Shown here: piece by piece, positions 1 to 64,000 of the stretch
Layout: each line of letters begins with the position of its first letter
Numbering within the stretch: the first letter of the stretch is position 1
Assembly: GCA_029210625.1 (NCBI GenBank)
Contig: JARGFU010000005.1
Location: 1 to 64,000, forward strand
Length of the DNA stretch: 64,000 bases
Source of the DNA: Deltaproteobacteria bacterium
GTDB taxonomy: Bacteria > Myxococcota > Myxococcia > SLRQ01
Direction: 5' to 3'
The notes under the pieces: generated by a model
What the model was told of the DNA's origin: nothing
Databases searched by the model: none
Seen by the model: the letters and a program-made list of their open reading frames with translations, nothing else
Made by a program: the position numbers and the translations under genes

Positions 1-3000
1 GAAGCCGCCGAAGGCCCCGTTGCCCCCCTGGCCGCCGGGGCCGCCGAAGCCGCCGTCGCCGCCCCGGCCGCCGGGGCCACGCCGGATGCGATTGTCGGTG
101 ATCCGGGGCAGGCCGGCGGCGCTGGTGGGGGCGCCGAAGTAGGCGAGGATCGCGATGGAGGCCCCGCCGTCGCCGCCGGGGTTCCCGCCCCGGCCGCCGC
201 AGCCGCCCGCGCCGCCGCCGCCGCCGCTGGCGCCCTGCTCGTGCTGCTGGCAGCCGCCGCTGGCGAAGCGGGCGGTGCCGCCGCCCGCGCCACCGCCACC
301 GCCACCATCGCCGATCGCGCCGGCCCCGCCCGCGGTGCCGGCGGCCGGCGAGGGCACCCAGAAGGTGCCGGAGATCGAGCCGTAGCGCCCGGTGCAGCCG
401 CCCCCGCCGTTGCCCGGGGAGCCGTCCTGACCGTCCAGGCCGTCGCCGCCGATGTTGGTCTGGATGCTGGAGGGCCAGCCACTCTCGGTCGCGTGCGAGC
501 ACTCGGGTCCGCTGAAGTCGTCGTAGCTCCAGTCGTGGCCGCCGGCCCCGTTCTTCCCCAGCGGGAGGACCGAGTAGGCCTGCTGCGCGCCCCGCACCGG
601 GCTCGCGCCCCAGTCGAAGACCGGGCAGATGGCGCTCCCGCCCGGGTTGCCGTTCGCCTGGCCGCAGGTCGTGTTCCTGCCGGCCAGGCCGCCCGCGACC
701 ACCAGGGTGGCGGGGCAGACGCCGACCACCGGCACGCTGTCGATCCCGGCGCGGCCGTCGAGGGCGGCGGAGGCCTGGCGGCCGAAGCCCTGAGCGCCGG
801 TGGAGCCCCGGCCCCCGGCGCCGGCGTGGCCGCCCCGGATGACGTTGTTCTGGAACACGACCCCCGGCCCCACGTTCCGCAGGTAGACGGCGATCGAGGG
901 GGCGCCGTCCTGATCGTCGGCGGTGCCCGGCGCGACGTCCCGGCCCAGGAGGTGGAAGCCGCTGACGATCGTGGTGGCGGCGCCGTGCCCCACGTTGATG
1001 AGGTTCATGGCGCCCGGTGAGGCGGGCGCCGGCGGCGGGCCCGCCTGCACCGTGGTCGCGTGGACCGTGATCTCGCGGGAGAGGAAGTCTGGCGCGTAGC
1101 CGCCGAAGAGCTGCATCCCCTCGGTCAGGCGCAGGTTCTCTTCGTAGACGCCCTCCGCGACGAGGATGTAGCGCTTGCCGGAGGTGGGGAAGGCCACGAG
1201 GGCCTGGCGGATCGTCCGGAAGGGATCGCTCATCGTCCCGGTGCCCTGGCCGCTGCGGCCGCCCCAGACGAAGAGCGCGTGCCCGATGACGCCGTCGACG
1301 CCGTCACAGTTCTCGTCGACGTACTCGCTGCCCGGCTCGGGGAAGGCGCCGCGATCCGGGAGGTCGGTCGCGGTGTTGCCCCGCACCCGGCGGCACTCGC
1401 AGCCGTTCCCGGGCAGGCCGTCCACGTCGACCCACTCGTAGTCGATCCCGCCGACGGTCTCGGTGACGCAGGCCCCCATCTCGCAGGTCGGGAAGGGCAG
1501 CGCGGCGTTGCAGGTGCCGGTGGCGTGGACGATCTCGGGCACCCAGTAGGCGCTGCAGTCGTTGTTGCAGAAGCCGCAGTGGGCGTCGGTGTCGTAGCGG
1601 CCGGTGGCCGGGTTGAGGTAGCCCTCGTCGATGTCGCCGTCGCAGTCGTTGTCGAGCTCGTCGCAGATCTCGACGATCGCGGAGATGTCGCAGCTGCTCC
1701 AGTCCTGGGTGCCGCCGCTGGCCGCGCAGGTCTCGTAGCCCTGGCAGAAGTCGACGTTGCAGCCCCGGACGGTGCCCAGGTGGTCCGCGTCGCAGAGGCA
1801 GGTGTCGGTGGTGGGCTGGCACTGGCTGCCCTGCGCGTGGGGCTCGCAGGCGTAGCCGGTCGGGCAGGTCGTCCCGTAGGCCGAGCCCGGGGCGCAGTCC
1901 CGGCCGCAGAAGCGCTCCGGGCCCTCCTCGATGCAGTGGCTGCCGGGCGCCACGCAGTCATCGTCGGTGTTGCAGGGCTGGCAGAGGGTGTCCGGCAGCC
2001 GCAGGCAGATCGTCCCCTCGAGGTAGGGGAAGGTGCCGGCCTCGCAGGCCGTGGCGATGCAGCGTGCCGCGCCCTCGTGGATCTCGCAGAGGGTGGCCGT
2101 CGCGTGGGGGATGATGGCGTCGCAGTCGATGCCGCAGCCGCCGCAGTGCTCTCGCTGGAAGTAGAGCCCGGCGTCGTCCACGAAGTCCTCGTCGGTGACC
2201 CCGTCGCAGTTGTTGTCCGCGCCGTCGCAGCGCTCGGCCTCGGGCAGGGGGGCGTCGCAGAGCCAGCCGCTCGCGCCGGCGCAGGTCTCGGTGCCGCTGC
2301 AGGTCCAGTCGCCGAGGGTGGCCGAGCAGGGGCGAGGCTCCAGGCCCTCGTCGATCCTGCCCTCGCAGTCGTCGTCGATGCCGTTGCAGAGCTCGGGGAC
2401 CGGCTCCCGCGCGGAGCACTCCGACCAGCCGCCGGGGACCTCGCAGAGCTCCTGGCCGCTGCAGATGCCCAGCTCGTTCTGGCGCAGGCAGCCCCGCAGC
2501 TGCCCCTCGGAGGACGGACCGCAGGCGCAGGTGCCGGCGTCGGGCAGGCACTGCCGGTCGATCTCGCCCTCGCCCATCACCACGTCGGTGCAGTGGTAGC
2601 CCTCGGGGCAGGGCTCGAAGGTGCAGTCCCGGGCGCAGCCGGGCAGGCCGTCGAGGTCGGCGTCCAGGCAGCGGTCGCCGCCGGAGAGGTTGCAGTCGGC
2701 GTCCTCCAGGCAGGCCTGGCAGAGCACGTCGCGATCGACGACGCAGAGGCCGAGGGACTCCACCTCGCCCCGGGGGTCGAGCACCTCCCGGCAGGCCCAG
2801 CCCTCGGGGCAGCCGGTGCTGCAGGGGAGGGTGCAGAAGGCCCCCTGGAGGTCCGGGAGGCAGTAGCCGGAGAGGCAGCGGTCGTTGCTCTCGCAGAGCT
2901 CGCCGAAGCCCAGCTTCCCCGGCCCGGCGTCGGTGGCGATCTTCTCCACGCAGACCGCGTCCACGCAGTCGAAGCCCTCGGGGCAGTCGGCCTCGAAGAC

Positions 3001-3123
3001 GCAGGGGCAGACCCCGTCCTGGCAGCGGCGGTCGCCCAGCTCGGAGCGCGAGCAGGCGGCGCCCGCGAGGAGGAGGAGGAGCCCGGCCCAGGGGAGGGCG
3101 CTGCGCGTGAGGCGATCCATCAT
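1..3123 (-). CDS. MopE-type Cys-rich surface lipoprotein, 3' end beyond window
   Basis: About 1040 residues are visible; the C-terminus lies left of base 1, so no stop codon is seen. The start ATG (3123-3121, with a second ATG directly after) overlaps the stop of the upstream paralogue in a TGATG arrangement, so the pair is probably translationally coupled. The N-terminus is a signal peptide ending in a lipobox-like LLAGAAC, indicating an outer-membrane lipoprotein. It is followed by some 500 residues of Cys-rich repeats including MopE/PF11617-like motifs (CDGADNNCDG, CDELDNDCDG) and HCGxCxxDC elements, a region resembling right-handed beta-helix proteins (FVWGG...DPFRTIRQAL), and a Gly-rich GGxGG collagen-like tail. 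The MopE family binds copper or calcium through these acidic loops; the function of this lipoprotein is unknown. A surface or adhesive role is inferred. Confidence 0.85.
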   Translation of the reverse strand, partial: MMDRLTRSALPWAGLLLLLAGAACSRSELGDRRCQDGVCPCVFEADCPEGFDCVDAVCVEKIATDAGPGKLGFGELCESNDRCLSGYCLPDLQGAFCTLPCSTGCPEGWACREVLDPRGEVESLGLCVVDRDVLCQACLEDADCNLSGGDRCLDADLDGLPGCARDCTFEPCPEGYHCTDVVMGEGEIDRQCLPDAGTCACGPSSEGQLRGCLRQNELGICSGQELCEVPGGWSECSAREPVPELCNGIDDDCEGRIDEGLEPRPCSATLGDWTCSGTETCAGASGWLCDAPLPEAERCDGADNNCDGVTDEDFVDDAGLYFQREHCGGCGIDCDAIIPHATATLCEIHEGAARCIATACEAGTFPYLEGTICLRLPDTLCQPCNTDDDCVAPGSHCIEEGPERFCGRDCAPGSAYGTTCPTGYACEPHAQGSQCQPTTDTCLCDADHLGTVRGCNVDFCQGYETCAASGGTQDWSSCDISAIVEICDELDNDCDGDIDEGYLNPATGRYDTDAHCGFCNNDCSAYWVPEIVHATGTCNAALPFPTCEMGACVTETVGGIDYEWVDVDGLPGNGCECRRVRGNTATDLPDRGAFPEPGSEYVDENCDGVDGVIGHALFVWGGRSGQGTGTMSDPFRTIRQALVAFPTSGKRYILVAEGVYEENLRLTEGMQLFGGYAPDFLSREITVHATTVQAGPPPAPASPGAMNLINVGHGAATTIVSGFHLLGRDVAPGTADDQDGAPSIAVYLRNVGPGVVFQNNVIRGGHAGAGGRGSTGAQGFGRQASAALDGRAGIDSVPVVGVCPATLVVAGGLAGRNTTCGQANGNPGGSAICPVFDWGASPVRGAQQAYSVLPLGKNGAGGHDWSYDDFSGPECSHATESGWPSSIQTNIGGDGLDGQDGSPGNGGGGCTGRYGSISGTFWVPSPAAGTAGGAGAIGDGGGGGGAGGGTARFASGGCQQHEQGASGGGGGAGGCGGRGGNPGGDGGASIAILAYFGAPTSAAGLPRITDNRIRRGPGGRGGDGGFGGPGGQGGNGAFGGF

Positions 3124-6100
3124 CAGAAGGTCCTGAAGTTCGCGGAGTCGCCGCTCTGGCCCGCGCCGCCGTCGCCGCCGGCGGGTCCGGGGCCTCCGGG
3201 GCCGCCCGGGCCCCCGCTCGGGGCCGCCAGGGGAGGATCGAAGGTGTTCGCCGCCGCGTAGTCGGTGGCGCCGAGGCGGTTGCCGGCGATCCCGTAGGCC
3301 ACGCCGCCGCAGCCACCGCCGCCGCCGCCGCCCGCGCCGCCGTCGCCACCCCGGCCGCCCTTGCCGCCGGTGCCCGCGCACCAGGCCGGGGGCTGCGCGA
3401 TGCCGCCGTTGCCGCCCTGGCCGCCGAGGCCGCCGTGCCCGCCGAAGCCGCCGGGGCCGCCGCCGCCGCCGGCGCCGAGGCGGACGAGGTTCCCCTGCAC
3501 CACCGGGGGAGCGGGGACCGACTGGTTGAAGGTCAGCAGGACGCCGAAGGAGCCGCCGCCGGAGCCGCCGGGGCCGCCTCCGAGGCCGCCGCAGCCGCCG
3601 GCGCCGCCGCCGCCGCCCGTGGCGCCGAGGTCGCCGAGCCGGCTCCCCTGGGTGCAGGTCGAGGGGTTCTGGTTGATGACGCAGCCGCCCGCGCCGCCGC
3701 CGCCGCCGCCGGTGGCGGCGCCGCCCGCGTCACCGCGGGTCCCGCTGCGCGGCCGCCAGGTGCTGCCGGTCACGCGGCCGACGGGATCCGCGCAGCCGCC
3801 GCCGCCCGCGCCGTCGCCGCCGTTCTGGCCGGAGCGCGCGGGCTTGCCCACCATGTCCTGGCCGACCAGGCAGTCGTACTTGCAGTAGTCGGCGAACTGC
3901 GGCGTGAGGGCCGAGGAGTAGGCGCCGTTGTTGCCGCCGATCCCGTTGCCGTTCGCGGTGCTGCGGTAGCCCTGGGGATCGACGCTGCCGTCGGCGGCCG
4001 CCCCGCGGTTGCCGTCGGCCCCCGAGCAGCTCGCGTTGAGCCCGGCGGCGCCGCCCGGCTGGCGCTCGTTGGCGCAGGAGGCCGTCGTGCACTCCACCGA
4101 GTCGCGGCCGTCCCCGCCGAAGCCCCCGGAGCGTCCGCTGCGCGCGGTGGCGCCGGCGCCTCCCTCGCCGGCCAGGCCGGCGACGATGACGTTGTTGCGG
4201 ATCTCGACGGCGTCCGTGCAGTTGTCGAGGGCGATGGCGATGCTGTTCTCGCCGGGCTGGCCCGCCCCGGGCTTGAAGGTCACGTCGTAGCCGTGGACCA
4301 CGAAGCCGGCGAAGACCGTGCGGCCGGAGCTGATGTTGCGGGCGTTGACCACGCCTCGCGGCGGCACCGGGAGGGAGAAGTCCGGCTCGGGGCCGGCGAG
4401 GATCGTCGGGTTGGCCACGGGATCGCGCTCGCCGAAGTCGGCGGTGTAGCCGCCGTGGAGCTCGAGGCCCGGCAGCAGCTCGATCGTCTCCTCGTAGTAG
4501 CCGGCCGCGACCAGCACCTGGCTGTGCCGCGTGGGATCGAAGGCGGCGAGGGCGGCGCCGATGGTGGTGTAGGGGCGCTCCCGGGTGCCCTGGCCGCTCG
4601 CGCTGCCGGACCAGACGAAGAGCGCGCTGGTGGCCTCGCCGTCGACGCCGTCGCAGTCCCGGTCGAGGTAGGGGGCGCCGGCGACGGGGTAGGTGTCGTG
4701 GAGATCCGGCAGGTCGGTGCCGGTGCCCAGCGCGGTCGGACACTCGCAGCCGTTCGCGCTCGTCTCGTCGGCGTCGACCCACTGCAGCTCGATCTGGCAG
4801 GCGCCGTTCACGCAGGCGCTCGGGGCTCCGAAGCGGCTCACGCAGGTGGCGTCGCCGGTGCAGGTGAGGGCGCAGCTTCCTCCCAGGCAGGGGCCGCCGC
4901 TGCAGTCGGCGTCGGAGGTGCAGGCCTGGCTGCACTGGTGCCGGAGGGGGTCGCAGCGCCAGCCGCCGGGGCAGTCGGCGTCGATCCGGCAGGCGCCGCC
5001 CCCGCCCATCTCCTCCCGGGTGCAGGCGACGATCTCGCAGACGGGCGGCCGGCCCGCGCCCTGGGGCACGCAGCCGCCGATGGCGTGCTGGATCGACTCG
5101 CTCCAGTGGCTGCGGCAGTCCTCGTAGCACTGCCCGCAGTGCTCGTCGGTGTCGTAGGTCCCCGTGCCCCGGGTGTCGATGAAGGGGGTGTCGGCGGTGC
5201 CGTCGCAGTCGTTGTCGAGGCCGTCGCAGACCTCGATGGAGGTCAGGGAGGCGTCGCAGTCGTTCCAGGCCGGCTCCCCCGCCGCGTCGGCCTCGCACTG
5301 CTGCACCCCGAGGCAGGTCTGCCCGGCGTCGCCGCGCAGCAGGCAGGGGCGGTCGGCGCCGAGCCGCTCGGCGTTGCAGTCGCAGCTGCCCACGTCCGGC
5401 AGGCAGACCGGGGCGCCGCCGAAGCTCTGGCAGGTGTGCCCCTCCGGGCAGCAGCCCTGCTCACCGAGGCGACCGGTGCAGCCGCCATAGGGTGCGTCGG
5501 CGCCGCAGCCCTGGAGGCAGGAGTCGTGGGGATCCTCGCCGACGCGCCCGCAGCGGTCGGTGCTGAAGCCGCAGTCCCCCAGGCTCGTGCAGGGGCGGCA
5601 CTGGGAGGAGGCGTTCTCGCGGCAGAGGACCGGGCCGAGCTCGGGGTAGGGGGCGAAGCCGGGCGCGCAGGCCAGGGGCACGCAGGTGGGGCCGCCCGCC
5701 CGCACCTCGCAGGTGGCGGCGTCGCTGCGCTCCGGCGCCAGGTCGTGCAGCACCCGGAAGCAGTCGAGCTCGCAGCTGCCGCAGTGCTCGGGGTGCACGT
5801 AGTCCCCGCTGGGGTCGAGGAAGTCCTCGTCGGTGCTGCCGTCGCAGTCGTTGTCGAGGCCGTCGCAGAGCTCCGCCTCCGGGTCGGTGGCGCCGCAGAG
5901 CCACTCGAAGGTGCCCGCGGCGGCGGCCTGGCAGGTCCAGGTGCCGCGGCAGTTCTCGGCGGCGCCCTTCTGGCAGGCGGGGTAGGGCAGGTCGAGGGGG
6001 AGCGCGGAGATGTCGACCGAGGGATCGTCGGCGTCGATCAGCCCGTCGCAGTCGTTGTCGAGGCCGTCGCAGATCTCCGGCTCGGCCACCGGGGCCTCGC

Positions 6101-6794
6101 AGGCGCCCCACTGGCCGTCCTCGCCGCAGACCTGCTTCCCGGAGCAGCTGCCGTTGTCGTTGCGCACGGTGCAGCCCCGGGTGAGCCCGGCGTTGGCGGG
6201 CGTGCAGGCGCAGGTGCCGGTCTCGGGCACGCACTGGGCGACCGTGCTCTCGCCGGCGCTCACCTCGGTGCAGAGGAAGCCCTCCGGGCACGCCCCCCCC
6301 AGGGTGCAGTCCAGGGCGCAGCCCCGCACGCCCTCGAGCTCGAGGCAGAGGTCCCCGAAGGCGGGGTTGCAGTGGTCGTCCACCGAGCACTCGGCGCAGA
6401 GCCGGTCGAGGTGCTCGACGCAGAGGTCGACCTCGGGGTCACCGGGCCGCCGCTTGCAGTCCCAGCCCTCGGGGCAGGGGTGCGCGGGGTCGCACTCCCG
6501 GCTGCAGATCCGGCGCTGGCCCGAGCTGTGGTCGATGCAGTAGCCCGAGACGCACTCCAGGTCCTCGAAGCAGAACTCGCCGAACTCGAGCACGGCTCCC
6601 GGGGGATAGCGCGAGCAGAAGCCGTTCACGCAGGAGAGGGGCTGCGGGCACTCCCGGTCCTCGGTGCACTCGCAGGCCTCCGTGTTGCGGCAGTCGACCG
6701 GGGGGTCTTCCAGGTAGCCCAGGCGGCAGCCGGCGGCCCCGAGCCCGAGGGCCAGGAGCAGGAGGAGACCCGAGGAGGAGGAGTGAGACCGCAT
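3123..6794 (-). CDS. MopE-type Cys-rich surface lipoprotein (paralogue)
   Basis: 1223 residues. I chose the ATG at 6794 because it gives a clean lipoprotein signal (MRSHSSSSG, Leu-rich core, LGAAGC) with a GGAG element just upstream; an ATG ten codons earlier is possible. The order matches the downstream gene: Cys-rich EGF-like segments, three CDGLDNDCDG motifs and one CDGVDG motif each followed by HCGxCxxDC, a beta-helix/DUF1565-like stretch (FVWSGSASGQGT...YTTIGAALAAF), then a roughly 350-residue Gly-rich tail. Disulfide-rich, calcium- or copper-binding cell-surface protein is the likely role from family knowledge; the actual ligand is unknown. The two tandem genes are clearly a duplication. 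Confidence 0.88.
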   Translation of the reverse strand: MRSHSSSSGLLLLLALGLGAAGCRLGYLEDPPVDCRNTEACECTEDRECPQPLSCVNGFCSRYPPGAVLEFGEFCFEDLECVSGYCIDHSSGQRRICSRECDPAHPCPEGWDCKRRPGDPEVDLCVEHLDRLCAECSVDDHCNPAFGDLCLELEGVRGCALDCTLGGACPEGFLCTEVSAGESTVAQCVPETGTCACTPANAGLTRGCTVRNDNGSCSGKQVCGEDGQWGACEAPVAEPEICDGLDNDCDGLIDADDPSVDISALPLDLPYPACQKGAAENCRGTWTCQAAAAGTFEWLCGATDPEAELCDGLDNDCDGSTDEDFLDPSGDYVHPEHCGSCELDCFRVLHDLAPERSDAATCEVRAGGPTCVPLACAPGFAPYPELGPVLCRENASSQCRPCTSLGDCGFSTDRCGRVGEDPHDSCLQGCGADAPYGGCTGRLGEQGCCPEGHTCQSFGGAPVCLPDVGSCDCNAERLGADRPCLLRGDAGQTCLGVQQCEADAAGEPAWNDCDASLTSIEVCDGLDNDCDGTADTPFIDTRGTGTYDTDEHCGQCYEDCRSHWSESIQHAIGGCVPQGAGRPPVCEIVACTREEMGGGGACRIDADCPGGWRCDPLRHQCSQACTSDADCSGGPCLGGSCALTCTGDATCVSRFGAPSACVNGACQIELQWVDADETSANGCECPTALGTGTDLPDLHDTYPVAGAPYLDRDCDGVDGEATSALFVWSGSASGQGTRERPYTTIGAALAAFDPTRHSQVLVAAGYYEETIELLPGLELHGGYTADFGERDPVANPTILAGPEPDFSLPVPPRGVVNARNISSGRTVFAGFVVHGYDVTFKPGAGQPGENSIAIALDNCTDAVEIRNNVIVAGLAGEGGAGATARSGRSGGFGGDGRDSVECTTASCANERQPGGAAGLNASCSGADGNRGAAADGSVDPQGYRSTANGNGIGGNNGAYSSALTPQFADYCKYDCLVGQDMVGKPARSGQNGGDGAGGGGCADPVGRVTGSTWRPRSGTRGDAGGAATGGGGGGAGGCVINQNPSTCTQGSRLGDLGATGGGGGAGGCGGLGGGPGGSGGGSFGVLLTFNQSVPAPPVVQGNLVRLGAGGGGGPGGFGGHGGLGGQGGNGGIAQPPAWCAGTGGKGGRGGDGGAGGGGGGGCGGVAYGIAGNRLGATDYAAANTFDPPLAAPSGGPGGPGGPGPAGGDGGAGQSGDSANFRTF

Positions 6795-6845
6795 CTCGAC
6801 TCCGAAGACTACCTGGCCTGCCACCCTGCGTCCCCCTTAACAATG

Positions 6846-6876
6846 GCTGACAGCTGACAGCTGATAGCTGACAGCT
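6846..6876. repeat. 7-bp tandem repeat (GCTGACA)
   Basis: Four and a half copies of GCTGACA, one with a T change (GCTGATA), lie between the start of the MopE-type lipoprotein gene and the stop of the NhaC gene. The unit contains CAGCTG palindromes, so the tract can fold or slip. No function can be assigned. Confidence 0.8.
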
Positions 6877-6883
6877 TCCGCGC

Positions 6884-8899
6884 CTACGCCGGCTCCTCCA
6901 CCGGCCGCCCGACGAAGCGGATCACCCCGAAGAGCGCCATGGCCCCGAGCCCCAGGCCGACGGGGTAGGGCGCCCCCAGCGCCCACCAGACGTAGCCGAA
7001 GAGCCCGGCCGCGACCATCGAGGTCAGCGCGTAGGGGATCTGAGTCCGCACGTGGTCGAGGTGGTCCGAGCCGCTGGCGATGCTCGACATCACGGTGGTG
7101 TCCGAGATGGGCGAGCAGTGGTCGCCGAAGATGGCGCCGTCGAGGACGGCGGCGGCGGCCACGAAGAGGGCCTCCTCTCCGCCGAGGTGGTAGGCCAGGG
7201 GCACGGCGGTGGGGATGAGGATGCCCATCGTCCCCCAGGAGGTGCCGGTGGCGAAGGCCACGAAGGCGGCCAGGATGAAGATGATCAGGGGCAGGGCACT
7301 CACCGAGATCGAGTCCTGCAGCCAGGCGATGAGGAAGTGCGAGGTCCCCACGTCGTCGCAGGCGGCCTTGATGCCCCAGGCGAGGATGAGCACCACCACG
7401 GCGGGCGCCATGGACCAGACCCCGCGGGCGTAGGAGCGGACGATGGCGTCGGGCGAGAGCAGGCGGTGCAGGCGCGCCAGGGCGACCACCAGCGCGCTGC
7501 CGGCGAGGGCGGCCATGGCCAGGACGAAGGTGGAGTTCTCCGCGCCGCCGAAGGCGTCCCGCCAGAGGGCATAGGTGAAGAAGCGGGCGGGGTCGGCGGA
7601 GAGCTGCGCCCCGCCGCCGCCGTCGAGGAAGAGCCCGACGCCCGCGCCGAGGATCACCACCAGGATGGGGAGGAGGGCCACGTGCGCCAGGGGCCGCACC
7701 CCGGGCTCCATGGCCACGCGCTCCATCCCGGCTCCCGAGAGGGGCTCGGCCCCGTCGCGCAGCACCTTGCCCTCGTGCAGGGCGCGGCGCTCGGCTTGCA
7801 GCATCGGGCCGTAGTCGCGCTGCAGCCAGATCAGCAGGATCAGGAAGACCAGGGTGAAGCCGCAGTAGAAGCGGTAGGGCAGGGCGGCGAAGAAGAGCTG
7901 GTAGCCGTCCAGGCCCAGGCCGAGGGAGGTGCCGAGGTCCCCGAAGAGGCCGACCTCGTAGCCGATCCACGTGGAGATCAGCGCCACCCCGGCCACCGGC
8001 GCGCTGGTGGAGTCGACCAGGTAGGCCAGCTTCTCCCGGGAGATGCGCAGCTTGTCGGTGAGGCCCCGCATGGTCGTGCCGACCACGATGGTGTTGGCGT
8101 AGTCGTCGAAGAAGATGGCCAGGCCCATGCCCATGGTGGCGCCCTGGGTGGCCCGCCGGGTGCGGGCCCGGGTGGCGATCCGATCGACGATGCCCTGCAC
8201 GCCCCCGGCGCGGGTGGCGACGCCCACCATGCCGATGAGGGCGGTGGTGAAGACCAGGATCCAGATCTTGAAGGCGTCCGAGGCCGTCGCCGCCCAGAGG
8301 TACTCCTTCAGGCCGTAGTCCACGCCGAGGAGGGTGAGGTCGGGGGCCGAGAGGAGGGCGGCCAGGGCGATGGCCGAGATCAGCGAGGGGAAGAGGCGGC
8401 GGGTGGCGAAGGCCAGGAGGATCGCCAGCAGGGGGGGCGTGAGCGCCCAGACCGAGATCAGGCGGCGCTCGGTCTTCGCCGTGGCGGGCGGGCCGGCGCC
8501 GGGGCGGGAGAGCTCGATCGCCGCCGAGAGAGAGGCGGTCTCCTCGTCGAAGCCGAGGTAGGCCCGCAGCTCGCCGTCCACCACCTCCCCGGCGGCGGCC
8601 TCGCGGATCCAGGGCGCGGCCGAGAAGGTGCGCCGGGCGATCTCGCGCTCGCCCTCCTCGCCGCCGCTCACGACGAGGGTCAGGCGCAGGGGCTCCTCGG
8701 GCTCGCCCGCGGCCTTCTTCAGATCGGGCAGGAGCTTCTCGGTCACCGCGAGGGAGGTCGCGACCCGGCCGTGCGCTCCGCCGCGGTCGACCAGCAACAC
8801 GACGACCAGCAGGCCGAGGACCACGGCCGAGGCCCGCAGCAGCAACGCCCGGTCCGGCCGCCAGCGCAGCAGCTTCTCTCCCAATCCCTTGAATCCCAT
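6884..8899 (-). CDS. NhaC-family Na+/H+ antiporter-like membrane protein
   Basis: 671 residues with about 12 hydrophobic segments. Family-like motifs are visible in the centre: FFDDYANTIVVGTTMRG and DSTSAPVAGVALISTW, followed by a second half with GTSWGTMGI and DGAIFGDHCSPISDTT, the paired signatures of NhaC-type sodium/proton (or malate-sodium/lactate) antiporters. The N-terminus differs from standard NhaC: one transmembrane helix (residues 20-41), then roughly 110 residues predicted to lie outside the membrane before the core, giving a protein longer than the usual 450-550 residues. Substrate cannot be told from sequence. The gene stands between unrelated genes. Confidence 0.85.
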   Translation of the reverse strand: MGFKGLGEKLLRWRPDRALLLRASAVVLGLLVVVLLVDRGGAHGRVATSLAVTEKLLPDLKKAAGEPEEPLRLTLVVSGGEEGEREIARRTFSAAPWIREAAAGEVVDGELRAYLGFDEETASLSAAIELSRPGAGPPATAKTERRLISVWALTPPLLAILLAFATRRLFPSLISAIALAALLSAPDLTLLGVDYGLKEYLWAATASDAFKIWILVFTTALIGMVGVATRAGGVQGIVDRIATRARTRRATQGATMGMGLAIFFDDYANTIVVGTTMRGLTDKLRISREKLAYLVDSTSAPVAGVALISTWIGYEVGLFGDLGTSLGLGLDGYQLFFAALPYRFYCGFTLVFLILLIWLQRDYGPMLQAERRALHEGKVLRDGAEPLSGAGMERVAMEPGVRPLAHVALLPILVVILGAGVGLFLDGGGGAQLSADPARFFTYALWRDAFGGAENSTFVLAMAALAGSALVVALARLHRLLSPDAIVRSYARGVWSMAPAVVVLILAWGIKAACDDVGTSHFLIAWLQDSISVSALPLIIFILAAFVAFATGTSWGTMGILIPTAVPLAYHLGGEEALFVAAAAVLDGAIFGDHCSPISDTTVMSSIASGSDHLDHVRTQIPYALTSMVAAGLFGYVWWALGAPYPVGLGLGAMALFGVIRFVGRPVEEPA

Positions 8900-8945
8900 C
8901 CCGGGCCGGTCCTATCACGAGCGGCGCCGGGAGCTGAACCTCGCT

Positions 8946-9479
8946 TCAGCGGGAGTCCAGCAGCGCGACGACCTCCTCGTGCCCGTGGCGCCGGGCGAGG
9001 TCGCGGGCCGTCTGCCCGCGCTCGTCGCGCAGGGCGGGATCGGCGCCGTGCTCGAGGAGCACCCGCACCACCTCCCGGTGGCCCCGCTCGGCGGCGCTCA
9101 TCAGGGGGGTCCGCGAGGCCAGGGGATCCCGGGCGTCGATGTTGGCACCGTGCCGCAGGAGGAGCGCGGCCACCCGGGCGTGCCCCTCCCGGCAGGTCTC
9201 GTGGAGGGCGCGGCTGGCCCGCCAGTGGCGGCGGATGTCGGGGTCCATCCCGGCCTCGAGGAAGAGCCGGACGTTCTCGAGCTCGCCGGCCCGGGCCTGC
9301 TCTCGCAGCTCCCGCGCGGTGTACTCCATCCCCGCGCTGCGGATCTGCCGGACGATCTTCGGCTTGCCCCGCTCGACCCGCGGCGTGGGGCGGCAGCCCC
9401 CGAGGCAGGTCGGCACGGCGCCCAGGAGGAGTAGCAGGGCGAGCCCGGTGGGCAGGAGGTGGAGGTGGGCTGAGGGCAT
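8946..9479 (-). CDS. Ankyrin-repeat lipoprotein
   Basis: 177 residues. An N-terminal hydrophobic stretch ends in CLGGC, a plausible lipobox, so the protein is probably membrane-anchored in the envelope. Residues 60-177 hold about four ankyrin repeats, with the typical GADPALRDERGQTARDLA and G-H-R/E-V-V-LL-GA elements. Ankyrin domains mediate protein-protein contacts; the partner is unknown. It sits between the NhaC gene and the sigma54 regulator on the same strand without overlap, so co-function is not implied. Confidence 0.8.
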   Translation of the reverse strand: MPSAHLHLLPTGLALLLLLGAVPTCLGGCRPTPRVERGKPKIVRQIRSAGMEYTARELREQARAGELENVRLFLEAGMDPDIRRHWRASRALHETCREGHARVAALLLRHGANIDARDPLASRTPLMSAAERGHREVVRVLLEHGADPALRDERGQTARDLARRHGHEEVVALLDSR

Positions 9480-9532
9480 GACGGCTCCCTCTCTCCCTCA
9501 CCCTAGGCACCCGGGCGGGCGGGCGGCCGCCC

Positions 9533-10912
9533 TCAGCTGCCGCCGAGGTCGTGGCGGCGCAGCTTCTCGTGGAGGGTCGAGCGGTGGAGGCCGGCCATGG
9601 CCGCGGCGCGGCTGATGTTGCCGCCGGCGCGCTCGAGGAGGTCCTCGAGGTAGGCGCGCTCGAAGGCCAGGCGGGCCGCCCGGAAGGTGCTGCTCCCGGC
9701 GTTGGGGAGGAGGCCCTCGCCGCCGCCGCCGCCGGACTTGCCGGCGATCCGGGCCGGCAGGTCACCCGGCTCGAGGCGCTCGCCGGAGGCGACGAGGACC
9801 CCGTGCTCGATGGCGTGGGCCAGCTCCCGGACGTTGCCGGGCCAGGGGTAGGCGATGAGGCGCTGGAGGGTCGCCGAGGAGACGGTGTGGGACTTGCCGG
9901 TCTTCTCGGTGGTCGCCTTGAGGAAGTGATCCACCAGCAGGGGGATGTCCTCGGGGCGCTCGCGCAGCGGCGGCAGGTGCACCCGCACGGTGTCGATCCG
10001 GTAGAGGAGGTCGTGGCGGAAGCCGCCCTCGGCGACCATCTCCTCGGGATCCCGGTTGGTGGCGGCGACCAGGCGGATGTCGACCTTCTCGGTGCGGTCG
10101 CCGCCCACCGGCATGACCTCGCCGGTCTCGAGCACCCGCAGGAGCTTGGCCTGCTGGGCCAGGGGCATCTCGCCGATCTCGTCGAGGAAGAGGGTGCCCC
10201 CGCTGGCCTCGCGGAAGTGGCCGGGCCGCGCGCGCATCGCGCCGGTGAAGGCGCCCTTCTCGTGCCCGAAGAGCTCCGACTCCAGCAGGGTCTCGGTGAT
10301 GGCCGCGCAGTTCACTGAGAGGAAGGTGTTCTTCTTGCGGGCGGAGAGGCCGTGGAGGGCGCGGGCGACGAGCTCCTTGCCCGTGCCGCTCTCGCCGGTG
10401 ACCAGCACCGGGTAGTCGACCGGCGCCACCCGCCGGACCAGCTCGAAGAGCTCCTGCATCGGCCGGCTCTGGCCGATGAGGTTGTCGAGGCGGTTCTTCT
10501 TCTCGACCTCGGCGCGCAGCAGCCGGTTCTCGCGGACCAGCGCCTGGTGGGCGAGGGCGCGGTCGACCAGGATGGTCAGCTCCTCTGGCTCGATGGGCTT
10601 CTTGAGGTAGTCGTAGGCGCCGACCTTCATCGCCTTCACCGCCGTCTCGATGGTGGCGTAGGCGGTGACCAGGATCACCGGCAGGTCGGGGCCGCGCTCG
10701 CGGATCGACTCCAGGAGGGCGAGGCCGTCCATCTCGGGCATGCAGAGATCGGTGATGACCAGATCGATCACGCCCCGGTCGATCACCTCGAGGGCCTCGC
10801 GCGCGGAGGCGGCCGCGACGCAGCGGTGACCGCGCCCCTCGAGGTAGCCCTGCAGGAAGGTCCGGGCGGACTGCTGGTCGTCGACGACGAGGATGGTGGT
10901 GTCTCGGCTCAT
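9533..10912 (-). CDS. Sigma54-dependent NtrC-family response regulator
   Basis: 459 residues with the full NtrC layout: receiver domain (1-120) with DD at 11-12 and the phospho-acceptor Asp in LVITDLCMPEMDG; AAA+ domain with Walker A GESGTGKE, the sigma54-contact loop GAFTGA, and Walker B GGTLFLDEIG; C-terminal Fis-type helix-turn-helix (ISRAAAMAGLHRSTLHEKLRR). It should activate sigma54 promoters after phosphorylation by the kinase encoded directly upstream, whose stop overlaps this start (ATGA at 10912-10909). The operon context with two multihaem cytochromes points to redox-responsive control of those or related genes. Confidence 0.95.
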   Translation of the reverse strand: MSRDTTILVVDDQQSARTFLQGYLEGRGHRCVAAASAREALEVIDRGVIDLVITDLCMPEMDGLALLESIRERGPDLPVILVTAYATIETAVKAMKVGAYDYLKKPIEPEELTILVDRALAHQALVRENRLLRAEVEKKNRLDNLIGQSRPMQELFELVRRVAPVDYPVLVTGESGTGKELVARALHGLSARKKNTFLSVNCAAITETLLESELFGHEKGAFTGAMRARPGHFREASGGTLFLDEIGEMPLAQQAKLLRVLETGEVMPVGGDRTEKVDIRLVAATNRDPEEMVAEGGFRHDLLYRIDTVRVHLPPLRERPEDIPLLVDHFLKATTEKTGKSHTVSSATLQRLIAYPWPGNVRELAHAIEHGVLVASGERLEPGDLPARIAGKSGGGGGEGLLPNAGSSTFRAARLAFERAYLEDLLERAGGNISRAAAMAGLHRSTLHEKLRRHDLGGS

Positions 10913-12900
10913 GATGTCTCTCCCTTGCCCCCGTCGCGGCGCGTGCCCGGGCCTCCGAAGATCCCCCCGAGGAGCTCCCGCTTGCCCTCCTCGTCGGCCT
11001 GCAGATCCCGCGGCGCGTCCTTGCGGGCGACCGGCAGGACCAGGACGAAGCGAGCCCCCTTGCCCGGCCGCGGCTCGAAGCGCAGCTCCCCGCCGTGGAG
11101 CTCGAGGATGCGGCGGGCGATGGGCAGCCCGAGGCCGGTGCCCTCGCCCATGGGCTTGGTCGTGTAGAAGGGCTCGAAGATGCGGCGGGCCGCCTCGGGC
11201 TCGATGCCCGGTCCGTCGTCGTCGACGGTGATCGAGCAGGTCTCGTCGGCGCAGCAGCAGGAGCTGACCTCGAGGTGGCCGCCCTTGCCCATCGCCTGGA
11301 TCGCGTTGACGAAGAGGTTGAGCAGCACCTGGGTGAGGAGCTGGGGATCGCCCCAGACCCTGCAGCCGGGATCCGCCAGCCCCGAGGTGTCGATGGCGAC
11401 GCCCCGGTGCCGGGCGTGGACCTCGGCCAGGGCGAGGGCCTCCCGCACCAGCACGGGGATCTGCAGCTCGACCGTGGGCACCGGCTCGGTGCGGGCCAGC
11501 TGGAGCGCTCGCTGCATCAGGTCGGAGGCGGCCCGCACCTCGTCCCGGATCCCGGCGACGAGGGTGCTGATCCGCTCGTCGGTCTCTCCGGCCCGCTGGG
11601 CAGCCAGCTCGGCGTGCCCCCGGATGGCGTTGAGGTGGTTGCCGATCTGGTGGGCCATGCCAGCCGAGAGGGTGCCGAGGCTGGCGAGGCGCTCGGACTG
11701 GAGCACCTGGGCCTCGAGGGCCCGCCAGGTCGAGAGGTCCTCGAGGATCACGATCACCGGGGCGTCGGCGTCGGCGGCGCCCTCGGCCGCCTGGTGGATC
11801 CGGGCCCGCAGGCTCCGGCGCCCGGGCCCACCGGAGGGATCCTCGGCCTCGGGCAGGGGGAAGGTCTCGCCGTGGCCGGTGCGCACCACCCGCAGGACCG
11901 CGGCGCTCAGGTGCTCACCCAGCACCAGGCACTCGTCCCGATCCTCGGGCGCCTTGTCCTCGGGGCAGGGGACCGTCAGCCACTCCCGGGCGACCCGGTT
12001 GGCGGCGAGGATCCGGGCCTCGCGGTCGCAGACGAGGATGGCGTCCTCGATCGAGTCGAGGATCGCCTCGCGCTGCTCGGCGCTGTGGGCGAGGTCGGCG
12101 CTGACCACCTCGACCTGGTGGCGCAGCTTCTGGTTGAGATCCTCGGCGCGCGCCCGCTCGGCCTGGATCCGCTCGGTGAAGTCGACGAGGCGGCGCTGCA
12201 CGACGCCCAGCTCGCCGTGGGCCGGACCCTCCGGGGGCAGGGAGTAGACCTCGTCCCCCTCGTAGAGCGCGGTGGCCAGGTCGACCAGGGGCTGGCTGAA
12301 GCGCCGCGCCAGCCAGAGGGTCAGGCCGCCGCCCAGGGCCACCCAGAAGAGGGCGGAGTAGAGGGCGGTGGTCACCAGGGTCCGCAGGCGCTCGCGGGGC
12401 TCGTCGGAGGTGAAGGTGCAGAAGACGTAGCCGACGATCTCGTCCCCGTGGATGATCGGGGCGCGGGCCACGAGCTCCAGGGGGCGGGAGGCCACCGCCC
12501 AGATCGAGGAGGGCGTGGCGCGCAGGCGCAGGTGGCTCGCCTGGGCGATCCGCTCGGGCGTGGGCTCCTCGCCGGCGAAGCCGACCAGGCTCCCGTGCTC
12601 GTCGAGGACGGCGAAGGAGTGCACCTCCAGCACCCGGGCCACGCGCTCGGCGTAGGGCTCGAGCTCCGGGAGGGTGTCGGCGTCGAGGAGGCCCTCCTCC
12701 CCCGGCTCCCACTTCTGGGCGATGGCGCCGGCGACGCTCATCAGCACCAGGCGGGCGCGCAGGGAGAGCTCCTCCTGCACGGCCATGGAGCTCACGACCA
12801 GCGACTGCATCGTCTGGCCGAGGACGACGAGCACCACGATGGCGCTGGCGAGGGTCGCCAGCTTGACCCGGATGCTGACGGTGAGGAGGCCCTCTTGCAT
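10909..12900 (-). CDS. Membrane sensor histidine kinase
   Basis: 663 residues from an ATG overlapping the upstream cytochrome stop (TGATG). Two transmembrane helices (about 15-35 and 195-215) flank a periplasmic sensor domain; then HAMP-like linker, PAS-like domain (ILDSIEDAILVCDREARILAANR), and a HisKA/HATPase core. The H-box reads MAHQIGNHLNAI rather than the common H-E-x-x-N-P-L, while N (NLFVNAIQAM), G1 (DDGPGI) and G2 (GTGLGLPIA) boxes are canonical. A CCC cluster (SSCCCADET) sits inside the ATPase domain. It pairs with the adjacent sigma54 response regulator and probably senses a periplasmic or quinone-redox cue. Confidence 0.92.
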   Translation of the reverse strand: MQEGLLTVSIRVKLATLASAIVVLVVLGQTMQSLVVSSMAVQEELSLRARLVLMSVAGAIAQKWEPGEEGLLDADTLPELEPYAERVARVLEVHSFAVLDEHGSLVGFAGEEPTPERIAQASHLRLRATPSSIWAVASRPLELVARAPIIHGDEIVGYVFCTFTSDEPRERLRTLVTTALYSALFWVALGGGLTLWLARRFSQPLVDLATALYEGDEVYSLPPEGPAHGELGVVQRRLVDFTERIQAERARAEDLNQKLRHQVEVVSADLAHSAEQREAILDSIEDAILVCDREARILAANRVAREWLTVPCPEDKAPEDRDECLVLGEHLSAAVLRVVRTGHGETFPLPEAEDPSGGPGRRSLRARIHQAAEGAADADAPVIVILEDLSTWRALEAQVLQSERLASLGTLSAGMAHQIGNHLNAIRGHAELAAQRAGETDERISTLVAGIRDEVRAASDLMQRALQLARTEPVPTVELQIPVLVREALALAEVHARHRGVAIDTSGLADPGCRVWGDPQLLTQVLLNLFVNAIQAMGKGGHLEVSSCCCADETCSITVDDDGPGIEPEAARRIFEPFYTTKPMGEGTGLGLPIARRILELHGGELRFEPRPGKGARFVLVLPVARKDAPRDLQADEEGKRELLGGIFGGPGTRRDGGKGETS

Positions 12901-13802
12901 CAGCGGATGCTCCCCGCCCCCCGGGAGAAGGTGTGGCAGTGGACGCAGAGCTCCTCGGGGTGGTGGCTCTCCATCCCCCCGTGGCACCCGCGGCAGGCCT
13001 GGCGCGTCGCCGACCAGTTGTGGGGCTCGTGGCAGCTGCCGCAGTCGTCGTGATCCTCCAGCTTGTGGAGGCCCAGCAGGTCCTGCTCCCGGTGGCACTC
13101 CGCGCAGGGGACGATGGCGCTGCCCTCGGACTCCTCCCCGCCGTGGGGCCGGTGGCAGGCGGCGCAGAGGAACTGCATGGGGGCGTCGGGCTTCACCACG
13201 ACCGGCCGCTCCTGCCGCTCGTGGCAGGCCAGGCAGCTGGCGCGGGTGGGGCGGATCTTCTCTCCCTCCCCCATGAAGTCGTGGCAGGCGAGGCAGTGAG
13301 AGCTGTCGTGCAGGCCGCAGCCCGGGCTGTGCCCCGGGTGGCAGCCCTGGCAGGTGCTGCGGGCCGGGCGGTCGAAGTGCATCTCCTGCCCGTGGCAGTC
13401 GGTGCAAGAGATGTCCTTGGCGTCGAGGTGCCGCTGGTGCCCGGTGGCGTTCGCGATCGAGGGCCAGCGCTCGTCGTGGGTGGCGTGGCAGCCGGCGCAG
13501 CTCTCGAGCTGGATCGGCGCGTGGCTGCGGCGCTCACCCTCGTTGCTCCCGGTCGAGACGTAGAGGGTCAGCACCCGGAGCCCGTCTTCCAGCGTGCCGT
13601 GGTGGCACTGCTGGCAACGCAGCTCCCGGTGCTGAGCCTTCGCCCACACCTCGATCTCCGGCGCGATCTCGTGACAGGTCCGGCAGAAGGAGGGGCTGTT
13701 CTCGACGTAGTTGCGGAAGGCGAGGGTGGCGCCGATGCAACCCAGCAGACCCGCCAGGATCAGCAGGTGCAGGGTGGGTCGAAGCCAGCGGCTGTGGGGC
13801 AT
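12900..13802 (-). CDS. Membrane-anchored dodecahaem-type c cytochrome (NapC/NirT-like N-terminus)
   Basis: 300 residues. A single N-terminal membrane anchor (LHLLILAGLLGCIGATLAF) is followed by a NapC/NrfH-like start (NSPSFCRTCHEI). I count 12 CxxCH haem c attachment motifs (CRTCH, CQQCH, CAGCH, CTDCH, CQGCH, two CLACH, CAACH, CAECH, CGSCH, CRGCH, CVHCH). This is an inner-membrane-tethered periplasmic electron carrier. It lies 7 bases downstream of the cytochrome b/c fusion gene and overlaps the kinase gene, so it probably receives electrons from that fusion protein and passes them to periplasmic or outer-surface carriers. The terminal acceptor is unknown. Confidence 0.9.
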   Translation of the reverse strand: MPHSRWLRPTLHLLILAGLLGCIGATLAFRNYVENSPSFCRTCHEIAPEIEVWAKAQHRELRCQQCHHGTLEDGLRVLTLYVSTGSNEGERRSHAPIQLESCAGCHATHDERWPSIANATGHQRHLDAKDISCTDCHGQEMHFDRPARSTCQGCHPGHSPGCGLHDSSHCLACHDFMGEGEKIRPTRASCLACHERQERPVVVKPDAPMQFLCAACHRPHGGEESEGSAIVPCAECHREQDLLGLHKLEDHDDCGSCHEPHNWSATRQACRGCHGGMESHHPEELCVHCHTFSRGAGSIR

Positions 13803-13809
13803 GGTGCCG

Positions 13810-15915
13810 TCACTCCTCGGGGGTCGGCGCCTCCTCGGCTCCCTCCTCGGTGCCCTCCTCCGGGGTGCCCTCCTCGGGCGCCGTGCGGATGGGGAGCTCC
13901 TCGGCGTCGTGGCAGTCGAGGCAGACCTGAGTGTAGAGGCCCAGCGACTGGTGCCAGGTGGCCTGGTGGCACTCGACGCAGTCGCGGCTGACGTCCTGCT
14001 CCTCGAAGTGCATCCCGTGCGGGAAGTTCCCGCCCTCCTCGAAGCGGCCCTTGTTGTGGCAGGCGAAGCAGGCGCTCTCGGCGACGCCGTTGACCACGAC
14101 CTCGCCCTCGACGGCCTTGCCCTTCGCCGGCGAGGCCTCGGCCTTCCCGGGCTCCGGGGTCTTCACCGCGGCGGGCTTCGCCGTCTCGCCGGGCGCGGAG
14201 AGCTCGGCGATGCGGTTGCGGATGGCGGAGGCGTCGCTGATGAGCACGACCACGGCCGCGAGGACCACGATCGCCAGGGCGCCATAGGACCAGCGCCGGC
14301 GGGCGTGCCAGAGATCGTGGGCGGGCTTGCGCGGGGGCTTCTTGCCGAACTGCTTCTCGTAGGCGCCTCGGTGCTCCTCGTAGTAAGCCTCGGCCGGCAT
14401 GGTGCCGTTCAGCCAGACCCAGCTCATCGGGAAGACCGTGGGCCGCAGGTGCACGTTGTAGAAGTGCCAGAGGAAGATGGCGAGGATGGCCAGCAGGGCC
14501 TCGTCGCTGTGGACGATCTGCCCCAGGGAGATGGCGTGCCCGGGCAGGACCTTGGCGAACCAGGTGGGGAACCAGAGCAGGAGCCCCGAGCCGCCCATGA
14601 TGGCGACGCCCCAGAAGACGGCCCAGTAGTCGAACTTCTCGTGGTAGGCCCAGTTGCCGAAGTCGGGGCGCTCCTTCCGCAGGCCGAAGAAGTAGCCGAG
14701 GTTGGCGAAGAGGTCGCGCACGTCCTTCGGCGCCGGGACCAGGCCCAGGGAGAGGTTGCCGCGGGCGAAGCGGATGCCCAGGTAGAGCAGGTGGTAGACG
14801 GCCGAGATCAGCATCACCACGCCGGCGATCCGGTGGATCAGGGCGAGGGTGGCCTGGCCGCCGAGGAACTCGGTCATCCGCAGGGAGGCCTCGGTGCTCG
14901 CCGCCTTAAGCGGCCAGCCGGTGACCCCCAGGACGATGAAGGACAAAAGCATCAGGCCGTGCTGCAAGCGCATGTGGATGTCGAAGCGCTTGACCGGAAG
15001 CTCCGCGGGCGGCGCCTCCTCGTCGTCGGCCTCCGAGAACTCGGGGTGGTGCGCCCGGGTGCTGCGGAAGAAGTCGGCGCCGATGTGCAGGAAGAGCAGG
15101 AAGATCGTGCCGAGGGTGAGCAGGGAGAAGGCGAAGGCGGTGAAGCCGCCCCAGAAGTCGGTGTCGAAGCGGTGGGGGACGTGGGAGATGGCGTGGGTGA
15201 AGCTCTCGCTCGCCCCGGGGTGGCAGGTCTCGCAGGTGGCGACCCGGTTGTCGGCGTGCACCGTCGAGCGCGGATCGTCCTCGGGGAAGATCGCGTGGCC
15301 GCCGTGGCAGTCGGTGCAGACCGCGGCGCGGTCGTTGCCCAGGGAGATCATCTTGCCGTGGATGGTCTCGCGATAGGTGTCGACCACCTCGGCCTGGGCG
15401 CCGCCCTCACTGGGGAACTCGTGGCAGGCGATGCAGCGGGCCGCGAGCTCCTTCTTCATCTTCGGAGCGGTGGAGACCAGGTGCGGGCTGCCGTGGCAGT
15501 CGGCGCAGAGCGGCGCCCGATCGGGGCGCTCCTGGTTGGCCTCGCTGCCGTGGATGCTCTCCTTCCAGGCCTCGTAGGGCTCGTCGTGGCAGTCCAGGCA
15601 GGCGAGGTAGGCGTCCGAGACCCGCTCCCCGTAGGGGGCGAGCTTCGCGAGGGCCGCGCGATCCTCCTGTGAGAGGTCGCCGGCCACGTGGGGATTGAAG
15701 GTCCGCGAGCGGTGGCAGTCGGTGCACTCGACGTCGGCGTGGGGGCCGTCCTCCCCCTGGCCGGCCTTGAAGCCGGCGACGGCCTCGGCGTGGCAGACGG
15801 CGCAGCCGGAGGTGGGATCGACGCTGGGGGGGAGGACCGAAGGCTCCGCCTGGAGACCTGTCGGGATTGCCAGAGCAAGGATGCAGAGAAGCGATCCGAG
15901 GGGGGGGAATTTCAT
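13810..15915 (-). CDS. CbcL-like cytochrome b / multihaem c fusion quinol oxidase
   Basis: 701 residues. Signal peptide (MKFPPLGSLLCILALAIPTG...A), seven CxxCH motifs before residue 235 (CAVCH, CTDCH, CLDCH, CADCH, CIACH, CTDCH, CETCH), a membrane anchor, then a FdnI/cytochrome b561-type four-helix segment with candidate haem b ligands (RLQHGLMLL, LIHRIAGVVMLISAVYH, FLWHFYNVH), one further helix, and a C-terminal tail with three more CxxCH (CFACH, CVECH, CLDCH). This architecture matches CbcL-type inner-membrane quinol:cytochrome c oxidoreductases used in metal-reducing respiration of Geobacter (family knowledge). The C-terminal 20 residues are strongly acidic (EEGTPEEGTEEG). First gene of the redox operon. 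Confidence 0.88.
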   Translation of the reverse strand: MKFPPLGSLLCILALAIPTGLQAEPSVLPPSVDPTSGCAVCHAEAVAGFKAGQGEDGPHADVECTDCHRSRTFNPHVAGDLSQEDRAALAKLAPYGERVSDAYLACLDCHDEPYEAWKESIHGSEANQERPDRAPLCADCHGSPHLVSTAPKMKKELAARCIACHEFPSEGGAQAEVVDTYRETIHGKMISLGNDRAAVCTDCHGGHAIFPEDDPRSTVHADNRVATCETCHPGASESFTHAISHVPHRFDTDFWGGFTAFAFSLLTLGTIFLLFLHIGADFFRSTRAHHPEFSEADDEEAPPAELPVKRFDIHMRLQHGLMLLSFIVLGVTGWPLKAASTEASLRMTEFLGGQATLALIHRIAGVVMLISAVYHLLYLGIRFARGNLSLGLVPAPKDVRDLFANLGYFFGLRKERPDFGNWAYHEKFDYWAVFWGVAIMGGSGLLLWFPTWFAKVLPGHAISLGQIVHSDEALLAILAIFLWHFYNVHLRPTVFPMSWVWLNGTMPAEAYYEEHRGAYEKQFGKKPPRKPAHDLWHARRRWSYGALAIVVLAAVVVLISDASAIRNRIAELSAPGETAKPAAVKTPEPGKAEASPAKGKAVEGEVVVNGVAESACFACHNKGRFEEGGNFPHGMHFEEQDVSRDCVECHQATWHQSLGLYTQVCLDCHDAEELPIRTAPEEGTPEEGTEEGAEEAPTPEE

Positions 15916-15939
15916 GGTGGGAGCTCCATGGTGATACGA

Positions 15940-15968
15940 CGAACGCGCCCTCTCACGGGGCGCGTTCG
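15940..15968 (-). terminator. Strong GC hairpin between small membrane gene and cytochrome operon
   Basis: Perfect 11-bp inverted repeat (CGAACGCGCCC / GGGCGCGTTCG) with a 7-base loop. It lies after the stop of the 114-residue membrane protein gene and about 25 bases before the cytochrome start, both on the minus strand. There is no clear T-run, so it may be a terminator for the small gene or an mRNA-stabilising/attenuating structure in the cytochrome leader. Confidence 0.55.
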
Positions 15969-16011
15969 CATCGAGATGTCTGGACCCTAGTCACCGGGTC
16001 GGGAATGGCCG

Positions 16012-16356
16012 TCAGCTGTCGGAATTTGCCGCCGCCAGGGCCTCCTGACCGGCCTCGGCCTTGATGGTGGAGCGGGCGAGGGCGTGGAGGGTGCTACCCA
16101 CGACGGCGCCCACCACGACGAAGACGCCGGCGGTGGCGAGGAGGCCGGCCACCATGCCGAAGATGGTGATGCCCCGGGCCATCACGCTCGCGTCCACCGG
16201 GTGGCCGAGGAGGCCCGCGGCGAGGCTGGCGCCGGCGAAGCCGCCGTAGACCAGGGAGGGGAGGAGGCCGACGGCGAGGAAGGCGACGAGGCCGAGCAGG
16301 CCGCCACCGAAGGCGAAGGTGCGCTCACCGGAGTTCGAGGTGTTCTGGGTCTTCAT
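16012..16356 (-). CDS. Small membrane protein of unknown function
   Basis: 114 residues. The ATG at 16356 was chosen because AGGAG lies just upstream and the peptide then starts MKTQNTSNSGERTF before the first hydrophobic helix. Three hydrophobic segments are visible (FGGGLLGLVAFLAVGLLPSL, GGFAGASLAAGLLG, GMVAGLLATAGVFVVVGAVVG), followed by a short soluble tail. No family recognised. It is preceded by a possible sigma54-type promoter and followed by a strong hairpin, so it is likely a separately controlled transcript beside the cytochrome operon. Confidence 0.7.
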   Translation of the reverse strand: MKTQNTSNSGERTFAFGGGLLGLVAFLAVGLLPSLVYGGFAGASLAAGLLGHPVDASVMARGITIFGMVAGLLATAGVFVVVGAVVGSTLHALARSTIKAEAGQEALAAANSDS

Positions 16357-16416
16357 GATCGTCTCCTGGAGTTGGGGAGTGGGGGAGTCGGTGTTCCGTG
16401 TTCGCTTTCCCTTCAT

Positions 16417-16433
16417 TCCAAGACTGGTGCCAA
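16417..16433 (-). promoter_or_regulatory. Candidate sigma54 (-24/-12) promoter
   Basis: Read on the minus strand: TTGGCACC, four bases, then TTGGA. The -24 element fits TGGCAC and the GG-to-GG spacing equals the GG-to-GC spacing of sigma54 promoters, but the -12 GC is replaced by GG. It lies about 60 bases upstream of the 114-residue membrane protein gene and could be a target of the NtrC-type regulator in the same region. Confidence 0.35.
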
Positions 16434-16447
16434 GGTCGAATCCTCGT

Positions 16448-16566
16448 GATTTCAGGTACTTGGGATCGGGTGGGGTGTCGTATTTCCCCGACGCTTTCTG
16501 TCTCGAACTCCCTTCGACTAAATGATTTCAGTAGTTTGGGTGGTGTGTCGGATTCGCCGGACACCC
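16448..16566. repeat. Imperfect direct duplication in divergent intergenic region
   Basis: Two related segments (from 16448 and from 16524) both begin GATTTCAG and continue with T-rich then GGTGTGTCG/GGGTGTCG and a short C-rich hairpin. The second copy can fold as GGTGT...ACACC. The duplication lies in the 294-base gap between divergent genes starting at 16356 (minus) and 16651 (plus), and is lower in GC than its surroundings, as expected for a regulatory region. The rest of the gap holds no gene. Confidence 0.5.
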
Positions 16567-16613
16567 CCTGCGGGAAAAGGGGAAGGCCCGCGGGAGGGGG
16601 GAGAGGGGGTCGA

Positions 16614-16643
16614 TTGACACGATCTCCCGGTCGCCAGTACCGT
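16614..16643 (+). promoter_or_regulatory. Candidate sigma70-type promoter, leaderless start
   Basis: TTGACA (16614-16619), 18-base spacer, TACCGT (16638-16643). Transcription would begin at about 16650, practically at the GTG start codon at 16651, and there is no ribosome binding site ahead of that GTG. This suggests a leaderless mRNA. Confidence 0.4.
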
Positions 16644-16650
16644 CGGCGCC

Positions 16651-17601
16651 GTGGCGCGTAACCGGCCAGAACGAGGGCGTCGGCGGGGTCTGAAGGCCCT
16701 GGGAGCCCTGCTCCTCTGCGGCGCCCTCGCCGGGAGCGCGGCGCCGGCCCTGGCCCAGAAGGGCGGGAACACCACGATCACCTCCCGGACCGCCTCCACG
16801 GCCTCGGAGTTCATCGCCGAGGCGAAGATCCTCTTCGACAACAACGAGCTCTCCGCGGCGGAGGACCGCCTGGAGAAGGCCATCGTCGCGCCGACGGCGA
16901 ACGATCTGAACACCACCGAGCAGCTCGACCTCTGGACCTACCTCGCGGTGATCCGGCTGCGCCTCGGGCGGCCCGAGCCGGCCAAGGAGGCCTTCGGCCA
17001 GGCGCTGAAGATCAAGCCCACCCACGAGATCAGCCGCCGGCTGGCCTCGACCAAGGTGCTGCAGTTCTTCGAGCGCTTCCGGGAGGAGGAGCTGCGCGAG
17101 ACCCGCGCCTCGATCAAGCACAGCCCGCCGGCCGAGCAGTTCGGCTTCGGGGCGGCGCTGGAGCTCTCGGCCTATGTCGTCGATCGCACCGACACGGTGG
17201 TGAAGCTGAACGTCTACTTCCGCCTGAAGGGGACGACCGACGACTACTCCTCGACGAGCTTCACCCGGGACCCGGCCGACGCGACCCACTTCAAGGGCGT
17301 CATCCCCTACCTCTTCGGCGATCAGCTGCAGCCCTTCGAGGTGGAGTACTACCTCGCGGCGGTCACCGCCTCGGACGAGTGGGTGGCCACCCGGGGCAGC
17401 GTGAAGGCGCCGATGGTCTTCAAGGTGGAGGGCGGCCGCGCCCCGGACCTCGAGCCGGACCAGCCCCGGCTCGTCTCCCGCTGGTGGTTCTGGACCGGCG
17501 TCGGGGTGCTGGTGGCGGGCGCGGCGGCCGGCGGAGTCTACGGCTACGCGGCGACCCGGCCCCTGCCGGAGACCGGCTCGGCCCTGGTGGTGATCCGATG
17601 A
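16651..17601 (+). CDS. TPR-like envelope protein of unknown function
   Basis: 316 residues from a GTG. A signal peptide (LGALLLCGALAGSAAPALAQ) precedes two or three TPR-like helices at residues 45-125 (FIAEAKILFDNNELSAAEDRLEKAI; LGRPEPAKEAFGQALKIKP). A beta-rich middle follows, then a C-terminal transmembrane helix (WWFWTGVGVLVAGAAAGGVYGY). It resembles poorly characterised TPR proteins frequent in Myxococcota. The stop overlaps the ATG of the next lipoprotein gene (ATGA), so the two probably act together in the envelope. Confidence 0.8.
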   Translation: MARNRPERGRRRGLKALGALLLCGALAGSAAPALAQKGGNTTITSRTASTASEFIAEAKILFDNNELSAAEDRLEKAIVAPTANDLNTTEQLDLWTYLAVIRLRLGRPEPAKEAFGQALKIKPTHEISRRLASTKVLQFFERFREEELRETRASIKHSPPAEQFGFGAALELSAYVVDRTDTVVKLNVYFRLKGTTDDYSSTSFTRDPADATHFKGVIPYLFGDQLQPFEVEYYLAAVTASDEWVATRGSVKAPMVFKVEGGRAPDLEPDQPRLVSRWWFWTGVGVLVAGAAAGGVYGYAATRPLPETGSALVVIR

Positions 17602-18038
17602 GGCGCCGCATCCTCGGCCTCGCCTCCGCGCTCGCGCTGCTCGCGCTCCCCGCCTGTGGCGGCGAGGAGGGTGGGGGAGCGACCTTCGCCGTGGATCGGC
17701 AGGCCCTCCTCGACCGGGGGCTGCTCTCCCTGGTGGTGGAGCCCTACGCCGGCGAGGACCTCTCCGGCGGCCTCGTGGACTGCGACCGCCTGGTCCGGGC
17801 CTACGACGCGACCACCGACTTCTCCCCCATCGGCGCCTCCCAGGTGATCGAGCTCAGCGGCGAGAACTCGGTGACGGTGGAGATCCCGGATCTCCAGCCC
17901 GGTATCGCCTTCTTCCTGGTGGTCGGCTACGACGGCGCCGGCGGGATCGGCACGATCACCCAGGCGGGCTGCGGCGAGGCCGTCATCCGGCGGGGTGAGA
18001 AGAGCGCGGTCACGGTGGCCCTGCGGGACGTGCCCTAG
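17598..18038 (+). CDS. Small putative lipoprotein
   Basis: 146 residues. The ATG overlaps the preceding stop. The N-terminus MRRRILGLASALALLALPAC is a typical lipoprotein signal with Cys20 as the lipidated residue, followed by a Gly/Glu-rich linker. The mature part is probably a single beta-sandwich-like domain (LVVEPYAGEDLSGGLVDCDRL...GIAFFLVVGYDG). No family recognised. Confidence 0.75.
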   Translation: MRRRILGLASALALLALPACGGEEGGGATFAVDRQALLDRGLLSLVVEPYAGEDLSGGLVDCDRLVRAYDATTDFSPIGASQVIELSGENSVTVEIPDLQPGIAFFLVVGYDGAGGIGTITQAGCGEAVIRRGEKSAVTVALRDVP

Positions 18039-18086
18039 GCCCTGCGGGCGCCAGGGGGCGACGTTCTCGCACCCGGGGTGAAAAAG

Positions 18087-18114
18087 TTGACCGGAGGGAT
18101 CCTCCCTCTACGAT
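18087..18114 (+). promoter_or_regulatory. Candidate sigma70-type promoter with inverted repeat in spacer
   Basis: TTGACC (18087-18092), 16-base spacer, TACGAT (18109-18114), preceded by an A-run. The spacer GGAGGGATCCTCCCTC contains an inverted repeat (GGAGG/CCTCC) that could bind a repressor between the -35 and -10 boxes. The next start codon is 37 bases downstream at 18151. Confidence 0.45.
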
Positions 18115-18150
18115 GGCCTCGAACCGTCGATCCTCGGGAGGACCCGCCGC

Positions 18151-18588
18151 ATGTCTCGAGCCCAGGCCATCTCCGCACACCTCGCGACTCTGCCCGCCGA
18201 ACACGCCCCCGCGCCGCGCCCGCAGGCGAAGCGGCCCTCCGCTCCGACCCCGGCCCGGATCGATCCGCAGATGGCCGCCGCCCTGATCGAGCTGCTCCGG
18301 GAGCAGCGCGTCGACGCCTCCGGCGAGATCGCCGACGACCTCGCGGCTCGCGGCTCGGACGGAATGGTCTGCGCCTTCCTCGGCGACGATCTGCGCGAGA
18401 TCGCCCACTCCCTGGCCGACGTGGAGGCCTGGGTGCAGGGCACCCTCGACGTCCTCGAGCGGCCGAGCGCCGCGACCCTCTTCGAGCAGGCGGTCGAGGT
18501 GCAGGTGCTCTCCGACATCGAGCACCTCTTCCAGACCGTGGACAACCTGCGCCGCCGCCTGATGCAGGCCAGCGTCGGTCTGCGCTAG
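18151..18588 (+). CDS. Hypothetical soluble helical protein
   Basis: 145 residues, with GGGAGGA at about -11 supporting the ATG. There is no signal peptide. After a Pro-rich N-terminal third (PAPRPQAKRPSAPTPAR) the rest is predicted helical (MAAALIELLREQRVD; ATLFEQAVEVQVLSDIEHLFQTVDNLRRRLM). No family recognised. The next gene begins 4 bases after the stop, suggesting co-transcription. Confidence 0.65.
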   Translation: MSRAQAISAHLATLPAEHAPAPRPQAKRPSAPTPARIDPQMAAALIELLREQRVDASGEIADDLAARGSDGMVCAFLGDDLREIAHSLADVEAWVQGTLDVLERPSAATLFEQAVEVQVLSDIEHLFQTVDNLRRRLMQASVGLR

Positions 18589-18591
18589 GCC

Positions 18592-19062
18592 ATGCGGGAG
18601 CGCCTGGAGGCCGTGCTGCGGCGGGTCGAGGTCTCGATCCGCTGGTACGAGGACCTCGTGCGCCGCTTCCAGGCCTTGCCCCACCGCCTCGAGCCGGTCT
18701 TCCGCCGCATCGAGGCGGGGCTGCATCGCCTCGAGCCGCACTACCACCGCCTCGAGCGCTCCCTGCGCCACCAGGGACCGCGGCTCGTCCGCCGCATCGC
18801 GCCCTCGCTGCGCCGCCTCGAACCCTCGCTCCGGCGCCTCGAGCCCACCTATCGGTGGCTGGAGCGCCGCCCCCTGGCGGCGATCGGCCTGGTGGCCGCG
18901 GTGGGCGCCGCCCTGCTCCTGACCGCCGCCGCCCTCGGGGGCGGTGAGGGCCGGGGTCCCCGCTCGGTCTACCGGGCGATGGGGGACGCCGGCTGGGAGC
19001 AGGTCGAGGCCCCCCGGGCCAGCCCCCTGCGGGTGCCCGACCGGCGCCCGCGGGTGCTCTAG
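18592..19062 (+). CDS. Membrane-anchored protein with 7-residue RLEP repeats
   Basis: 156 residues. Residues about 25-90 consist of roughly nine heptads of the form [RH]RLEPxx (for example HRLEPVF, HRLEPHY, RRLEPSL, RRLEPTY). They are followed by one transmembrane helix (AAIGLVAAVGAALLLTAAAL) and a short Arg/Pro-rich tail. A heptad period with Leu at a fixed position suggests an elongated, strongly basic helical or stalk-like element on one face of the membrane. No known family. A long reverse-strand reading frame exists here but looks like a by-product of the repeats. Confidence 0.6.
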   Translation: MRERLEAVLRRVEVSIRWYEDLVRRFQALPHRLEPVFRRIEAGLHRLEPHYHRLERSLRHQGPRLVRRIAPSLRRLEPSLRRLEPTYRWLERRPLAAIGLVAAVGAALLLTAAALGGGEGRGPRSVYRAMGDAGWEQVEAPRASPLRVPDRRPRVL

Positions 19063-19069
19063 CCTTCGA

Positions 19070-19108
19070 TCTGACATTCGGCTGGCACCTATCAGGGCAC
19101 CTATCAGG
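19070..19108. promoter_or_regulatory. Conserved intergenic box with tandem GGCACCTATCAG repeats
   Basis: TCTGACATTCGG followed by TGGCACCT opens the element (19070-19090); two exact 12-bp copies of GGCACCTATCAG overlap its end (19084-19107). A nearly identical box occurs at 51483-51503, again followed by a tandem GGC(A/G)CCT repeat. It sits immediately upstream of the palindrome in the bam leader. It could be an operator array, or a REP-like mobile remnant. Confidence 0.5.
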
Positions 19109-19121
19109 TCGGCCCTAAACA

Positions 19122-19135
19122 GGCACTATAGTGCC
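19122..19135. promoter_or_regulatory. 14-bp perfect palindrome, candidate operator of bam operon
   Basis: GGCACTATAGTGCC is perfectly self-complementary and lies 83 bases before the bamB start. Its centre contains TATAGT, a good -10 box, so a dimeric repressor bound here would block transcription. A separate TTGACA is at 19154-19159 without a good -10. Confidence 0.5.
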
Positions 19136-19217
19136 GATCGGGGCAGTGTTCACTTGACAGGTCCGCGCTGGATGTGCGCACTTCCTGGGCTCCTGCTGCG
19201 CAACCATCGAGGGTCCC

Positions 19218-21221
19218 ATGAGGTACGCAGAGACCGGGTTCAATCTCGAGATCGATCTGACACGTGGAAGTATAGAGCGTGTTCCCTCGGACCCCCGCTA
19301 CACCGAGCAGCACCTCGGCGGGCTGGGCACCAACGCCCGGATCTTCTGGGACCGGGTGCCCCCCGAGACCGACGCCTTCGACCCCGAGAACCTCCTCATC
19401 TTCGGCGCGGGCCTCCTGGCCGGCACGCCGGTGCCCAGCGGCAACCGGACGATCGTCTCCTCGATCTCGCCCCAGACCAAGCTCTTCGGCTTCTCGATGA
19501 TGGGCGGCTTCTTTGGCCCTGAGCTCAAGCACGCCGGCTACGACAAGATCATCCTGCGCGGGAAGTCGCCGGAGTGGGTCTACCTCTGGATCCACGACGA
19601 CAAGGTCGAGCTGCGCGACGCCACGATGCTGAAGGGCCTCGGCACCCTGGAGTCCGCCGAGCTGATCCGCCAGGAGCTCGAGGAGCCCGAGGCGGCGGTC
19701 GCCTCTATCGGCCTCGCCGGTGAGAACCGGGTCTTCTTCGCCTCCATCGAGCAGGGCCGCTCCTCGGCCAGCCGGATGGGGCTCGGCGCGGTCATGGGCG
19801 ACAAGAAGCTCAAGGCCATCGCGGTGAAGGGCAGCGGCGATCTCAACATCGCCAAGCCCCTCGAGTTCCTGAAGATCTGCAACGAGGCCCTGCGCTTCAT
19901 CGAGCACCGCAACGACAACCCCATCCCCGGCGTGATGCCCATCCTGGCCGGCCTTGGCTCGCCCCAGGAGATGCAGGTCCACGACGAGAAGTGGCACACC
20001 GAGAACTTCGTCTGGGGCAACGCCCGGGTGCGCCGGAAGGGCTTCTGGACCGACGAGATCCAGAAGGCCTGGACCGACACCATGGAGACCATGCGCACCC
20101 GCCTGCTCTCCTGCCACAACTGCCCGATGAAGTGCGGCGCGGCGATCTCGGTCGACACTCGCCTCTGCTCGTACATGATGAAGTGCTTCTCGAAGCTCAC
20201 CTACACGATGGGCGCCTTCTCGGACCTCGACTTCGGGCTGCGCATCGCCCAGAAGGCCACCGAGCACGGGGTGGACGCCTTCTCGTGTCCGCAGACGATG
20301 GCCTTCGCCGTCGAGCTCTACGAGGACGGCATCCTCACCGACGAGGACCTGCCCGACTTCCCCGAGAAGTCCGAGGACCGCTTCTACTACCTCCTCGACA
20401 AGATCGTCCGGCGGGAGGGGATCGGCGATGTCCTGGCGGACGGCACCCACTGGGCCGGTGAGCGCATCGGCAAGGGCGCGCCGGCCTACGCCCACAACAA
20501 CATCCGCAAGACCGAGCAGCTCCCCCTGAAGCTGGGCATGCTCAACCCGATCTACTTCCTGATGTACAGCACCGGGGAGAAGGCCAGCATCACCCAGATC
20601 GAGGGCAACTACCCCCAGGCTCCCTTCCCGACCCGGGAGGAGCGGGAGGCCTTCGTCGCCGACTGGCCCCAGGTGCCGGACGAGCGCTTCAAGGAGTGGT
20701 TCCTGGAGTGGGAGCTGCGGGGCGAGAAGTCGATCCCCTACACGCCGGGCCTCGAGGCCACCTGCGAGCTGGTCCACTGGCAGGAGCAGCAGCACTACAT
20801 CGACGACGCCATCGGGCTCTGCGCCGGGCTCTCCTCCTTCCCGCTGAAGCCTCCCTTCCACATCCACAACCTGCCCGACCTCATCTCGGCGGGCTCGGGG
20901 CTGGACCTGGACGAGGAGAAGCTGAAGACCATCACCGCCCGCACCCGCACCCTGGTCCGCTGCAACAACATCCTGCGCGGCCTGCGGCGCTCCGACGAGA
21001 AGCCGCCCGAGGATCACTGGAAGCAGCGCTTCCCCGAGCTGGAGGAGCAGCTCCTCGACGCCTACTACGCCTTCAAGGGCTGGAACAGCGAGGGCATCCC
21101 CACGGCGAAGACCCTCCGGGCGCTGGGCCTGGGCTACGTGGCCGAGACCTTCCTCGAGCGGGGCATCCTCTCCGCCGAGGCCGAGGCCGCCGAGGCCCCC
21201 GCGGAGGTGCCCGCATCATGA
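19218..21221 (+). CDS. bamB: Class II benzoyl-CoA reductase active-site subunit (tungsten AOR family)
   Basis: 667 residues, close to the 653-residue Geobacter BamB. The aldehyde:ferredoxin oxidoreductase fold is evident throughout: N-terminal NLEIDLTRG, the pterin-binding region GNRTIVSSISPQTKLFGFSMMGG, and an iron-sulfur motif CHNCPMKC (299-306). Glu251, His255, His260 and Cys323 fall at or next to the positions I recall for the BamB active site and tungsten ligand (Glu251, His255, His260, Cys322), which argues for BamB rather than a generic aldehyde oxidoreductase. Predicted reaction: ATP-independent two-electron reduction of benzoyl-CoA to cyclohexa-1,5-diene-1-carbonyl-CoA. First gene of an eight-gene operon; its stop overlaps bamC (ATGA). 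Confidence 0.85.
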   Translation: MRYAETGFNLEIDLTRGSIERVPSDPRYTEQHLGGLGTNARIFWDRVPPETDAFDPENLLIFGAGLLAGTPVPSGNRTIVSSISPQTKLFGFSMMGGFFGPELKHAGYDKIILRGKSPEWVYLWIHDDKVELRDATMLKGLGTLESAELIRQELEEPEAAVASIGLAGENRVFFASIEQGRSSASRMGLGAVMGDKKLKAIAVKGSGDLNIAKPLEFLKICNEALRFIEHRNDNPIPGVMPILAGLGSPQEMQVHDEKWHTENFVWGNARVRRKGFWTDEIQKAWTDTMETMRTRLLSCHNCPMKCGAAISVDTRLCSYMMKCFSKLTYTMGAFSDLDFGLRIAQKATEHGVDAFSCPQTMAFAVELYEDGILTDEDLPDFPEKSEDRFYYLLDKIVRREGIGDVLADGTHWAGERIGKGAPAYAHNNIRKTEQLPLKLGMLNPIYFLMYSTGEKASITQIEGNYPQAPFPTREEREAFVADWPQVPDERFKEWFLEWELRGEKSIPYTPGLEATCELVHWQEQQHYIDDAIGLCAGLSSFPLKPPFHIHNLPDLISAGSGLDLDEEKLKTITARTRTLVRCNNILRGLRRSDEKPPEDHWKQRFPELEEQLLDAYYAFKGWNSEGIPTAKTLRALGLGYVAETFLERGILSAEAEAAEAPAEVPAS

Positions 21222-21784
21222 GCACGGTCGTCACCCTCGGGAAGCAGAAGACCAAGACGGTCAAGTCGATCAAGATCGACGTCGACAAGTGCAACGGCTG
21301 CCGGGCCTGCGAGGTCATCTGCTCCTCCTTCCACGCCAGCCCGCGCTACAGCAGCGTGAACCCCAAGCGCTCGCGGATCCGCGTCATCCGGGATCCTCTC
21401 GCCGACATCTACGTGCCGGTCTACGCGGGCGAGTACACGGCGGCCGAGTGCGCCGGGCGAGACAAGTACATCATCGACGGCAAGGAGTACGAGGAGTGCG
21501 CCTTCTGCCGCGCGGTCTGCCCCTCGCGGGACGCCTTCAAGGAGCCGGACTCGGGCCTGCCCCTGAAGTGCGACATGTGCGAGTCGGACCCCACGCTGGA
21601 GGAGCCCCTCTGCGTGCAGTGGTGCCTCGCCGACGCCCTGATCTTCGAGCAGCGAGAGGAGCCGGTCACCGCCGCCGCGCCCGGCGCGGAGGCGACCGAG
21701 ACCGAGCTGGGCCTCGAGGCCCTGGCCGACCGCTTCGGCTGGGACGCCATCCTGGACGCCGTCAACCGCCTCAAGAAGGTCTGA
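21218..21784 (+). CDS. bamC: BamC-like polyferredoxin, electron transfer to BamB
   Basis: 188 residues with clustered cysteines for about three [4Fe-4S] clusters: CNGCRACEVIC (residue ~25), ECAFCRAVC (~92) and CDMC...LCVQWC (~120-135). The layout is that of the HycB/NrfC-like ferredoxin subunits paired with AOR proteins, and of BamC, which forms the (BC)2 core with BamB and passes electrons to the active site. It overlaps bamB by 4 bases and is 2 bases from bamD. A C-terminal 40-residue extension (after REEPVTAAAPG) is not part of the cluster-binding core. Confidence 0.85.
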   Translation: MSTVVTLGKQKTKTVKSIKIDVDKCNGCRACEVICSSFHASPRYSSVNPKRSRIRVIRDPLADIYVPVYAGEYTAAECAGRDKYIIDGKEYEECAFCRAVCPSRDAFKEPDSGLPLKCDMCESDPTLEEPLCVQWCLADALIFEQREEPVTAAAPGAEATETELGLEALADRFGWDAILDAVNRLKKV

Positions 21785-21786
21785 TC

Positions 21787-22974
21787 GTGGAGACCCTCAC
21801 CCCCTTCCAGGAGATCATCGAAGAGGTCGATCGCGCGGGCGGCGACTCGGCGCGCTTCTGCTACCAGTGCGGCAAGTGCGACGTGGTCTGCCCCTGGAAC
21901 CGGGTGCGCGACTTCAGCATCCGCAAGATCGTCCGGCAGGCGAACTTCGGCCTGGCCGAGATCGAGCTCGAGGACATGTGGCGCTGCACCACCTGCGGCA
22001 CCTGCCCGACGCACTGCCCCCGGGGGGTCGGCCAGATCGAGGTCGGCATCTCCCTGCGGCGGATCGCCTCCGAGTACGGCGTCTTCCCGGAGAACGTCCG
22101 GGGCGCCGCCACCGCGGCCGGGAGCTGCGCCGCCGAGGGGAACCCCCTCTCCGAGGATCGCGCCGACCGCGCCGCCTGGGCCGAGGGCCTGGGCGTGAAG
22201 CCCTACGTCGAGGGCATGGACTACCTCTTCTACGTGGGCTGCTACTACGCCTACGACCCCCGGATGAAGAAGGTCGCGCGCGCCATCGTCCGCCTGCTCC
22301 AGGAGGCCGGGGTCGACTTCGGCATCCTCGGGAACGACGAGAGCTGCTGCGGCGAGAGCGTCCGCAAGGTGGGGGCCGAGGACACCTTCAAGAAGCTCGC
22401 CCGCTCGAACATCAAGCACTTCATCGACCGGGGCGTGAAGCGGGTGCTGGTCGCGTCGCCGCACTGCCTCCACACCTTCAAGAACGAGTACCCGGAGTTC
22501 ATGGTGAACTTCGAGGTGGTCCACCTCTCCGAGCTCCTCCTCGAGCTCGTCGAGAGCGGCAAGCTGGTGCTGCCTCACGAGGTCGCGCGGAAGATCACCT
22601 ACCACGACCCCTGCTACCTGGGCCGGCACAACGGCTACTACGATCAGCCCCGGGAGCTCCTCGCGAAGGCAGGGGTCGAGCTGGTCGAGATGCGGGACAA
22701 CCGGCAGAACGCGCTCTGCTGCGGCGGCGGCGGCGGCCGGATCTGGATGGACACGCCGAAGGGGGAGCGCTTCGCCGACCTGCGCCTCGAGCAGGCCCGC
22801 GAGACCGGCGCCGAGCTGCTGGTCACCTCCTGCCCCTACTGCATCTCCAACTTCGAGGAGAGCCGCCTCTCCCTCTCGGACGAGGAGGCGGGGCGACTCC
22901 AGGTCCGGGACATCACCGAGGTGCTTCTCGAGGCCCTCGAGGCCCCGGGCGCCACCGAAGAGGAGGCCGCGTAG
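21787..22974 (+). CDS. bamD: BamD-like HdrD/HdrB-type subunit
   Basis: 395 residues from a GTG two bases after bamC. The N-terminal ferredoxin part has two clusters (CYQCGKCDVVC and CTTCGTCPTHC). Two CCG domains follow (VGCYYAYD...DESCCGES...SPHC; DPCYLG...LCCGGGGG...CPYC), which in heterodisulfide reductases hold the non-cubane [4Fe-4S] clusters. In Bam complexes this subunit links the FAD-containing BamE to BamBC. Both CCG motifs look intact. Confidence 0.85.
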   Translation: METLTPFQEIIEEVDRAGGDSARFCYQCGKCDVVCPWNRVRDFSIRKIVRQANFGLAEIELEDMWRCTTCGTCPTHCPRGVGQIEVGISLRRIASEYGVFPENVRGAATAAGSCAAEGNPLSEDRADRAAWAEGLGVKPYVEGMDYLFYVGCYYAYDPRMKKVARAIVRLLQEAGVDFGILGNDESCCGESVRKVGAEDTFKKLARSNIKHFIDRGVKRVLVASPHCLHTFKNEYPEFMVNFEVVHLSELLLELVESGKLVLPHEVARKITYHDPCYLGRHNGYYDQPRELLAKAGVELVEMRDNRQNALCCGGGGGRIWMDTPKGERFADLRLEQARETGAELLVTSCPYCISNFEESRLSLSDEEAGRLQVRDITEVLLEALEAPGATEEEAA

Positions 22975-22976
22975 CG

Positions 22977-25900
22977 ATGACGGGCAACCCGGCCACCTTC
23001 GGTGACGTGATGGTCCTCGGCGGGGGGATCAGCGGGATCCAGGCCGCCCTCGATCTCGCCACCGCCGGCTTCAAGGTCTACCTCGTCGAGCAGGCGCCGA
23101 CCGTCGGCGGGAAGATGGCCCAGCTCGACAAGACCTTCCCGACCAACGACTGCTCGATGTGCATCGAGTCGCCGAAGTTCATCGAGTGCGACCGCCACCC
23201 GAACATCGAGATCCTCACCCACACCGAGGTCGAGAAGGTCGAGGGCGAGGCCGGCAACTTCGAGATCACCCTGAAGCGCAAGCCGCGCTACGTGAAGGAG
23301 GATCTCTGCACCGGCTGCACGGTCTGCGTGGAGTACTGCCCCATCCAGATCCCGGACCCCTTCAACCAGAACCTCTCGGACAACAAGGCCGTCCACATCT
23401 ACTTCTCCCAGGCGGTGCCCCTCGTCCCCTACATCGACGAGGCGTGCGCCTACCTGAAGGACGAGAAGTGCTCGATCTGCGCCGGGGCCTGCGCGAACAA
23501 CGCGATCGATCTCAAGCAGAAGGCCAGCTACGAGACCCTCAAGGTCGGGGCGGTGGTCCTCGCGCCGGGTACCGGGGTCTTCGATCCGCTGCCGCGGGGC
23601 GACTACGGCTACGGCGACATCGAGAACGTCGTCACCAGCCTCGACTACGAGCGGCTGCTCTGCGCCACCGGCCCCCACGAGGGCGAGATCCTGCGGCCCT
23701 CGGACCACCAGCACCCCCACAAGATCGCCTGGATCCACTGCGTGGGCTCGCGGCAGGTCCTCGAGGGCGGCAACAGCTACTGCTCCTCGGTCTGCTGCTC
23801 CTACATCCAGAAGCAGGTCATCCTCACCAAGGACCACGACGCCGACGCCGAGGCGGTGATCTTCCACAACGACATCCGCTCCTACGGCAAGGACTTCGAG
23901 CGCTTCTATCAGCGGGCGCAGAAGCTGCCGGGCGTCGAGTTCGTGCGCTCCTACGTCTCGATCGGCCGCGAGGATCCGGTCACGAAGAACGTCACCATCC
24001 GCTACGCCACGGCGGAGGGGGTGAAGGAGGACGAGTTCGACCTGGTGGTGCTCGGCGTGGGCCTCACGCCGCCCCGGGGCGCCGACCGCCTGGCGCTCCA
24101 GTTCGGGATCGACCTCACCCCTCAGGGCTACTGCAAGACCGCGCCGCAGAGCCCGGTGTCGACCAGCCGCCCGGGGGTCTTCGTCAGCGGCGCCTTCCGC
24201 GGGCCGGCGGACATCCCCGAGTCGGTGATGACCGCCAGCGGCGCCGGCGCGCTGGTGGGCGAGCTGCTCAACTACCGCCGGGGCAAGCTCGCCCAGGACC
24301 GGATCTACCCGGAGGAGCGCGACACCTCCGAGGAGGAGGTGCGGACCGGCGTCTTCGTCTGCCACTGCGGCGCCAACATCGGGCGGGTCGTCGACATCCC
24401 CTCGGTGGTCGAGTACGCGCAGGGCCTCGAGAACGTGGTCCACGCCGAGGAGGGGCTCTTCATCTGCTCCACCGACGCCGCCGCGCAGATCTCGAACACC
24501 ATCCGGGAGAAGAAGCTCAACCGGGTCTGCGTCGCCGCCTGCACGCCCAAGACCCACGAGCCCCTCTTCCGGGACACCCTGCGCGAGGGTGGCATCAACC
24601 AGTACTTCTTCGACATGGCCAACATCCGCGAGCACTGCTCCTGGGTGCACTCCAAGCAGAAGGAGGAGGCCACCGCGAAGGCCAAGGACATCGTCCGGAT
24701 GTCGGTGGCCCGGACCAAGCACCTCGAGCCCCTCCAGGAGTTCGACCTGCCGGTGAACCCGGTGGCGCTGGTGGTGGGCGGCGGCCCGGCCGGCCTCACC
24801 GCGGCCCTGGCCATCGCCAACCAGGAGATCCAGGTCCACCTCGTCGAGAAGGAAGATCAGCTCGGCGGCATGGCCCGCCGCCTCCACCGCACCCTCGACG
24901 GCCTCGAGGTCCAGCCCTGGCTGCAGGAGCAGATCCGCGCCGTCTACCGGCACCCCCGGATCCAGGTCTACCACTCGGCCGTGGTCGAGGAGGCCACCGG
25001 CTACGTCGGCAACTTCGTGACCCGGGTCCGCTCGGAGGGGCGCCTCTCGGTCATCGAGCACGGCGCGACCGTGCTGGCCACCGGGGCGGCCGAGCACCGG
25101 CCCGTCGAGTACCTCTACGGCGAGGACGAGCGGGTCCTCACCCAGCTCGAGCTCGAGGGGCGCCTCGCCGCCGCCCGCAAGGGGGAGGCGGACGCCTCGA
25201 TCGGCGAGGCCGAGCGCCTGGTGATGATCCAGTGCGTCGGCTGCCGCAACGTGGACCGCAACTACTGCGCCCGGGTCTGCTGCAACCAGGCGGTGAAGAA
25301 CGCCCTCGATCTGAAGGCGCAGCGGCCCGCGCTCGACGTCTACGTCCTCTTCCGCGACATGCGGACCTACGGCTTCGGCGAGGACGCCTACCGCGAGGCC
25401 GCCGATCGCGGCGTGCGCTTCGTCCGCTACGAGCCCGAGGACGGGCCGACGGTGGTGAAGGCGAAGGGGGAGGGCGGCAAGGAGGTCCTGCGGGTCACGG
25501 TGCCGGATCCGGTCCTGGGCGCGCGCCTCGAGCTGGACGCCGACCTGCTCGCCCTCTCGGTGGCGGTGGTGCCCTCCGAGGGCAGCCGCAGCGCCGTGAA
25601 GCAGTTCAAGGTCGCCCAGAACCCGGACGGCTTCTTCCAGGAGGCCCACGTGAAGCTGCGGCCGGTGGACTTCGCCGCCGACGGGGTCTTCCTCGCGGGC
25701 GCCGCCCACTACCCGAAGCACCTCTCCGAGGCCCTCGGTCAGGCCCTCGGCGCCGCCGGCCGGGCCGCGACCCTGCTCTCCCAGCCCACCGTGAAGGCCT
25801 CGGGCTCGGTCTGCGACGTGGTCGAGCCCGACTGCGTGAGCTGCGGCGCCTGCATCACCGCCTGCACCTACGGCGCCATCACCTTCGTGGACACCCCTCT

Positions 25901-26039
25901 GGGCCAGAAGGCCCGCGTCAACCCCGTCCTCTGCAAGGGCGACGGTCTGTGCAACGCCAAGTGCCCGACCAACGCCATCATGCTGAAGCACTTCACCGAC
26001 GAAGAACTCTTCAACCAGATCGACGCCGCTCTGGCCTGA
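22977..26039 (+). CDS. bamE: BamE-like double HdrA flavoprotein
   Basis: 1020 residues. Two consecutive HdrA-like flavin domains are present: MVLGGGISGIQAALDLA near residue 11 and VALVVGGGPAGLTAALAIA near 595. Each is followed by Cys-rich elements, including CSMC, CTGCTVCVEYC, CSICAGAC and CVGSR...CSSVCC in the first half, CVGCRNV...CARVCC in the second. A C-terminal ferredoxin has CVSCGACITAC and CKGDGLCNAKC. In HdrA-type enzymes the FAD is the electron-bifurcating cofactor. As part of the Bam complex it would couple exergonic and endergonic electron transfers so that benzoyl-CoA can be reduced without ATP. Adjacent on both sides to bamD and bamF. Confidence 0.85.
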   Translation: MTGNPATFGDVMVLGGGISGIQAALDLATAGFKVYLVEQAPTVGGKMAQLDKTFPTNDCSMCIESPKFIECDRHPNIEILTHTEVEKVEGEAGNFEITLKRKPRYVKEDLCTGCTVCVEYCPIQIPDPFNQNLSDNKAVHIYFSQAVPLVPYIDEACAYLKDEKCSICAGACANNAIDLKQKASYETLKVGAVVLAPGTGVFDPLPRGDYGYGDIENVVTSLDYERLLCATGPHEGEILRPSDHQHPHKIAWIHCVGSRQVLEGGNSYCSSVCCSYIQKQVILTKDHDADAEAVIFHNDIRSYGKDFERFYQRAQKLPGVEFVRSYVSIGREDPVTKNVTIRYATAEGVKEDEFDLVVLGVGLTPPRGADRLALQFGIDLTPQGYCKTAPQSPVSTSRPGVFVSGAFRGPADIPESVMTASGAGALVGELLNYRRGKLAQDRIYPEERDTSEEEVRTGVFVCHCGANIGRVVDIPSVVEYAQGLENVVHAEEGLFICSTDAAAQISNTIREKKLNRVCVAACTPKTHEPLFRDTLREGGINQYFFDMANIREHCSWVHSKQKEEATAKAKDIVRMSVARTKHLEPLQEFDLPVNPVALVVGGGPAGLTAALAIANQEIQVHLVEKEDQLGGMARRLHRTLDGLEVQPWLQEQIRAVYRHPRIQVYHSAVVEEATGYVGNFVTRVRSEGRLSVIEHGATVLATGAAEHRPVEYLYGEDERVLTQLELEGRLAAARKGEADASIGEAERLVMIQCVGCRNVDRNYCARVCCNQAVKNALDLKAQRPALDVYVLFRDMRTYGFGEDAYREAADRGVRFVRYEPEDGPTVVKAKGEGGKEVLRVTVPDPVLGARLELDADLLALSVAVVPSEGSRSAVKQFKVAQNPDGFFQEAHVKLRPVDFAADGVFLAGAAHYPKHLSEALGQALGAAGRAATLLSQPTVKASGSVCDVVEPDCVSCGACITACTYGAITFVDTPLGQKARVNPVLCKGDGLCNAKCPTNAIMLKHFTDEELFNQIDAALA

Positions 26040-26050
26040 AGGAGAAGCGA

Positions 26051-26815
26051 ATGAGCAACTTCGAGTTCCAGCCGAAGATCGTGGCATTCCTCTGCCACTG
26101 GTGAGCGTATTCCGCTGCGGACCTGTCTGGAGTTTCCAGACAACAGTATTCGACCGAGGTGCGAATCGTCCGTGTCATGTGCACGGGGCGGATCGATCTG
26201 TCCTTCATCACCCGGGCCTACTCCAAGGGGGCCGACGGCGTGATCATCGGGGGCTGCTGGCCCGGGGAGTGTCACTACATCACCGAGGGGAACTACGACG
26301 CCCTCGCCAACACCCACCTGATGCGCAAGCTGATGAAGCGCATCGGCCTGGACACCGGGCGCCTGCGCCTGGAGTGGATCGCCGCCTCGGAGGGCTCCCG
26401 CTTCGCCGAGATCATGAGCGGCTTCTCCGCGGACATCCGCGCGCTGGGCCCCATCGGTGAGGCCGAGGGGATGGACGCCGAGGCGCGGGTCTTCAAGCTG
26501 GCGGCGGTGGACCGCCTGATCCCCTACCTCAAGCTCGTCGAGCGCGAGCGCCTGCGGCCGCCGGTGCGGACCGAGGAGGCGATCAACGCCTACTACGACA
26601 GCGAGGCGGCGGAGCGGCTCTTCGACGCCCTGATCTCCGACGAGCTCATGGCCTCGCAGATCCTCATGCTCCTCGGGGAGGGCCCCCTCTCCACCGGGGA
26701 GATCGGAAAGAAGCTGGGCCTCTCCTCCTCGGAGGTCGCCCGGCAGATGAAGACCTCCTCCGGACGCGGGCTGGTGCGCTTCGACGCCGAGAAGGGGAGC
26801 TACGCCCTCGCCTAG
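26051..26815 (+). CDS. bamF: BamF-like MvhD-family selenoprotein (in-frame UGA = Sec18)
   Basis: 254 residues when the TGA at 26102-26104 is read as selenocysteine. The reading frame continues without interruption on both sides: FLCHW-U-AYSAADLSGVSR, then VRIVRVMCTGRID and GGCWPGECHY, all conserved MvhD features in which the U position is normally Cys. BamF of Geobacter is known to contain selenocysteine. A short hairpin suited to a bacterial SECIS lies 19 bases after the UGA. A conventional reading would yield only a 17-residue peptide plus a truncated protein from the GTG at 26159. The C-terminal 100 residues resemble a winged-helix (STGEIGKKLGLSSSEVARQMK). Role: [2Fe-2S] electron relay to BamE. 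Confidence 0.88.
26102..26104 (+). other. UGA selenocysteine codon in bamF
   Basis: In-frame TGA at residue 18 of bamF. It replaces the second Cys of the conserved CxxC-like MvhD motif (C-H-W-U). The frame stays open with strong family similarity on both sides. Confidence 0.85.
26124..26142 (+). promoter_or_regulatory. Candidate bacterial SECIS hairpin
   Basis: TGTCTGGA-GTT-TCCAGACA: an 8-bp perfect stem with a 3-base loop starting with G, beginning 19 bases after the UGA. Loop size, leading G and distance fit the general model for bacterial SECIS elements. Codon usage here is markedly AT-richer than the neighbours, as expected if RNA structure constrains the sequence. Confidence 0.7.
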
Positions 26816-26837
26816 AGGGTTCGAGAGAGATGACGCG

Positions 26838-27290
26838 ATGGACCTGAAGAGAGTCGACGAGATCATCGAGGCACACGGCGGAGATCCCTCGTCCCTGATC
26901 CAGGTGCTGCTGCAGATCCAGGCCGAGAACCGCTGGCTGCCCAAGGAGGCCATGGAGCGGGTCGGCGAGAAGCTCGGCGTGCAGCTCGCCCGCATCCGCC
27001 ACATCGCGACCTTCTACAAGGCCTTCAGCCTGGTCCCGAAGGGCCGGCACCAGGTGAACCTCTGCGTGGGGACCGCCTGCCACGTCCGGGGCGCGGCCCG
27101 GGTGCTCCACACCATGGAGGAGGTCACCGGCATCGGGCCGGGCGAGACCGACCTCGAGCTGCGCTTCTCCCTCGAGACCGTCAACTGCCTGGGCTGCTGC
27201 GCCCTGGGGCCGGTGATGGACGTCGACGGCGAGATCCACGGCCGGCTCACCACCACCGGCGCCACCGAGGTGCTGGAGAAGTACGAGTAG
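26838..27290 (+). CDS. bamG: BamG-like NuoE-type [2Fe-2S] subunit
   Basis: 150 residues, thioredoxin-fold NuoE/HndA type. Ligands for a [2Fe-2S] cluster are seen as CVGTACHVRG (~75) and CLGCCALGPVM (~115); the N-terminal helical bundle (SLIQVLLQIQAENRWLPKEAMERV) is standard. In complex I and bifurcating hydrogenases it sits beside the NuoF flavoprotein, and here it precedes the NuoF-like gene by 2 bases. Role: electron entry from NADH or an alternative donor into the Bam complex. Confidence 0.88.
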   Translation: MDLKRVDEIIEAHGGDPSSLIQVLLQIQAENRWLPKEAMERVGEKLGVQLARIRHIATFYKAFSLVPKGRHQVNLCVGTACHVRGAARVLHTMEEVTGIGPGETDLELRFSLETVNCLGCCALGPVMDVDGEIHGRLTTTGATEVLEKYE

Positions 27291-27292
27291 CC

Positions 27293-29206
27293 ATGTGTCG
27301 CCTGGAGAACACCGCGGCCTACGAGGCCTACCGCAAGGAGCTGCTCGACGCCCGCGCGGGTGACGCGCCCACCGTGGCGGTCTGCGCCGGCACCGGCTGC
27401 CTGGCGATGGGGGCGAAGGGGGTCATCGAGGCCTTCGAGTCCGCCATCGAGGAGAAGGGGCTCGACGCGACCGTCGGGGTCAAGCGCGCCGGCTGCCCCG
27501 GCTTCTGCGAGCGGGGCCCGGTGGTGGTCATCCACCCCGAGGAGACCTGCTACCTGCAGGTGAAGCCCGAGGACGTCGCCGAGATCGTCGAGCAGACCCT
27601 CGCCGGGGGGAAGGTCGTCGAGCGCCTCCTCTACGAGGACGCCGCCAGCGGCGCGCGCTCGCAGCGGGAGTCGGAGATCCCCTTCTACGCCCACCAGGAG
27701 CGGCGCCTGCTGGCGAGCAACATCAAGCTCGACTCCCGGAAGATCGACGACTACGTCGCCCTCGGCGGCTACTCGGCCCTGGCCAAGGCCCTCTCCTCGA
27801 TGAGCGCCCAGGACGTGCTCGACGAGGTGAAGAACGCCAACCTGCGCGGGCGGGGCGGGGCGGGCTTCCCGGCCGGCCGCAAGTGGGAGGGATCGCGCGA
27901 CGCCCCGGCCGACGAGCGCTTCGTCATCGTGAACGCGGACGAGGGCGACCCCGGCGCGTTCATGGACCGGGCCCTCCTCGAGGGGAACCCCCACTCGATC
28001 CTCGAGGGGCTGATCCTCGGCGCCTACGCCATCGGCGCGCACCAGGGCTACGTCTACGTCCGCCAGGAGTACCCCCTGGCCGTGGACAACCTCCTCCACG
28101 CCATCGAGGAGGCCACCCGCCTCGGCTTCCTGGGCGAGGACATCCTCGGCTCGGGCTTCGACTTCGTGGTCCACGTCCACCGGGGCGCCGGCGCCTTCGT
28201 CTGCGGCGAGTCCACCGCCCTGATGACCGCGCTGGAGGGGAGGGTGGGGGAGCCCCGCCCCAAGTATGTGCGCTCGAACGTGAAGGGCCTCTGGGGCAAG
28301 CCCAGCGTGCTCAACAACGTCGAGACCTGGGCCAACGTGCCGCTGATCATCAACCACGGCGCCGAGTGGTTCACGAAGGTGGGCACCGAGACCTCCAAGG
28401 GCACCAAGATCTTCTCCCTGGTGGGCAAGATCACCAACACCGGCCTGGTGGAGGTGCCCATGGGGATGACCCTGCGCCAGATCGTCGAGGACATCGGCGG
28501 CGGTGTGCCGGGCGGGAAGAAGTTCAAGGCGGTGCAGACCGGCGGCCCCTCGGGGGGCTGCATCCCCGAGTCGATGCTCGACCTGCCGGTGGGCTTCGAC
28601 GAGCTCTCCGACGTGGGCTCGATGATGGGCTCGGGCGGGATGATCGTGATGGACGAGGACACCTGCATGGTGGACGTCGCCCGCTACTTCACGGAGTTCC
28701 TCACCGACGAGTCCTGCGGCAAGTGCATCCCCTGCCGCGAGGGGCTGCGGCAGATGCTGCGGCTGCTCAACAAGATCGTCGAGGGGAAGGGCACCCGCGA
28801 GGACCTCGCGACCCTGGAGGAGATCTCCGAGGTCACCTCGGTCGCCTCCCTCTGCGCCCTGGGCAAGAGCGCCCCGGCGCCCCTGCTCTCCACCCTGAAG
28901 TACTTCCGGGAGGAGTTCGAGGCGCACATCGACGAGAAGCGCTGCCCGGCCCTCTCCTGCAACGAGATGGTCCGGTACTGGATCGATCCGGACGCCTGCA
29001 AGGCCTGCCTGATCTGCACCCGGCACTGCCCCTCCGAGGCCATCTCCGGGGCCAAGAAGCAGATCCACGTCATCGATCAGGAGCTCTGCAACGGCTGCGG
29101 CTCCTGCTGGGAGGTCTGCCCGGACAAGTTCGACGCCATCCGGCGGATCTCGGGTGCGCCGGTGCCCGATCCCCTGCCCGAGGATCAGCGGGAGGTGCGG
29201 GCATGA
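27293..29206 (+). CDS. bamH: BamH-like NuoF-type flavoprotein
   Basis: 637 residues. Order: N-terminal thioredoxin-like [2Fe-2S] domain (CAGTGCLAMG and AGCPGFCERGP), NuoF FMN/NAD(H) domain with GRGGAGFPAG and ADEGDPGAFMDR, [4Fe-4S] motif ESCGKCIPCREG near residue 475, and a C-terminal two-cluster ferredoxin (CKACLICTRHC, CNGCGSCWEVC). This is the HndC/NuoF arrangement of soluble bifurcating complexes. It should oxidise or reduce NAD(H) and feed BamE. The stop overlaps the bamI start (ATGA). Confidence 0.88.
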   Translation: MCRLENTAAYEAYRKELLDARAGDAPTVAVCAGTGCLAMGAKGVIEAFESAIEEKGLDATVGVKRAGCPGFCERGPVVVIHPEETCYLQVKPEDVAEIVEQTLAGGKVVERLLYEDAASGARSQRESEIPFYAHQERRLLASNIKLDSRKIDDYVALGGYSALAKALSSMSAQDVLDEVKNANLRGRGGAGFPAGRKWEGSRDAPADERFVIVNADEGDPGAFMDRALLEGNPHSILEGLILGAYAIGAHQGYVYVRQEYPLAVDNLLHAIEEATRLGFLGEDILGSGFDFVVHVHRGAGAFVCGESTALMTALEGRVGEPRPKYVRSNVKGLWGKPSVLNNVETWANVPLIINHGAEWFTKVGTETSKGTKIFSLVGKITNTGLVEVPMGMTLRQIVEDIGGGVPGGKKFKAVQTGGPSGGCIPESMLDLPVGFDELSDVGSMMGSGGMIVMDEDTCMVDVARYFTEFLTDESCGKCIPCREGLRQMLRLLNKIVEGKGTREDLATLEEISEVTSVASLCALGKSAPAPLLSTLKYFREEFEAHIDEKRCPALSCNEMVRYWIDPDACKACLICTRHCPSEAISGAKKQIHVIDQELCNGCGSCWEVCPDKFDAIRRISGAPVPDPLPEDQREVRA

Positions 29207-29799
29207 GCCGGATCAAGATGAAGATCGACGACCGGGAGGTCACGGCGAAGGAGGGGCAGAGCGTCCTCGAGGTCGCCCGCGAGGCGGGGATCGAGATCCC
29301 CACCCTCTGCCACGACGAGCGCCTCGAGCCCTTCGGCGGCTGCCGCCTCTGCATGGTCGAGGTCCAGACCGGCGGCTGGGCCCAGCTGGTCGTCTCCTGC
29401 GTCTACGAGGCGAAGGAGGGCCTGGTGGTCCGCACCCGCAGCGAGGAGATCGACAAGATCCGGCGGGTGCTCCTCGAGCTCCTGATGGCCCACGCGCCGA
29501 CCTCGCCCCAGCTCCTGGCCATGGGCGAGGTCTACGGCGCGCGGCCCGACCGCTTCGAGCCCGACCCCTCCTTCTGCGTCCACTGCGGCCTCTGCGTGCG
29601 CTACTGCAACGAGGTGAAGCAGCTCGACGCCATCGGCTTCATCGACCGGGGCGTGAACAAGGAGATCTCCTTCGTGCCCGAGATCGCGGCGGCGGCCTGC
29701 GAGGGCTGCAAGGAGTGCTTCCCCCTGTGCCCCACCTCCTACCTGCAGGCGGCCTTCGTCCGGGTGGAGGCGCTCTCGCGCAAGCTGCCGCGGGCCTGA
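29203..29799 (+). CDS. bamI: BamI-like NuoG-type N-terminal iron-sulfur subunit
   Basis: 198 residues, equal to only the N-terminal iron-sulfur part of NuoG/HndD. It contains a [2Fe-2S] domain (CHDERLEPFGGCRLCMVEVQ ... CVYE), then a ferredoxin region with CVHCGLCVRYCNE and CEGCKECFPLCP. The lack of any molybdopterin or hydrogenase domain matches the short BamI. Last gene of the operon; 131 bases without a gene follow. Confidence 0.86.
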   Translation: MSRIKMKIDDREVTAKEGQSVLEVAREAGIEIPTLCHDERLEPFGGCRLCMVEVQTGGWAQLVVSCVYEAKEGLVVRTRSEEIDKIRRVLLELLMAHAPTSPQLLAMGEVYGARPDRFEPDPSFCVHCGLCVRYCNEVKQLDAIGFIDRGVNKEISFVPEIAAAACEGCKECFPLCPTSYLQAAFVRVEALSRKLPRA

Positions 29800-29805
29800 A
29801 CCGGG

Positions 29806-29834
29806 TCGCCAGCGGCTGGCTCCAGGTCTAGTAT
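29806..29834 (+). promoter_or_regulatory. Candidate promoter of large surface lipoprotein gene
   Basis: TCGCCA, 17-base spacer, TAGTAT (29829-29834), about 95 bases before the ATG at 29931. Only four of six -35 bases match the consensus. GC-rich inverted segments follow in the leader. Confidence 0.3.
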
Positions 29835-29930
29835 TCCGGCCGGGACGGGGGTCGATCGGGATCCGGCGCGGGGTGCGCCGGCCGGTTTCGGGCCCGGGAC
29901 CTCGTCCCGAACCGAAGACCGAGGAACGCG

Positions 29931-32900
29931 ATGTCGACGAAGCGCTGGCCGCTCGCCCTGCTCCTGCTCACCCTCCTGACCGCCGCCTGCAAGGACCCGC
30001 CGGGGCCGACGCTGACGGCCGGCCTGCCGCAGACGGTGGGGGAGGGTGAGGCCGTCACCCTGAGCGCGACGGTCGTGAACGCCCCGGAGGGCGCGACCCT
30101 GCGCTGGTCGCAGCAGGGCGGCGCTGACGTGGGGGCGCTGGCCGCCGGGGCGGAGGCCACCTTCACCGCGCCCGCGGTCGACGCCGACGCGCTCCTCGGC
30201 TTCCGGGTCGAGCTCTTAAGTGAGAAGCGCGAGCTCCTGACTCAGGACAGCACGACGGTGCTCGTGCTGGATCTCGACACCGGGCCCGTGGTCGAGGCTG
30301 GTCCCGATCAAGAGGCGATGGAGGGCGACACGGTCCAGCTGGGCGGTAGCTACACGGATGCCGACGACGATGTCGTGGACTGGATCTGGGAGCAGCGCAC
30401 GGGGCCGACGGTGACCCTGAGCGATCCCACCGCCCTCGATCCGAGCTTCACCGTGCCAGACATCACCTGGCCCACGCTCTTCACCTTCGCCCTCACGGTG
30501 ACAGACCAGACCGGCCGGAGCGGCGTCGACGAGGTCTCGGTGGTGGTGGTGGGTGTCAACGCCCGCCCGGAGGCCGACGCGGGCCCGGATCAGATCGTGG
30601 ACGAGGGCGCGGCGGTGCAGCTCGCCGGCTCCGCCACGGACATCGACGGCAGCATCCAGACCCTGCAGTGGGTGCAGCTCTCCCCCTACGTCCCCCGGCT
30701 GGACCTGAGTGACCCCACGGTCGCCGCCCCTGTCTTCACGGCCCCGTCCACGACCGAGCCCCTGATCTTCGTGCTGGAGCTTCAGGTCTGGGACGCCGAG
30801 GGCGCCCGGGGCACCGACACCATCAGCATCACGGTGCTCCCGGTCAACGTCGCGCCGACCATCGAGGCCGGCCCGGATCAGATCGTCGATGAGGCCACGG
30901 TCGTCCAGCTGGCCGGCTCGGCCTCGGACGCCGACGGCAGCGTGGCGACCCTGCAGTGGACCCAGCTCTCGCCGATGAGCCCGCTGTTGGCCTTCAGCGA
31001 CCCGGCCGCGGCCGATCCCACCTTCGTCGCGCCCCCGGCCGGCGCACCCCAGGTCTACGTCCTGCAGCTCACGGCCACCGACGACGAGGGCGCCGCCGCC
31101 GCCGACGTGGTGCGGGTCGAGGTGCGGCCCGTCCTCACCGCCCCGGTGGTGGACGCAGGCGCCGACCAGACCGTCGACGAGGGGGCCCTGGTGCAGCTCG
31201 CCGGCACCGTGAGCGACGCCGACGGCACGGTGCAGAGCACCACCTGGGTGCAGCTCTTCCCGGTGACCCCGCAGGTGAGCCTGGACGACGACACGATCCT
31301 CACCCCCACCTTCACCGCCCCGACCGTGACGGCGCCCACGACCCTGGTCTTCCGCCTGCAAGCCGTCGACGACGAGGGGGTCAGCGCCAGCGACACGGTG
31401 GGCATCAGCGTGCTGCCCCTCAACGCGCCGCCGGTGGTGGACGCCGGGCCGGCCCAGACCGTGCTCGGCCTGGAGGCGGTGCAGCTCGCCGGCAGCGCGA
31501 GCGATCCCGACGGCACCATCGTCCGGACGAGCTGGCAGCAGACCGCGGGGCCGGCGGTGACCCTGAGCGACGCCAACGTCCTCGACCCGACCTTCGACGC
31601 CCCCGACGTGCTGATCACGACCCTCGTCGAGCTGGAGCTGGAGATCGAGGACGACGAGGGCGCGATCGCCCGCGACCGGGTGCTCGTCACGGTCGACCCC
31701 CTGGTGCCGCAGAACCAGCCTCCGATCGTGCTGGCGGGCCCGGATCAGGTCGCCGCCACCGGCAGCCTGGTGCAGCTGGGGGGCGCCGCCTCCGATCCCG
31801 ACGGGACGGTGGCCTCGACCACCTGGACCCAGCTCTCTGGGCCGACCGTCACCCTCGACGATCCGGCCTCCCTCACCCCGAGCTTCTCGGCGCCGGCGGT
31901 GGCCTGCGCGGTGGTCCTCGTCTTCGAGCTCGGCGCGACCGACGACCAGGGGGCCACGGCCTCGGACCGGGTGAGCGTGATCGTCGACGGCGCGGGGGGA
32001 ACCCCCATCACCCCCGGCGCGCTCCTCGACCTGGAGAGCGACGACGGCGGCCTGCTCACCGAGGGGACCCTCTGGCAGTGGGGGGTGCCCACCACCGGAC
32101 CCGGGCAGGCCTACAGCGGCGGCCGGGTCTGGGGCACGGAGCTCGCCGGAAACTACGCCAACAATCAGCTCGAGGTGCTCTGCCTCCCGCCCATCGACCT
32201 CTCCGGCACGCCGGATCCGGTCCTGAGCCTGCGCCTCTTCGCGGCGATGGGCTCCGGGGACGGGCTCACCCTCGAGGGCCTGGATCCCCAGGCGGGCTGG
32301 ACGCCGATCACCTCCCTGAGCCGGCCCTACGACGGCACCGCGGGCGGCCGGCCGGTCTGGGGCTCGACGCCGGTGACCGCCACCTGGTGGCAGGTGCTGG
32401 CGGACCTGCCCGGCTGGCTGGGCAGCGAGGCGCGGGTGCGCTTCACCTTCTACTCCAACGGCACCTGGCTGGGCGCCGGCGCCTACCTCGACGATCTGCG
32501 CGTCGACGACGAGAGCAGCGATCCGGACGGGGACGGGATCCCCGGGCTCTTCGCCGAGCTCGCCTCCACCGGCACCGATCCGCTGGTCTCCGACCACGAC
32601 GGAGACGGCCACGACGACGGCGTCGAGGTGGCGGCGGGGACCGATCCCCTCAACCCGGGCGACTACCCCGGGGCGCAGCTCTTGACCCCCGGCTTCGTCC
32701 TCGACTTCGAGAGCGACGACGGAGGGCTCTCCGGCGACCTCCCCTGGGACTGGGGCACGCCGGCGAGCGGCCCGGGCGCCGCCTACCGGGGCACGGGGGC
32801 CTGGGCCACCAACCTCTCGGGCAGCTACGGCGCGAACGAGCGCTCGGCCCTCTACCTGCCGCGCGTCGATCTCACGGCCGGCGGCACGGCCGTGCTCACC

Positions 32901-34700
32901 GCCCGCCTCTGGCTGCAGGGCAACGGCGGCGACGGCCTCTCGGTCGAGGCCTGGAACGCGAGCCTCGGGGTCTGGGAGCAGGTGGGGCCGGTCACGCCCG
33001 CCTACGAGGCCACCGACGCCCTCGGGCTCCCGGCCTGGCGGGACCACCGCTACCTGAACGAGTACCGCCTCGTCGCCCTCTCACTCGCTCCCTACTCGGG
33101 GCAGGTCGTTCGCCTGCGCTTCGTCTTCCGCACCGACGGGACCTGGATCGGGCCCGGCGCCTACCTCGACGACGTGGGCATCCACTGGGAGACCAGCGAT
33201 CCCGACGCCGACGGCCTGGCGGGGATCCTCGCCGAGCTCGCCCTGGGGACCGATCCCCTGGTGGCCGACAGCGATGGTGACGGCAGCCTCGACGGCGCCG
33301 AGGTGGCCGGCGCCACCGACCCCCTCAACCCGGCCGACTTCCCGGGCGTGGCGGCGCTCCTCCCCGGACAGCTCCTCGACCTCGAGAGCGACGACGGAGG
33401 CCTCGCGACCACCGGCCTCCTCTGGCAGTACGGCTCGGTCGCCAGCGGGCCGGGCGCGGGCCACGACGGCACCCGGGCCTGGGGGACCAACCTCTCGGGG
33501 AACTACCCCGGGGACCAGCGGGAGTTCCTCTACCTGCCCCCGATCGACCTGAGCTCGGCCACCGGCGCGACCCTGCACGGGCGGATCTGGGCCCTGGCGA
33601 ACAGCGGGGACGGCGTGAGCCTGGAGGTCCACACGGCCGCCAGCGGCTGGCAGACCCTGGCGGTCGCGGAGCCGGCCTACGACGCCATGGACGCCATCGG
33701 CAGGGTCGCCTGGCGCAACCAGACCTCGCTGCAGCCCTACCGCCTCTTCCTCGTCTCCCTGGCCGGCTTCTCGGGGCAGCGGGTGCTGCTGCGCTTCGCC
33801 TTCCGCTCGGACGGCGCCTGGACGAACCCGGGCATCTACCTCGACGACCTCGGCGTCGAGCTCGAGAGCACCGACCCGGACGGCGACGGTCTGGTGGGGG
33901 TGTACGACGAGTGGCTCCCGCACGGCACCGATCCCCTGGCGGCCGACACCGACGGGGATGGCAGCGGCGACGGGGTGGAGGTGGCGACGACCACCGATCC
34001 CCTCAACCCCGCCGACTACCCGGGCGGCCCCCTGCTCTCGACCGGGGACTGGCTGGACTTCGAGCTCGACGACGGCGGCCTGGTCGCCGAACACGTCGGC
34101 TGGCAGTTCGGCAACCCGGCCAGCGGCCCCGGCGTGGCCCACTCGGGGTCGCGGGTCTGGGGGACCTGGCTCTCGGGCAACTACCCGGGCAACGCCGTGG
34201 AGAACCTCTGGCTCCCGCCCCTGGCGCTGACCTCCACGACCCGGCCCACCCTGAGCCTGAGGGTCTACGTGGACGGCAACAGCGGCGACGGGCTCGGCCT
34301 CGACGTGCAGGACGCCGCCGGGGTCTGGAGCCGCCAGGTCCCCGACGTGGGGCCCTACGACGCCACCGACGCCCAGGGCGTCGTGGCCTGGCGCGAGCTG
34401 CGCAACGGCGCCGGCTACGTCTTCGTGGCCTTCGAGCTGACGGCCTGGAACGGGGTGCTCCTGCCCGCCCGCCTGCGCTTCACCTCCGACGGCACCTGGA
34501 CCGGCCCCGGCGCCTACGTCGACGACCTGCGCCTCGACGAGGAGGGCAGCGATCCCGACGGGGACGGTCTCCCCGGCATCGTCGACGAGATCGCCACCCA
34601 CGGGACCGACCCCTACCTCGCCGACACCGACGGCGACGGAGTGGGGGACGGCGTGGAGGTAGGCGCGGGCACCAACCCCCTGAACCCGCTGGAGTTCTGA
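29931..34700 (+). CDS. Giant PKD-like and thrombospondin-3 repeat lipoprotein
   Basis: 1589 residues. Lipoprotein signal ending LLTAAC (Cys20), preceded by GAGGAA. After one divergent domain there are six Ig/PKD-like (K319L-type) domains of about 95 residues, each starting AGPDQ-V-EG-VQLAG and ending with a DDEGA-A-D strand. From about residue 700 four tandem units of about 222 residues follow, each with LD(L/F)E-DDGGL, WG-P-SGPG, a GNY element, a DGTW-GPGAYLDD strand, then calcium-binding thrombospondin type-3 repeats (SDPDGDG, DGDG-DGVEV) and LNP. Such architecture is typical of secreted adhesion or cell-contact proteins that need Ca2+. Ligand unknown. Monocistronic. Confidence 0.9.
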   Translation: MSTKRWPLALLLLTLLTAACKDPPGPTLTAGLPQTVGEGEAVTLSATVVNAPEGATLRWSQQGGADVGALAAGAEATFTAPAVDADALLGFRVELLSEKRELLTQDSTTVLVLDLDTGPVVEAGPDQEAMEGDTVQLGGSYTDADDDVVDWIWEQRTGPTVTLSDPTALDPSFTVPDITWPTLFTFALTVTDQTGRSGVDEVSVVVVGVNARPEADAGPDQIVDEGAAVQLAGSATDIDGSIQTLQWVQLSPYVPRLDLSDPTVAAPVFTAPSTTEPLIFVLELQVWDAEGARGTDTISITVLPVNVAPTIEAGPDQIVDEATVVQLAGSASDADGSVATLQWTQLSPMSPLLAFSDPAAADPTFVAPPAGAPQVYVLQLTATDDEGAAAADVVRVEVRPVLTAPVVDAGADQTVDEGALVQLAGTVSDADGTVQSTTWVQLFPVTPQVSLDDDTILTPTFTAPTVTAPTTLVFRLQAVDDEGVSASDTVGISVLPLNAPPVVDAGPAQTVLGLEAVQLAGSASDPDGTIVRTSWQQTAGPAVTLSDANVLDPTFDAPDVLITTLVELELEIEDDEGAIARDRVLVTVDPLVPQNQPPIVLAGPDQVAATGSLVQLGGAASDPDGTVASTTWTQLSGPTVTLDDPASLTPSFSAPAVACAVVLVFELGATDDQGATASDRVSVIVDGAGGTPITPGALLDLESDDGGLLTEGTLWQWGVPTTGPGQAYSGGRVWGTELAGNYANNQLEVLCLPPIDLSGTPDPVLSLRLFAAMGSGDGLTLEGLDPQAGWTPITSLSRPYDGTAGGRPVWGSTPVTATWWQVLADLPGWLGSEARVRFTFYSNGTWLGAGAYLDDLRVDDESSDPDGDGIPGLFAELASTGTDPLVSDHDGDGHDDGVEVAAGTDPLNPGDYPGAQLLTPGFVLDFESDDGGLSGDLPWDWGTPASGPGAAYRGTGAWATNLSGSYGANERSALYLPRVDLTAGGTAVLTARLWLQGNGGDGLSVEAWNASLGVWEQVGPVTPAYEATDALGLPAWRDHRYLNEYRLVALSLAPYSGQVVRLRFVFRTDGTWIGPGAYLDDVGIHWETSDPDADGLAGILAELALGTDPLVADSDGDGSLDGAEVAGATDPLNPADFPGVAALLPGQLLDLESDDGGLATTGLLWQYGSVASGPGAGHDGTRAWGTNLSGNYPGDQREFLYLPPIDLSSATGATLHGRIWALANSGDGVSLEVHTAASGWQTLAVAEPAYDAMDAIGRVAWRNQTSLQPYRLFLVSLAGFSGQRVLLRFAFRSDGAWTNPGIYLDDLGVELESTDPDGDGLVGVYDEWLPHGTDPLAADTDGDGSGDGVEVATTTDPLNPADYPGGPLLSTGDWLDFELDDGGLVAEHVGWQFGNPASGPGVAHSGSRVWGTWLSGNYPGNAVENLWLPPLALTSTTRPTLSLRVYVDGNSGDGLGLDVQDAAGVWSRQVPDVGPYDATDAQGVVAWRELRNGAGYVFVAFELTAWNGVLLPARLRFTSDGTWTGPGAYVDDLRLDEEGSDPDGDGLPGIVDEIATHGTDPYLADTDGDGVGDGVEVGAGTNPLNPLEF

Positions 34701-34747
34701 CCAGAGCGGATCATTCCAATAATAGAGGCCCGTGGTAGGGTCAGGGA

Positions 34748-35194
34748 GTGAGCTCCACCATTCTCGTCGTCGATGACGACAACACCGTCCGCTCCCTGCT
34801 CCAGGAGGTCTTCGAGGCCGAAGGCTGGGCCGTGAAGACCGCCGCCGATGGGATGGAGGCCCTGGTCGCCCTGAAGATGGGGCGCTTCGACCTGATGGTC
34901 ACCGACCTCCACATGCCCCGGCTCGATGGCTACAAGCTGATCCCCCACGCGCTCAACACCTCGCCCGAGATGTCGATCCTCGTCCTCTCGGCGGACTCCA
35001 GCATCAGCTCCATCGGGGAGATCTACCGCCACGCCATCAAGGGCTTCCTGCCCAAGCCCTTCAAGGACGTCCGGGTGGTGCTGGAGAAGACCCGGCAGGC
35101 GCTGGAGCTCTCCCGGAGCCACAAGAGCCTGGCCGAGAAGCTCGCCCGCGCCGAGGCCGCCATCGCCCAGGTCTCCAGCGGCGACGACGACTAG
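34748..35194 (+). CDS. Single-domain response regulator (receiver)
   Basis: 148 residues from a GTG with AGGG/AGGGA upstream. Receiver domain features are all present: acidic DDD at 8-10, phospho-acceptor Asp in LMVTDLHMPRLDG, conserved Thr/Ser-equivalent in LVLSADSS, and Lys in LPKPF. A short C-terminal helix (SRSHKSLAEKLARAEAAIAQV) could form a coiled coil. There is no output domain, so it acts by protein contact (CheY-like). It stands alone, ending one base before the convergent desulfurase gene. Confidence 0.9.
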   Translation: MSSTILVVDDDNTVRSLLQEVFEAEGWAVKTAADGMEALVALKMGRFDLMVTDLHMPRLDGYKLIPHALNTSPEMSILVLSADSSISSIGEIYRHAIKGFLPKPFKDVRVVLEKTRQALELSRSHKSLAEKLARAEAAIAQVSSGDDD

Positions 35195-36373
35195 CTACGC
35201 GCTCGCCAGCTCGCGCACGGCCTGCAGGCAGGCCTCGAGGTCGTCTGCGGTGGTGGTCCAGCCGAGGCTGAAGCGGACCGCCCCCTCGGGGGTGGTGCCC
35301 AGCCGCTCGTGGCAGAGGGGCGCGCAGTGCAGGCCGGTGCGGCAGGCCACCGCGTGATCGACGTCGAGGCGGGTGCCGACCTGCGCCGGATCCATCCCCG
35401 CCAGGAGGAAGGAGAGCAGCGGCACCCGGTCCCGGGTGGAGCCGGCCGTGTCGGGCCCCAGGAGGGTGACGCCCTCGATGGCGTTCAGCCCCTCCCAGAG
35501 CCGCTCGTGGAGGGCCTGCTCCCGGGCGTGGCGGGCGGCGGGCCCGCCCTCGGCCTCCAGGTGAGCGAGGGCCGCGGCGAGGCCGGCGATCCCCAGGAGG
35601 TTGGGTGTGCCCGCCTCCAGGCGGTGGGGGTAGCCCTCGAGGTGGCGCCGGGAGATCGAGTCGGCGCCGGTGCCGCCCACCCGGGAGTGGTGAAGCTCGA
35701 TCCCGGGGGCCACGACCAGCCCGCCCACGCCGGTGGGGCCGAGGAGGGCCTTGTGGCCGGTGAAGGCGAGGAGATCGATCTGCATCGCCTGCACGTCGAT
35801 GGACAGGAGCCCGGCGCTCTGGGCCGCGTCGACCAGCAGGGGCACCCCCGCCTCGCGGCAGAGCGCGCCCACCTCGGCCACCGGCTGGACGGTGCCGAGC
35901 ACGTTGGAGGCGTGGGTGAGGATCACCAGGCGAGTGTCGGGGCGCAGCGCCTCGCGGACGTCGTCGGGGTCGATCAGCCCCTGGCCGCCGAAGTCGATCA
36001 GGGTCACCTCGACGCCGCGCTCGTCGGCGAGGTGGGCGAGGGGGCGCAGCACCGAGTTGTGCTCGAGGCGGGTGGTGATCACGTGACCCCCACCGCCGAG
36101 GCGCCCGGCGATAGCCAGGTTGAGGGCATCGGTGGCGTTGAGGCCGAAGACGATCCGGTCCGGATCGGGCGCGCCGAAGAGGCGGGCGAGGGCGCGGCGG
36201 CAGTCCTGCACCATCGTGTCGGCCACCAGCCCCAGATCGTAGGTGGCGCGGCCGGGCGAGACGCAGGCCCGCAGGCCGAAGTCGTGCATGGCCTCGAGCA
36301 CCCCGGGGAGGGTGGGGAAGCTGGTCGAGGCGTGATCGAGGTAGCGCAGCCCCTCGGCGGGATCGACATCCAT
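35195..36373 (-). CDS. Cysteine desulfurase-family PLP enzyme
   Basis: 392 residues, aminotransferase class V fold. Motifs: N-terminal YLDHASTSFP, cofactor region TTRLEHNS, LVDAAQSAG, and the PLP lysine in AFTGHKALLGPTGVGG. A Cys-containing loop (CRTGLHCAPLCHE) near residue 345 can supply the sulfur-accepting cysteine. It matches the 'cysteine desulfurase family protein' group rather than classical IscS or SufS. It starts 67 bases from the divergent dsrC-like gene, and the two could form a sulfur-transfer pair: PLP enzyme to DsrC. Confidence 0.85.
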   Translation of the reverse strand: MDVDPAEGLRYLDHASTSFPTLPGVLEAMHDFGLRACVSPGRATYDLGLVADTMVQDCRRALARLFGAPDPDRIVFGLNATDALNLAIAGRLGGGGHVITTRLEHNSVLRPLAHLADERGVEVTLIDFGGQGLIDPDDVREALRPDTRLVILTHASNVLGTVQPVAEVGALCREAGVPLLVDAAQSAGLLSIDVQAMQIDLLAFTGHKALLGPTGVGGLVVAPGIELHHSRVGGTGADSISRRHLEGYPHRLEAGTPNLLGIAGLAAALAHLEAEGGPAARHAREQALHERLWEGLNAIEGVTLLGPDTAGSTRDRVPLLSFLLAGMDPAQVGTRLDVDHAVACRTGLHCAPLCHERLGTTPEGAVRFSLGWTTTADDLEACLQAVRELASA

Positions 36374-36440
36374 CGTCTGGCACGCTACCGAGGGGCCTGC
36401 GGGGGGTCAAACACCCCTCGCGGGAGGAGGAGCCCGGAAG

Positions 36441-36758
36441 ATGCCGCAGCTGAAGGTCGGAGAGCGCAGCCTGGAGATCGACGAGAAGGGCTTCCTCCAG
36501 GAGACCGACGCCTGGGACGAGGCGGTGGCCCTGGCCCTGGGGGCCTCGGAGGGGATCACCGCGCTGACGCCCGAGCACCTGAAGGTCGCCCGCTACCTGC
36601 GCGACCACTGGCTCGCGCACGGGGTGGCCCCGATGGTGCGCAAGCTCTGCAAGGAGACCGGCTGCAAGCTCTCCCGGATCTACGAGCTCTTCCCCTCGGG
36701 CCCGGCGATGGGCGCCTGCAAGGTGGCCGGGCTGCCCAACGCCAAGGGCTGCGTTTGA
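36441..36758 (+). CDS. dsrC: DsrC/TusE-family sulfur carrier
   Basis: 105 residues with a GGAGGAG ribosome site. The DsrC fold is clear (LKVGERSLEIDEKGFLQ; YLRDHWLAHGVAPMVRKLCKETGCKLSRIYELFP). The flexible C-terminal arm keeps both redox cysteines, Cys93 (GACKVAG) and the penultimate Cys104, so it is a true DsrC rather than single-Cys TusE. DsrC carries a trisulfide in dissimilatory sulfite reduction, but no dsrAB is seen in the window; other uses include sulfur relay or redox signalling. Confidence 0.93.
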   Translation: MPQLKVGERSLEIDEKGFLQETDAWDEAVALALGASEGITALTPEHLKVARYLRDHWLAHGVAPMVRKLCKETGCKLSRIYELFPSGPAMGACKVAGLPNAKGCV

Positions 36759-36772
36759 GAGAGGACACCTGA

Positions 36773-37510
36773 TTGGGCGACCTGCGCGTTCACCCTCCCG
36801 ACCCCTACCAGGCCATCGCCGAGCTCTACGAGGCGGAGCACGGCCAGCTGGACGCGGACCTCCGCTTCTACGCCCGCGAGGGCGTCAACGGACCGCTGCT
36901 GGTCCTCGGCTGCGGCACCGGGCGGATCGGCCGGACGCTGGGGAGCTGCCGGCGGGTCACCGGGCTCGACGCCTCCGAGGAGATGCTGGCGGTGGCGCGC
37001 CGGCTGGCGCCCGAGGCCCGCTACATCCGCGGCGACATGCGCGACTTCGATCTCGGGCGCTTCGCCGAGATCGTCATCCCCAACGGCGCCTTCAACTTCC
37101 TCACCACCCGGGCCGATCAGCAGCGCTGCCTGGAGTGCTGCCACCGGGCGCTGGCTCAGGGGGCACCGCTGACCATCGACACGCCGCTGCCGGACTTCCG
37201 GCTGCTGGGCACGCCCCACTCCCCGGAGCGGCTAGCCTGGGAGGGGAGGCTCCAGGGCGAGGAGGTCCGGCGCACCCGGGAGGTGCACCGCCACCCCGTG
37301 GCGCAGCGGCTCGAGCTCACCGACCGCTACTACGCGGGCGAGCGCCTGCTCGCCACCGCCGAGCTGCGCCTGCGCCTCCTCTTCCCCGGAGAGGCCGAGT
37401 GGATGCTGGAGGCGGCGGGCTTCACCCTGGAGGCCGTCCACGGCGACTACGCCAAGACTCCCCTGCGGTCCGACAGCCCCCGGCTGCTCATCCGGGCGCT
37501 GCGGCTCTGA
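36773..37510 (+). CDS. Class I SAM-dependent methyltransferase
   Basis: 245 residues from a TTG start 14 bases after dsrC. SAM-binding motif I is LLVLGCGTGRIG (~41-52); motif II region TGLDASEEML; then GDMRDFDLG and the catalytic-side loop IIVPNGAFNFL-like (EIVIPNGAFNFLTT). This is a small-molecule-type methyltransferase (Methyltransf_25 group). Substrate unknown. It is probably co-transcribed with dsrC. Confidence 0.85.
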   Translation: MGDLRVHPPDPYQAIAELYEAEHGQLDADLRFYAREGVNGPLLVLGCGTGRIGRTLGSCRRVTGLDASEEMLAVARRLAPEARYIRGDMRDFDLGRFAEIVIPNGAFNFLTTRADQQRCLECCHRALAQGAPLTIDTPLPDFRLLGTPHSPERLAWEGRLQGEEVRRTREVHRHPVAQRLELTDRYYAGERLLATAELRLRLLFPGEAEWMLEAAGFTLEAVHGDYAKTPLRSDSPRLLIRALRL

Positions 37511-37524
37511 CCGGAGGGCAGGCC

Positions 37525-38184
37525 TCAGCCGAAGATGCGCAGGATGGAGTGGCCCCAGTCCAGGTGGTCCGCGGCCTGCACGGGTTTGATCGAGCGGCCG
37601 GGGTTCACGAGCACCGTCCCCCCGAGCACCTCGACCTGGAAGTCGTGGGAGGGCAGCTGGAGGAAGGAGCGGCGGACGTTCCAGTCGAAGACCTCGCGGG
37701 TGGCCTCCTCGTCCACGCCCTGCAGGACGAAGGACTTCGAGAACTCGCGATCGTCGTCGAAGTCGATGTCCTGACCGCCGAAGGCCTTGCCGAGCAGATC
37801 GAAGAGCGCCTTCTGCCGGCGTACGAAGCAGTGGGGCAGCTTCAGCTTCGGGGAGCGGAAGACGCAGAGGGTCTGCCGGTGGCGCGTCTGGTGCTTCCCG
37901 CCGCCGGTCGTGTACTGGTAGTCGATCAGGTAGGCCTCGGCCGCGCCGTGGCGCCCGACGAGGGCGTAGCGGACCCTCCGGCTGTGGCCCTGCTGGAAGA
38001 CCTTGAAGGAGCCGAAGCGCTCCATGAGCGGGGCCGCGTCCTCCTGGAACTCGAAGCCCAGGTTCCTCGCGGCCAGGAGCCAGCCCTCCCTGCGCTTCTT
38101 CTCGTAGATCCGGGTGGCGACGAGGATCACCACCACGAGGCCGACGCCTGCGCCGACGTAGATCAGAGGCGTGTATTGTTCCAT
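37525..38184 (-). CDS. Single-pass membrane protein of unknown function
   Basis: 219 residues. An N-terminal transmembrane helix (LIYVGAGVGLVVVILVATRIY) is followed by a basic region (KKRREGW) and a cytosolic domain of about 185 residues (ARNLGFEFQED ... YQYTTGGGKHQTRHRQTLCVF). No known family assigned; it resembles generic membrane proteins with a DUF3137-like domain. Convergent with the methyltransferase gene. Confidence 0.7.
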   Translation of the reverse strand: MEQYTPLIYVGAGVGLVVVILVATRIYEKKRREGWLLAARNLGFEFQEDAAPLMERFGSFKVFQQGHSRRVRYALVGRHGAAEAYLIDYQYTTGGGKHQTRHRQTLCVFRSPKLKLPHCFVRRQKALFDLLGKAFGGQDIDFDDDREFSKSFVLQGVDEEATREVFDWNVRRSFLQLPSHDFQVEVLGGTVLVNPGRSIKPVQAADHLDWGHSILRIFG

Positions 38185-38237
38185 GGCGGAGCGAGTCTAC
38201 CGCCTCCCGCCGAACCCCCGCAGCCCGAAAGGCGCCG

Positions 38238-38873
38238 ATGTCCCTCACCGAACTCGTCCTCACCGGCGCCTCCGAGCGGGCCGCCATCCGGTCGCTCCTC
38301 GATGGGATGAACCACGCGGGGCGGGTGCACGCCACCCGCGCGCTGCCCCGGCGCCTGCAGGGCCGCCTCTTCGACCTCCTCGCGGGAGGCGATCCCCTCC
38401 GCGTCGAGGACCTGATGCCCGCGGAGCTGCCGGCCGGTAGCGTCGTGCGCCACCACGGCGTCAACAGCCTGCCCCTCTTCCGGATCTTCCAGAAGCCGAT
38501 GTACCGCAGCGAGGAGGGCGTCGTCGGCGGGCGCAACGTGCAGCCCTGGGCCTGGTTCACCGGGCACGGGTACTTCGTCGTCACCGGCTACCCGGAGGGA
38601 GACCCCGAGCGGGAGGTCCTGATCGACTATACGCAGCTGCCTCCCTCGAGGCCCGAGGGCTGGCCTCCGATCCGCAGCAACGGCCGCCTCTTCAGCCGCT
38701 TCGTCTACCACCGGATGACCGACGTGATGCGCCGGGCCTCGGAGCACGTCACGGTCGGCAAGGCGATCCGCGGCGGCGAGCCCTTCGGCTCCTACTTCAT
38801 CCTCGTGCGCGAGGATCCCGGGAGGGCGCTGGCGGGCGGGGAGCGCCGGGCGCTGCCGCCACCGACCCCCTGA
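38238..38873 (+). CDS. Hypothetical protein
   Basis: 211 residues, no signal peptide and no membrane segment. Central recognisable but unassigned stretches include HHGVNSLPLFRIFQKPMYR and GHGYFVVTGYPEGDPEREVLIDYTQ. Divergent from the single-pass membrane gene with a 53-base gap. No family recognised. Confidence 0.7.
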   Translation: MSLTELVLTGASERAAIRSLLDGMNHAGRVHATRALPRRLQGRLFDLLAGGDPLRVEDLMPAELPAGSVVRHHGVNSLPLFRIFQKPMYRSEEGVVGGRNVQPWAWFTGHGYFVVTGYPEGDPEREVLIDYTQLPPSRPEGWPPIRSNGRLFSRFVYHRMTDVMRRASEHVTVGKAIRGGEPFGSYFILVREDPGRALAGGERRALPPPTP

Positions 38874-38908
38874 GGGCTGGTATCCTCGTCGGTGCGTCCG
38901 GGTTTTCC

Positions 38909-39715
38909 ATGCGTCTCGCTGCCTCCACGAAGATCGTCCTCCTCGCGCTGCTCGTGGCGTCGGCCCCGGGCTGCTACCGGGTCGAGCTCGGCGAGCAGGC
39001 CCGGGGGGAGCTCGAGCGGGTGGTGGTCGTCGTCGGCAACGATCCCGTGCCGACCCAGCTCGAGACGGTTCGCCTCCAGGAGGCCTCGGGAGAGGGGGCG
39101 ACCCGGCCCTGGTGTGTGCACTCGATGGTCCGGGAGGAGCTCCTGCGGGGCCTGGCGGTGACTGGCTGGCAGCTCGAGGCGGTCGGGGAGCACTGGTCCT
39201 TCCCCACTGGAGCGCTCCTGGATGCGGCCTGGCCCGACACGGTCTGCGAGCGCGCGGTGGCCCCACGCGCCGCCGACGCCGTGCTGTGGGCGGTCCCGCA
39301 CACGACGTGGACGGGGCGGACCGCGGGGGGCGAGCTGCAGATCGATCTGGTGGCGCACCTGATCGGATGCCCGGAGCGCGAGCTGCTCTGGCGGGACCGC
39401 GCGGTGGGGCGCGCCACGATCTGGTTCGGCCGGGGGTTGGGGCCCGAGGGCTTCGGCACGACGAGGGCCTACCTGCGGGAGGAAGAGGTGCGCGCGGTGA
39501 TCGCCGAGCGGGTGGGCAGGCTGATGCGCTCCCTCCTGGGGGCCGAGGAGGCAGCGCCGGCCCAGGCGCCCCGGGAGCCCGGCCCGGAGGGGGAGAAGGG
39601 GGAGGTGGAGGTCGCGGGAGAGGCGGCCCACCTGGTGCGGAGGGCACCCCCGATCCTGCCGGAGCTCCCGGAGGTGTCCGTCCGCTCGCCGGGCGTCTTG
39701 GAGCCCGTCGAATGA
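38909..39715 (+). CDS. Putative envelope lipoprotein
   Basis: 268 residues. The N-terminus ends LLVASAPGC, a plausible lipoprotein site. The middle (HSMVREELLRGLAVTGWQLEA ... ELQIDLVAHLIGCPERELLWRDRA) gives an impression of an outer-membrane assembly-type lipoprotein domain (LptE-like) but I cannot assign it. A Glu/Pro-rich C-terminal tail follows. Its stop overlaps the ATG of the TPR lipoprotein gene. Confidence 0.7.
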   Translation: MRLAASTKIVLLALLVASAPGCYRVELGEQARGELERVVVVVGNDPVPTQLETVRLQEASGEGATRPWCVHSMVREELLRGLAVTGWQLEAVGEHWSFPTGALLDAAWPDTVCERAVAPRAADAVLWAVPHTTWTGRTAGGELQIDLVAHLIGCPERELLWRDRAVGRATIWFGRGLGPEGFGTTRAYLREEEVRAVIAERVGRLMRSLLGAEEAAPAQAPREPGPEGEKGEVEVAGEAAHLVRRAPPILPELPEVSVRSPGVLEPVE

Positions 39716-40431
39716 GAACCCCCTTTCGGACGGCAGCGAGGCCGCTCCTCCTCGCGCTCTTCCTGCTCCTGCAGCCGGGCTGCGACTTCCTCGCCGGCCT
39801 GGGGGCGCGAGGGCCCGCGGCCGGGGCCGCGGCCGAGCGGGAGGGGGTGCGCCTCTTCCAGGCCCGCCGCTTCGAGGAGGCGATCCCGCACCTCGAGAAG
39901 GCCCTGGCGGCCACCACCGATCGGGACGGGCAGGTGAACCTCCTCGCCGCCATCGGCAACTGCCACAACGAGCTCGACCGCTACGACGAGGCCCTCGGCT
40001 TCTATCGCCGGGCCCTGGCGCTGGATCCGGAGAGCGCGACGGTCCTGACCAACATCGGGGTCGCCTACCGCCTCAAGGGCGACTACGACGAGGCCGAGCG
40101 GAACTACCTCGCCGCGCTGGCGCTGGAGCCCGACTACGCCGAGCTGCACGCGAGCCTGGGGGCGCTGGCGGTCTTCCGGGAGGACTACGACAAGGCCATC
40201 CGTCACCTGGAGAGGGCGGCGAAGCTCGACGACGGCCTGCCGGTGGTCCACTCGAACCTCGCCATCGCCTACGCCAGCGTCGAGCGCTTCGAGGACGCCG
40301 AGCGGGCCCTGAAGCGCGCGACCGTGCGGGGCTACCACCAGCCCGAGGTGATCAAGGAGCGCATCGAGGCGCTGCGGGCCCTCTCCCGGGAGCCCGCCCG
40401 CCGCATCGATCCGGCGGCCCTCCGCCCCTGA
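39712..40431 (+). CDS. TPR-repeat lipoprotein
   Basis: 239 residues; the ATG overlaps the preceding stop (ATGA). Lipobox LLLQPGC at about residue 24. At least four TPR units are visible (residues 45-215) with the canonical pattern, for example YDEALGFYRRALALDPESATVLTNIG and YDEAERNYLAALALEPDYAE. Outer-membrane or periplasmic assembly scaffolds (BamD- and PilF-like) have this design, but the partner is not known. Confidence 0.85.
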   Translation: MRTPFRTAARPLLLALFLLLQPGCDFLAGLGARGPAAGAAAEREGVRLFQARRFEEAIPHLEKALAATTDRDGQVNLLAAIGNCHNELDRYDEALGFYRRALALDPESATVLTNIGVAYRLKGDYDEAERNYLAALALEPDYAELHASLGALAVFREDYDKAIRHLERAAKLDDGLPVVHSNLAIAYASVERFEDAERALKRATVRGYHQPEVIKERIEALRALSREPARRIDPAALRP

Positions 40432-40459
40432 CTCGAGGCGGAGCGGCCGGGGGCGGGTC

Positions 40460-42145
40460 CTACCCGGCCTGCGCGAGGAGCTCTCGCGCCCGCGCCAGCG
40501 CGGCGTCGATGTTGTCGAAGACCTGCTCCTCGCCGACGTCCTGGAGCAGCCTGCTGCGCTCGAGGACGAGGAGGGGCTGGGCGTGGACCCCGGAGAGGAT
40601 CAGGTGGATCCCGTCCCGCCGGCAGTTCTTCACCACGTCCTCCAGCGCCCGCAAGGCGGTGGCGTCCATCACGTGGACCTCCCGCATCCGGAGGATCAGC
40701 ACGCGGGGCGGCGACTCCACCCGGGCGATGGCCGACTTGAACTTGCTGGCCGCGCCGAAGAAGAAGGGGCCGTAGATCTCGAAGACCTCGACCCCGGGCG
40801 GCACCTCCCGCCGGTCGATGGCGTTGGGGCCCGAGTCCTCCTCGGTGGCGAGGCTCCGGGTGATGAAGCCGGCCTGGCTCAGCCCCGACATGCGCCGCAT
40901 GAAGAGGAAGGCGGCCAGGACGATCCCCACCTGGAGCGCGACGATGAGGTCGACCAGGACCGTCAGCGCGAAGGTGGAGAGCAGCACCAGGATGTCGCTC
41001 CTCGGGCTCCGGAAGAGCCGCACGAAGAGCCGCCACTCGCTCATGTTGTAGGCCACCACCAGCAGGATCCCCGCGAGCACGGGCATGGGGATGAGGGAGG
41101 CCCACTTGCCGAAGAGGAGCATGATCGCGAGGAGGGTGAGGGCGTGGACGATGCCCGCCACCGGGGTGCGGCCGCCGCTCTTGATGTTGGTGGCCGTGCG
41201 CGCGATCGCGCCCGTGGCCGGGATGCCGCCGAAGAGCGCCGAGCCGATGTTGGCCACGCCCTGGGCGACGAGCTCCGCGTCCGGCCGGTGCCGGTGGCCG
41301 GTCATGCCGTCCGCCACCACCGCCGAGAGGAGCGACTCGATGGCGGCGAGGAGCGCGATGGCGATGGCCGGGGAGAAGAGCATCCTCACGGTCTCCCAGT
41401 CGACCCGGGGCAGGTGCGGCACGGGCAGGGCCGTGGGGACGCCCCCGAAGCGGCTGCCGATCGTCTCCACCGGCAGATCGGCCAGCTGGGCGAGCGCCGT
41501 GCAGGCCACGATGGCCACCAGTGAGCCAGGCACCTTGTGGGTCACCCTGGGCCACCCCACCACCAGCAGCACGGTCGCCGCTCCCAGGAGGAGGGCAGAG
41601 GGGTTGGTCGAGCCCAGGTGCTCCGCGTAGGCGGCCACCTTCTCCAGGAAGTCGGCCGGCGGCGCCTCCATGGAGAGCCCCAGCAGATCGCGCACCTGCG
41701 AGGAGGCGATGACCAGCGCGATGCCGGCGGTGAAGCCCACCGTCACCGGGTAGGGGACGAAGTGGATCATCGCCCCCAGGCCCGAGAGGCCGAGCAGCAC
41801 CAGCATCACCCCGGCGAGCAGGGTCGCCACCACCAGGCCGTCGTAGCCGAACTGCTGCACGATGCCGTAGACGATGACGATGAAGGCGCCGGTCGGCCCT
41901 CCGATCTGCACCCGGCTCCCGCCGAGCGCGCTGATCAGGAAGCCCGCGACGACCGCGGTGACGAGCCCCTGCTCGGGCTTCACCCCCGAGGCGATGCCGA
42001 AGGCGATGGCCAGGGGGAGGGCGACCACCCCGACGATGAGCCCGGCGCCGAGGTCGTGGAGGAAGTGCTGGGCTCCGTAGCCCTCGCGGAGGGTGGAGAT
42101 GGATTCGGGAAGGAGGCGAGCGAGGCCTCCGCGTTGGTCAGGCAT
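40460..42145 (-). CDS. SulP-family anion permease with STAS domain
   Basis: 561 residues from the ATG at 42145; a TTG 20 codons earlier is possible. Ten to twelve membrane helices carry SulP signatures (GLIVGVVALPLAIAFGIASG; GGTGAF-like PTGAFIV; GLSGLGAMIHFVPYPVTVGFTAGIALV). A C-terminal STAS domain (residues 440-555: EVFEIYGPFFFGAA...VMDATALRALEDV) follows. Substrate could be sulfate, bicarbonate or molybdate. Its location 70 bases downstream of moeA raises the possibility of oxyanion uptake for cofactor synthesis, but this is not shown. Confidence 0.9.
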   Translation of the reverse strand: MPDQRGGLARLLPESISTLREGYGAQHFLHDLGAGLIVGVVALPLAIAFGIASGVKPEQGLVTAVVAGFLISALGGSRVQIGGPTGAFIVIVYGIVQQFGYDGLVVATLLAGVMLVLLGLSGLGAMIHFVPYPVTVGFTAGIALVIASSQVRDLLGLSMEAPPADFLEKVAAYAEHLGSTNPSALLLGAATVLLVVGWPRVTHKVPGSLVAIVACTALAQLADLPVETIGSRFGGVPTALPVPHLPRVDWETVRMLFSPAIAIALLAAIESLLSAVVADGMTGHRHRPDAELVAQGVANIGSALFGGIPATGAIARTATNIKSGGRTPVAGIVHALTLLAIMLLFGKWASLIPMPVLAGILLVVAYNMSEWRLFVRLFRSPRSDILVLLSTFALTVLVDLIVALQVGIVLAAFLFMRRMSGLSQAGFITRSLATEEDSGPNAIDRREVPPGVEVFEIYGPFFFGAASKFKSAIARVESPPRVLILRMREVHVMDATALRALEDVVKNCRRDGIHLILSGVHAQPLLVLERSRLLQDVGEEQVFDNIDAALARARELLAQAG

Positions 42146-42215
42146 GAGTGCTCGCACCCCGGCGGGAAGGCGCCGGAGACTGCGCCAGTGCCCCGAGGCT
42201 GGCAAGCGGAAACCG

Positions 42216-43424
42216 CTAGCGGAAGGGCAGGAAGCGGACGGGCGCGCCCTCGTCGAGCTGCCCGGGGCCGGGGGGCACGACGAAGAAGCCGTCGGCCTCC
42301 ATCAGGGCGGCGAGGTGGGCCGAGCCGTGGAACTCGACGGGCACCGGGCGGCGGGCCTCGTCGAGGCGGGCGGGGACGTACTCCTGACGGTGGGCCTTCT
42401 TGCGGCGGAAGGGGCGGCCCAGGGGCAGGACGAGCTCCGGCGTGGCGTCGACCTCACCGGAGAGGCGGCGGGCGACGTGGAGCAGGCAGAGCTGGAAGGT
42501 CAGGAAGACCGCCACCGGGTTGCCGGGCAGGCCGATGACCAGGCGGTGGTCGGCGGTGGCGGCGGCAGAGAGGGGGCGGCCCGGCTTGATCTTCACGCCG
42601 CTGAAGAGGAGGCGCAGGCCGAGGTCGGAGAGCGCGCCCTGCACGTGGTCGAAGTCGCCGGTGGAGATGCCCCCGGAGAGGGTGACCAGATCGGCCTCGG
42701 CCAGCCCGGCGCGGATCCCCGCGGCGGTGGCCTCCCGGTCGTCAGGGAGGTGCTCGCTGCGGACCAGCTCCAGGCCGAAGCGGGGAGCCAGGGCCTCCAG
42801 CAGGGGCGTGTTCGTGTCGAGGATCTTCCCGGGGGTCAGGTCGGCGGGATCGCGGACCACCTCGTCGCCGGTGGAGAAGAGGGCGAGGCGCAGGGGCCGC
42901 GCCACCTCGACCTCGGTGACGCCGCTGGCCACCAGGTTCGCCACCTCCAGGGGCCCGAGGCGCCGCCCGGCGGCCAGCACCCGCTCGCCGCGCCGCAGGT
43001 CCTCGCCCCTCGCGCAGATGTTGGTGGAGGAGGAGGGGGCGGGCACCGTGAAGACCACCGCGCCGTCCTCCTCGTGGGCGTGCTCCTGCATCACCACCCG
43101 GGCGGCGCCCGCCGGCACCGGCGCGCCGGTCATGACCTTCACCGTGGTGCCGGGCTCGAGCACCTGCGGGGCGGCGTCCCCCGCCGCGACGCGCCCCAGC
43201 ACGCGGTGGGCGCCGGCCTCGTCCCCGGCGAGGATGGCGTAGCCGTCCATGGCGGACTTGTCGAAGGGGGGCAGGTCGAGGCGGGCGTGCTGCTCGGCCG
43301 CCAGCACGCGCCCGAGGGCCCCGCGGACGGGCAGGGTGAGGGTGGGGAGGCGGTGGTCTCCCAGGGCACCGTCGAGGAGGGCGATCATCTCCTCGAGGGA
43401 GACGTTGGTGGGGGTCGTGCTCAT
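42216..43424 (-). CDS. moeA: Molybdopterin molybdenumtransferase MoeA
   Basis: 402 residues. Motifs: N-terminal LPVRGALGRVLA, PPFDKSAMDGYA, GAPVPAGA, and FSTGDEV...GKILDTNT, SGGISTGDFDHV, GVKIKPGRP, LPGNPVA. MoeA inserts molybdate or tungstate into adenylated molybdopterin. The start overlaps the stop of the ATPase gene (43424-43421), placing moeA at the end of the tungstate-type transporter operon. Together with the W-dependent BamB this suggests the cofactor incorporated is tungsten. Confidence 0.93.
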   Translation of the reverse strand: MSTTPTNVSLEEMIALLDGALGDHRLPTLTLPVRGALGRVLAAEQHARLDLPPFDKSAMDGYAILAGDEAGAHRVLGRVAAGDAAPQVLEPGTTVKVMTGAPVPAGAARVVMQEHAHEEDGAVVFTVPAPSSSTNICARGEDLRRGERVLAAGRRLGPLEVANLVASGVTEVEVARPLRLALFSTGDEVVRDPADLTPGKILDTNTPLLEALAPRFGLELVRSEHLPDDREATAAGIRAGLAEADLVTLSGGISTGDFDHVQGALSDLGLRLLFSGVKIKPGRPLSAAATADHRLVIGLPGNPVAVFLTFQLCLLHVARRLSGEVDATPELVLPLGRPFRRKKAHRQEYVPARLDEARRPVPVEFHGSAHLAALMEADGFFVVPPGPGQLDEGAPVRFLPFR

Positions 43425-44014
43425 CCGGTCTCGTGGATACGGTCGACGAGGCCCGCGGGCAAGGCCGTCGGCGCGGCGGCGATCAGGGTGGTCTCCTCCA
43501 GGCCGGCCAGGGCCTCGAGCACCCGGGCGGCCCCCTCGTCGTCGAGATCGGCGAGGGGCTCGTCGAGGAGGAGCAGGCGGGGCGCCGGCGCCAGGGCCTG
43601 GGCCAGCGCGATGCGCCGCTTCTCCCCGCCGGAGAGCCCCTCCCGCTGCCGGGAGGCCAGGTGCGCCACGCCCAGCCGCTCGAGCCACTCGCGGGCGAGG
43701 CGCTCGGCCTCCCGCCGGCCCAGGCCGCGGGCCCGCAGACCGTAGGTGGCGTTGGCGAGCACCGAGCCCCGGAAGAGGAGGGGCTGCTGGTGGACGTAGA
43801 TCCGCTCGCGCACCGGCAGGTCGATCTCGAGGCGCCCGTTGGCGCTCTCGTCGAGGCCGGCGAGGACCTTCAGGAGGGTGGTCTTCCCGGAGCCGTTGGG
43901 GCCGACCAGGCCCAAACGCTCCCCGGCGCCGACCTCGAGGGCGGGCACCGCGCAGATGGTCTTGCCCTCGCGCTGGACCCTCAGGCCCTCGATCCGGATC
44001 AGCGGCCCGCTCAT
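43421..44014 (-). CDS. Tungstate-type ABC transporter ATPase (TupC-like)
   Basis: 197 residues, a short ABC ATPase. Walker A GPNGSGKTT (~36-44), Q-loop HQQPLL, signature LSGGEKRR, Walker B RLLLLDEPL and D-loop LADLDD are all intact. It lacks the C-terminal regulatory TOBE domain of ModC, as expected for TupC/WtpC-like minimal ATPases. It overlaps the permease stop by 4 bases and moeA by 4 bases. Confidence 0.88.
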   Translation of the reverse strand: MSGPLIRIEGLRVQREGKTICAVPALEVGAGERLGLVGPNGSGKTTLLKVLAGLDESANGRLEIDLPVRERIYVHQQPLLFRGSVLANATYGLRARGLGRREAERLAREWLERLGVAHLASRQREGLSGGEKRRIALAQALAPAPRLLLLDEPLADLDDEGAARVLEALAGLEETTLIAAAPTALPAGLVDRIHETG

Positions 44015-44712
44015 GCCGGCTCCCGGCTCTGCCGCCCGAGGGTGGCGATGGCGAGGGTGACGCCGAGGGCGACCAGCAGGAGGATGAGCCCCATGGCCAG
44101 GCCGCGGCCGAACTCCCCCTTGCCCGTCTCCAGCGCGATCGCGGTCGCCAGGGTGCGGGTGTGGCCGCGGATGTTGCCGCCCACCATCATGGCGATGCCC
44201 AGCTCGGTGACGCAGCGGGCGAAGGCGGTGAGCACCGCCAGCATCACGCCGATCCGCGCCTCGGAGAGGTAGGTCAGCCAGCGCCGGAGGGTGCCGGCCC
44301 CGAGGGTCTGGGCGGTGAAAGGGATGCGGGGGTCGAGCGCCGCGACGGCGCCGTGGCTGATCGAGATGGTGATGGGCAGCGCGAGGAGCAGCTCACCGAA
44401 GACGATGGCCCAGGGGGTGTAGAGCAGGTCCGCCACGCCCAGGGGGCCGCGGCGGGAGAAGAGGGCGTAGCCCAGGACCCCGAGGAAGACCGTCGGCGTC
44501 GCCATGCCCACCCGCGAGGCCAGGACGAGCAGCGAGCGCCCGGCGAAGCGGCGGCGGGCGAGGAGGGTGCCCAGGGGCAGGCCCAGGCCGGTCGCCAGGA
44601 GCACCGCCAGGGAGGAGACCCAGAGCGAGCGCCAGGTCGCGCCGAGCACCAGGGGGTCGAGGGAGACCAGCACCCGGGTGGCCTCGGAGAGGCCCTCCCA
44701 CAAGAGCTCCAA
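44011..44712 (-). CDS. Tungstate-type ABC transporter permease (TupB-like)
   Basis: 233 residues from a TTG. Five or six transmembrane helices with the permease EAA-like loop (AAALDPRI...AQTLGAGTLRRWLTYL). This is the TupB/ModB type permease that forms a homodimer in the inner membrane. It lies between the binding protein gene (3-base gap) and the ATPase gene (4-base overlap). Confidence 0.85.
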   Translation of the reverse strand: MELLWEGLSEATRVLVSLDPLVLGATWRSLWVSSLAVLLATGLGLPLGTLLARRRFAGRSLLVLASRVGMATPTVFLGVLGYALFSRRGPLGVADLLYTPWAIVFGELLLALPITISISHGAVAALDPRIPFTAQTLGAGTLRRWLTYLSEARIGVMLAVLTAFARCVTELGIAMMVGGNIRGHTRTLATAIALETGKGEFGRGLAMGLILLLVALGVTLAIATLGRQSREPA

Positions 44713-44715
44713 GGG

Positions 44716-45540
44716 TCAGTCTCCGGCCGGGAGGCGCGCCGGGAAGAAGAGGCGCTCGCCCTCCCGCTGGAAGTCGCGGATGATCACCTGCGCGCGCTCG
44801 GCGATCAGGAAGTCGACGAAGGCGTCCGCGAGCTTCGCGTCGATGTCGGGGTGCTTCGCCGGGTTCACGGTCATCACGCCGTAGGGGTTGCGCAGGGAGG
44901 CGCCGCCGGTCACCAGGGGCACGAGCTCGACCTTGTCCCGGAAGGCGAGGAAGGTCGCCCGGTCGGAGAGGACGTAGGCCTCCTTCTCACCGGCGACCAC
45001 CAGGCTGCGGCCCATGCCCTGGCCGGTCTCGAGGTAGCGCTCCCAGGGCGCGAGACCCCCGGCCTCCTTCCAGAGGGCGAGCTCCTTCTTGTGGGTTCCG
45101 CTGTCGTCCCCCCGGCTGACGAAGAGCGCCTTCGCCTCCGCGATCTTCCGCAGGGCCGGCCCGATCTCCAGGTCCTTCACCTGCGCCGGATCGGCGGGCG
45201 GACCGAGGAGCTCGAAGGTGTTCCACATCAGATCCTCGCGGCGGACCCCGTGCCCCGCGGCCAGGAAGGCGTCCTCGGCGGCGCGGGCGTGGACCATCAC
45301 CACGTCCACGTCGCCGGCCTCGCCGAGCTTCAGCGCCTTGCCCGTGCCCACCGCGATGACGTCGATCCGGGCCCTCGCCTCCGCCTCGAAGACCGGCAGC
45401 AGCGCGTCCAGCAGCCCCGAGTCCCGGGTGCTGGTGGTCGTGGCCAGGCGCAGCCGCGCCGGCTCGGCCTTGCAGGCCGGAAGGAGGGCGCCGAGGAGCG
45501 CCGCGAAACCGACGAGCAGCGAGGTGAGGAGCCTTCGCAC
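44716..45540 (-). CDS. Tungstate-binding periplasmic protein (TupA-like)
   Basis: 274 residues from a GTG. Lipoprotein-type signal ends LLPAC (Cys~22). The diagnostic TupA anion-binding motif TTTSTRDSGLLD follows at once, then GTGKALKLGEAGDVDVVMVHAR and SRGDDSGTHKKELALW, both conserved in the tungstate group rather than in phosphate or molybdate binding proteins. It captures tungstate in the periplasm for the adjacent permease and ATPase. Confidence 0.9.
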   Translation of the reverse strand: MRRLLTSLLVGFAALLGALLPACKAEPARLRLATTTSTRDSGLLDALLPVFEAEARARIDVIAVGTGKALKLGEAGDVDVVMVHARAAEDAFLAAGHGVRREDLMWNTFELLGPPADPAQVKDLEIGPALRKIAEAKALFVSRGDDSGTHKKELALWKEAGGLAPWERYLETGQGMGRSLVVAGEKEAYVLSDRATFLAFRDKVELVPLVTGGASLRNPYGVMTVNPAKHPDIDAKLADAFVDFLIAERAQVIIRDFQREGERLFFPARLPAGD

Positions 45541-45546
45541 GCGAGT

Positions 45547-47022
45547 TCAGCCCTGGCGCATCTTCCGGTCGACGTACCACTCGACCGCCTTGTTGGCGGC
45601 GCCCTTGAGGGTGCCCACCAGCCCCTCCTCGTCGGCGCCGGGGATCGCCTCGCCGCCCTCGAGCTCGATCGCGCTGCCGCCGGGGCGGTACATGTCCGAG
45701 AAGAGCTCGAGCACCTGCTTCTTCACCATGCCGCGCAGGGGCACGTGAGCCATCAGGCCGTAGGTGGCCGCCGTTCCGGACTTCGCCAGCTCGGGGTTCG
45801 CCCGCACGGTGTCCACCGCGGCCCTCAGGTCGGCGAGGTAGGCGTCGACGACCTCGAGGTGGCGGGCGGTGATCATCGCGTGGAGGGCGTCGGGGAACTG
45901 CAGGCGATCGACGTGCCAGCCGGCCTGCGCCATCTGATCCCCCACGGCGAAGATGTTCAGGTCGGGGTCCACCGAGCGGTAGGAGAAGAGGGGGCTCGGC
46001 GGGTCGCCGATCACCTGCAGGCCGTCGATCTTCGAGATGCCCGCCTTCAGGCCGTCGGCGGCCTTCATCGCCCGCTCGGCCAGGTCGCGGTAGCCCGCCT
46101 CGCCGAAGAGCTGCAGGGTCGCCCAGGCCGCCGCGTAGGAGCCACCCGGGCGGGTGCCCAGGAGGGCCGGCGAGGCGAAGACCCCGCCCGGCCAGTCCTG
46201 CTCCACGAACATCTGGTGCTTCATGTACTCCATGGAGCGGTAGGTGATGGTCGAGGCGCCCTTGGCGGAGAAGCCGTACTTGTGGATGTCGGCGCTGATC
46301 GAGGTGACCCCCGGGACCCGGTAGTCCCAGCGGGGCACCGGCCGGCCGTTCTTCTCCACGAAGGGCATGACGAAGCCGCCCACGCAGGCGTCGACGTGCA
46401 GGGGAACTCCGGCGCGCTGGGCGACGGCCGCCATCTCCTCCACCGGCTCGACGAAGCCGTGGGGGTACTCGGGGGCCGAGGCCAGCACCATGACGGTGTT
46501 GCGGTTGATCAGCTTCTTCAGGCGGGAGAGGTCGACCCGGTGGTCCTTGCCCATGGGCAGGAAGCGGATCTTCACCCCGAAGTACTCGGAGGCCTTCAGC
46601 CAGGCCACGTGGGCGGTGCGAGGGAGCACCATCTCGGGCCAGAGCAGCCAGGGCTTCTTCGCCCGCATGTAGTCGCGGTAGGTCTTCACCGCCAGCAGGC
46701 AGCTCTCGGTGCCGCCCGAGGTCACCACCCCGCAGGTGTCGGGGCCCCCGTGGTGCAGCTCGGCCACCGCCTCGATGATCTCGCTCTCGAAGCGCTTGAG
46801 GCTCTTGAAGGCCGTCGGGTTGAGGCCGTTGGCCGAGGAGTAGAGCTTCCAGGCCTGGGCGAGGAAGTCGTCGTGGCCCTCGTCGAGGTAGTAGACGAGG
46901 CTCATCGTCCGCCCGTCCTTGTACTTCGGGTCCTCTCCGCCGTAGGCGACGAGGTCGGCGAGGATGGACTCCTCGTCCCTTCCGGCGGCGGGCATCGGGC
47001 GGCGCTGATGAGGCGTTTGCAT
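45547..47022 (-). CDS. PLP-dependent decarboxylase/sphingosine phosphate lyase-like enzyme
   Basis: 491 residues, group II decarboxylase fold. Key features: GVVTSGGTESCLLAVK (cofactor phosphate region), LHVDACVGGFVMPF (Asp contacting the pyridine nitrogen), and SADIHKYGFSAKGAS with the PLP lysine. The absence of an inserted Glu-decarboxylase N-terminus, and the TITYRS continuation, favour the sphingosine-1-phosphate lyase / tyrosine decarboxylase side of the family. Substrate not certain. Stop is 6 bases before tupA, so they share a strand and possibly a transcript. Confidence 0.8.
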   Translation of the reverse strand: MQTPHQRRPMPAAGRDEESILADLVAYGGEDPKYKDGRTMSLVYYLDEGHDDFLAQAWKLYSSANGLNPTAFKSLKRFESEIIEAVAELHHGGPDTCGVVTSGGTESCLLAVKTYRDYMRAKKPWLLWPEMVLPRTAHVAWLKASEYFGVKIRFLPMGKDHRVDLSRLKKLINRNTVMVLASAPEYPHGFVEPVEEMAAVAQRAGVPLHVDACVGGFVMPFVEKNGRPVPRWDYRVPGVTSISADIHKYGFSAKGASTITYRSMEYMKHQMFVEQDWPGGVFASPALLGTRPGGSYAAAWATLQLFGEAGYRDLAERAMKAADGLKAGISKIDGLQVIGDPPSPLFSYRSVDPDLNIFAVGDQMAQAGWHVDRLQFPDALHAMITARHLEVVDAYLADLRAAVDTVRANPELAKSGTAATYGLMAHVPLRGMVKKQVLELFSDMYRPGGSAIELEGGEAIPGADEEGLVGTLKGAANKAVEWYVDRKMRQG

Positions 47023-47054
47023 CCGGGCACTCTACCCGGAAGGGCCGGGCCTGA

Positions 47055-48149
47055 TCAGGGGCCCGCGAGGATCTCCTGGCGCAGCCGGGAGCGGCGGCGA
47101 CGGTCGATGTTGTCCACCGCCCGGACGGCGTACTCCTGGGAGGTGTAGATCTGCTTCATCACCGGCTCGTCCGGGCGCAGGGCCACGTCCCCCACGGCGA
47201 AGAGGCCCCGCACGTCGGTCTCGGCCTTGGCGTCGATGCGCACGTGGCGCTCCTCGATCGGGCGATCCTCGTTCAGCAGGCTCGCGCCGAGCTGTACCGC
47301 CAGGTCGTTGTAGATCCGGTAGATGCCCAGGGAGACGAAGAGGAAGTCCACGGGGCAGCGGCGGTTCTCCGGCGACGCCTCGACGTGCACGGCGGCGAGG
47401 AAGCCCTTCTTCGTCTTGCCGTCCTCGGTGCCGGCCTCGAGATCGCGGATCGGCGCCTCGACGATCTCGACGCCGTGGTGGGCGAGGAGCTTGCGGGTGT
47501 CTCCCTGCGCCTCGCAGGGCTGGCCGTTGGTGAAGAGGTAGCGGCAGGTGCCGTAGCGCTCGGCGACCATCAGCGCGACCTGGGCGGCCGTCTCGCTGTG
47601 GCCGAGGATGCCCACCCGCGCCTCCCGGGTGAGGTGGCCCTCGCAGCGGATGCAGTAGAGCACCGTCTCGGCGTTGGCGAAGGGGAAGACCCAGTGGGGC
47701 ATCTCGCGGATCTTCCCGCCCTTCTCCTTTCCGATGATGGGCTGCCGGTCCATGCAGCCCGTCGCCAGGATCAGGTTGCGGGCGCCCAGCCACTCGCTGC
47801 CGACCTCCACCTCGAAGCCCTCGTCGCGCTTGCGCGCGGCGGTGACCTCTCCCTCGACCAGGGTGACGAAGTCCGCGTAGGGCGCCAGGCGCTTCTTCAC
47901 GTTCTCGATGATCGCCCGGGTGCCGATGTGGAGGGTGGGGCGCTCGGGCAGGTCCAGCTGGTCGAGGACCAGATCGGGGTGGACCCCGATCATGTTGTCC
48001 ACGTTGTAGACGTACTCGGCGCGGCTGCGCCGGCGCGTCTCCTTGTCGCCGAGGACCCAGATCGTCCTCAGGTGGTTCTGGGCGGCCCGCAGGGCGGCGG
48101 CGGAGCCAGCGATGCCTCCGCCGACGATGATCAGCTCGGGGGTGTCCAT
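47055..48149 (-). CDS. Thioredoxin reductase-like FAD/NAD(P) oxidoreductase
   Basis: 364 residues; the ATG at 48149 was chosen over a GTG three codons earlier because AGGGTG precedes it. FAD-binding GGGIAGSAAALRAA (~9-22), central redox-type CIRCEG (CxxC(D/E)G as in thioredoxin reductase CATCDG), GILGHSETAAQVALMVAE for the second nucleotide site, and a final GLFAVGDVALR. Disulfide-reductase activity is plausible because the CxxC pair is present. It differs from TrxB in having an extra mid-section and only limited similarity. Physiological substrate unknown. Confidence 0.78.
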   Translation of the reverse strand: MDTPELIIVGGGIAGSAAALRAAQNHLRTIWVLGDKETRRRSRAEYVYNVDNMIGVHPDLVLDQLDLPERPTLHIGTRAIIENVKKRLAPYADFVTLVEGEVTAARKRDEGFEVEVGSEWLGARNLILATGCMDRQPIIGKEKGGKIREMPHWVFPFANAETVLYCIRCEGHLTREARVGILGHSETAAQVALMVAERYGTCRYLFTNGQPCEAQGDTRKLLAHHGVEIVEAPIRDLEAGTEDGKTKKGFLAAVHVEASPENRRCPVDFLFVSLGIYRIYNDLAVQLGASLLNEDRPIEERHVRIDAKAETDVRGLFAVGDVALRPDEPVMKQIYTSQEYAVRAVDNIDRRRRSRLRQEILAGP

Positions 48150-48173
48150 GGCCGACACCCTAGTCCGCGGGGG

Positions 48174-49175
48174 CTACCAGGTCCCGCCCGTGCGGGCCTC
48201 GGGCTTCAGCTCGGGCTCGCCGGGGCGCTTCACGCTGGAGAGGGTGGCGGTCACCGCGCCGAGGTCGATCTCTCCGAGGACGGCGACCGGCGTGCGGTGC
48301 TCGTCCTGGGCGATCCACAGGTGGATCTCCTTGGTGCTGCTCGGCATGTCGATCCGCTGGGCCACGCCCGAGAGCCGCCAGGTCTTGAACTTGCCGACCG
48401 GGGTGCTCACCCACTCCTCGGTCTCCACCGCGCCCTTCATCCGCCAGATGCGGCGGTTGCCGTAGACGTCGAGGCAGAAGCTCTGGCCGATCGCGAGGTC
48501 GAGGGTGCGCAGGTAGAAGATCGCGCTGAGGATGTCGTGGGGCCCGGTGGACATCGGGAAGGCCAGCCGCCGCTCCTTCGCGCCGTAGGCGTAGTGGATC
48601 TGGGCCTCGCCGCGGTCCTTGCGGAAGAGCACGTCGGCCCACTTCGCCACCGCGTCCTCGACCGCGTCCTCCCGGTAGCGGGTGGGCCGCAGATCCTCCA
48701 GGGTCAGGTAGCTCGTGCCCTCGCCCCGCAGCTTGCGGACGTTCTCGAAGAAGGTGTTGGTCTGGGCGAGGACGTCGATCCGGGCGGCGCCGGCGGTGTC
48801 CGGGCTCCAGCGCAGATCCAGGCGTCCGGCGCGGACCCCCATCACCTCGAGGTCGAAGCCCAGGCGCTCGCCGAAGGGCGGGCGGTAGTCCCCCGGCGGG
48901 GGCAGGGCGCCCTCGCACTGCTGCAGCACGGGCCGGGGCTTCGGGCTGCCCGCGGCGGGCGTGCGGCGCTGGAGGTGCTCGGGGATGGAGAGGCGGTGGG
49001 TGCCCGGCAGGGTGGGCAGGGGGGCGGCGGTGCGCGACGCGCCGGCGGCGGGCCCCTCGCTGGTGGTGGCCCGCGCCGGCTCCTCGGCGGCGGCGGGGGC
49101 GCCGAGCAGGACCACGAGGCCGAGGAGGCCCAGGGCGAGGGCGGCGAGGCGGGGCTGGGGGATCGAACTCTTCAT
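48174..49175 (-). CDS. DUF3108-like secreted protein
   Basis: 333 residues from the ATG at 49175, which gives a good signal peptide (LAALALGLLGLVVLLGAPAAA). A low-complexity linker (to about 90) precedes a beta-rich domain (PPFGERLGFDLEVMGVRAGRLDLRW ... KEIHLWIAQDEHRTPVAVLGEIDLGAVTATL) that fits DUF3108, a periplasmic beta-barrel-like domain of unknown function. The same domain occurs in the gene at 50539-51396, with a TPR lipoprotein in between. Confidence 0.8.
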   Translation of the reverse strand: MKSSIPQPRLAALALGLLGLVVLLGAPAAAEEPARATTSEGPAAGASRTAAPLPTLPGTHRLSIPEHLQRRTPAAGSPKPRPVLQQCEGALPPPGDYRPPFGERLGFDLEVMGVRAGRLDLRWSPDTAGAARIDVLAQTNTFFENVRKLRGEGTSYLTLEDLRPTRYREDAVEDAVAKWADVLFRKDRGEAQIHYAYGAKERRLAFPMSTGPHDILSAIFYLRTLDLAIGQSFCLDVYGNRRIWRMKGAVETEEWVSTPVGKFKTWRLSGVAQRIDMPSSTKEIHLWIAQDEHRTPVAVLGEIDLGAVTATLSSVKRPGEPELKPEARTGGTW

Positions 49176-49304
49176 GGCCGTGGATCTCGAGTCTAGCGGG
49201 TCAGGAGCGTGGGGGGGAAAGATGCGCCGCACCCGCCCCAGGGGACCATCCCCTGCCGGCTCGGGCGGGGCGGCACGACCAGTCCTGACGGCGGAGGGCG
49301 CGTC

Positions 49305-50630
49305 TCATTCATCGGGGCCCGGCGGCCGGTGGGGCAGCGCGGGACCGTCGATGGCGTAGTGGGAGGGTCCGACCCTGCGGTGGGCGGCGGGGTGCCTCGC
49401 CGAGCGGCCGGGCAGGGGCTCGGGCCCCAGGGACTGCATCACGCCGCGCAGCGCCTCGGGGTCGGCGCCCTTGCCCTGCTTCGCGAGGCGCTTCAGGCGC
49501 GGATAGTGACCCCGCCAGCTCTCCCGGATGGCGAGATCCCGCACCGCCTCGACGACCCGGCAGGGCTGGCCGCCGACCTTCTCCTTCACCAGGGCGAGGA
49601 GGGCCTTCTCTCCAGCCTCGGCCTGATCGGCCACCAGCAGCGCCCGGGCCCGGCCGTAGCGCGCCTCGCAGTGATCCGGATCCTCCTCCAGCACCGCCTC
49701 GAAGACCGCCCGGGCCTCCGGCCCCAGGCCGGCGCGCACCAGCACCTCGCCCGCCGAGATCTCCGCCTCGGTGCCGGACAGGAACTCCTCCGGCAGGCGG
49801 GCCTTCCGGAGGGCCTCCTCGCGGCGGCCGTTGCGGGCCAGGGTCCGCACCAGGTTCACCCGGGCCGAGAGGTCCCGGGGCTCGAGCTCGACCAGGTTGC
49901 GAAGCGCCGTCTCCAGGCCGCGGCCGTTCGCGGTCACCGCGTGGAGGCGCATCAGCTCCCGCTGGTAGGTCGACTCCCGGGGGGCCATCCGCGCCGCCAG
50001 CTCCCAGAGGGGGATGGCCTGGCGGACGTCCCGGGCCCGCTCGTGGAGCCGCGCCAGGAGGGCGGCGTGGGCGGCCGAGCGGGTCGCGGTGACCTTGCCC
50101 TGGATCTGGATCACCGCGAGCCCGGGCTGGGGCAGGTTGGCGGCGAGCGCCGCCGCCAGGTCGGCCATGGAGGCGGTGCCGAGCGCGGCCTGCTGCCCCT
50201 CGGCCAGGAGGGCGAGGCCCTCCTCGAGCGCGCCCTCCCGGGCGAGGGCGGCCATGAGCAGCACGGCGTCCTCGGCGCGGGAGGGGCCCGGCTCCTCCCG
50301 CCAGAGGTGCCGGAGCTGAGCCTTGCCCACCTCGGTGTTGCCCTGGAGGAGGTTCCGGTGGGCCTCCTGCCGCCGCTCGGAGAGGGGCCGCGGATCGGTC
50401 ACGAGGACCGGCTTCAGGGCTGGGGCGGGCGCCGGGGTGCCGGCGGCCGACGCGGGCGGGGGCGGGGTGGGCGCCGGTCCCGCGTTCTTGCGGGGGTCGT
50501 CGCAGCCGGCCAGGAGCAGCGCGAGCGCCGCCGCCGCGCTAGCGCAGGCCAGGGAAGTAGCTGGCCAGCTCGGCGCGGAGGGAGCCGAGCACGAGCTCGG
50601 CCTGGATCTGGACGGGGACGTGAGCGGCAT
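49305..50630 (-). CDS. TPR-rich lipoprotein (start uncertain)
   Basis: About 441 residues if begun at the ATG at 50630; this overlaps the upstream gene by 92 bases. The hydrophobic stretch ALALLLAGC supplies a lipobox. A Pro/Ala-rich linker is followed by at least six TPR-like helical hairpins (for example RLHAVTANGRGLETALRNLVELEPRDLSARVNLVRTLARNG). A non-ATG start nearer the lipobox cannot be excluded. Located between two DUF3108-like genes, suggesting an envelope complex. Confidence 0.7.
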   Translation of the reverse strand: MPLTSPSRSRPSSCSAPSAPSWPATSLACASAAAALALLLAGCDDPRKNAGPAPTPPPPASAAGTPAPAPALKPVLVTDPRPLSERRQEAHRNLLQGNTEVGKAQLRHLWREEPGPSRAEDAVLLMAALAREGALEEGLALLAEGQQAALGTASMADLAAALAANLPQPGLAVIQIQGKVTATRSAAHAALLARLHERARDVRQAIPLWELAARMAPRESTYQRELMRLHAVTANGRGLETALRNLVELEPRDLSARVNLVRTLARNGRREEALRKARLPEEFLSGTEAEISAGEVLVRAGLGPEARAVFEAVLEEDPDHCEARYGRARALLVADQAEAGEKALLALVKEKVGGQPCRVVEAVRDLAIRESWRGHYPRLKRLAKQGKGADPEALRGVMQSLGPEPLPGRSARHPAAHRRVGPSHYAIDGPALPHRPPGPDE

Positions 50631-51396
50631 CGTCGGTGAACCACACCAGGATCTGGCGACGGGCAGCGAGCTTGCCACGGAACTGGGTCTCGAAGCGAAC
50701 GCGCACGGCCTCCCGCTCGCCCAGCGAGGTCGAGAGGCGCTCGCGGCCCTCGACCACCGTCCGCAGGGACCAGGCCTTGGCGCCGGTGAAGATCCTCACG
50801 GCCTCCTTGTCGCCGGGCAGGAGCGGGCGCCCCCGGAGCCAGAAGATGGCCGAGGCGAGATCGTGCGAGGTCGGCCCCACGTCCACCGTCCGGGTGCGGG
50901 AACCGCTCTCCCGGCGCTCGTGGACCACCGCCCGACCGGACTCGGGATCGAGGCGGGCCCGGGTGAAGCGCTGCTCGCCGCCCTCCCGCGCCAGGAAGTC
51001 GAAGCCGTGGCTGCGGGCCTCGACCGGATCCCAGAGGGTCACGAAGCGGTCCCGGACCTCGAAGACCCGGCTGACCCCCTCCGAGGTCCGCGCCTGGACC
51101 ACGATGGGCCAGATCCGGGTGTCGGCCCCGGGGGCTTCCGAGCCCACGAGGATCCGGGCGGTGCCGGTGGGGACCGGCCCGTAGTGGATCTGGTAGACCA
51201 GGCTCTCCCCCGGTCCGAAGGCCGTCTGGCTGGCGCCGAGGCGAGCCGGGCGGGAGAGGAGGGCCAGGAGGATCAGGGCCAGCGCCACCGGGAGGAGGGG
51301 CAGCAGGTAGACGGTGGCGCGAGTGGACGGATTCCCGTCACCTGGCAGGACAGGAATGTCCTGGATCGAGGCCGGGAGGTCCACTTTGCGCGCCAT
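50539..51396 (-). CDS. DUF3108-like membrane-anchored protein
   Basis: 285 residues from the ATG at 51396; a second ATG lies 6 codons upstream. An N-terminal 24-residue soluble part is followed by a hydrophobic segment (YLLPLLPVALALILLALL), then the DUF3108-like domain (ESLVYQIHYGPVPTGTARILV ... RFETQFRGKLAARRQILVWFTDDAAHVPVQIQAEL). Clearly homologous to the secreted protein of the gene at 48174, with about the same length of domain. Role unknown. The N-terminal MARKVDLP looks atypical for this family. Confidence 0.75.
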   Translation of the reverse strand: MARKVDLPASIQDIPVLPGDGNPSTRATVYLLPLLPVALALILLALLSRPARLGASQTAFGPGESLVYQIHYGPVPTGTARILVGSEAPGADTRIWPIVVQARTSEGVSRVFEVRDRFVTLWDPVEARSHGFDFLAREGGEQRFTRARLDPESGRAVVHERRESGSRTRTVDVGPTSHDLASAIFWLRGRPLLPGDKEAVRIFTGAKAWSLRTVVEGRERLSTSLGEREAVRVRFETQFRGKLAARRQILVWFTDDAAHVPVQIQAELVLGSLRAELASYFPGLR

Positions 51397-51482
51397 GGAA
51401 GGGATCAGCAGCAAGCATCGTGCCTGATCCGTGGATCATGGAGACCCCGGACGAGGAGCCCGGGGAGAGTCCGGGCGCCGCG

Positions 51483-51532
51483 TCTGACATTCGGGTGGCA
51501 CCTGGCGGGGTGGCGCCTGGCGGGCCTTGGGT
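51483..51532. promoter_or_regulatory. Second copy of the conserved intergenic box
   Basis: TCTGACATTCGG plus TGGCACCT at 51483-51503, then a GGCACCTGGCGGGGT / GGCGCCTGGCGGGCC tandem repeat. It matches the box at 19070-19108 with one substitution over 21 bases. It lies upstream of the DUF3108-like gene beginning at 51396. The same box and downstream duplication in two unrelated leaders suggest an operator or a mobile repeat. Confidence 0.5.
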
Positions 51533-51539
51533 GATCCTT

Positions 51540-51606
51540 GATCTCGCAACAAAAAGTCGTTGTTTATTCAATGAGTACGAGATCATGTTCATCCTGTTTC
51601 AGGATG
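51540..51606. other. AT-rich hairpin-bearing segment
   Basis: GATCTCG (51540-51546) and CGAGATC (51578-51584) form an inverted repeat around an AT-rich core with AACAAAAAGT. A second hairpin, CATCCTG-TTT-CAGGATG, spans 51590-51606. The segment is unusually AT-rich compared with the genome and contains no gene. It could be a promoter region for the minus-strand DUF3108 gene, or part of a decayed mobile element. Confidence 0.5.
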
Positions 51607-51637
51607 TTGCCGCCCTCGCTCGACCCGCCCCCCGGCC

Positions 51638-52654
51638 TCAGGCGAAGCGCGCGAGCGCCTCGTGGGCCGAGGCCGGGCGGTCTCCCGGCGCGGCAGCGCA
51701 GAGGCTCTCGAGCGCCGCGGCCAGCTCCTCCGACGTCCCCTCTGGCAGCGGTGTCAGGGGGGCGGCCTCGCCGGCCAGGAGGGCGGCGCGATCGAAGGGC
51801 GAGGCGCCGAGGAGGCACTCCCGCAGGAGGATGCCCAGGGCGTAGAGGTCGGCCCGGGCGTCGCCGGGGTTGCCCGCCTGCAGCTCGGGGGCGGCGTAGC
51901 CCAGGGTGCCCGCCCGGGGGGCGGCGCCCTCCGGCCCCGGCGTCGCGGGGGTGGAGGCGTGGGCGGTGGCCACCCCGAAGTCGGCGACCACGACGCTCTC
52001 GAGGGGATCACCGCCGTGGCGGAAGAGGAGGTTGGCCGGCTTGAGGTCGCCGTGGACCACGCCGGCGCCGTGCACCACCTCGAGGGTCTCGAGCACCCCC
52101 CGGGCCAGCCGGCGCACGGCCCGCGCCGGGAAGGCGGCCCGGGCCTCGAGCCGGTCGCGCAGGGAGCCTCCGGCGAGGTGCTCCATCACCACCACCCCCC
52201 GCGAGGCGTCCAGGTCGAGGATCCGCACGACCCCGGGGTGGGAGAGGGCGCCCACGAGGCGGGCCTCGGGCAGGTCCCGTCCGGGATCGGCGCCGGCGGC
52301 GGCCCGGTGGAGGACCTTGATCGCCACCCGCCGCTCGAGGTGGAGATCCTCGGCGAGGTAGACCGTGCCCGCGCCCCCGCGGCCGAGCTCGCGCAGGAGG
52401 CGATAGCGGCTGGCGATGGGCCCCAGGGCGCTCCGGGGCAGGGCGAGGGTCTCGCCGGGATCCTGCGCGCGCCGACCGGGCGCCAGGTCGGCCCGGAGGG
52501 CGGCGGCCAGGGCGCTCGCCCGGGGGTGGTCGAGGTCCCAGGCCAGGGCGCGCTCGTAGTGGGAGAGGGCGAGGGCCAGCTCACCCCGGGCCCGGGCCTC
52601 GTCCGCCAGCTCGAGGTGCGCGGCGACCTTCCCGTCGCGATCTGCGGCGCTCAC
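51638..52654 (-). CDS. Ser/Thr protein kinase with TPR-like N-terminus
   Basis: 338 residues from a GTG overlapping the FHA gene stop (GTGA). Residues 1-75 are TPR-like (LADEARARGELALALSHYERAL); then a kinase domain: Gly loop GRGGAGTVYLAED, Lys in VAIKVLH, catalytic GVVHGDLKPANLLF, DFG in VVADFGVATAH, and APE in GYAAPELQ. HGDLK replaces the usual HRDLK, so it is a non-RD kinase. It probably phosphorylates threonines recognised by the FHA domain encoded upstream. C-terminal helices end at KLARFA. Confidence 0.88.
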   Translation of the reverse strand: MSAADRDGKVAAHLELADEARARGELALALSHYERALAWDLDHPRASALAAALRADLAPGRRAQDPGETLALPRSALGPIASRYRLLRELGRGGAGTVYLAEDLHLERRVAIKVLHRAAAGADPGRDLPEARLVGALSHPGVVRILDLDASRGVVVMEHLAGGSLRDRLEARAAFPARAVRRLARGVLETLEVVHGAGVVHGDLKPANLLFRHGGDPLESVVVADFGVATAHASTPATPGPEGAAPRAGTLGYAAPELQAGNPGDARADLYALGILLRECLLGASPFDRAALLAGEAAPLTPLPEGTSEELAAALESLCAAAPGDRPASAHEALARFA

Positions 52655-53856
52655 GTCCGGCTCACCTTCACCCGCAGGCCGGGCCACTCCAGCTCGTCGC
52701 CGTCCGCCAGCTCCACCGCCCCGGGCCCCTCCACGGGCTCGTGGTCGAGCCGCAGGGCGGGGCCGCCCTCCAGGAGGAAGCGCCCCCGCTCCAGGCGCAG
52801 GCGGACGGCCGGATCCTCGACCGCCTCGCCGCCCGTGCCGGGGAAGAGGCGGGTGAGGGACACGGCCTCGCCCTCGCGCAGGAAGAGGCAGCGGCTGCCG
52901 GCGGCGAGGCCGCGCTCGAGCTCGAGCGTGGCGGGCGGCCCCACCTCCCAGCGGATCCGGACGGCGTCACCCAGCTCGAAGCGTCCCTCGGGACCCAGCT
53001 CGAGCCGGCCGGCCAGGGGCACGCCGTCGATCAGGGTGCCGTTGCGGCTGCCCAGGTCCTCCAGCCAGAGGGCCTCTCCCTCCCGCAGCAGGCGGGCGTG
53101 GCGCCGCGAGACGCCGGGGTCCGCCAGGGGCAGGGGGCTCTCCTCCCCCCGTCCGAGCACCGCGGGCAGCCCCGCCACCAGGATCACCACCCGCCCGTCC
53201 TCCGCGCGCAGGCGGGCCCGGCCGGTGAGGCGCTCCGCCTGCAGGGCCTCCCGGGCCTTCCGGGCCCGGGCGCGGCCCTCGGGATCGAGGGCCTCGTCCC
53301 GCTCGAGGGCCAGCCAGCGCTCCTCGGCCTCCCGGCGGCGGCCCTGGCGCGCGCAGGCCCGCGCCTCGGCCTCGGCCTCGCTCTGGCGGCTCTCCCGCGA
53401 GCGGCGCTCGGCCTCGGCGCGGTCGATCGCCTCGAGCCGCTCGAAGTGCCGGCCGCGCTCCAGCAGCCTCCGGGCCTGCTCGAAGTCTCCGTCCTCGAGG
53501 TGGAGCTCGGCCGCCTCCTCCAACGCCTCCGCCGCGGTCAGCAGGGCGAGGGCCTGCCGGCGATCCTCGGCCTCGCCCTTCTCGAGGAGCTCCCGCGCCA
53601 GGCGCAGGCGGGGCTCCCGGAGCTCGGCCGGGTCCAGGCCCGAGCCCGCCGCCGTCTCGAGGGCCTGGGCCTTGAGGAGCAGGCGCCGCCCCGGCTCCTC
53701 CTGCCGGGCCGCGTGGGCCAGGCGGACCCGGAGCACCAGGGCGGGCATCCCCGCGCGGGCGAAGTGCTCGGCGGCGCTCTCCAGCTCGCCGGCCGCCTCG
53801 GCGGCTAGGCCTCGGCGGTAGGAGGGGGAGAAGAGGCGTTTGAGGGATTCGAGCAT
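52651..53856 (-). CDS. FHA-domain protein with helical N-terminus
   Basis: 401 residues. The N-terminal 200 residues are helical and Arg/Glu-rich TPR-like (YRRGLAAEAAGELESAAEHFARAG). The FHA domain (about 215-290) has the diagnostic AVLGRGEESPLPL, VSRRHARL and LGSRNGTLIDG. A second, FHA-like beta segment follows (LAAGSRCLFLREGEAVSL). FHA domains bind phosphothreonine, so it is the likely reader of the kinase whose start overlaps this stop. Divergent from the MoxR-vWA operon across a 146-base promoter region. Confidence 0.87.
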   Translation of the reverse strand: MLESLKRLFSPSYRRGLAAEAAGELESAAEHFARAGMPALVLRVRLAHAARQEEPGRRLLLKAQALETAAGSGLDPAELREPRLRLARELLEKGEAEDRRQALALLTAAEALEEAAELHLEDGDFEQARRLLERGRHFERLEAIDRAEAERRSRESRQSEAEAEARACARQGRRREAEERWLALERDEALDPEGRARARKAREALQAERLTGRARLRAEDGRVVILVAGLPAVLGRGEESPLPLADPGVSRRHARLLREGEALWLEDLGSRNGTLIDGVPLAGRLELGPEGRFELGDAVRIRWEVGPPATLELERGLAAGSRCLFLREGEAVSLTRLFPGTGGEAVEDPAVRLRLERGRFLLEGGPALRLDHEPVEGPGAVELADGDELEWPGLRVKVSRT

Positions 53857-53912
53857 CGGGAGGTCTTCAGGTCCCCAAGGTAGCCCAGTTTCGACCGATC
53901 TCGAACGGCGTC

Positions 53913-53948
53913 GTGGACGTGTACGTGGACGTGCACGTGAACGTCCAC
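53913..53948. repeat. ACGTGN hexanucleotide repeat with inverted-repeat ends
   Basis: Five tandem ACGTG-like hexamers bordered by GTGGACGT (53913-53920) and ACGTCCAC (53941-53948), an 8-bp perfect inverted repeat. It occupies the divergent promoter region between the FHA gene and the MoxR-vWA operon. It may be a regulator array or a simple repeat. If translated on the minus strand it gives VHVHVH, which I take as coincidence. Confidence 0.7.
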
Positions 53949-54002
53949 GGCTTCTCCCGGGTGTACCGATCGGCGAGGTCGTTTTCTGGCTAGACTGGGC
54001 GG

Positions 54003-55508
54003 GTGCTGGTCCCCGTCCACCAACAACAGACCCGCTTCACCATCCCCGGCCTGCGCACCGACGAGCGGGGGATCGTGGTGGGGCCGCGGGTGGCGGTCTA
54101 CCTGCCCTCCCTCGATCGGGTGGTCGCGCTGCTGGGGGTCCTCTCCAACGAGCTGCGCAGCGAGGATCTCTTCGCCGGGCTCGCGATCCACCGGGTCCGC
54201 TCGGCCCTCGGCGGCCTCGACTTCCTGGTGATCACCGAGCTGAAGGATCCTCACCTCATCGATCGGGTCTCGGCGGTCGCGAGCCTCCACGGCGGCGAGG
54301 TGTTGGTGGGCGAGCAGCACCACTTCGTCCGCTACCGCGATCGCCGCTCGCCCCTGGGCTACGACGTCGACCGGCTGGCCCGCGCCCGGGAGGCCGGGGA
54401 GGGGGAGGACGAGGAGGAGGCGCCGGACGGTGACGGGAAGGGCTGGATGCTCTACGGCCGCATCACGGAGGGCCTCCACCGGCTGGAGGAGACGCTGACC
54501 CTGCGCTCCCTCCTGGTGCGGATCCCGCCGCGGCCCTCGAGGCGGCCGCCGCAGGACGCGGACGATCTGCTGGTCATGGTGCGGCGGGGGCTGCGGGGGC
54601 CGCTGGAGCGGACCCTCTGGCGCTCCCGGATCGAGGGCCGGGTCGCCCGGATGGAGCAGGAGGACGGCACCGAGGTCTTCCTCTACGCGCTGAAGGGGGT
54701 CTCCCTCCAGCTGGCCGGCCTGCTCCAGCGCACGCCGGGCTTCGAGGTCTTCGTCGCGGAGGGCGAGCTCGCCGCGGTGGAGCGCGGCCAGGTGCACCCC
54801 ATCGATCTCGCCGCCTGCGGGCAGGCCTTCGAGGGGAGGGGGATGCACCTCTTCCGCGGCGGCAACCGGCCGGTGCTGGTCCTGCCCGAGTCCCCGGCCT
54901 GGACGCCCCTGGCCGATCAGGTCGATCCCACGGTGCTCGGGACCCCGCTACCCCTGGCGCCCGCTACCCCGGCGCCGGCCTCGGGGGTCGATCTGCGGCT
55001 GGTGCCGAAGGCCCGTCAGCGAGGCGAGATCGCGGCGATCTTCGTGCCCCGGGATCAGCTGCCCCTCCTGCGGCACCTCGTCTACCTCCTGCCCCCCTCG
55101 GCCCTGGTCCGCTACCGGGCGGTGGCGGTGGAGGAGGGGGTGCTGATCGTCTCGGATCAGGGGCCGGTCGAGGAGCTGCCGGTCGGCGTGCCGCTCCAGG
55201 AGGCGGCGCCCTCGGTCTACGTGCCGGTGGGCCACACCTTCCGGCCGCAGGTGCCCCCCGAGGTGATCACCGAGGCCCTGGAGGCCGAGCCCGGCCAGCG
55301 GGTCGTCTTCGTCACGCCCGAGGGGCCGCCCCTCTCGATCACCTCGGGCTTCCAGCTCCTGGGGCGGGGCTTCCTCGACGCGCCCGAGCCGCGGCCGACC
55401 CTGGTCCGTCCCGACACCGCGCCCAAGCGGCCGAGGCTGGTCTACCCCCGGGTCGGGCCCTTCCCCCTCTGGCAGCGCGCCTTCCCCGAGCCGGGCGAGG
55501 AGGCCTGA
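54003..55508 (+). CDS. Unknown protein, first gene of MoxR-vWA operon
   Basis: 501 residues from a GTG. No signal or membrane segment. Alpha/beta architecture (AVYLPSLDRVVALLGVLSNEL; FLVITELKDPHLIDRVSAVASLHGGEVLVGEQHHFV ... LRLVPKARQRGEIAAIFVPRDQLPLLRHLVYLLPPSALVRYRAVAVEEGVLIVSDQGPVEELPVG). The bpX domains of MoxR-vWA ternary systems occupy this place in published gene neighbourhoods; I cannot confirm which one. Followed 8 bases on by the second unknown gene. Confidence 0.65.
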   Translation: MLVPVHQQQTRFTIPGLRTDERGIVVGPRVAVYLPSLDRVVALLGVLSNELRSEDLFAGLAIHRVRSALGGLDFLVITELKDPHLIDRVSAVASLHGGEVLVGEQHHFVRYRDRRSPLGYDVDRLARAREAGEGEDEEEAPDGDGKGWMLYGRITEGLHRLEETLTLRSLLVRIPPRPSRRPPQDADDLLVMVRRGLRGPLERTLWRSRIEGRVARMEQEDGTEVFLYALKGVSLQLAGLLQRTPGFEVFVAEGELAAVERGQVHPIDLAACGQAFEGRGMHLFRGGNRPVLVLPESPAWTPLADQVDPTVLGTPLPLAPATPAPASGVDLRLVPKARQRGEIAAIFVPRDQLPLLRHLVYLLPPSALVRYRAVAVEEGVLIVSDQGPVEELPVGVPLQEAAPSVYVPVGHTFRPQVPPEVITEALEAEPGQRVVFVTPEGPPLSITSGFQLLGRGFLDAPEPRPTLVRPDTAPKRPRLVYPRVGPFPLWQRAFPEPGEEA

Positions 55509-55516
55509 ACCCGGCG

Positions 55517-56698
55517 ATGAGTCCCCTCCTCGGCATGCGGGGTGCGCGGCAGTTCCTGGAGGGCTTCCTCCCGGAGTGGCTCGAGGGATCGCCCGCGCCG
55601 GTGCGGACGCCGCTGGGCGTCCACGAGGTGCGCACCGCGATCCACCTCCTCGAGGTCAGCGGCGTCTCGGATCGCACCGTGCGGGCGCGGGCGCGTCTGG
55701 CCCTGCGCCTGGTGCCCGAGGTGGGCTCCCTGGCCTTCACCCCGGACGACCTGCGCCTGGCGGTGGTGGTCTACAACCTCCTGGCCCTGGGGCACCCGGC
55801 CCTCGAGCGCATCGACGCGCGCCCCGGGGGCGAGGCCAGCGGCGCGATCTACACCGCCTCGCTCCTGGAGCAGCTGGAGCCCCCCCGGGACCTGGAGGGG
55901 GCCCTGCGCGCCCACACCCTGGTGGGCCGCCTCTTCGAGGCCGAGCGCCAGGACTCCGAGGTGAAGACCTGGCTCGCGACCCACCGCTTCCGGGGCCGCC
56001 CGGTCCCGAAGAACATCACCCGCTTCCGCCGCCTGCGCCGGGTGCGGGTGCACGGCCGCCGGGTCGAGGGCCTGGGGCTCCTCGACAGCGAGGATCAGTT
56101 CATCCTCCTGGACCGGCTCCTCCTGCGCTCCCCCCTGAGCGACCTGCTCCACCCCGAGCGAGGCCAGCCGGCCTTCCGCCTCGCCGGCCTCGCCCGCTGG
56201 CTGGGGCACCCGGACCTCTGCCGCTCCCTCCTCTACGCCTGGGTCGATCGGGACCGCCCCGCGGAGATCGCCGAGGCCCTGGCGCAGGCCCTCCACGTGC
56301 GGGTGCGGGGGATGGCGCCCCGGGAGGAGGTGCTGCTGGTCGCCCACGCCCTCTACCACCTGCACCTCCTCCTCCTCACGGAGGGGCTCCACCGCAAGGA
56401 GCCGCCGGTGAGCGTCGCCGATCTGGCGGGCCGCTGGCGGGCCCGGAGCGGCTCCCTCTTCGTCGCCCTGATCCTCGCCCTGCGCCAGGCCGCGGGCTCG
56501 GCCGGGCTGCCGCCCGACGAGGACCTGGGCGAGGGGTTGGCCGAGCGGCAGGCGGCCTTCGATCGCGTGGCCCGCAGCGCGGTGGACGAGGAGGCCCGGG
56601 AGCGGGCGGCGATCGTCCTCGCCGCGATCCTCGGGCAGCCCATCGCCCTGCCGGGCACCGAGGCCCCGGCGCTGCCTCCCCCATCGGGTGTAGAGTGA
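55517..56698 (+). CDS. Unknown helical protein of MoxR-vWA operon
   Basis: 393 residues. Predominantly helical, with Arg-rich stretch (FRRLRRVRVHGRR), a HALYHLHLLLL element near 275, and C-terminal ALRQAAG-type helices. It has no recognised domain. It starts 8 bases after the first unknown gene and ends 5 bases before the MoxR start, so it is part of the system. In related loci such middle genes carry bpX-type domains of unknown function. Confidence 0.65.
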   Translation: MSPLLGMRGARQFLEGFLPEWLEGSPAPVRTPLGVHEVRTAIHLLEVSGVSDRTVRARARLALRLVPEVGSLAFTPDDLRLAVVVYNLLALGHPALERIDARPGGEASGAIYTASLLEQLEPPRDLEGALRAHTLVGRLFEAERQDSEVKTWLATHRFRGRPVPKNITRFRRLRRVRVHGRRVEGLGLLDSEDQFILLDRLLLRSPLSDLLHPERGQPAFRLAGLARWLGHPDLCRSLLYAWVDRDRPAEIAEALAQALHVRVRGMAPREEVLLVAHALYHLHLLLLTEGLHRKEPPVSVADLAGRWRARSGSLFVALILALRQAAGSAGLPPDEDLGEGLAERQAAFDRVARSAVDEEARERAAIVLAAILGQPIALPGTEAPALPPPSGVE

Positions 56699-56703
56699 GC
56701 CCC

Positions 56704-57903
<1,200 letters not shown>

Positions 57904-57916
57904 AGGCCGTCGATCC

Positions 57917-59329
57917 GTGGAACAGGCCTACGGCGCACTGACCCTCTCTCCCTTGCCCCGCCGGGGCGGCATCGAGGGCGTGCTGCGCGCGGCGAGCTGG
58001 CACAACCTCGTGCATCGCATCGGCAACCACCTGCCGCTGCTGATCTGCCACGACCTCGGCCGCCTGCTGGTCGAGGGGGCGCCGGCCCGGACCGAGCGCA
58101 ACCAGGCGGGGCTGGAGCTCGCCGGCCTCGGCGCCGACCCCGGCCTCCTGCCGCACCTGGCCCGCTACGAGGAGCTCCTCCAGCGCCTCGGGCGGACCGA
58201 GATGGTGCAGCGGGCCCCCTCGCTGCAGCTCTCCGACGAGGCGGTGGCGGCCCTCATCGCCCGGGTCTTCGCGCCGGTGCTGGAGGCGGCCCCGCCGGCG
58301 GAGGGGATCTCGCGGCTGCTCACCGACCTGCCGGTGGACGCGGGGCACTACCTGATGGGCGATCCGGCCCACCTCTGCGCCGAGCACGGCATCGAGCCCG
58401 AGCTGGCCTTCCTGCGCCTCGCCAGCGAGCACGCCTTCCGGATCACCACCGCGGCGGAGCGGATCGACATCGACACCCTGCGGCTGATCTCCCTCTTCGC
58501 CGGCGACGACTCCCTGGTGGGCTCGGCGGCGGCGCTCGACGTCTACCAGATCCTCGGCGACCCCTCGGCGGCGGACGTGATCCACTTCTCCCTCGAGCTG
58601 CTGCCCCAGGTCCTGGAGACCCGCCGCACCCGCGGGCTGCAGCGCTTCGCGATGGACGGCGTGGCCGGCGTGAGCCGCCGGGGCAACCCGGACCAGCTCC
58701 TGCCCTCGGAGCTCGCCTACCCGGACGACATCTTCGCCCACAAGGTGGCCGAGAAGGAGCTGCTCTTCTACGGACACGAGGCCGACCGGCAGACCGAGCG
58801 GCGCGTGCACCTGGTGCTGGTCGACGCCAGCGCCTCGATGCGCGGCGCCCGGGCCATCTTCGGGCGGGGCCTCTCCCTGACCCTGGTGAAGAAGCTGATC
58901 CTCCTGGGGGAGGAGGTGGAGGTGCGCTTCTTCGACAGCACGCTCCACGAGCCCGCGCGGGTCAGCGCCCACAACTTCCAGATCCCCTACCTGCTCTGCT
59001 TCCAGTCCGAGCGCGGCCGCAACTACAGCCGGGTCTTCAAGGCCCTCACCCACGAGCTGCGCCGCCGCCGCCGCCTGGCGGGGAGGGGAGCGGCGGTCTA
59101 CTTCATCACGCACGGGCAGTGCCACGTGCCCCTGCCGGTGATGGAGCAGCTCGCCTCGGTGGCGCGGCTCTACGGCATCTTCGTCCTGCCCGACAGCCAG
59201 CTCACCCTCGAGTACCTGCCGGTGCTCCACCAGCACCGGGTGGTGCAGCGCCAGGACCTCTCCGAGTCGGGCGCCCGCCGCCGGGCCGCCCTCGAGATCG
59301 TCGACGCCGTCGCGGAGGCCGCCGGATGA
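57917..59329 (+). CDS. vWA-domain protein (MoxR partner)
   Basis: 470 residues from a GTG. The N-terminal 270 residues are helical. A vWA domain (residues about 290-460) begins VHLVLVDASASMRG with a DxSxS metal-ion-dependent adhesion motif, followed by VEVRFFDSTLHEP and AVYFITHGQCHV. The MIDAS third ligand appears replaced by His-containing ITHGQC, so metal binding may differ. Its gene is 13 bases after MoxR and overlaps the scaffold gene (ATGA). Confidence 0.88.
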   Translation: MEQAYGALTLSPLPRRGGIEGVLRAASWHNLVHRIGNHLPLLICHDLGRLLVEGAPARTERNQAGLELAGLGADPGLLPHLARYEELLQRLGRTEMVQRAPSLQLSDEAVAALIARVFAPVLEAAPPAEGISRLLTDLPVDAGHYLMGDPAHLCAEHGIEPELAFLRLASEHAFRITTAAERIDIDTLRLISLFAGDDSLVGSAAALDVYQILGDPSAADVIHFSLELLPQVLETRRTRGLQRFAMDGVAGVSRRGNPDQLLPSELAYPDDIFAHKVAEKELLFYGHEADRQTERRVHLVLVDASASMRGARAIFGRGLSLTLVKKLILLGEEVEVRFFDSTLHEPARVSAHNFQIPYLLCFQSERGRNYSRVFKALTHELRRRRRLAGRGAAVYFITHGQCHVPLPVMEQLASVARLYGIFVLPDSQLTLEYLPVLHQHRVVQRQDLSESGARRRAALEIVDAVAEAAG

Positions 59330-61170
59330 ACGGCGACGCTCAGGTGCGGGTGAAGGAGGCCGAGGCCCTCCGCCTCGTGTCGGCCCGGGACTACCCGGCG
59401 GCGATCGAGCAGCTCACCGGGCTGCTCCAGGAGCTCCACGAGTCCAGCAGCCGCTACGAGGACTGGGTGCGGGCCCTGGCCACGGTGGCGGACCAGGCCG
59501 AGCGGCCCCAGATCGCCGGGCCCTGCTGGGAGTACCTGCTGGACTGGGAGCGCGCGGCCGGCGCCCACCACCGGGCCCGCAAGCACGCGGCGGCCGCCCG
59601 CTGCCGGGAACACTCGGGGGCCGCCGCCGACGCCGCGCGGATCTTCGAGGGCATCGACGCCTACGTCCACGCGGCGGTCGCCTGGGAGCGGGCGGAGCGC
59701 TGGCCGCAGGCCATCGCGGCGTGGGAGCGGGCCGTGCGCCGCTTCGGCGATCCCGCCGATCGCTACGAGCGCGCCCTGGCCCTGATGAACCTCGGGCTCG
59801 CCCTCCACCACCAGCAGGACCTGCGCTGGCGGGGCCGCCTCTCCGAGTCGATCGTGCTGCTCGAGGAGGAGGCCGACGAGGCGGAGCGCGGCCACCAGCA
59901 GGCCCGGGCGCTGGCCTGCTTCAACGCCCTGGTCGAGATGGGGCGCCAGACCGGCAGCCACGAGAACCTCGCCGAGGGGTACCTCAACTGCATCCGCCTG
60001 ATGCGCGAGCGCGACCAGCGCCTCTTCGTGCTGCAGTACCACCACGACTTCGCCGAGGCCTCGCTGGCGATGGACGAGCCCCAGGCCGCCGCCGAGGTGC
60101 TGCGCGAGGCCAGCGCCTACTGCCGCCGCAAGGGCCTCCTCTACGGGGGCAGCTTCCAGCAGCGAGCCGCCGCGGCCTTCGAGGAGGCGGCGGTGCAGCA
60201 CCGGGAGGTGGGCGCGCCCCCCGAGCTCGCCGAGAACGCCTACCTGGCCGCGCTGGACTGCTACAACCGCGTGGGTGATCTGCGGAAGGTGAGGCAGACC
60301 TACGAGGCCCTCTCCCGCCTCTCCCTGCCCTCCAGCCGGGTCGAGCGCTACCGCGCCCTCCACGACGAGACCACCGAGGAGGGCGTCGTCCGCGATGCCT
60401 GGCCCTTCCGCGGGTACTTCAGCCGCGACGCCGCCTACCCCCGCACCTGGCGTTCGGACCTCCTGCGGCGGGACGAGGCCCGGGACCTGCTCGGGCCGGT
60501 CTCGGCCGCGGTGGGGAACCTGCGCCTCTGGGACGTGGTGCGCCGCCGCTGCCTGCTCATCGTCCTGCGGGTGGCCGAGGATCCCGGCCGCCTGGAGCGC
60601 GAGGCGGCGGTGCAGGATCTCGCCGCCGAGCTCGGCCGCCTCGGCGCGCCGGTCGCCCTCGAGCCCCTCGCTCGGCTCCACGAGCGCGGCACCCCCGAGG
60701 TGCGGCGGGTGGTGGCCGCCTCCCTGCGCTTCCTGCCCTTCCGGGAGAGCCTGGAGCTGGTCGGGGCCTGCCTCGAGGATCCCTCCCCCGAGGTGCAGGC
60801 GGCGGCCCTCGGGGCCATGCGCTTCCTCGTCTTCCCCGGCGCCCTCGCCCCCCTCCTGCGCCTCTACCGGCAGCACCCGGAGGACGCGGTGCGCCGGGAG
60901 GTCATCCTCGCCCTCGGGCGGACGGCCGGCCTCTCGCACCCCTCGAGCCGGGACGCCATGGACTTCCTGCTCCACACCCTGCGGGAGGGCGCCGACGGCG
61001 AGGTCCTCACCGCCCTGCGCACGGCCATCGCCGCCAACGCCGGCAACGACGATCTCCCCCTCCTCGAGCGCCACGCGCTGGCGGAGCCCCCCGGACCCAC
61101 CCGGGTCTTCCTCGACCGGATCATCGTCCAGGTGGAGACCCGGAAGATGACGATGCCGCTGGGAGTCTAG
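59326..61170 (+). CDS. TPR/HEAT-repeat scaffold of MoxR-vWA operon
   Basis: 614 residues. Residues 1-330 are TPR-like helical hairpins (AAIEQLTGLLQELHESSSRYEDWVRALATV; YVHAAVAWERAERWPQAIAAWERAVRRFGD; RALALMNLGLALHHQQDL). After a linker, residues about 440-600 are HEAT-like (PEVRRVVAASLRFLPFRESL; PEVQAAALGAMRFLV; DAVRREVILALGRTAG). This combination fits a sensor/scaffold module that recognises peptides or complexes in MoxR-vWA systems. No catalytic motif was seen. Confidence 0.8.
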   Translation: MNGDAQVRVKEAEALRLVSARDYPAAIEQLTGLLQELHESSSRYEDWVRALATVADQAERPQIAGPCWEYLLDWERAAGAHHRARKHAAAARCREHSGAAADAARIFEGIDAYVHAAVAWERAERWPQAIAAWERAVRRFGDPADRYERALALMNLGLALHHQQDLRWRGRLSESIVLLEEEADEAERGHQQARALACFNALVEMGRQTGSHENLAEGYLNCIRLMRERDQRLFVLQYHHDFAEASLAMDEPQAAAEVLREASAYCRRKGLLYGGSFQQRAAAAFEEAAVQHREVGAPPELAENAYLAALDCYNRVGDLRKVRQTYEALSRLSLPSSRVERYRALHDETTEEGVVRDAWPFRGYFSRDAAYPRTWRSDLLRRDEARDLLGPVSAAVGNLRLWDVVRRRCLLIVLRVAEDPGRLEREAAVQDLAAELGRLGAPVALEPLARLHERGTPEVRRVVAASLRFLPFRESLELVGACLEDPSPEVQAAALGAMRFLVFPGALAPLLRLYRQHPEDAVRREVILALGRTAGLSHPSSRDAMDFLLHTLREGADGEVLTALRTAIAANAGNDDLPLLERHALAEPPGPTRVFLDRIIVQVETRKMTMPLGV

Positions 61171-61309
61171 AGCCCTGGGCGCCTCCGACGATCGCGAGCG
61201 CCTCGAGGCGCTCCTCGCCGCCGGCGAGCTCCTCCCCGCGGCGCGCCTGCTCGCGCAGGGCGGCGAGCACCTCGCGGCCGCCGACCTCTACGCCCGGATC
61301 GCGCTGCCG

Positions 61310-63433
61310 GTGGAGGAGGCCGCGGCCGCCGAGGCGGGCGGGGACCTCCTGCGCGCCCACCGCTGCCTCCTGGCCGCCGGGCGCTGGCGGCCGGCCGCCG
61401 AGCTGCGCGCGCGGATCCTCCAGGACGCCCCCGCCGACGAGGACGCCCGCCTGGCCCGGGCCCTGGCCGGGCAGTGCCGGGCGCGGGGCCGCAAGCACGA
61501 GGCCGCGCTCCTCTTCGAGCGCCTCGGAGAGCTGGACACCGCCGCCGCGCTCCACCGCCAGGCCGGCCACCGGCTGGAGGCCGCCCGGGCGCTCTGCGCC
61601 GCCGGGAGCCCCGAGGAGGCCCGGGCCCTCCTCACGGAGTGGGTGGAGGAGAGCCGGCGCGCCGACCTCGCCCTGCCGCCGGCGGCGGCGCTGCTCCTCC
61701 TGGCCCGGCTCTGCCTCTCGGGGCCCGACCCGCTGGCCGCCGCCCGCCACGCCCAGACCGTGGAGGAGGGGGTGGGGGAGGGCGAGGAGCGGCGGGCGGC
61801 GCTCGGCCTGCTGGTGGTCGCCTTCCACCGGGCCGGCCTGCCGGCGGCGGCCGAGGAGGCCCTCCAGCGGCTGCGCGAGGCCGACCCCGGCGCGCCGGCC
61901 ACCCCCGAGGCGGTCCTCCAGGACCTCGCCCTCGGCCACGAGACCACCGACGAGGGCGAGGGAGAGCGCTGGGTGCTCTCCCGCTACCGCCTCGAGCGGC
62001 TGCTCGGCGCCGGGGCGATGGGGCAGGTCTACCGGGCGATCGACGCCCTCACCGGCGAGACGGTCGCGGTGAAGATCCTGGCCCCCTCCTCCCTGCGGGG
62101 CGCGGGCGGCGCCGAGGATCGCTTCTACCGCGAGGCGCGCATCGCCCAGACCATCGACGACCCTGGCCTGGTGCGGGTCCGCCACGCCCAGCCGGAGGAG
62201 GGCATCCTGGTGATGGAGTTCCTCCCCGGAGGCACCCTCGCCGATCGCCTCCGCGGCGGGCGCCACCTCCCCTGGCCCGTCGTGGTCCGCCTCGGGGTGG
62301 AGGCCGCGCGAGCCCTGGCCGCGGCCCACCGGCGGGGCGTGCTCCACCGGGACGTGAAGCCCGCCAACCTGCTCTTCGACGCCCTCGGCTCGGTGCACCT
62401 CGGCGACTTCGGCGCGGCGCACCTCGTCTCCTTCCAGCAGACCGGCACCGGCTACCTCCTGGGGACGCTCGCCTTCATGGCCCCCGAGCAGCTGGAGGCG
62501 GCGGCGCTGGACGGGCGCACCGACCTCTACGCCCTGGCCGTCACCCTCTACCGGGCGGCCACCGGCCACCTGCCCTTTCCCGGGCCGCAGGTGGCGGCGC
62601 AGCAGCGCGCCGGCGCCCGGCCGCCCTCCACGCTGCAGCCGCAGCTGGAGGGGCAGGCCATCGACGCCTTCTTCGAGCGGGCCCTGGCGCACGATCGCGC
62701 CGACCGCTTCGAGAGCGGCGAGGCCTTCGCCCGGGCGCTCGGCGCCCTCGCCGAGCTCGGGGGCGGCGCCGAGGCGGCCCCGGCCCCCACGCCCGCGGGA
62801 GCTCCGGCAGAGGACTCCGCGCGCCCGGGGCCGCGCTTCGACTTCGAGACGGCGCTCGGTCAGCGGGTCCACCTGGCGCGCGACGCCCGCCTCGGCCGGC
62901 GGGTGGTGGTGGAGACCCTCCCCGGGGACATCTCGCCCGCGACCCTGGCCCGGCTGCGCGAGCTGGCCGCGGCGGGGAACCCTCACCTGCAGCCCCTCCT
63001 CGATCTCCTCCCGGAGGAGAGCCTGGCCATCTACCATCTCGTCGAGGGGCTGACCCTCGAGGAGGAGCTCTCGCGGCCGGGCGGGGCTCCGGGCCGGGAC
63101 CGGCGGCTGCGCCTCGCCGCGGACGTGGCCCGCGCGCTGCGGGACCACCCGGGTCCCTTGCGCCCGGGGCGGATCCGCATCGTCGGGGGTCGCGCGATCC
63201 TCCTGCTGGCGGGCATCGAGGCCCTCCACGCGGGGGCGGAGCCGCCCGCCGACGCCCGCCCGGCGGTGGCCCGGGTGGAGCGCTGGCTCGCGCTCGGCGC
63301 GGACCCGGGGGAGCTCTCCCCCGAGGTGGCCGCCGGGCACCTGGCCGCGCTCCGGGAGCCCGACGCCCCCGAGGCGCCGGCCGAGGCCGAGGCGCTCTCA
63401 CGATGGCTCGACGCGGGGCGGGCCGGAGGGTAA
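61310..63433 (+). CDS. TPR-kinase: Ser/Thr protein kinase with long helical N-terminus
   Basis: 707 residues from a GTG; a CTG at 61175 would add 45 residues that continue the same TPR-like pattern, so the real start may be there. Residues 1-215 are TPR-like (KHEAALLFERLGELDTAAALHRQAGHRLEAARAL). The kinase domain has LLGAGAMGQVYRA, VAVKILAP, VLHRDVKPANLLF (RD-type), HLGDFGAAH and AFMAPEQL, all canonical. A second, kinase-like but degenerate domain follows (residues ~505-660: LGRRVVVETLPGDISPATLARLREL ...). The gene presumably adds phospho-control to the MoxR-vWA system. Confidence 0.86.
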   Translation: MEEAAAAEAGGDLLRAHRCLLAAGRWRPAAELRARILQDAPADEDARLARALAGQCRARGRKHEAALLFERLGELDTAAALHRQAGHRLEAARALCAAGSPEEARALLTEWVEESRRADLALPPAAALLLLARLCLSGPDPLAAARHAQTVEEGVGEGEERRAALGLLVVAFHRAGLPAAAEEALQRLREADPGAPATPEAVLQDLALGHETTDEGEGERWVLSRYRLERLLGAGAMGQVYRAIDALTGETVAVKILAPSSLRGAGGAEDRFYREARIAQTIDDPGLVRVRHAQPEEGILVMEFLPGGTLADRLRGGRHLPWPVVVRLGVEAARALAAAHRRGVLHRDVKPANLLFDALGSVHLGDFGAAHLVSFQQTGTGYLLGTLAFMAPEQLEAAALDGRTDLYALAVTLYRAATGHLPFPGPQVAAQQRAGARPPSTLQPQLEGQAIDAFFERALAHDRADRFESGEAFARALGALAELGGGAEAAPAPTPAGAPAEDSARPGPRFDFETALGQRVHLARDARLGRRVVVETLPGDISPATLARLRELAAAGNPHLQPLLDLLPEESLAIYHLVEGLTLEEELSRPGGAPGRDRRLRLAADVARALRDHPGPLRPGRIRIVGGRAILLLAGIEALHAGAEPPADARPAVARVERWLALGADPGELSPEVAAGHLAALREPDAPEAPAEAEALSRWLDAGRAGG

Positions 63434-63444
63434 ATCCCGGACTC

Positions 63445-64000
63445 TTGGTCGACCGAGTGCAAGTCGAGGCGCGCTACGCGCTGCGGGAGAAGTTCGAGGC
63501 CCGGCTGCGAGCCGCGCTGGTGCGGGACGGTCACGTCTCGCCGGCCCGGATGAAGGAGGCCCTCGACCGCCAGGTCGTGCACGGCGCTCACCTCGCCACC
63601 AACCTGTGGGAGCTGGGCTTCGTCGAGGGCAAGGTGCTCACCCGCGTCTCCTGCGAGCTGCTGGGCATCACGGCCGTCGCCCCGCAGGTGATCCTCCTGG
63701 CCAAGGGCGAGATCTTCCGCCTCCTGCCGGTGCACTTCATCCAGCAGCACCAGATCCTGCCCTTCTTCGTCGAGGGCCGGACCCTCCACGTCGCCATGGC
63801 CGAGCCCTGGGACCTGCCCACCGTCGAGCGGGCCGCCCACCACTGCGGCCTCGCCGTCCGGCAGCACTTCCTGGGTGAGGTCCCCATGGCCCGGGTGCTC
63901 CACCGGGTCCTCGGCCTGCCGATCTCGGCCCGCTTCGAGCTCGGCCGCCGCCTCTTCCAGCAGGCGCGCCGCCCCGAGGGCGCCCCCACCGGGCCGCAGG
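63445..64000 (+). CDS. GspE/PilB-type N-terminal (MshEN-like) protein, truncated by window end
   Basis: About 185 residues visible; stop lies beyond 64000. The start is a TTG at 63445 or a GTG at 63457. The sequence matches the N-terminal helical plus MshEN-type region of general secretion pathway ATPases (LRAALVRDGHVSPARMKEALDRQ; LWELGFVEGKVLTRVSCELLGITAVAP; LLPVHFIQQHQILPFFVEGRTLHVAMAEPWDLPTVERAA). These domains often bind c-di-GMP. The downstream ATPase domain, if any, is outside the window. Confidence 0.7.
   Translation, partial: MVDRVQVEARYALREKFEARLRAALVRDGHVSPARMKEALDRQVVHGAHLATNLWELGFVEGKVLTRVSCELLGITAVAPQVILLAKGEIFRLLPVHFIQQHQILPFFVEGRTLHVAMAEPWDLPTVERAAHHCGLAVRQHFLGEVPMARVLHRVLGLPISARFELGRRLFQQARRPEGAPTGPQ

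Follow-up and report, generated by a model that had tools for sequence, protein, structure and literature searches.

The MvhD/VhuD/FrhD proteins (Pfam family PF02662) are listed as a selenoprotein family with a CxxU motif (PMC13188914), and electrons pass from the [2Fe-2S] cluster of MvhD to the HdrA flavin that carries out bifurcation (PMC12350162; PMC6019823). Class II benzoyl-CoA reductases feature a Cys ligand of the tungsten together with Glu251, His255, Glu257 and His260 (PMC12096430), and selenocysteine (Sec) has been reported in the BamE subunit of Desulfococcus multivorans (PMC5109826). The model for the bacterial SECIS element (bSECIS) specifies a loop of 3-9 nt with G in the first two positions and an upper stem of 4-16 bp, located 16-37 nt from the UGA (PMC13188914). 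Here we describe a bamF gene with an in-frame TGA, in a stretch of DNA of 64,000 nucleotides (hereafter the window, to which positions refer unless stated otherwise).

Results

The bamF gene lies in a complete bam operon and contains a single in-frame TGA

The window contains a complete eight-gene bamBCDEFGHI set for a class II benzoyl-CoA reductase (19218-29799), all on the plus strand, with bamF located between bamE and bamG. The product of bamB (19218-21221), the tungsten subunit, aligns over nearly its whole length with the Geobacter metallireducens enzyme (PDB 4z3w; 1081 bits), and retains Glu251, His255, Glu257 and His260 as well as the tungsten ligand Cys323, equivalent to Cys322 of G. 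metallireducens. This gene is followed by bamC (21218-21784), which encodes a polyferredoxin subunit with Fer4 domains and keeps its position in related operons, by bamD (21787-22974), coding for an HdrB/C-like subunit with CCG and Fer4 domains, and by bamE (22977-26039), whose product is an HdrA-like flavoprotein (NF040770 HdrA2, 915 bits) with a Cys at residue 62. Downstream of bamF are genes for a NuoE-like subunit (bamG, 26838-27290; PF01257, E=4.8e-47), a NuoF/HoxF-like subunit (bamH, 27293-29206; PF01512 and PF10589) and a subunit resembling the NuoG N-terminus/HoxU (bamI, 29203-29799; PF13510). Most related loci of sufficient length show the same arrangement of bam genes, which, together with the identity of BamB, supports the prediction that this operon encodes a class II benzoyl-CoA reductase (Bam).

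Several neighbouring genes were also noted. The minus strand at 42216-45540, about 12-16 kb 3' of bamI, encodes MoeA and a tungstate-type, TupABC-like ABC transporter whose components (TupA, TupB and an ATPase-like protein) score below the NCBIfam cut-offs, in keeping with the presence of a tungsten enzyme. A 1589-residue protein with PKD and bacterial TSP3 repeats, apparently a lipoprotein, is encoded at 29931-34700 on the plus strand, starting 132 bases past bamI, and an apparent fusion of a multihaem cytochrome c with a cytochrome b561-like membrane domain is found at 13810-15915 on the minus strand.

The bamF frame itself spans 26051-26815 on the plus strand (254 codons plus the stop, a TAG at 26813), and its sole internal stop is the TGA at codon 18 (26102-26104). 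Translated with TGA as U, it reads MSNFEFQPKIVAFLCHWUAYSAADLSGVSRQQYSTEVRIVRVMCTGRIDLS...GGCWPGECHY..., comprising an MvhD/FlpD domain and a C-terminal winged-helix-like region, so that the CxxC motif of the MvhD/FlpD family appears as C15-H-W-U18. The match to PF02662 (FlpD, MvhD family) spans the TGA, covering BamF residues 10-133 with 156.5 bits (E=3.9e-46) against a gathering score of 22.3. A first-pass annotation had claimed that one TGA breaks an MvhD/BamF frame at the position of a family Cys; both the frame and this match bear out the single interruption, and the position is confirmed by the homologue alignment described below.

Gene callers that treat TGA as a stop would truncate or split bamF, thereby concealing a subunit of an ATP-independent benzoyl-CoA reductase. 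Indeed, an open reading frame of 218 codons beginning at an internal GTG (26159) does exist, and automatic annotation would probably call this or a shorter form, as expected if the TGA were a genuine stop, or a mutation that inactivates the gene, and such an internal start gave a shorter protein lacking the CxxU motif. Against this stands the purine-rich AAGGAG immediately 5' of the ATG at 26051. The GC content at third codon positions is likewise as high in codons 1-17 (0.94) as would befit a translated region, falling to 0.56 in codons 19-36 and rising to 0.97 thereafter; the high values before the TGA and after codon 36 indicate that bamF is an intact coding sequence on either side. Given also that the TGA is retained in 62 homologues in which the upstream residues align, and that the genome encodes Sec machinery (both detailed below), a true stop at codon 18 appears very improbable, and the reading of TGA as Sec is the one pursued here.

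The TGA codon is conserved among BamF homologues

A scan of 84,980 species genomes for homologues of BamF returned 70 loci, 66 of which include position 18. This position is TGA in 62 loci and Cys (TGT or TGC) in the remaining four; no other residue occurs. In the solved MvhD proteins 8rvu and 5odc, homologues that match BamF by sequence at E=1e-40, the corresponding column also holds Cys (CNWC). The alignment shows nothing but Cys or TGA at the five thiol positions of BamF (15, 18, 44, 69 and 74). Comparison with Cys-containing homologues had been proposed as a check on the first-pass annotation, and the column proved to hold only Cys or TGA; its further claim, that BamF of Geobacter contains Sec, fits the loci of Geobacter, Geotalea and Geomonas, which have TGA here.

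A SECIS-like hairpin with atypical codons follows the TGA

Downstream of the TGA, positions 26124-26142 (plus strand) can form a SECIS-like hairpin, UGUCUGGA-GUU-UCCAGACA, with an 8-bp stem and a 3-nt apical loop (26132-26134) that starts with G followed by U. The distance from UGA to loop is 27 nt, and loop, stem and distance all fall within the bSECIS constraints tested. The letters of the hairpin are nearly identical in relatives, including Geobacter, and several of its codons are rare or absent elsewhere in the operon (operon frequencies: GCT 0.006, TCT 0.006, GTT 0.004, AGA 0.005 and CAA 0.0). When synonymous codons were resampled using the operon's own codon usage, eight of eight stem pairs were obtained with P=0.005; judged by stem energy alone, the same resampling gave a borderline P=0.057. 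For the Arg of the GVSR/GVTR motif, 60 of the 62 TGA homologues use AGA or AGG, and the four Cys homologues all use CGN.

Folding was compared with shuffled sequences over two lengths: a 49-nt stretch gave z=-2.06, and a 65-nt stretch folded no better than its shuffles (z=-0.16). About half of the relatives have a mispair in the stem, either G/A at a single inner position or T/T close to its base. The stem scarcely varies among the 62 TGA relatives, so covariation is uninformative here. A search of the Rfam library returned no SECIS family match for the hairpin; since bacterial SECIS elements have little sequence in common (PMC13188914), we do not hold this result against it.

These data also bear on whether the TGA could be a sequencing or assembly error for TGC or TGT, as the four homologues with Cys at column 18 might be taken to suggest. 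The occurrence of TGA in the same column of 62 of the 66 homologues, each separately assembled, excludes chance or assembly error, and the conserved hairpin with its host-atypical codons argues in the same direction. We therefore regard an error as scarcely credible, and take the TGA of bamF to be genuine.

The genome encodes selenocysteine machinery and further selenoprotein candidates

Searches of the host genome (6.11 Mb, 98% complete) identified SelA, SelD and SelB, the last with a score over the cut-off, and a tRNA-Sec (Infernal, 67.5 bits) to which ARAGORN assigns the anticodon TCA. A second-best match to the tRNA-Sec model (L002) coincides with a tRNA-Ser and was discarded. The search for selA, selB, selC and selD, which had been put forward as a check on the first-pass annotation, thus came out in its favour and, together with the Cys/TGA column and the SECIS-like hairpin, supports its proposal that bamF is a selenoprotein gene, as judged from sequence.

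Two further genes contain an in-frame TGA. One is selD itself (L018:1396-2451, minus strand), with the TGA at GAGUACKL, so that SelD is probably also a selenoprotein; the other, a fragment of a formate dehydrogenase alpha subunit gene (L115:1-1851, plus strand), has its TGA at CAATUHAPT and is the third likely selenoprotein gene of this genome. This genome therefore has the full Sec trait, which is apparently put to use in at least three genes. Within the window, a TIGR01977 cysteine desulfurase gene, with a weaker match to the selenocysteine lyase SclA (323 bits, the cut-off being 525), is divergent from a DsrC/TusE-like gene (35195-36758), and it is possible that the two form a selenium or sulfur supply pair.

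With the standard code leaving the remaining bam genes free of internal stops, Cys in this column of other MvhD proteins, a tRNA-Sec with anticodon TCA in the genome and nothing found in its favour, a reading of UGA as another residue (Trp, for instance), whether by an altered genetic code or by near-cognate suppression, has a negligible chance of being correct.

Distribution of Sec and Cys in BamF and BamE

A quickly built tree of BamF, rooted with FlpD proteins of the Cys type and assessed by SH-aLRT support alone, requires no more than a single Cys/Sec change and places the four Cys homologues basally in the family. Counts by phylum on this tree are unreliable, as records titled just Deltaproteobacteria fall under Myxococcota in NCBI ranks. 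Three of the four Cys homologues are found within bam-type operons. The idea that they come from genomes that have lost Sec is counted against by the presence of SelA, the component searched for there, in all four genomes; the persistence of Cys forms alongside SelA raises the possibility that the choice between Sec and Cys is not simply fixed by having the Sec trait.

Full-length BamF was found in just one of 147 genomes of the window's class, that of the host, and the other matches in the class are partial and more distant FlpD proteins, of the Cys type wherever the position could be read. This distribution fits horizontal gain of the operon; alternatively, the operon may have been lost elsewhere in the class. 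We see about an even chance that the Sec of BamF replaced Cys on a single occasion, that the hairpin has since been carried with the bam operon between distant bacterial lineages as a near-fixed nucleotide sequence resisting the codon usage of very GC-rich hosts, and that the Sec trait does not by itself set which residue is kept.

Of about 65 BamE alignments, nine show TGA at residue 62. This agrees with the Sec reported in BamE of D. multivorans (PMC5109826), and the position would appear to be a second, optional Sec site of the Bam complex.

Discussion

Our analysis leaves little doubt that bamF encodes a selenoprotein, in which UGA18 is decoded as Sec by SelB and Sec-tRNA via the hairpin at 26124-26142, and whose product is the predicted MvhD-type [2Fe-2S] electron connector of the class II benzoyl-CoA reductase. 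On the bamF mRNA, SelB and Sec-tRNA would be recruited by the hairpin and would insert Sec at codon 18. The protein would then be expected to carry an MvhD-type [2Fe-2S] cluster, adjoin the HdrA-like flavoprotein BamE and, by homology with the transfer from MvhD to HdrA, hand electrons towards it within the Bam complex. BamE, in turn, presumably performs the flavin-based electron bifurcation that powers the reduction of benzoyl-CoA at the BamB tungsten site. Sec18 may contribute to electron transfer or cluster ligation; it could serve as a ligand of the cluster, a residue with a tuning role or an exchangeable thiol. Aromatic degradation in this organism is likely to be selenium-dependent as well as tungsten-dependent. 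Pairs of bam operons that match except for Sec or Cys provide natural variants with which to probe the contribution of Sec to an electron connector of the MvhD type.

Comparison with known systems places this locus among described relatives. Like the MvhD/VhuD/FrhD selenoproteins, BamF belongs to PF02662 and has the CxxU motif, with Cys in the matching column of MvhD 5odc and 8rvu; unlike them, it is linked to a bam operon, has the C-terminal winged-helix-like extension and is encoded with its hairpin inside the coding sequence, as a bacterial SECIS. With BamF of Geobacter, Geotalea and Geomonas it shares operon order, the TGA codon and near-identical hairpin letters, whereas protein identity is about 53-62% over the aligned parts and third-position GC in the rest of the gene here reaches 97%. 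D. multivorans also has a selenoprotein in the same complex (PMC5109826), but there Sec is in BamE, in which the window's protein has Cys at residue 62. Since PF02662 (CxxU) already figures among the listed selenoprotein families, the BamF described here is a well-supported further example rather than a surprise. What it mainly adds is evidence from codon choice that the hairpin is conserved in a host of very high GC content, a family history explained by one Cys/Sec change, and Cys forms that persist in genomes with SelA.
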